From positions 1 through 22,374 of the IMG/VR virus record IMGVR_UViG_3300010412_000089: a stretch of DNA of 22,374 nt. The stretch is one strand, 5' to 3'. The stretch comes from a virus. This document shows, one piece after another, positions 1-22,374 of this stretch; positions within the stretch are counted from its first letter, which is position 1; every line of letters begins with the position of its first letter. The notes below the pieces were generated by a model, which was not told the DNA's origin, searched no databases, and saw only the letters and a program-made list of their open reading frames with translations. The position numbers and the translations under genes are program-made.

Positions 1-1
1 T

Positions 2-3000
2 ACAACGATATCTACTAACATTACTACAGTAACTTCCGGTTCATGGATTATTGATGCATTGGTTCATGGTCAAAGTACAGCTACATTTACACCCAATTCA
101 GGACAAACAGAACGATGGGATACCATTGGAACGGGTGCAGTACATGGAGCAGGTGGAACCAGAGAAGTAACTACTCCGGGATTAGTATCACAACAATGGA
201 CGTTTTCTCCTAATACAGCTTCAAATACAGTTTCTCACTTACTTGCTGCATTTGCTCGAGCTGGCGGAGCCGATCCATCTCCAACACCATCAATAACACC
301 AAGTATTACACCATCTGTTACTCCATCAATAAGCATTAGTCCAAGTGTAACCCCAAGTGTAACACCATCAATAAGCATTAGTCCAAGTATTACACCTTCT
401 ATTACACCTTCGGTAACTCCGGGCGTCAGCATCAGTCCGAGTATTACACCAAGTATTACACCTTCTATTACACCAAGTATTACTCCATCCATCTCACCAT
501 CAATTACACCATCAATTACACCATCAATTACACCATCTATTACACCATCATCAACTCCGTTTTATGGGTGGACGTTAGTTCAATCTGGAAGTAGTACTGA
601 TAATCCAATTCCATCAACTTCTGGCACAACTATAGTTACTACATTTTCATCTGCCGTATCAGTTGGAAATTTATTGGTAGTCGCAACACAATGGGATTAC
701 GGTGGATGGACCGGCCCGACAACGGGTAGTGATAATTTAGGAAATACATGGTATAGAGCTGAAAGTGTAAATAATACTACTAATACCCAACGTGGAGAAT
801 TGTGGTATACTGTTGTGACAACGGGTGGTTCGTGTGTATTCACATTAAATTTACCATCATCTCAAGGATATCGTGCGAGACACTGGTATGAATGGTCTGG
901 AAATTCAACCGATGCTGGTACTATTGTGGATGCACACAATGGAACAAACAACAGTACAGCAACAACTCACCCAACATCATCTATTGACACAACGGTAAAT
1001 AAAGATTTAATTATAGGATTTGCGGTCGGCGCGGCGAGTCACACCCAATATACAGCTGATCCGGGTTTTACAAAAGTTAGTTATACCGAATATGGAATGC
1101 AACCAACTGCTTCGGCAGGAACAGTAGTTGGATTTACGCAAACTTCTGATGTTGCTGGTGTAATAGCAGTTGCATTTAAACCGGCCGGCGGTGAACCATC
1201 ACCTACGCCAACTTCAACACCATCAATAACACCAAGTATTACACCATCTGTTACTCCATCAATAAGCATTAGTCCAAGTGTAACCCCAAGTGTAACACCA
1301 AGCGTAACACCATCAATTAGTATTACGCCGTCAATAACACCAAGCATTACACCCAGTATAACACCATCGATCAGTATTAGTCCAAGTGTAACACCGTCAA
1401 GAACACCATCGATCAGTATTAGTCCAAGTGTGAGTCCGAGTGTAACACCATCGATCAGTATCAGCCCAAGTGTAACACCGTCAAGAACACCATCGATCAG
1501 TATTAGTCCAAGTGTTACTCCTTCTGTTACTCCATCCATCAGCATCAGTCCGAGTGTAACCCCAAGTGTAACACCAAGCGTAACACCATCGATCAGTATT
1601 AGTCCAAGTGTAACACCTTCTATTACACCATCAGTAACACCATCAATTAGTATTAGTCCAAGTGTAACACCGTCTATTACACCATCGATTACACCAAGCA
1701 TCAGCATTAGTCCAAGTGTAACACCGTCTATAAGCATTAGTCCGAGTGTGTCACCAAGTATAACTCCAAGCATCAGTGTCAGTCCCAGTATAACACCAAG
1801 TGTAACACCTTCTATTACCCCCAGTGTAACAGCGCAGCCATTTATAGGAACTTTGTATTTGGGTCACAATACCACGTTCCTTGCCGCTCTAGTAAAAGTT
1901 GGAATAGCCGGTGATTATGCAAATGGATTGTCATGGAGTTATTGGGATTCTGATATTAATGATTGGCAATTGGTAAGTAATTTATCAGAAACCGTTGTCG
2001 GATTATCCCAATTTGAAACAACCGTTGAAGGAATAGTTTATTGGGATATACCGGGTACGTGGGGTACAACTTCTGTAAATGGTGAAAATTTATATTGGAT
2101 AAAAATTGAAAGTAATACTAATACTGGTTCGGATACGCAAGCTTTAATAACACGCATAATAATAACAGATAAACCGGGCGTTACTCCCTCAGTAACTCCA
2201 ACTATAACAATAACACCGTCAATCACACCGTCAATTAGTATCAGTCCGAGTATAACACCGTCAATAACACCATCGATCAGTATTAGTCCAAGTATAACAC
2301 CGTCTATTACACCATCGGTTACACCGTCAATAACACCATCGATCAGCATCAGTCCAAGCATTACACCAAGTATTACGCCTTCGGTGACACCATCGATCAG
2401 CATCAGTCCAAGCATTACACCAAGTATTACACCTTCGGTGACACCGAGCATCAGTATTAGTCCAAGTGTAACACCAAGTATTACACCTTCGGTGACACCA
2501 TCGATCAGCATCAGTCCGAGTGTGACACCAAGTATAACTCCAAGCATCAGTATTAGTCCAAGCATTACACCAAGTATTACACCTTCGGTGACACCATCGA
2601 TCAGCATCAGTCCAAGCAGAACACCAAGTGTTACGCCATCGATCAGCATCAGTCCAAGCATTACACCAAGTATTACACCTTCGGTGACACCATCGATCAG
2701 CATCAGTCCGAGTGTATCACCTTCGGTAACGCCGAGCATCAGTATTAGTCCAAGTGTAACACCAAGCATTAGTATCAGTCCAAGTGTAACACCTTCAATA
2801 ACACCAAGTGTTACACCATCCATCAGCATCAGTCCAAGCAGAACACCGAGTGTTACGCCATCCATCAGCATCAGTCCAAGCAGAACACCAAGTGTTACAC
2901 TTTCGGTAACGCCGAGCATCAGTATTAGTCCAAGTGTAACACCGTCTATTACACCTTCTATTACCCCATCACTAACTTCTGGCTGCGGTGTTAAATATGA

Positions 3001-5272
3001 CGCAACGTTTACAAGTGGCTCGACGGCGGTGGGGTCATATCCAAGTTTTGTTGCTGATTTTACTGTTGGTAATAATCCAAATAGAGTATTGTTTGTACAG
3101 GTAGCAATAGAAAATAGTACTTCGGCGGTTTATTCGTCTGCTTCAGCTATTACTTACGGTGGTCAGGCACTAACATATTTAACACAGTCGTTGGTGGGCG
3201 GAACATCAGAATTTAACACCAATGAAATATGGTATTTATTGAGCCCACCAACAGGTACCAATCAATTATCTGCATCATTTAGTCCTACTATTGATATCGG
3301 ATTTTCATTAAATGCCATATCGTTGTATGATGCGGCACAGGTGGCACCAACAGCAGTATCCGGTGGAATTAAACCAATAGGTTCAACTGGAACAACGTTA
3401 ACTGGAAGTTTAACTACTGTTTACAACAATTCTACAATAGTAGATTTTGTTACACACGGCCAAAGTACAGCTACATTTACACCCGATTCCGGACAAACAG
3501 AGCGATACGATACTACTGCTACGAGTGCAATTCATGCTGCAGGTAGTACTAGAACGGTCACTGCTATAGGAAATTACAATCATCAATGGACGTATAGCCC
3601 AGCATTAACGGTTAATCAAGGTGCTACTATATTGATGATTGAAGTTGGTAATGTATGTGAAGTTGCTGTATCGCCAACCCCAACGCCTACCGTATCAACA
3701 ACACCGAGTGTAACACCATCAATTACTCCGAGCATTAGCATCAGTCCAAGTAGAACACCAAGTGTAACATTATCTGTTACGCCCAGTATTACACCATCCA
3801 TTACCCCATCAATCAGTATCAGTCCCAGTATTACACCATCTGTTACGCCCAGTATTACACCATCCATTACCCCATCAATCAGTATCAGTCCAAGTGTAAC
3901 ACCAAGTATAACTCCGTCAATAACACCAAGCAGAACACCAAGTCTTACTCCATTTTTGACACCAAGTGTAACACCAAGTTCTATTACATTTACAGAAAAT
4001 ATATCTGTGGTGTATATAGATTTCTTACATTACGAACCACCAGCAACTCCTTCAGTAACACCAACTATTACACCGTCGATCAGTATTAGTCCTAGTGTAA
4101 CGCCAAGTATTAGTATTTCACCCAGTGTAACACCAAGTATCAGCACTAGTCCTAGTGTAACGCCTACTCCAAGTGTAACACCAAGTATCAGCATTAGTCC
4201 TAGTGTAACTCCAAGTGTAACACCAAGTGTAACACCAACCATTACTCCAAGCATAACACCAAGTATCAGCATTAGTCCTAGTGTAACTCCGAGCAGAACA
4301 CCTTCTATCAGCATTTCACCTAGTGTTACTCCATCAATTAGTGTAAGTGCTTCGCCTGCGCCGACACCATCGATTAGTATCAGTCCAAGTATTACACCTT
4401 CGATAACACCAAGTGTAACACCAAGCATTAGTATCAGTCCAAGCATCACACCATCGGTAACTCCAAGTGTCAGCATTAGTCCAAGTGTCACACCAAGTGT
4501 TACGCCATCGATCAGTATTAGTCCAAGTGTAACCCCGAGCGTTACACCATCAGTTACACCATCGATCAGTATTAGTCCAAGTGTAACCCCGAGCGTTACA
4601 CCATCAGTTACACCATCGATCAGTATTAGTCCAAGTATAACACCAAGTGTAACACCGTCAATTAGTATCAGTCCGAGTATAACACCTTCAATAACACCGT
4701 CAATTAGTATTAGTCCAAGTATTACACCTTCGGTGACACCAAGTAGAACACCATCGATAAGCATCAGTCCGAGTGTGTCACCTTCGGTAACACCAAGTAG
4801 AACACCAAGCATCAGCATTAGTCCAAGTATTACACCGTCAAGAACACCAAGTATTACGCCGTCAATTAGTATTAGTCCAAGTGTTACACCAAGCAGAACG
4901 CCAAGCATCAGCATCAGTCCAAGCATAACGCCCTCGGTGACTCCAAGCATCAGCATTAGTCCAAGCATAACACCAAGCAGAACGCCTAGCATCAGCATCA
5001 GTCCAAGCATTACACCAAGCAGAACGCCTAGCAGAACGCCTAGCATCAGCATTAGTCCAAGTATTACACCAAGCAGAACGCCTAGCATCAGCATCAGTCC
5101 AAGCATTACACCAAGTAGAACGCCTAGCGTTACATCTGGCGGCGGTGGCGGATTTACATGGAATAATTTTGGTTTAAATCCATCTCCGTCACAATCTAAA
5201 TTGTTTATTTTGACGGTACCAAGTCCATCTCGAAGTATGATGCCGAGAGTTAGTGTTACATCAATTTATTAA
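2..5272 (+). CDS. Giant Ser/Pro/Thr repeat protein with beta-rich domains (5'-partial)
   Basis: The frame is open from base 2, and the codons before the first possible TTG start (59) continue a domain seen again downstream, so the true start lies left of the window. Roughly 1,000 of the visible residues are linkers of the tetrapeptide S-[I/V]-[T/S]-P with interspersed SISISPS units. Between linkers lie non-repetitive domains: a partial one (about 2-275), one at about 560-1193 rich in aromatic and Gly residues, one at about 1832-2176 with YW and YWIKI motifs, and one at about 2981-3670 that is homologous to the first. The protein ends with a Gly-rich patch and a short unique tail (5138-5272). 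Domains of these types occur in phage virion and environmental secreted proteins. The linkers look like extended stalks. A fibrous virion, tail-fibre or adhesion role is inferred, not shown. No enzymatic motif, signal peptide or membrane segment is visible in this part. Confidence 0.8.
275..559 (+). repeat. PSITPS linker repeat block 1
   Basis: This is a 12-base coding periodicity inside the giant repeat protein. It encodes S-[I/V]-[T/S]-P tetrapeptides and SISISPS units. Ser is encoded by a mix of TCA, TCT, AGT and AGC, so the protein pattern is better kept than the DNA pattern. Confidence 0.8.
1195..1831 (+). repeat. PSITPS linker repeat block 2
   Basis: This is a second, longer stretch of the same coding repeat, joining the domain that ends near 1193 to the one that begins near 1832. 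SISISPS units recur at intervals of two to four tetrapeptides. Occasional Arg substitutions (SRTP) break the pattern. Confidence 0.8.
2177..2980 (+). repeat. PSITPS linker repeat block 3
   Basis: This is a third stretch of the 12-base coding repeat, between the domains ending near 2176 and starting near 2981. It contains near-identical higher-order units built from SISISPS followed by two to three S-x-T-P units, consistent with unequal recombination or slippage. Confidence 0.8.
3680..5135 (+). repeat. PSITPS linker repeat block 4, with exact tandem duplications
   Basis: This is the longest repeat stretch, interrupted only by a unique segment of about 25 residues near 3978-4045. It contains an exact 54-base tandem duplication (4507-4560 and 4561-4614). 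A 66-base period also starts at 3775 and 3841, with about the first 50 bases matching. SRTP units become frequent towards the 3' end. Confidence 0.85.
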
Positions 5273-5292
5273 TGTGTAATCGTAAGTTTTAA

Positions 5293-5303
5293 TATTTATT
5301 AGA
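5293..5303 (+). promoter_or_regulatory. Promoter-like AT element upstream of the NMNAT/ligase gene
   Basis: The intergenic sequence TATTTATTAGA resembles the TATTTATAGA elements at 11347 and 14424, which also lie between genes. It is 31 bases before the ATG at 5335. This is the weakest match of the set, and promoter activity is only inferred from recurrence. Confidence 0.25.
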
Positions 5304-5334
5304 TGAGAGTATTATATTTTATGGATAACTGTAT

Positions 5335-7863
5335 ATGAGCGAACGAATTATAGCTGTTTATGCGGGCCGATTTCAACCCTTCCACCGTGGGCATTATTCT
5401 GTATATCAAAATTTAGTGCAAAAATATGGTGCAGATAATGTGTATATTGCGACATCCAATAAAACGGATTCAGAAAAATCGCCGTTTAATTTTGATGAAA
5501 AAAAGCATATTATGACTTCTATGTTTAATATACCAGAAGATCGAGTTGTTCAATCAGCACAACCATATCGTCCCACTGAAATTCTATCGCAATTTGATCC
5601 GGAAACAACTACTTTTGTAACCGCCGTATCAGAGAAAGATGCCGAACGTTTGGGTGGAGGAAAATACTTTTCAAAATTAGATGGCATTGATGATCCGAAA
5701 AAGTTAAAGGGATTTTCAGAACGGGGATATTATACAGTTACACCAGAATTTCAATTAGATATTGGTGGTAAAAATATTAGTGGCACAACAATACGAAAAG
5801 CATTGGGGAGTACTGAGTTATCTGATAAAGCTAGAAAAAAACTATTTACTATGTTATATGGTAAAATGGACGATTCTGTATATGATTTAATAACCGGAAG
5901 ATTGTCTCGTGATAAATCAATTGAGGAACCATCTTCGGATAAGTCTGTTGCTGTTCCGCCCGATGCTCGTGTTAAAAATCCATTAACGAAGAGAGATATT
6001 TTAGTCAAAACGGCATTGAAATATCCTCCATCGCATCCATCTCATATTGCAGCAACAAAATATATCAAATCTCTACGACACGAAGTAGTTTTACACATTA
6101 AACCTGTACAATTTTTATACGAGGATATTGATTCGGCATTAGTAGAGGCAATTTTAGAAGGAAACCGCCGGGAATTATGTTTGCTACGAGAGGCACAGTC
6201 TTCAACTGAACGGGTCCGGCGTTATTATAAACGACACCCAGAGAAAGTTAGAAAGTATTTGAAAAAGACACAGGATGACAGAGTTGCAAGAAATCGTGAT
6301 AGACGTAAAGCTGTAAAAAAATATGGTAAGAGTAAAATGAAAAATCATGATGTTCATCATCCAAATGGTGCAAAAAATGGAAATTGGAGATTGGCTCGTA
6401 AAGATCATGGCCGTGATAAAGTAAATGAAAGTTTACTCATTGAAGGTGGAGCAGCGGGACACATGATGCACCCGTTTGATGATCCTTCTCTAACGTTTGC
6501 AGATTTTAAACGAATGATTCAAATGAGTTTGATAGGGCAATTGGATAGTGAAGCACCCATGACAGAAAAGTTAGACGGTCAAAATATAGCTTTTACAGTT
6601 ATAGACGGCGAAGTTAGATTTGCGCGAAACGCAGGACATATTAAAAACTCTGGAGAATCAAGTTTAACTGCCGACCAATTACGAAAGAAATTTGGTGGAC
6701 GGGGAGATATTGAACATACCTTTGGTGAAGCTGCCGACGATTTGCAGGCGGCAATTTCATCATTATCTCCAGAAGAACAAGAAAAGATATTTAAAAGTGG
6801 AAGTAGATTTGCTTCGGTTGAAGTGATTAATCCATCATCAGAAAATATTATTCCATATAATAAAACATTGTTAATAATTCATAACATTACTGAGTATGAT
6901 CAGGATGGCGAAGAATTAGGACGAAGTTTAGAAGCTGGTAAATATTTGGCCAATCAAATTATAAATGCAGGAGCAGATGTACAAAAACGGTATGGTATAA
7001 AAGGTCCGGCCACTATCACCATGAATGACTATGATACTGAAACATATAAAGAAAAAGCCAGTTCATATCAGAGAACATTAGATCATTTTAGAGATAGATA
7101 TAAATTGTCCGATGATAGTACATTAGGAGATTATTATACTGCATGGTGGGGAGAAGAAATTGATAGATTGTCAAAAAAACATAAAATTGATTTGTCTCCT
7201 ATTAAGGATGGCCTGATTCAGCGATGGGCATTTGGAAATAAAGAATTACAATTACATAAAATGCCTCCAGAAGCCAGAAAATTTGTACGACAGTACGAAA
7301 AGGAACGATTGACAACACAACAAGATAGAGTTAGAAAACCATTTGAACGAGTTTTTCTAAAAGCCGGCGCCGATGCGTTGACAAGAACTACAGAGTTGTT
7401 GGCATCAAACAATCCTCTTGCCGGGCAAGCCATTAAGAAAAAGGTGTCTGAAGTATTACGGCAGTTGAGAAAAACTCACAGTGCGGAGCAAGTAGAATTT
7501 TTAGATCGTCAAATTCGTCGTTTGGGAGCAATCGGATTTGATAGAATTGTTCCAACCGAAGGACTTGTATTTACATATAATGGAAAGCCATATAAATTAA
7601 CAGGAGCATTTGCTCCAATAAATCAACTTGTGGGAACAATGAAGTTTGGTCGTACTCCAGATGTAAGTGAACCGAAAAGTAGTGTGGATTCTTCTCCGGC
7701 AAATAGGCAGTTAATTCAACCGCTTTTACACCATCGTATTCGAAATCCGGCCACCGGACGAGATATTTATATTGGAACGGCATTAGGATATCAATCGACA
7801 GCGCCGGTTTATAAGGCGGCAAAACGATATATACAACAACAAATCTCAAGAAACAGGAAATAA
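5335..7863 (+). CDS. NMNAT-like adenylyltransferase / HNH-like / KxDG ligase-like fusion protein
   Basis: Three regions can be read in order. Residues 1-190 form a cytidylyltransferase/NMNAT-type domain with GRFQPFHRGH (HxGH at 17-20) and the ISGTTIR motif at 148-154. Such domains transfer AMP or another nucleotide, typically in NAD or coenzyme synthesis. Residues 290-362 are basic and end in NHDVHHPNG (337-345), an HNH-like motif. Residues 370-770 resemble an RNA/DNA ligase nucleotidyltransferase core: KLDG at 412-415 (motif I, K412 the candidate adenylylated lysine), SVEVINP near 494-500, EGLVF at 742-746 (motif IV) and a Lys at 754 (motif V). Two copies of an NPxTGxDI module lie at 212-248 and 797-836. 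ATG 5335 is chosen because the ATG at 5321 stops at once in its own frame. The fold assignments are strong for the first domain and moderate for the ligase and HNH. The substrate is unknown; nucleic-acid repair or NAD-linked chemistry is inference. Confidence 0.82.
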   Translation: MSERIIAVYAGRFQPFHRGHYSVYQNLVQKYGADNVYIATSNKTDSEKSPFNFDEKKHIMTSMFNIPEDRVVQSAQPYRPTEILSQFDPETTTFVTAVSEKDAERLGGGKYFSKLDGIDDPKKLKGFSERGYYTVTPEFQLDIGGKNISGTTIRKALGSTELSDKARKKLFTMLYGKMDDSVYDLITGRLSRDKSIEEPSSDKSVAVPPDARVKNPLTKRDILVKTALKYPPSHPSHIAATKYIKSLRHEVVLHIKPVQFLYEDIDSALVEAILEGNRRELCLLREAQSSTERVRRYYKRHPEKVRKYLKKTQDDRVARNRDRRKAVKKYGKSKMKNHDVHHPNGAKNGNWRLARKDHGRDKVNESLLIEGGAAGHMMHPFDDPSLTFADFKRMIQMSLIGQLDSEAPMTEKLDGQNIAFTVIDGEVRFARNAGHIKNSGESSLTADQLRKKFGGRGDIEHTFGEAADDLQAAISSLSPEEQEKIFKSGSRFASVEVINPSSENIIPYNKTLLIIHNITEYDQDGEELGRSLEAGKYLANQIINAGADVQKRYGIKGPATITMNDYDTETYKEKASSYQRTLDHFRDRYKLSDDSTLGDYYTAWWGEEIDRLSKKHKIDLSPIKDGLIQRWAFGNKELQLHKMPPEARKFVRQYEKERLTTQQDRVRKPFERVFLKAGADALTRTTELLASNNPLAGQAIKKKVSEVLRQLRKTHSAEQVEFLDRQIRRLGAIGFDRIVPTEGLVFTYNGKPYKLTGAFAPINQLVGTMKFGRTPDVSEPKSSVDSSPANRQLIQPLLHHRIRNPATGRDIYIGTALGYQSTAPVYKAAKRYIQQQISRNRK
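5968..6078 (+). other. NPxTGxDI module, copy 1
   Basis: Residues 212-248 of the fusion protein carry R-V-K-N-P-L-T-K-R-D-I, then TALKY, a Pro/His-rich turn and a short helix ending in KYIKSL. It aligns without gaps to copies at 7723-7842 and 17666-17785. This copy has K where the other two have G after T. Confidence 0.75.
7723..7842 (+). other. NPxTGxDI module, copy 2
   Basis: Residues 797-836, at the C-terminus of the fusion protein, read LLHHRIRNPATGRDI, then TALGY and a helix ending in RYIQQQ. It closely matches the tail of the HAD phosphatase at 17666-17785. Confidence 0.8.
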
Positions 7864-7867
7864 CTAT

Positions 7868-8464
7868 ATGGGTTATGAAAATAAGGCATTGCATGACGTG
7901 CGCAGAAAAGTCGCAGAAGTTGTTAAAAAAGAGGGAGAAAAAATAGTTGTTGGATACCGTGGAACAGAAGTTAAACGAAAAGAAGGTGATGTGTGGGAAG
8001 ATGAAAACGGTAAAACGTGGACTGTTAAAAACGGTATTATACAATCCATTAGTAAAATGGAAGGTTATAGAACACCATTATTTTGCCCCGTCTGTGAAAA
8101 GTCAATGGGACATTGGTTAGATACAAAATTTTGGCGACTTCGAGGAAAATGTCATGATTGTGTTTTGAAGGAAGAAACACAAATGCGATTGGATGGTACG
8201 TGGGAACATTACGAAAAGATTAATGAATTAAAAAATCAAATCGCATATCTGGAAGAGGAAATTGCTAAAATTGTTTCATATCGTGAAGCATTATCACAAC
8301 CAGAAATCATTCACGCCGACGATGAAAATATTCTCATGGTAGAAAAATGGCATGTTTCATTGGATAAATTACGCAAAGATATGACTGATGATATTGAATA
8401 CATGAGTCAGGTATTAGAAAACACCAAACAACTATTAATAGAGGCACAGGCAGATGGCAATTAA
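7868..8464 (+). CDS. Cys4 zinc-ribbon-like protein of unknown function
   Basis: This 198-residue protein has two CxxC pairs, CPVC at 73-76 and CHDC at 95-98, spaced like a structural zinc ribbon. A mainly helical, charged C-terminal half follows (about 115-195) that is likely to form a coiled coil. The N-terminus is short and basic. It starts four bases after the stop of the NMNAT/ligase gene and overlaps the next gene by 11 bases, so it is probably co-transcribed with both. I do not recognise the family. Zinc binding is inferred from the cysteines only. Confidence 0.75.
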   Translation: MGYENKALHDVRRKVAEVVKKEGEKIVVGYRGTEVKRKEGDVWEDENGKTWTVKNGIIQSISKMEGYRTPLFCPVCEKSMGHWLDTKFWRLRGKCHDCVLKEETQMRLDGTWEHYEKINELKNQIAYLEEEIAKIVSYREALSQPEIIHADDENILMVEKWHVSLDKLRKDMTDDIEYMSQVLENTKQLLIEAQADGN

Positions 8465-9098
8465 AGTATCAGCTATTTCATGGGTGATTATTATGGTGCT
8501 ATTTGCTGGCATTGGATTTGCAGCATATAAAATAGGTACTATTGTTCCCAAAAATCAATACATTGAAGAAATAAAGGAATACCGAGACAAAGCACAGTTA
8601 GTAGTTAAAACATACAGCGATAGTATAAAAACGTTGGCACAAATATACAGTGATTCCAATGAAGTATATAAAGAAACCATTGAATCTGGAAAAAAAGAAA
8701 TTAGTAGACTTACCGCAAAGGCCAATGGATTGAACATTCGTAATAGAGAATTGATATATGAACTTCGGGTGGCTATAGATTCCGCTCCACCCGTATGTGA
8801 CCCAGTAGTTGAAGCGTGCCGTCAAACTGTGTTGGGATTACAACGAGAGATTGTGACAAAAGATAGCATTATTGTTGAAGTAGAAAAACGTGACACGATT
8901 AGACAAAACCAAATACGAGTTATACAACTGTCAGAAAAATTACAACTACAACGAGCAGACAGTTTAGATAGAGTTATTTTGAATATGCCTAAAATAAAAT
9001 CAAAACCAGAATTGTTTGGATTAATAAAAATTACTCCAACTAACTCATTTTTGGCTGGGGCAATTACAGGATTAACCTTAGCGTTAATAGTTAAATAA
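8454..9098 (+). CDS. Membrane-anchored coiled-coil protein (spanin-like layout, unproven)
   Basis: The 214-residue protein starts with a hydrophobic segment (about residues 7-29) and continues as a long charged helix that probably forms a coiled coil. It has a Cys pair at 115 and 122 (VCDPVVEAC), then more coiled coil. It ends with a second hydrophobic stretch, FLAGAITGLTLALIV. The layout fits an N-terminal membrane anchor with a periplasmic or cytoplasmic rod. An i-spanin has the first part of this layout but usually lacks the hydrophobic C-terminus, so a lysis role is only one option. It sits directly before the terminase gene, where T4 has the small terminase gene 16; nothing in its sequence looks like a small terminase. 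Confidence 0.72.
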   Translation: MAIKVSAISWVIIMVLFAGIGFAAYKIGTIVPKNQYIEEIKEYRDKAQLVVKTYSDSIKTLAQIYSDSNEVYKETIESGKKEISRLTAKANGLNIRNRELIYELRVAIDSAPPVCDPVVEACRQTVLGLQREIVTKDSIIVEVEKRDTIRQNQIRVIQLSEKLQLQRADSLDRVILNMPKIKSKPELFGLIKITPTNSFLAGAITGLTLALIVK

Positions 9099-9099
9099 C

Positions 9100-10698
9100 A
9101 TGACAGAACAAAATAAATTGGTAGAAATAATTAAATCGGAGTACAAAAAATGTGCTCTGGATCCAAAATATTTTTTGAACAAGTATGCGTTTATTCAGCA
9201 TCCGATAAAAGGGCGTATACCCTTTCATCTGTATTTGTATCAAAAAGATGTAATAGATGACATAAGCAATTATACTAACACCATAATTTTAAAGGGTAGA
9301 CAAATTGGTATTAGTACGGTGGTTGCTGGGTTTTCTTTGTGGCTTATGACTTTTCACAAAGATAAAAATATTTTGGTAGTGGCCACAAAAAAGGAAGTGG
9401 CAAAAAATTTAGTTACAAAAGTTAAATACATACACGATAATTTACCGAGTTGGCTTAAAGCAGAGTGTATTACAAAAAATAAATTGTCTTTGGAATTTTC
9501 CAATGGCTCACAGATTAAAGCTGTAGCCGCTACAGACGATGCCGGCCGATCAGAAGCGTTGTCATTGTTGGTCATTGACGAAGCCGCATTCATCGATAAT
9601 GCAGAAATTATTTGGACCGCTGCTTCGGCTACGTTGTCTACCGGTGGTAATGCCATTTTGTTATCTACTCCAAATGGTATGGGAAACTTTTTTCATAGAA
9701 TGTGGCAGGCCGCAGAAGGAAAAGAAAATGACTTTCATCCGATTTTATTAGATTGGAGAGTTCACCCGGATCGTGATCAGGAGTGGCGAGATCGTCAAAC
9801 GGAAATTCTTGGTGAAATGGGAGCAGCGCAAGAACACGATGCATCATTTATATTTTCTGGTAATACTGTTATACATCCCGAAGTAATTGAATTTTATAAA
9901 AAAACTTATATGCAAGAACCGGCGGCTTATCGTGGATTTGATAGTAATATGTGGGTTTGGGAATATCCAAATTATGACACCACATATGTTGTAGCCGCTG
10001 ACGTTGCCAGAGGCGATGGCAACGACTTTTCAACATTTCACGTACTTGATGTGGAAAAATCAATACAAGTTGCAGAATATAAAGGTAAAATTAGCACGAA
10101 AGACTTCGGTAATATGTTAGTGGCCGTTGCAACCGAATACAACGATGCGCTAATCATTCCGGACAACTCTTCAATTGGACACGCCGCCATACAGCAGATT
10201 ATAGATAGGGGATATCCAAATTTATTTTATATGTCAAAAGATTTACGATATATTGATGTTGAGCAACAGTTGGATTTGGACGTTAACAGCGACGAACGGC
10301 GAATGGTGGCTGGATTTACCATTTCACAACGAACTCGTCCACTTATTATTGCCAAATTAGAAAGTTATATGAGAGAAAATTCTGTTATAATACGTTCGTC
10401 TCGTTTTATGAGTGAATTAGAAACTTTTATTTGGAAAAACGGTCGTGCCGAGGCATTGGATATGTATAATGACGATTTAATATTGGCCATGTGTATTGGA
10501 TTGTGGGTTCGGGACACAGCATTACGGTTGCGGTCTGAGGGAATTGAACTGAACAAGGAAATGATTAATCGTATGACACGGGTGGTTCCTGACCAAATTC
10601 TTCAACCAAAAACGATAGTTGACCCCTATAAAATACCAATGCCGAACAATCAGCAGGAAGATTTACGATGGTTGTTGGGAGGAAAGACCGTAAGTTAA
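9100..10698 (+). CDS. terL: Terminase large subunit (T4 gp17-like)
   Basis: This is the ATP-driven motor and nuclease that cuts concatemeric DNA and pumps it into the prohead through the portal. The 532 residues cover both domains. The ATPase carries KGRQIGIST (65-73, Walker A-like), LLVIDEAAF (156-164, Walker B with D160/E161) and LSTPNG (188-193, coupling motif). The RNase H-like nuclease shows VAADVARGDG (D301), PDNSS (D355) and NDDLILAM (D458/D459), the expected acidic triad. The canonical Walker A lysine before S/T is replaced by Ile. Lys65 before the loop may take its role, as in terminases with an N-terminal Walker lysine. It starts one base after the stop of the preceding gene. No small terminase is identifiable in the window. 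Confidence 0.96.
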   Translation: MTEQNKLVEIIKSEYKKCALDPKYFLNKYAFIQHPIKGRIPFHLYLYQKDVIDDISNYTNTIILKGRQIGISTVVAGFSLWLMTFHKDKNILVVATKKEVAKNLVTKVKYIHDNLPSWLKAECITKNKLSLEFSNGSQIKAVAATDDAGRSEALSLLVIDEAAFIDNAEIIWTAASATLSTGGNAILLSTPNGMGNFFHRMWQAAEGKENDFHPILLDWRVHPDRDQEWRDRQTEILGEMGAAQEHDASFIFSGNTVIHPEVIEFYKKTYMQEPAAYRGFDSNMWVWEYPNYDTTYVVAADVARGDGNDFSTFHVLDVEKSIQVAEYKGKISTKDFGNMLVAVATEYNDALIIPDNSSIGHAAIQQIIDRGYPNLFYMSKDLRYIDVEQQLDLDVNSDERRMVAGFTISQRTRPLIIAKLESYMRENSVIIRSSRFMSELETFIWKNGRAEALDMYNDDLILAMCIGLWVRDTALRLRSEGIELNKEMINRMTRVVPDQILQPKTIVDPYKIPMPNNQQEDLRWLLGGKTVS

Positions 10699-10708
10699 GT
10701 ACTTAAGT

Positions 10709-10724
10709 TGTATATGTATAGGTG
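10709..10724 (+). promoter_or_regulatory. Promoter-like element before the homing endonuclease
   Basis: TGTATATGTATAGGTG lies between the terminase stop and the homing endonuclease start. It is preceded by TACTTAAG (10700-10707). The same pair, TACTTAAG then TGTCTATTTATAGAGTG, recurs after the endonuclease gene at 11328-11359. A phage late promoter is the simplest reading, but this is inferred from recurrence only. Confidence 0.35.
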
Positions 10725-10744
10725 TACCCCTTGAAGAGAATTTT

Positions 10745-11323
10745 ATGGGAAAAATAAGTGGAATTTATAGAATAGTTTGTGTTGCTAACGGTGATTATTA
10801 TTACGGATCTTCTGCTGATATACAAACTCGGTGGGTAAATCACAAAAGAAAATTGAATAATTTAACACACGAAAATAAACGAATTCAGCATACGTGGAAC
10901 AAATATGGTGCTCTAATGTTTCGTATGGAAATATGTGAGTTTGTGTCCAAAGACGACTTATTCGAAGTAGAAAATAAATATTTAAAGGAACATATTGGTA
11001 AACCGCATTGTATGAATATATCTGCAGATGCATACAGCCCTTCTAGGGGTAGGAAATTGGGACCGCTATCTGAGGAAACCAAGAAAAAAATTAGTAAGGC
11101 AAGAACTGGGCAGTCTAATGGACCATTTTCGGAAGAAACTAAACAAAAAATGAAAGAAACTTGGAATGCGCAGAATAAAAAAATTAGGCGTTCTTATGGT
11201 CCGTTGTCTGAGGAAACTAAGAAAAAAATGAGTATAGCACATACCGGAAAAACACATTCGGAAGAAAGTAAGCAAAAAATTAGAGAGTCGGTCAAAAGAA
11301 AACTCTCCACTGCCACTAAATAA
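10745..11323 (+). CDS. GIY-YIG homing endonuclease with NUMOD3 repeats
   Basis: Free-standing phage endonuclease of the Seg type. The N-terminal nuclease domain shows SGIYRI (5-10) and YYYGSS (18-23), the GIY-YIG core, with R29 and E76 in the positions of the catalytic Arg and Glu. From about residue 105 on, four NUMOD3-like DNA-binding units repeat the pattern S-E-E-[T/S]-K-x-K. Such enzymes cut phage DNA lacking the gene and spread by recombination; they are not needed for growth. It stands alone between the terminase and the EF-hand gene, with 46 and 83 noncoding bases on its sides, unlike its tightly packed neighbours. This fits a recent insertion. All key residues are present, so it looks intact. 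Confidence 0.93.
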   Translation: MGKISGIYRIVCVANGDYYYGSSADIQTRWVNHKRKLNNLTHENKRIQHTWNKYGALMFRMEICEFVSKDDLFEVENKYLKEHIGKPHCMNISADAYSPSRGRKLGPLSEETKKKISKARTGQSNGPFSEETKQKMKETWNAQNKKIRRSYGPLSEETKKKMSIAHTGKTHSEESKQKIRESVKRKLSTATK

Positions 11324-11342
11324 TGATTACTTAAGAAGTTAC

Positions 11343-11359
11343 TGTCTATTTATAGAGTG
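11343..11359 (+). promoter_or_regulatory. Promoter-like element before the EF-hand gene
   Basis: TGTCTATTTATAGAGTG is followed by 47 bases to the ATG at 11407. The core TATTTATAGA is identical to that at 14424-14433. It lies in an otherwise gene-free gap, which is where a promoter serving the head cassette would be expected. No experimental basis. Confidence 0.4.
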
Positions 11360-11406
11360 ACCTATAATGGCTCAACAACCCTTTTTAGTAGTTTGGAGTC
11401 TATAAT

Positions 11407-11718
11407 ATGATTAAATTATCGGATTTGATTAAAAAACAACATCAAGTAATATCCGAAACTAACCCCGATGCCAACTCAGATGGCATTATTTCGGCTAAGG
11501 AATTACACGATCATTTTGATGTTAATGGTGATGGCAAAGTTGATTTAGTTGATTATGCCGCTCACATTCTTTTTCACATCGAAAACCCACAATATCTACA
11601 ACAATATCGAGCTGCTGCGCAAGAACGACTGGTTCAGTCCCCACTTGCAGCGCGCATGAACAAGTTTTCACAACGTGGTGCAGCACCCGGACCAAGCACA
11701 TATCCGGTGGAGAATTAA
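11407..11718 (+). CDS. Small two-EF-hand protein
   Basis: The 103-residue protein has two consecutive calcium-binding-type loops: DANSDGIISAKE (21-32) and DVNGDGKVDLVD (38-49). Both keep acidic or Asn ligands at positions 1, 3 and 5, Gly at 6 and an acidic residue at 12. They are joined by a short helix, as in a paired EF-hand. The rest is helical, then a Gly/Pro-rich tail. Calcium binding is expected from the loops but not shown. The gene sits between terminase and portal, so a virion or assembly role is plausible. A second protein of the cassette (16436-17098) has a similar loop. A dockerin-like pair is the alternative reading. Confidence 0.8.
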   Translation: MIKLSDLIKKQHQVISETNPDANSDGIISAKELHDHFDVNGDGKVDLVDYAAHILFHIENPQYLQQYRAAAQERLVQSPLAARMNKFSQRGAAPGPSTYPVEN

Positions 11719-11719
11719 T

Positions 11720-12412
11720 ATGAAGTTAACTCAAGAACAATTACGTCAGTTAGTTCGTGAGGAATTGCAAAAGATTGTTCGTGAACGGACTGTCCCCCGT
11801 GATCATTATACCGATGCTGCCGATAGGGAAGGTCGACGAAGAATGAGCAAGAGTCAGATTTCGGACAGAGATCGTATTGGTAAGGCAATGAAAGCAAAAC
11901 CCGGTGTTGTCAAGTCTTTAAAAAAGAAATACGGTCAGGATTGGGAATCATATTTGTGGGCTATTGCAGGTAACAAAACTTTGGGTGGCGCTCGAGGTTT
12001 AGAACCCACAGTTAAATCACATTTTGAACCGGAAGGTGAATTAATTCGTGAAACAATCATTCGTTTACGAGACATTTCTTCGGTAGTTACTCTACCCGCA
12101 GTTAATAATCCCATACAAGAAGCCTTACCTATTTCAAATATAGACACAACATCAGATACTTCTATGGATAATACAAATGAGGATCCAGAAGAAGAAGTTG
12201 CAAAGGCAAAATTACTTAGAATTTATAAGCAAGCATCGGCATTATATAATATGTTGGGTGATGTAGATGATGTGGAAGAGTGGGTTGCAAGTAAAATAGG
12301 TGATGCTGCCGAATGTTTAAATTCTGCATATAATCATATTGAATATCAAAAGAAGAAACCCGAAGCGTTGGGTAATGGAGAAGGAACCCCGGCAGACACG
12401 GCCGGTGTATAA
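11720..12412 (+). CDS. Probable virion-associated protein of unknown function
   Basis: The start at 11720 is preferred over the in-frame ATG at 11675, because a good ribosome binding site (GGTGGAGA, 11706-11713) precedes it and it begins just after the upstream stop. The 230 residues open with MKLTQEQLRQLVREELQ, an amphipathic helix of a kind common at the start of structural proteins in T4-like environmental phages. A basic central region follows. The C-terminal helical stretch, about residues 155-215, contains LYNMLGDVDDVEEWVASKI, which resembles a helical segment I recall from cyanophage hypothetical proteins. Its place just before the portal gene suggests a head or neck function, but none is established. 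Confidence 0.72.
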   Translation: MKLTQEQLRQLVREELQKIVRERTVPRDHYTDAADREGRRRMSKSQISDRDRIGKAMKAKPGVVKSLKKKYGQDWESYLWAIAGNKTLGGARGLEPTVKSHFEPEGELIRETIIRLRDISSVVTLPAVNNPIQEALPISNIDTTSDTSMDNTNEDPEEEVAKAKLLRIYKQASALYNMLGDVDDVEEWVASKIGDAAECLNSAYNHIEYQKKKPEALGNGEGTPADTAGV

Positions 12413-12415
12413 TTA

Positions 12416-12432
12416 AAAAGGAATATCCTTTT
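12416..12432 (+). terminator. Weak A/T hairpin before the portal gene
   Basis: A 7-base stem AAAAGGA / TCCTTTT with a 3-base loop follows the stop at 12412. The T-run is only the four bases of the stem and the stem is mostly A-T, so it would be a leaky terminator or RNA processing site at best. Confidence 0.3.
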
Positions 12433-12472
12433 AGCAGGTAACACCTATGAATATTAATAAAGGATAAAGGTT

Positions 12473-14398
12473 ATGACAGATACTACTTTATATGCCCGTT
12501 TAAAACGGCTGTTTTCAACTCAAGCAGTCGTTCGAATGGTGGGCGGAAACAAATTACGAGTTGTTGATACTGATAACATACAGGCGTATGGAAACCGTGG
12601 TACGGTAGACCGTTATCGCAGAGTATTTTTATCTGGGCAAGGTGGCGGTTATAGTCCATCTGGTCGTTTTGACGCAAATTCGGCATTTATGGCAAGCCGT
12701 TTGCAAATGTTCCGCGACTATGATTTGATGGACAAGGATCCCATTGTTGCTTCGGTACTTGATATCTACTCAGACGAAAGCAGTGTTCATGATGAGTTTG
12801 GAAAAATATTAAGTATTAAATCTGAACACGAAGATGTACAACAAATTTTACATAATTTATTTTACGACATATTAAATATTGAGTTTAATTTGTGGCCGTG
12901 GACCCGTAATATGTGTAAATACGGGGACTTCTTTTTATATTTAGATATTCATGAGGACTTTGGCGTAACCAATGTTATACCGCTGTCGGTGTATGAAACA
13001 TATCGTATAGAAGGACAAGACCCCGATAAGCCGTTTGAAGTTAAATTCAGAATAGAAAATGATTATTTTGGATTTGATAAGAAAGACTTTGAAAATTTTG
13101 AAATTGCCCATTTTAGATTGTTGAGTGATACTAACTTTCTCCCGTACGGACGAAGTATGTTGGAGGGTGGTCGTCGTATACACAAACAATTACAATTAAT
13201 GGAAGATGCGATGTTGATACATCGTATTACTCGTGCTCCAGATAAACGTAAAATTTTAGTAGATGTTGGTAATATTCCACCGGCTGAAGTTGAAAATCAT
13301 ATTCAGCGGCTAATGGATCGTACCAAGAAAATTCCAATCATTGATCCAAAGACAGGTGATTATAATCTTCGTTATAATATGATGAATATTTTGGAAGATT
13401 TTTATCTACCCGTCCGTGGAAAAAATCAAGGTACTGATATTGTAAATCTTCCCGGTTTACAATTCAATGCTATTGAAGACATAGAATATCTACGAAAGAA
13501 ACTTTTGGCGGCTTTTAAAGTTCCCAATTCGTTTATTGGATATGAAGAGGATATTAATGGTAAAGCAACGTTGGCTGCTCAAGATGTGCGTTTTGCTCGT
13601 ACCATTGAACGTATTCAACGTATTTTAGTGTCCGAACTAACTAAAATTGCCATTACACACTTATATGCACAAGGAATTCGTGATGCTAAATTGGTTGAGT
13701 TTGAATTGGGGCTTACCAACCCATCCACCATCTATGAACAAGAAAAAATTGCATTGTGGAAAGACAAAAATGCATTAGCCAATGAATTATATCAATCCAA
13801 ATTTGTGTCTCGTCGTTGGATATACGAAAATATTCTTGAAATGTCAGCACAAGAAATGGAAGAAATGCATGGGGAGTTAGAAACTGATGTTGAATTTGTT
13901 GCTGGATTACAAGGTAAAGAACAACAAATCATAACACAAGCTACTGCACCACCACCGGTTGACCCACAAGCTCAGGCACAGCCATCATTATTGCCGGGTC
14001 CTTCGGACACCCAAGAACCTCAAGCTGGTACAGAAGAAGAACCACAGGCGGAAGAAGGTGATCCGGACATGGCAGAATTGGAAAAAATTCTTAACGAGCC
14101 GAGTGTTACCGAAATTAACAAGGTTGGTCGTCCTGAAGAACGTAATTTATTTAATACGGACCGGCATCCAGCCGGACGAGATCCGTTTGGTAAGAAAATA
14201 ATGAAAAAGGCCATGAAACTAGACAAACCAACCTTTAGTAAACACCATCGACGTACTGGTTTAAGAGAATTAGTACAGAGTTTGGAACGGTCTAAATTTA
14301 AATCGGCATCTCCAATTGAAGAAAAACCCAACTTTTTACACGAATCCAATATTTTAGATGACGATCACGATAAAAGTGGTGAAACTTTGGCAGAATAA
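12473..14398 (+). CDS. gp20: Portal (head-tail connector) protein, T4 gp20-like
   Basis: This forms the dodecameric ring at one head vertex that nucleates prohead assembly and passes DNA. The 641-residue protein shows the family's conserved core: DKDPIVASVLDIYSDES near residue 86, NLWPWTRNMCKYGDFF near 142, an EGGRRIHKQLQLMEDAM stretch near 230, and the LPVRGKNQGTDIVNLPG segment near 315. After about residue 490 comes a Pro/Gln/Glu-rich, low-complexity extension, then a basic region and an acidic end with LHES, a possible prohead-protease site. AGGAT (12461-12465) gives a suitable ribosome binding site. The gene is first in the portal-unknown-unknown-protease series. Confidence 0.95.
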   Translation: MTDTTLYARLKRLFSTQAVVRMVGGNKLRVVDTDNIQAYGNRGTVDRYRRVFLSGQGGGYSPSGRFDANSAFMASRLQMFRDYDLMDKDPIVASVLDIYSDESSVHDEFGKILSIKSEHEDVQQILHNLFYDILNIEFNLWPWTRNMCKYGDFFLYLDIHEDFGVTNVIPLSVYETYRIEGQDPDKPFEVKFRIENDYFGFDKKDFENFEIAHFRLLSDTNFLPYGRSMLEGGRRIHKQLQLMEDAMLIHRITRAPDKRKILVDVGNIPPAEVENHIQRLMDRTKKIPIIDPKTGDYNLRYNMMNILEDFYLPVRGKNQGTDIVNLPGLQFNAIEDIEYLRKKLLAAFKVPNSFIGYEEDINGKATLAAQDVRFARTIERIQRILVSELTKIAITHLYAQGIRDAKLVEFELGLTNPSTIYEQEKIALWKDKNALANELYQSKFVSRRWIYENILEMSAQEMEEMHGELETDVEFVAGLQGKEQQIITQATAPPPVDPQAQAQPSLLPGPSDTQEPQAGTEEEPQAEEGDPDMAELEKILNEPSVTEINKVGRPEERNLFNTDRHPAGRDPFGKKIMKKAMKLDKPTFSKHHRRTGLRELVQSLERSKFKSASPIEEKPNFLHESNILDDDHDKSGETLAE

Positions 14399-14419
14399 TT
14401 GTTATACTAAAAAGATAAC

Positions 14420-14433
14420 AGTATATTTATAGA
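14420..14433 (+). promoter_or_regulatory. Promoter-like element before the gene following portal
   Basis: AGTATATTTATAGA lies 22 bases before the ATG at 14456, in a 57-base gap. Its TATTTATAGA core matches 11347-11356 exactly. A small inverted repeat (TGTTAT / ATAACA, 14400-14420) lies directly upstream. Confidence 0.4.
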
Positions 14434-14455
14434 TAATTTACGGGGTGAAAGAAAT

Positions 14456-15325
14456 ATGCAATATGTAAAACATAACAAATTGAAGAATACTGGGGTTCTT
14501 TTTGAACTTTTGGTACGTCAAATTACGGCAGATACACTTTCATCACGAGAAAATTCTCCTGCCATAGACATATTGCGTAAATTTATGAATGGTAAGACGG
14601 AACTTGGCAAAGAATTAGTAATGTATCGCACATTTTTTAATAATTCTAAACCATTAACCGAAAGTCGTTCTATTGATTTACTAAATTTAGTATGTAATCA
14701 ACGCAAAAAACTCAATGAAAAGAAACTTAGAGCCGAAAAGTATGATTTAATCAGTGAAATTAAGAAATTTTATGATTTAAGCGAGTTTTTATCAGTTCGA
14801 GTTCCGTCTTACAAAATTTACGCATCCATTTATAAACAATTTGCTGTTCTTACTGAAGATATTGACCTCGATATTGGTCAAATAAGCGATGCTAGATTTA
14901 CTATTCTTGAACATCTGTCTGGAAAAGGTAGTGGACACGTTATAAGTGAAAGTAATTTGACAAATACGTGGAAACGACAGGAAGAAGACCTTCGTTTGCT
15001 TGGATATCGTATGCTATTGGAAAAATTTAATGATAAATACGCAACGATGACCCCAAAACAGAAGAATCTACTCAGAATGTACATTAACAGTGTTCCTAAT
15101 AGCTCTACATTACGAGAATATATTATAAATGAATCAATATTGTTAGCAAATTCACTTAAACCAAAAGTAGAGCAGATTTCTAATAAGATATTGAAGATAA
15201 AATTGAGTGAAGTGGTTCGTCAACTACAAAAAATGTCTACTCAGAAGAAATTTAAATCAAATCATATGACAGGATTATTAACTGCATATGAAATAGAAAA
15301 AGAATTGGAGAATTTTCAGTCATGA
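14456..15325 (+). CDS. Conserved T4-like head-region protein, function unknown
   Basis: This 289-residue, mostly helical and basic protein opens with KHNKLKNTGVLFELLVRQIT. I recall similar openings in hypothetical proteins of T4-like environmental phages, usually near the portal gene. There is no enzyme motif, signal peptide or membrane segment. The C-terminal third contains IINES, which fits the prohead-protease cleavage pattern. The GGGGTGAAAG stretch upstream serves as ribosome binding site. The stop overlaps the next start by four bases (ATGA). By position it occupies the slot of the T4 core gene 67, but it is far longer than T4 gp67 and no similarity is visible. Confidence 0.75.
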   Translation: MQYVKHNKLKNTGVLFELLVRQITADTLSSRENSPAIDILRKFMNGKTELGKELVMYRTFFNNSKPLTESRSIDLLNLVCNQRKKLNEKKLRAEKYDLISEIKKFYDLSEFLSVRVPSYKIYASIYKQFAVLTEDIDLDIGQISDARFTILEHLSGKGSGHVISESNLTNTWKRQEEDLRLLGYRMLLEKFNDKYATMTPKQKNLLRMYINSVPNSSTLREYIINESILLANSLKPKVEQISNKILKIKLSEVVRQLQKMSTQKKFKSNHMTGLLTAYEIEKELENFQS

Positions 15326-15852
15326 CTGAGGAGCAACGACTTCGAGAGGCCATTTCATTTATTATCAAGAAAGTATTACCATCCGTGATAGAAGATTGCG
15401 AGCAATCCAATTCTGCTGCTGAAAAGCCAGAAGAAATTGAAGAAATTTCAACTTCCGATGGAGCAGGAGCATATTTGATGCCAATGGCATTTACTGGTGG
15501 AAAGGCCGGAGGAATTAAAAAACAGAAGAGTACGGCGGAAAAACTTGGATATAAACTTACTCCAGCAGGAGAAAAGGCATTATATCATGCAGATAAATTG
15601 CAAGAAGCAGTGTCTCGTTATCATCAGTTTAGACAGGATCCACATACTCCTCGATATAAAATTGGAAAATCTGTAGTGGAAATTGGCCGTCATCTGGATG
15701 AAATTAATAAAATTGTATCTATGAATCTCAGATTGAAAAGAGAAAATAATGTGTCGACTTCGCAATATTGGAAGCGTACGATGGGACAGTTGGCCAGATT
15801 AGAACAAAAAATGATTCGGATAGCAGAAAAAGTTAGAGAGATGAAAATATGA
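15322..15852 (+). CDS. Head-region protein in the gene 68 position, function unknown
   Basis: The 176-residue protein has an N-terminal helix (RLREAISFIIKKVLPSVI), an acidic Glu-rich stretch, a Gly-rich segment (FTGGKAGGIKK, about 57-67) and a basic helical C-terminal half. ATGA overlaps join it to the gene before and to the prohead protease after, so the three are translationally coupled. T4 has the prohead core gene 68 directly before gene 21, so a minor core or scaffold role is possible from position alone. I do not recognise the sequence. Confidence 0.72.
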   Translation: MTEEQRLREAISFIIKKVLPSVIEDCEQSNSAAEKPEEIEEISTSDGAGAYLMPMAFTGGKAGGIKKQKSTAEKLGYKLTPAGEKALYHADKLQEAVSRYHQFRQDPHTPRYKIGKSVVEIGRHLDEINKIVSMNLRLKRENNVSTSQYWKRTMGQLARLEQKMIRIAEKVREMKI

Positions 15853-16439
15853 GTAGATTACTAATTGAGTATAGTCCAATATCGTATGGTCAACAGTTAA
15901 TTCGAGAGGCATCTGAACCACATACGCCGTTAATTCTTCGAAATGTTGTCTTACAACGGGCTGATGCGAAAAATCAGAATGGGCGTGTATATCCCCGAGA
16001 AATTTTAATGCGAGAAGCTAAAAAATATCACGAAGAATTTGTTAAACAGCGCCGAGCATTAGGAGAGTTAGATCATCCCGAATCATCTGTAGTGAACTTG
16101 CGTAATGTTTGTTCAAACATCGTTCGCATGGAGATTAATGGAGATACGGTTGTAGGAGATATTCATATATTATCAACTCCCGCCGGACACATTGTGAGAG
16201 AGTTGATTAAAAATAATATACGTTTGGGTGTATCTTCACGGGGATTGGGTTCTATTAAACAAGTATCGGAGGGAACTGTAGAAGTTCAAGACGATTTTAA
16301 TTTAATTTGCTTTGATATCGTTTCCAATCCATCTACGTATGGTGCATTTATTAATGAGAGTGTCATAGGGACAGCTAGATCAACTCCAATTACTCGTTTG
16401 AATTCGTTAATTTATGATTTCTTGGGAGAAGTACAATGA
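15849..16439 (+). CDS. gp21: Prohead core protease (T4 gp21-like)
   Basis: This serine protease is expected to act inside the prohead, cleaving scaffold, itself and the capsid protein before DNA packaging. The 196 residues show the family pattern: NQNGRVYPRE (42-51), the histidine motif GELDHPE (72-78, H76), the GDIHILSTPAG segment, and the serine motif LGVSSRGLGS (126-135, S129 or S130), followed by SNPSTYGAFINES. That last INES matches the enzyme's own expected cleavage consensus, as in self-processing T4 gp21. ATGA overlaps couple it to both neighbours. Confidence 0.93.
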   Translation: MSRLLIEYSPISYGQQLIREASEPHTPLILRNVVLQRADAKNQNGRVYPREILMREAKKYHEEFVKQRRALGELDHPESSVVNLRNVCSNIVRMEINGDTVVGDIHILSTPAGHIVRELIKNNIRLGVSSRGLGSIKQVSEGTVEVQDDFNLICFDIVSNPSTYGAFINESVIGTARSTPITRLNSLIYDFLGEVQ

Positions 16440-17098
16440 GCGACAATAAAATTGAACAAGATATGCTCACATTAATTGAACAGATAGAAAATTTAAGTGA
16501 AGCAGATTTATTCCCGGACGGCTCATTATCGATTATAGGTTCATCTAAGAAAAATAAAAAGAAGGTCAAGGAAGCAACTCCGGCAATACATCCACCGTGG
16601 AAAGTGGATAAGGTAGCAAAACCAACTGCTACAATTACACGAGCTAACGGCAAACGAGTATTAGCTACCAGTGTTTTGAAGCGAGGAAAAGCTGATCCGG
16701 ACTATGAAAAGGCCAAACAGGCGGTGGCGTCTGCCAAAACAAGTCGCCCACGGCGGCATTGGGTTAAAAAAGAATCAGCGCCAACTGGCAAAGGTTGGGA
16801 AAAGACTGTTAAGGGAATGAAAAAACACCCCGAAATAGATAATCCATTTGCATTGGCACATTGGATGAAGAAGAAAGGATATAAACCAAAGCAAGAAGCA
16901 GCTGATCCAAACGGTGACGGCTCTGTTTCAGCCGACGAATTACAGGCTAGAATTGATGTAAAACGGGCACAACAAAAAGCAGTAAAACCAGATTCAAAAC
17001 TAGCTCAAGAACTTCCTCAACAGATTTCAAGACTTGAAAAACAACGTCAGAGAAAATCAATTCCAGAAAATAAAAAGAAGACAACATCTTCTAGTTAA
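16436..17098 (+). CDS. Helical head-region protein with an EF-hand-like loop
   Basis: The 220-residue, strongly basic protein begins with an acidic amphipathic stretch ending in LSEADLFPDG. A basic region comes next, then the segment GKGWEKTVKGMKKHPEIDNP followed by ALAHWMKKKGYKP; I recall similar segments in phage hypothetical proteins. Residues 157-168 (DPNGDGSVSADE) form a canonical EF-hand-type loop, here unpaired. The C-terminus is Lys/Gln-rich and low in complexity. GGGAGAAG upstream is a good ribosome binding site, and the start overlaps the protease stop. Function is unknown; a minor virion or core protein is likely from context. Confidence 0.75.
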   Translation: MSDNKIEQDMLTLIEQIENLSEADLFPDGSLSIIGSSKKNKKKVKEATPAIHPPWKVDKVAKPTATITRANGKRVLATSVLKRGKADPDYEKAKQAVASAKTSRPRRHWVKKESAPTGKGWEKTVKGMKKHPEIDNPFALAHWMKKKGYKPKQEAADPNGDGSVSADELQARIDVKRAQQKAVKPDSKLAQELPQQISRLEKQRQRKSIPENKKKTTSSS

Positions 17099-17101
17099 AA
17101 T

Positions 17102-17800
17102 ATGCAGAACAAAAATTTGTTGGTCATAGATTTTGACGACACTCTAGTTCGAACAGGAGCAAAAGTAACAGTCACACACGCCGATGGTACATCAAAGGCA
17201 TTAACACCGGCGGAATATGCAGTATATGATCAACAACCGGGTGATTATTTTGATTTTAAGGAATTTGATGATTTAATAGATCCCCGTCCTATCAAACGAT
17301 ATAATAGAATTTTACATAAAGCAGTTGATAATCCCAAAGTGGATAAAGTTGTAGTTTTAACTGCCAGAAGATCACTCCCACCGGTAGCTAAATTTCTTAG
17401 TCAGATAGGGATTACCAAAGGAGTAAAAATTGTACCGTTAGATAGCGGGGATCCAAATCTTAAACGAGCTTATGTTGAACGACAGATAGAAGATGGATAT
17501 AATAGAGTTTTATTTGTTGATGATAGTCCAAAAAACATTAAGGCTGTTGGAGATTTACGAAGGAAATATCCTTCTGTCAATTTAATCACCCACCAACCGA
17601 CACAGGATTCGGAAATGCGTGACAGAGAAAAGAAATCACCCCCACAACGAATTGCTAAATGGGGACATTTATTGAATAAACGAATACGAAATCCGCAAAC
17701 GGGAAATGACATCTTATTGAAAACTGCATTGGGATATGATCCCAGTCATCCTGTTCGACGAATTGCGATACAATATTTAAAGCGGAGTATGTCTTCATGA
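17102..17800 (+). CDS. HAD-family phosphatase with NPxTGxDI tail
   Basis: Residues 1-165 are a HAD hydrolase: DFDDTL with D10 (nucleophile) and D12, VVLTARRS (motif II, near 92), and LFVDDSPKN with D140/D141 (motif IV). The small size and layout recall the 3'-phosphatase domain of phage polynucleotide kinases, so a nucleic-acid 3'-phosphatase or nucleotidase is a reasonable guess; no kinase domain is present. Residues 189-228 carry LLNKRIRNPQTGNDI, then TALGY and a helix. This tail is shared with the NMNAT/ligase fusion at 5335-7863. The stop overlaps the next gene's start by four bases (ATGA). Confidence 0.87.
   Translation: MQNKNLLVIDFDDTLVRTGAKVTVTHADGTSKALTPAEYAVYDQQPGDYFDFKEFDDLIDPRPIKRYNRILHKAVDNPKVDKVVVLTARRSLPPVAKFLSQIGITKGVKIVPLDSGDPNLKRAYVERQIEDGYNRVLFVDDSPKNIKAVGDLRRKYPSVNLITHQPTQDSEMRDREKKSPPQRIAKWGHLLNKRIRNPQTGNDILLKTALGYDPSHPVRRIAIQYLKRSMSS
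17666..17785 (+). other. NPxTGxDI module, copy 3
   Basis: The C-terminal tail of the HAD phosphatase. It aligns without gaps to residues 797-836 of the NMNAT/ligase fusion: R-I-R-N-P-x-T-G-x-D-I, three residues, TALGY, then a short helix with A and Y in register. Confidence 0.8.
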
Positions 17801-18567
17801 CATTTGAAGAGTTGGTGCAATCGATGCAAATACAGCCAGAGTTAAATTCTAAACTTTGGGATGAATCGCAAGAATTACGACCGGAAATTCGTGCGGCATT
17901 GATGAAGATTGCACTTATGTTTTACAAATCCATTAAATTAAAAAACAAACCACCAATAAAAGATATTGTATTTACTGGTAGTCTGGCTAATTATAATTAT
18001 TCTGAGTTATCAGACATTGATTTACATTTGATATTTGATTTTAGTGATGTAAATGCTGATAAAGAATTGGCAGAGCAATTTTTTATTTTAGCGAAGGCCA
18101 ATTGGAATGAAAAACATGATATTACCGTTAAGGGATATGAAGTCGAAGTGTATGCCGAAGATGAGAACAATCCACACGTATCAACCGGTTTGTATAGTAT
18201 CTTAAATGGGGAATGGATTAAAAAACCAAAAAAAGAATTACCCGTATTTGATGAACGAGATGTACACAGCAAGCTGCAATATTTCGTAGTAATGTATAAA
18301 GAACTTGTGTCACAATATCAGCAAAAAAAGATGACACACTTGTATGAAAAAATTGCATTACTCAGAGATAAAATTAGAAAATTTCGTTTGGCTGGATTAA
18401 AACACGGTGGTATATATTCAACAGAAAATATTACTTTTAAATTTTTACGACGAATTGGTTTATTGGGAAAACTTAAGTTACTACAGAATAAAGTTATGGA
18501 TATTCAACTATCTGTAGAGACTAGCCATGAAAGATATAAATTGGACAAAGGTGGTAGACGTATTTAA
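17797..18567 (+). CDS. Pol-beta-type nucleotidyltransferase
   Basis: The 256-residue protein carries the hallmark GS(x)9-D-x-D: G61-S62, then SDIDLHLIF with D73 and D75. A third carboxylate is probably E117 in GYEVEVYAED. These bind two metal ions and transfer a nucleotide to protein, RNA or a small molecule. The C-terminal half is helical and basic, which could bind nucleic acid. The target is unknown. It is translationally coupled to the HAD phosphatase by an ATGA overlap, suggesting linked roles. Its last 41 bases overlap the following membrane protein gene in another frame. Confidence 0.85.
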   Translation: MTFEELVQSMQIQPELNSKLWDESQELRPEIRAALMKIALMFYKSIKLKNKPPIKDIVFTGSLANYNYSELSDIDLHLIFDFSDVNADKELAEQFFILAKANWNEKHDITVKGYEVEVYAEDENNPHVSTGLYSILNGEWIKKPKKELPVFDERDVHSKLQYFVVMYKELVSQYQQKKMTHLYEKIALLRDKIRKFRLAGLKHGGIYSTENITFKFLRRIGLLGKLKLLQNKVMDIQLSVETSHERYKLDKGGRRI

Positions 18568-18871
18568 CTCAATTAGTACAACATCAGTAAGAATCTTTTT
18601 TACATTATTGATAATTGCATGGACCGCATGGGACTATATTCATCAAAATGATGTACCAGATGGACAGTGGTTAATATTTCTTGCCACATTAGCTGGAGTT
18701 GATATGGTACAAGCTGCAGTTAAAACGGCGGTTGTTAGTAAAGCTCGTAGCCATGAAGTTAAAGCACAGAGTGACGTTCAGGTGAAGGAATTAGAATTAA
18801 AACACGCTAAAATAGTAAATGGAAAAATACAACAAGTTGATGATGATGAATTAGAGAAAGAGTTAGGTTAA
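18527..18871 (+). CDS. Two-helix membrane protein, possibly holin-like
   Basis: The 114 residues contain two hydrophobic segments, about 20-38 and 47-65, separated by a short polar turn (HQNDVPDG). A highly charged tail follows that is likely to form a helix. Small size, two membrane helices and a charged tail are features of some holins, but no family signature is recognised, and holin genes are not normally found in the T4 head cluster. The gene starts inside the end of the nucleotidyltransferase gene. Confidence 0.68.
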   Translation: MKDINWTKVVDVFNSISTTSVRIFFTLLIIAWTAWDYIHQNDVPDGQWLIFLATLAGVDMVQAAVKTAVVSKARSHEVKAQSDVQVKELELKHAKIVNGKIQQVDDDELEKELG

Positions 18872-18873
18872 TT

Positions 18874-19092
18874 ATGTATATAAGGGTTAATGGAGAAACT
18901 AAAGAAGATTTATTACGGGCGCTTCGGGAATTTAGTAAGCGAGTAAAAAAGGCCGAAATTATAACGGAAGTTCGTAATAGACAATATTATTTAAAGCCGT
19001 CTCAACAAAAAATTAAGAAACGGCAAGAAGCGATTCGTCGTAAAAAACGAGACGAACGGAGACAGGAGAGGTTAGACAAGAAAAATTTGTAA
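18874..19092 (+). CDS. rpsU: Ribosomal protein bS21-like
   Basis: The 72 residues follow the layout of bacterial bS21: a short N-terminal strand, a first helix with LRALREFSKRVKKAEI, the hallmark segment TEVRNRQYYLKPSQQK, then a very basic C-terminal helix. Length also fits bS21. In bacteria, bS21 sits on the 30S subunit near the anti-Shine-Dalgarno region and supports initiation. Phage-encoded bS21 is documented in aquatic phages and is thought to bias host ribosomes toward phage mRNA. The gene lies two bases after the membrane protein gene and 129 bases before the scaffold start. It is a phage copy, not a host rpsU locus, because head genes lie on both sides. Confidence 0.86.
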   Translation: MYIRVNGETKEDLLRALREFSKRVKKAEIITEVRNRQYYLKPSQQKIKKRQEAIRRKKRDERRQERLDKKNL

Positions 19093-19137
19093 AAAATACA
19101 GTTTTTTCAAAGTTTAATACTATATATTATTGAAATG

Positions 19138-19157
19138 CACCTTGCCATTATAAGGTG
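19138..19157 (+). other. Hairpin in the scaffold gene leader
   Basis: CACCTT and AAGGTG pair around the 8-base loop GCCATTAT. No T-run follows, so this is not an intrinsic terminator. It may stabilise or process the leader RNA of the scaffold and capsid transcript. Confidence 0.35.
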
Positions 19158-19180
19158 TCGCAATACTTTATAAAACAATT

Positions 19181-19202
19181 AAAAGCTCATCAAATAGCTT
19201 TT
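19181..19202 (+). terminator. Weak terminator-like hairpin before scaffold
   Basis: AAAAGCT and AGCTTTT pair around an 8-base loop (CATCAAAT), and the 3' arm runs into a five-T stretch. The stem is short and A-T rich. It ends just before the ribosome binding site AGGAG (19207-19211), so it may instead be a translational or processing element. Confidence 0.35.
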
Positions 19203-19221
19203 TAATAGGAGTATGAAATTT

Positions 19222-20652
19222 ATGGCAGAACAATTTACTAATAAGCTTTTGAGAGAAGCAATTGCAGACGCCGAAGCCGTTCGTGAATCGGCTATTGCAA
19301 ATGCTAAACTCGCCCTTGAGGAAACTTTTACACCGGCTATCAAGCAATTAATCGCAAAGCGATTGAAGGACGAAGCTGTGGCTGATGCAAAGTTAGAGCA
19401 AGAAATGCAAAAAGCAATTACTGATGCACATGGTCAGGAACCTGACGATTTTGCAGCAGTAGACACCGATGCCGTTGATGTTCCAACTGGCAAAGTTCAT
19501 GTGCAAGGTGAATTAGATTCATCTGGTATTGGTACTTCGGATAACAAACCATCTAGTGAATTTGAAACAAGTGGAATTGGTTCATCTGGACCAGATAACA
19601 TTGGCAAAGAATTCACTGGTAGTGATTTAGAAACACAAGGTCCGGGACCAGCACAAACTGAGAGTGATGAAATGGACGCTGAAATGGATGGCGAAATGGG
19701 TGACTTAGAAGGTGGCGACGATGAAGAATATGATGAGTTTGATCTTGATCTTGAGTCCATCATTAAGGAATTAGAGGCCGACATTGAAGCGTTGAAGAAC
19801 GCACAAGCTGCAAAGGGTGATGAGGAAGAGGAAGAAGGCGAAGAAGGTGAAGAAGAAGGTGGAGAGGAAACTAAGGAACTTCCGCCTGAATTTGGTGTTG
19901 AAAAGGAAGAAACCGTAGTTGAAGGTGTTCCTAATACTTCGTCTGGCCTCGGTTCGGGTGGTGATAATAAGCAACCCGAAGGATTTACATCCAGTGGTAT
20001 TGGTACTTCCGCACCAGATAACATGGGTAAGGAATTTACCGGTAGTGATTTGGAGAAAAAAGGTTCAGCAGAAACCAAATATGAAGGTGAAGAAAATGCT
20101 GCTCCAGCTCCAGATATGAAGAAAGTAAGTTCAGCCGACACTGAGACATCTCATAGCGGTCAGAACTTTATGAAAGAAGGTTCCGAAGAAGAATATGACC
20201 TAAAAGAAATACTTGATGAACTTGAAGTCTCCAATTATGAACAAATGGCTTCAGAAATTGCAAGTCTACAAACTGAGAATACTGAACTTCGTCGGGGAGT
20301 TAAATTCCTACGTAGTAAGCTCAATGAGGTCAATCTTCTCAATGCTAAACTTTTGTTTACAAACAAATTATTCCGTATTCCTAATTTGACAAATGAACAA
20401 AAGGTTCGTGTTGTTGAAAATATTGATCGCACGACCACCGTACGTGAAGTTAAGTTGGTATACACGGCATTAGCCGAAAGTATCTCCAATACTTCAAAGA
20501 AGGTGATATCGCGCAAAAAGGTGACAGTAACCGAAGGTTCAGCTAGCAAGCCAACCGCAACGTCAACTGCACCAACTAAAGTGATTACTGAAGTAAACCA
20601 AGCAGCCCATCGCTTGCAACAACTAGCTGGGCTCTTGAAAGAAGATAACTAA
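19222..20652 (+). CDS. gp22: Prohead scaffold core protein (T4 gp22-like)
   Basis: The inner scaffold around which the capsid shell assembles; it is then degraded by the prohead protease. The start at 19222 (MAEQFTNKLLREAI) is preferred over the ATG at 19213, because AGGAG at 19207-19211 is 10 bases from the former but touches the latter. The 476 residues are helical at both ends and very acidic in the middle, with Glu runs near 19820-19870. Two copies of a Gly/Ser-rich unit ending in GKEFTGSDLE lie at 19519-19632 and 19939-20058. The C-terminal part contains a coiled coil (LQTENTELRRGVKFLRSKLN). The call rests on composition and on its position directly before gp23. Confidence 0.88.
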   Translation: MAEQFTNKLLREAIADAEAVRESAIANAKLALEETFTPAIKQLIAKRLKDEAVADAKLEQEMQKAITDAHGQEPDDFAAVDTDAVDVPTGKVHVQGELDSSGIGTSDNKPSSEFETSGIGSSGPDNIGKEFTGSDLETQGPGPAQTESDEMDAEMDGEMGDLEGGDDEEYDEFDLDLESIIKELEADIEALKNAQAAKGDEEEEEGEEGEEEGGEETKELPPEFGVEKEETVVEGVPNTSSGLGSGGDNKQPEGFTSSGIGTSAPDNMGKEFTGSDLEKKGSAETKYEGEENAAPAPDMKKVSSADTETSHSGQNFMKEGSEEEYDLKEILDELEVSNYEQMASEIASLQTENTELRRGVKFLRSKLNEVNLLNAKLLFTNKLFRIPNLTNEQKVRVVENIDRTTTVREVKLVYTALAESISNTSKKVISRKKVTVTEGSASKPTATSTAPTKVITEVNQAAHRLQQLAGLLKEDN

Positions 20653-20674
20653 CTTTTATGGAGATAATTGAATT

Positions 20675-22246
20675 ATGGAACGTGTAGATGTTTCCCAATT
20701 TATCAATGAAGCCGCATCCGCTCATAAGCGGTTGACTGAGGAAACTCGTAAGCTTTCTGATAAATGGTCGACCTCAGGACTTCTTGAGGGGTTGAAGGGT
20801 AATGATAAGCAAGGAATGGCAGTTCTTCTTGAAAATCAGGCCAACCAACTTCTTAATGAAAGTTCTTATACTAACTCTTACGGATCGACAGGTGAAAACT
20901 GGGCGGGTGTCGCACTACCGCTCGTTCGTAAGGTCTTCGGACAGATTGCTTCGAAGAATTTCGTCTCAGTGCAACCCATGAACTTACCAGCTGGTTTGGT
21001 ATTCTACATGGATTTCAAGTATAACAATACTTTGAATGGACAAACTGCTGGTGGATCAGTTTATGGTACTACCAGTGGTTCAGGAACCATTCCTACGGGT
21101 GGTTTCTATGGCGCTGGCCGTTTCGGCTACACCATTAATGATCAGAATCAAACTGGTCTATCAGTTCAGGAATCCGCTTCTGCAACCGCAAGTGCTGCAG
21201 ACGTTGATTTCACTGGTATTGCAACTGCATCATTGGCTGTTTATGAAGTTCCGCTTTCGAGCTTCACAACTCCATCAGCCGATGCTAGCGCAGTTCGCGT
21301 GTTCCTACCAAGTGGCTCTGGTGTCAATTTTGGTACCACCACTCTTCAAGTTCACACCAAGCTAAATGCAGCTGGAACGCATGTTCGTTTCGTTGCTCCG
21401 CAGGGTGGAACAATTACCTCTGTTGCATACGTTGGTCAACCAACCGATTCAACTCGTGGTGATTACGAAGATACAACTGGTGCAAATCTTAACATTCCAG
21501 AATTGAATCTAGAACTTCGTTCTGAACCGATCGTCGCTAAGACTCGTAAGTTGAAGGCCGTTTGGTCACCAGAACTAGCTCAAGACTTGAACGCTTACCA
21601 CAGCGTTGATGCAGAAGCCGAATTGACTGCAATGTTGAGTGATTACATTTCAGTTGAAATCGACCTTGAAATTCTTGACATGTTGAATGTTAATGCACAA
21701 ACAACTGCATACTGGTCTGCAAAGATTGGTGATGTATATAACACCACAACTGGTGCATTTGCAGCATCATCGTTCACCGGTACTGCATGGACAAACATGA
21801 CTTGGTACCAAACTCTAGGTCAGAAGATGCAATGGGTATCTAACCGTATCCATCAGCTAACAATGCGTGGCGGTGCAAACTTTGCAGTTTGCTCACCAAC
21901 CGTTGCAACCATCATTGAAACCATTCCGGGATTCTTCGCAAATACCGATGGTGACAAGATGGAATTCTCAGCAGGTATTACCAAGATTGGTTCATTCCAA
22001 AACCGTTGGACCATCTACAAGAACCCTTACATGACTGAAAACATCATTGTTATGGGCTTCCGTGGTAGTAACTTCCTAGAAACCGGTGCAGTCTATGCTC
22101 CGTATATTCCATTGATCATGACTCCGCTAGTCTATGATCCAGATAACTTCACGCCTCGTCGTGGTGTTATGACTCGTTACGCTAAGAAGGTGGTCAGGCC
22201 CGAATTCTTTGGCAAGATCGTCGTCGACAGCTTGAACTTAGTATAA
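20675..22246 (+). CDS. gp23: Major capsid protein (T4 gp23-like)
   Basis: The main shell protein, 523 residues. The N-terminal part resembles the T4 propeptide (SGLLEG, then LLENQANQLLNES). Cleavage by the prohead protease is expected after E62 (L-N-E|S), aligned with the T4 L-T-E|A site. The core shows SYGSTGENWAGVALPLVRKV, VQPMNLPAGLVF and, at the C-terminus, DPDNFTPRRGVMTRYAKKVV and RPEFFGKIVV, all typical of the family. Codons end in C or G (AAC, AAG, TTC, ACC) more often than in upstream genes, as expected for a highly expressed gene. A GGAG ribosome binding site lies at 20660-20663, and a strong terminator follows the gene. Confidence 0.97.
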   Translation: MERVDVSQFINEAASAHKRLTEETRKLSDKWSTSGLLEGLKGNDKQGMAVLLENQANQLLNESSYTNSYGSTGENWAGVALPLVRKVFGQIASKNFVSVQPMNLPAGLVFYMDFKYNNTLNGQTAGGSVYGTTSGSGTIPTGGFYGAGRFGYTINDQNQTGLSVQESASATASAADVDFTGIATASLAVYEVPLSSFTTPSADASAVRVFLPSGSGVNFGTTTLQVHTKLNAAGTHVRFVAPQGGTITSVAYVGQPTDSTRGDYEDTTGANLNIPELNLELRSEPIVAKTRKLKAVWSPELAQDLNAYHSVDAEAELTAMLSDYISVEIDLEILDMLNVNAQTTAYWSAKIGDVYNTTTGAFAASSFTGTAWTNMTWYQTLGQKMQWVSNRIHQLTMRGGANFAVCSPTVATIIETIPGFFANTDGDKMEFSAGITKIGSFQNRWTIYKNPYMTENIIVMGFRGSNFLETGAVYAPYIPLIMTPLVYDPDNFTPRRGVMTRYAKKVVRPEFFGKIVVDSLNLV

Positions 22247-22280
22247 TCTGTATACTAACAACGAGTAATGGATAACAAGG

Positions 22281-22307
22281 GGGGAAAGAAAAATCTTTCC
22301 CCTTTTT
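22281..22307 (+). terminator. Strong intrinsic terminator after the major capsid gene
   Basis: A perfect 9-base stem, GGGGAAAGA / TCTTTCCCC, closes a 4-base AAAA loop (22290-22293) and is followed directly by TTTTT and a T-rich stretch. It separates the capsid transcript from the next gene. Confidence 0.88.
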
Positions 22308-22340
22308 GTTGTTTTCACCATAGAACTCACTATGTATATA

Positions 22341-22348
22341 AAAGGAGA
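22341..22348 (+). promoter_or_regulatory. Ribosome binding site of the right-edge gene
   Basis: AAAGGAGA lies five bases before the ATG at 22354, a close match to the Shine-Dalgarno consensus. TATGTATATAAAAGG just upstream (from 22331) may be promoter sequence for this gene, as it follows the terminator. Confidence 0.6.
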
Positions 22349-22353
22349 ATTCT

Positions 22354-22374
22354 ATGGAACATATACTTTATAAG
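22354..22374 (+). CDS. Start of a gene cut by the window edge
   Basis: Only seven codons (MEHILYK) are visible, after a strong ribosome binding site and a terminator for the previous gene. In T4, gene 24 follows gene 23, but seven residues cannot identify the product. Confidence 0.5.

What the first reader, a model, noticed from the sequence alone, without database searches (positions are those of the whole stretch)
5335..7863. One polypeptide joins NMNAT-like, HNH-like and KxDG ligase-like domains
HxGH and ISGTTIR mark an adenylyltransferase of the NMNAT type; KLDG (412-415), EGLVF (742-746) and K754 fit a ligase nucleotidyltransferase core; NHDVHHPNG fits an HNH-like motif. An enzyme that makes or consumes a dinucleotide, fused to a ligase that is charged by ATP or NAD, suggests substrate coupling or a capping/repair activity. 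Each domain type is known in phages; I do not know this exact combination to be described.
Basis: partly seen in the sequence, partly recalled or inferred. Interest (0 to 1): 0.6.

Follow-up and report, generated by a model that had tools for sequence, protein, structure and literature searches.

The report
Phage RNA ligase fused to NMNAT
A T4-like phage encodes one protein that joins an NAD-making type of enzyme to an RNA-ligase-type enzyme; hundreds of related phages keep the same pair, and relatives carry the signals that load proteins into the virus head, so it may be a repair kit injected with the viral DNA.

Summary
The 842-aa ORF (5335-7863) is real and is not an assembly artefact. It joins an archaeal-type NMNAT-like domain (res 3-198) to a nucleotidyltransferase domain (371-773) with the ATP-dependent RNA-ligase fold. 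That ligase family is absent from Pfam above cut-off. The HNH claim is not supported. The NMNAT/ligase pairing looks obligatory: of 182 non-identical ligase domains, 109 are fused to an NMNAT-type domain, 49 lie beside one, and the other 24 are truncated or incomplete. Both domain orders occur at the same genomic position, about 1 kb upstream of terminase. Stand-alone relatives begin with a leader that matches the capsid-targeting sequence of T4 internal proteins IPII/IPIII. The family keeps a T4-prohead-protease-type site ([LIV]xE|GG) directly before the ligase fold; the window has LLIE370|GG. Best reading: a head-packaged, protease-processed RNA-repair and NAD-repair cargo injected with the DNA. 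The fold and the pairing are shown; packaging is shown only by signals in relatives (the window protein has no N-terminal targeting sequence); enzymatic activity is inferred. New variant of a known kind.

The parts
5335..7863 (+). 842-aa fused NMNAT-like / RNA-ligase-like protein
5341..5928 (+). NMNAT-like (HxGH-superfamily nucleotidyltransferase) domain, residues 3-198; HRGH at 5383-5394, ISGTTIR at 5776-5796
5965..6075 (+). first 'NPxTGRDIxxxTALxY' module (NPLTKRDILVKTALKY), residues 211-247
6184..6429 (+). strongly conserved module (residues 284-365; SSTERVRRYYKRHPEK...NHDVHHPNG...DHGRDK); HNH-like by motif only, not confirmed
6436..6447 (+). candidate prohead-protease site L368-I369-E370|G371, just before the ligase fold
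6445..7653 (+). RNA-ligase-fold nucleotidyltransferase domain, residues 371-773
6565..6585 (+). motif I EKLDGQN (K412 = predicted adenylylation site)
6625..6627 (+). invariant R431 (ARN)
6820..6822 (+). motif III-like invariant E496
7036..7533 (+). helical insertion between motif III region and motif IV (residues about 568-733)
7558..7596 (+). motif IV EGLVF (742-746) and motif V-like YKL with invariant K754
7732..7845 (+). second 'NPxTGRDI' module (NPATGRDIYIGTALGY), residues 800-837
17102..17800 (+). HAD-superfamily ORF (PHROG polynucleotide kinase profile, E 4e-6) with the same module at its C-terminus (17666-17797)
17797..18567 (+). Pol-beta-type nucleotidyltransferase ORF, possible RNA-repair partner
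9100..10698 (+). terminase large subunit (gp17-like); lies downstream of the ligase gene in relatives
15849..16439 (+). prohead protease (gp21-like), with a possible self-cleavage site FINE|S near its C-terminus
20675..22246 (+). major capsid protein (gp23-like); N-terminus MERVDVSQFINEAAS resembles the targeting leader

Best explanation
The ORF is a two-enzyme head-cargo protein. It is made late, next to the head genes of a T4-like phage, enters the prohead core, and is cut by the gp21-type prohead protease at least at LLIE370|GG, which frees the ligase domain. It is injected with the DNA and acts before any phage gene is expressed. The ligase domain would adenylylate itself on K412 and reseal RNAs, probably tRNAs, cut by host defence nucleases, together with end-healing partners (HAD phosphatase, kinase, CCA-adding enzyme). 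The NMNAT domain would remake NAD+ from NMN and ATP when host defences deplete NAD+, or would feed the ligase. Shown: the ligase fold (model), the NMNAT relationship, the conserved active-site residues, the near-obligate pairing, the genomic position, and the targeting leader and protease-type site in relatives. Inferred: packaging of this particular protein, cleavage, injection, and both reactions.
For: Fold: AlphaFold model of residues 270-842 with most of the ligase core above pLDDT 90; best PDB matches are RNA ligases: Naegleria Rnl Z 9.6, fungal Trl1 9.0, T4 Rnl1 8.8, REL1 8.3, T4 Rnl2 8.1, with DNA ligases at about 7 or less and a capping enzyme at 5.4. NMNAT; the NMNAT domain of a paralogue gives Z 14.4 to MJ0541 NMNAT. 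Pairing: 109 fused plus 49 adjacent of 182, the other 24 truncated or incomplete. Position: 147 of 148 ligase ORFs with a detectable terminase have it downstream on the same strand within 6 kb. Targeting: stand-alone relatives start MKxLxxFxEFLxE; T4 IPII and IPIII (MKTYQEFIAEA) score 13.18 on that profile, within the range of the leaders, and are the best two of 29 T4 genes tested (null tail 1.65e-4). Protease site: 125 of 140 ligase domains are directly preceded by [LIVM]xE|GG against 68 of 3094 GG in other ORFs, at the order/disorder edge of the model; gp21 cuts after L/I-X-E (PMC9026906). Partners: CCA-adding enzyme and a P-loop kinase fused in relatives; the module shared with HAD, CCA-adding and SAM-lyase-like proteins.
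Against: The window protein has no N-terminal capsid-targeting leader, and only 8 of 90 complete fused relatives exceed a 1% threshold, against 49 of 56 stand-alone ones. No proteomic evidence was available. Foldseek alone gives no PDB match at E<=0.001 and low TM-scores. Pfam RNA_ligase is far below cut-off (14.2 against 27 bits). Substrates (RNA or DNA, ATP or NAD+, NMN or another mononucleotide) are not determined. The conserved LxE before GG could be structural, and related sequences are not independent samples.
Confidence: 0.5

Rival explanations
1. The two domains are biochemically coupled: the NMNAT makes NAD+ (or a similar dinucleotide) that the ligase uses as adenylyl donor, with the released NMN recycled, or the pair attaches or removes a nucleotide cap on RNA.
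For: The pairing is near-absolute, in either order and in fused or adjacent form, which is more than two independent cargos need. The marine branch has a second ligase-fold domain fused to an NMNAT.
Against: The closest folds are ATP-dependent RNA ligases, which need no NAD+; no domain Ia of NAD+-dependent ligases was seen by eye.
Confidence: 0.15
2. An ordinary intracellular late protein that repairs RNA and salvages NAD+ and is never packaged; the leader and LxE motif are coincidental or structural.
For: No leader in the window protein or in most fused relatives; phage RNA ligases and NMNATs are known as intracellular enzymes (PMC7824862, PMC9503650).
Against: Leader match to T4 IPII/IPIII, [LIVM]xE before GG in 125 of 140, position upstream of terminase, and leaders ending in [LI]xE|A on a family of proteins carrying the same module, one of which matches Pfam S-AdoMet_lyase.
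Confidence: 0.25
3. The ligase-like domain is catalytically dead or acts as a scaffold or guanylyltransferase rather than as a ligase.
For: Some neighbouring paralogues have lost the motif I lysine (EQMDG); the domain lacks a long C-terminal domain after motif V and carries a helical insertion instead.
Against: All nucleotidyltransferase motif residues are invariant in 51 members of this family; a capping enzyme scores below RNA ligases.
Confidence: 0.1

Closest known systems
T4 RNA ligases Rnl1/Rnl2 and related ATP-dependent RNA ligases (Naegleria Rnl, Trl1, REL1)
   Same: Nucleotidyltransferase fold with KxDG/KxxG motif I, motif III Glu, EGxVF motif IV and a motif V Lys; repair partners
   Different: Sequence not significant against Pfam RNA_ligase; helical insertion before motif IV and little after motif V; paired with an NMNAT domain; signals of head cargo in relatives
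Archaeal-type NMN adenylyltransferase (NadM) and phage NadM/NadR
   Same: GRFQPFHxGH and SGTxxR motifs; best PDB and NCBIfam matches
   Different: Far below the curated equivalog cut-offs; no Nudix or kinase partner in the window protein; fused to an RNA-ligase-fold domain instead
T4 head internal proteins (IPI-III, Alt)
   Same: Leader MKxLxxFxEFLxE like MKTYQEFIAEA in stand-alone relatives; L/I-x-E cleavage motif; injected enzyme precedent (Alt)
   Different: The window protein has no N-terminal leader; cargo is an RNA-repair/NAD enzyme pair
Polyvalent proteins (Iyer et al. 2017, PMC5512222)
   Same: Large multidomain proteins beside virion genes; swappable effector modules (ParB-like and HExxH regions in relatives)
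   Different: No ligase/NMNAT core was mentioned in the passages read; 2H domains there were said never to be linked to RNA ligases; conserved two-enzyme core here
Rnl2 ligases fused to N-terminal HNH domains in jumbo phages (PMC7824862)
   Same: RNA ligase in a multidomain phage protein
   Different: HNH not confirmed here; NMNAT partner not mentioned in the passages read

Membership tests
ATP-dependent RNA ligase (nucleotidyltransferase superfamily) | Motif I lysine in KxDG/KxxG plus motif III Glu, motif IV Glu and motif V Lys | tested here: met
   K412, D414, G415, E496, E742, K754 invariant in 51 sequences; motif assignment by pattern, not by superposed coordinates
ATP-dependent RNA ligase (nucleotidyltransferase superfamily) | Fold of the ligase nucleotidyltransferase domain | tested here: met
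   Z 8.1-9.6 over about 180-210 residues to RNA ligases, which rank first; Foldseek top E 7e-3 only
ATP-dependent RNA ligase (nucleotidyltransferase superfamily) | Pfam RNA_ligase (PF09414) above gathering score | tested here: not met
   14.2 bits against 27; weak in 23 of 51 members, best E 0.0029
ATP-dependent RNA ligase (nucleotidyltransferase superfamily) | RNA-joining and self-adenylylation activity | not testable with these tools
   needs biochemistry
NMN adenylyltransferase (NadM type) | GRFxPxHxGH and SGTxxR motifs, HxGH-superfamily nucleotidyltransferase relationship | tested here: met
   fold shown directly only for the paralogue, Z 14.4 to 1f9a
NMN adenylyltransferase (NadM type) | NCBIfam NMNAT model above curated cut-off | tested here: not met
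   best 33.5 bits against 449 and 30.5 against 127
NMN adenylyltransferase (NadM type) | NMN substrate specificity | not testable with these tools
   needs an assay
HNH endonuclease | Match to an HNH profile | tested here: not met
   no HNH match in Pfam at E<=10 for the module from the window and three relatives
HNH endonuclease | beta-beta-alpha metal fold | tested here: inconclusive
   segment has pLDDT about 40-80, mostly coil and helix
T4-type head internal protein | N-terminal capsid-targeting leader | tested here: not met
   window protein scores -12.2; met in 49 of 56 stand-alone relatives
T4-type head internal protein | Prohead-protease motif L/I-x-E at a domain edge | tested here: met
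   LIE370|GG; 125 of 140 relatives, background 68 of 3094
T4-type head internal protein | Presence in the virion | not testable with these tools
   needs proteomics
Polyvalent protein | Several effector-type domains in one late, virion-linked polypeptide | tested here: met
   two enzyme domains plus modules upstream of terminase; ParB-like and HExxH regions in relatives; time of expression not tested
Polyvalent protein | Signature zincin MPTase or DdrB-like ParB domain | tested here: inconclusive
   no such Pfam match in the window protein; ParB_N in one of 43 and HExxH in several relatives

The most novel reading that the evidence does not exclude
A pre-loaded RNA-repair and NAD-repair kit: a previously unnamed RNA-ligase family, obligately paired with an NMNAT, is packed into the heads of many T4-like phages, cut free by the prohead protease and injected, with the 'NPxTGRDI' module marking the repair and anti-defence enzymes of the kit; possibly the NMNAT product is the adenylyl donor of the ligase.
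Probability: 0.4. Interest if true: 0.85.

Novelty: new variant of a known kind. Interest (0 to 1): 0.66.

Why it matters
Phage RNA repair (T4 Pnkp/Rnl1) and NAD+ restoration are known as responses made after infection starts. If the enzymes are injected ready-made, the phage can undo tRNA cleavage and NAD+ loss before its first gene is read. The family is large (the scan stopped at 595 confirmed relatives), the ligase half had no Pfam or PHROG match of its own above cut-off, and there is a cultured carrier (Microcystis phage Mel-JY01), so the idea is directly testable.

Tried and rejected
HNH: no profile match, no confident fold. Assembly artefact: rejected, because six other contigs have the same layout NMNAT-module-HNHlike-ligase-module (L224, L121, L114, L116, L122, L111). 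NMNAT half alone as a viral-contig query: no relative confirmed; the alignment query worked. Alignment A3 of full protein plus fragments: misaligned, replaced by A4. A gp21 site before the HNH-like module: the residues there (NNEA, QKEA, LREA) do not keep L/I at P3, so no claim. Profile comparison of the ligase family with the paralogous 'gene B' N-terminus: not significant by sequence, although Foldseek against viral models links gene B to RNA ligases. Flavobacterium phage immuto, the nearest cultured phage by terminase (49.7%), has another multi-module protein in that slot and no ligase match. DNA ligase or capping enzyme: ranked below RNA ligases.

Full report
What is there. The window is a 22,374-base fragment of a T4-like phage: terminase 9100-10698, portal 12473-14398, prohead protease 15849-16439, scaffold 19213-20652, major capsid protein 20675-22246 (the terminase by similarity, the others by reading and by synteny). 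The ORF 5335-7863 exists as described and all quoted motifs sit at the stated residues.

NMNAT-like half. Residues 8-155 match Pfam CTP_transf_like (28.8 bits, cut-off 21). A 36-sequence profile finds 13 PDB sequences at E<=0.01, all NMN or nicotinate-nucleotide adenylyltransferases, best MJ0541 at 6e-8. NCBIfam also ranks NMNAT models first, but far below their cut-offs, so the reaction is likely and the exact substrate is open.

Ligase half. AlphaFold2 on 51 sequences gives a confident core. VIA-align ranks RNA ligases first (Z 9.6 Naegleria Rnl, 9.0 Trl1, 8.8 T4 Rnl1, 8.3 REL1, 8.1 T4 Rnl2), DNA ligases mostly 5.5-7.8, a capping enzyme 5.4. Foldseek agrees in kind but weakly (best E 7e-3). 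K412, D414, G415, R431, E496, E742, G743, F746 and K754 are invariant. A helical stretch of some 165 residues separates motif III from motif IV and little follows motif V. Pfam RNA_ligase does not reach its cut-off, so this is an undescribed family in the libraries searched.

Pairing. In the fetched set the NMNAT precedes the ligase in 71 ORFs and follows it in 29; one has NMNAT-ligase-NMNAT. With more sensitive NMNAT profiles, 109 of 182 ligase domains are fused to such a domain and 49 lie within 1.5 kb of one; 17 are cut by an end, and the 7 'none' are two at contig ends, four whose next gene is a truncated gene B, and one fragment. Even the most distant relatives (26% identity, on contigs binned as bacteria) are, by motif, ligase-NMNAT fusions. 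The tree puts the window among permuted (ligase-NMNAT) relatives in a clade of 24 with full SH-aLRT support, and the permuted genes occupy the same slot upstream of terminase. So the order was reshuffled within one gene lineage; the NMNAT-ligase-NMNAT form is a possible intermediate.

Tandem version. Marine relatives have a stand-alone ligase (about 430 aa) followed by 'gene B', a second ligase-fold domain fused to an NMNAT. The NMNAT part of its model scores Z 14.4 to MJ0541, and viral RNA ligases match its model in BFVD. Its motif I runs from EKIDGSS to EQMDG, so some copies look inactive.

Head cargo signals. The stand-alone ligases start with MKxLxxFxEFLxE. A profile of 29 such leaders scores T4 IPII and IPIII (MKTYQEFIAEA) at 13.18, within the range of the leaders themselves (7.4-16.9), and ranks IPIII, IPII and IPI first among 29 T4 genes. 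T4 gp21 cuts after L/I-X-E, and the leader of IPIII is the known capsid-targeting sequence (PMC9026906). In 125 of 140 ligase domains [LIVM]xE stands directly before the GG that opens the fold, against 68 of 3094 GG in other ORFs. In the model this is where disorder ends. The window has LLIE370|GG. Against this, the window protein and most fused relatives lack the leader. Of 148 ligase ORFs with a recognisable terminase in the locus, 147 have it downstream on the same strand within 6 kb.

A shared module. 'NPxTGRDIxxxTALxYdkxHPxykaA' occurs twice here and once on the HAD ORF 17102-17800. A scan with its alignment finds it on ligase/NMNAT proteins (17), on proteins matching the HAD query (19; this class was called by similarity to the HAD domain) and on 20 others, including CCA-adding enzymes, a Toprim protein and a protein of a small family (seven members seen) that matches Pfam S-AdoMet_lyase (5.5e-11). 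All seven members of that family start with a short leader that ends in [LI]xE|A, again the gp21 pattern. I read the module as a cargo or complex-forming tag; this is inference.

Repair partners. Fused relatives carry a CCA-adding enzyme (L262), or a P-loop kinase of the AAA_33/zeta type (L168, L172), and one of the 43 scanned fused proteins has a PHROG polynucleotide-kinase match. Reviews describe these kinds of enzymes as phage RNA-repair sets, and NMNATs as counter-measures to NAD+ depletion (PMC7824862, PMC9503650). They also describe Rnl2 ligases fused to HNH domains, but in the passages I read no NMNAT-ligase fusion; three paper searches for it found none.

Verdict. A real fusion of two enzyme folds, a near-obligate pair in many T4-like phages, most likely a head cargo for early RNA and NAD repair. 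The fold, conservation, pairing and position are shown; packaging, cleavage and activity are inferred.

Noticed in passing
window 59-5272: A 1737-aa ORF made largely of [17 protein letters not shown]-type repeats with a few non-repeat domains; GC skew is reversed over it. Looks like a surface or fibre protein.
   Followed up: no
window 7868-8464: A 198-aa zinc-ribbon-like protein found in 146 of 236 ligase loci; in the window it lies between the ligase gene and terminase; candidate small terminase or cargo partner.
   Followed up: partly
window 10745-11323: By eye a GIY-YIG-type ORF between terminase and portal, possibly a homing endonuclease.
   Followed up: no
window 11407-11718 and 16436-17098: Small proteins with EF-hand-like calcium-binding motifs in the head gene cluster.
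   Followed up: no
window 17797-18567: Pol-beta nucleotidyltransferase overlapping the tagged HAD gene; not matched to RlaP in Pfam but a possible RNA-repair partner.
   Followed up: partly
L310:2413-3123 (also L313, L320, L333, L337, L338, L340): A small protein family with a C-terminal 'NPxTGRDI' module and an N-terminal leader ending in [LI]xE|A; L310 matches Pfam S-AdoMet_lyase (5.5e-11), a possible injected anti-restriction enzyme.
   Followed up: partly
L276:1531-3123, L319:798-2399: CCA-adding tRNA nucleotidyltransferases with the same module at the C-terminus.
   Followed up: partly
L270:8695-9909 (Synechococcus phage ACG-2014f): The annotated cytidyltransferase begins MRSFLTFLTEA, again like a T4 targeting leader; cyanophage S-PM2 has a 591-aa model that matches the ligase fold.
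   Followed up: partly
L266:7965-10415 and L264:7576-9954: Distant ligase-NMNAT fusions on contigs binned as WOR-3 and Acidiferrobacteraceae; prophage, contamination or cellular relatives was not settled.
   Followed up: no
L050, L051, L053, L055 gene B: Second ligase-fold domain with motif I lysine replaced by Gln (EQMDG/EQLDG/EQIDG) yet fused to an intact-looking NMNAT.
   Followed up: partly
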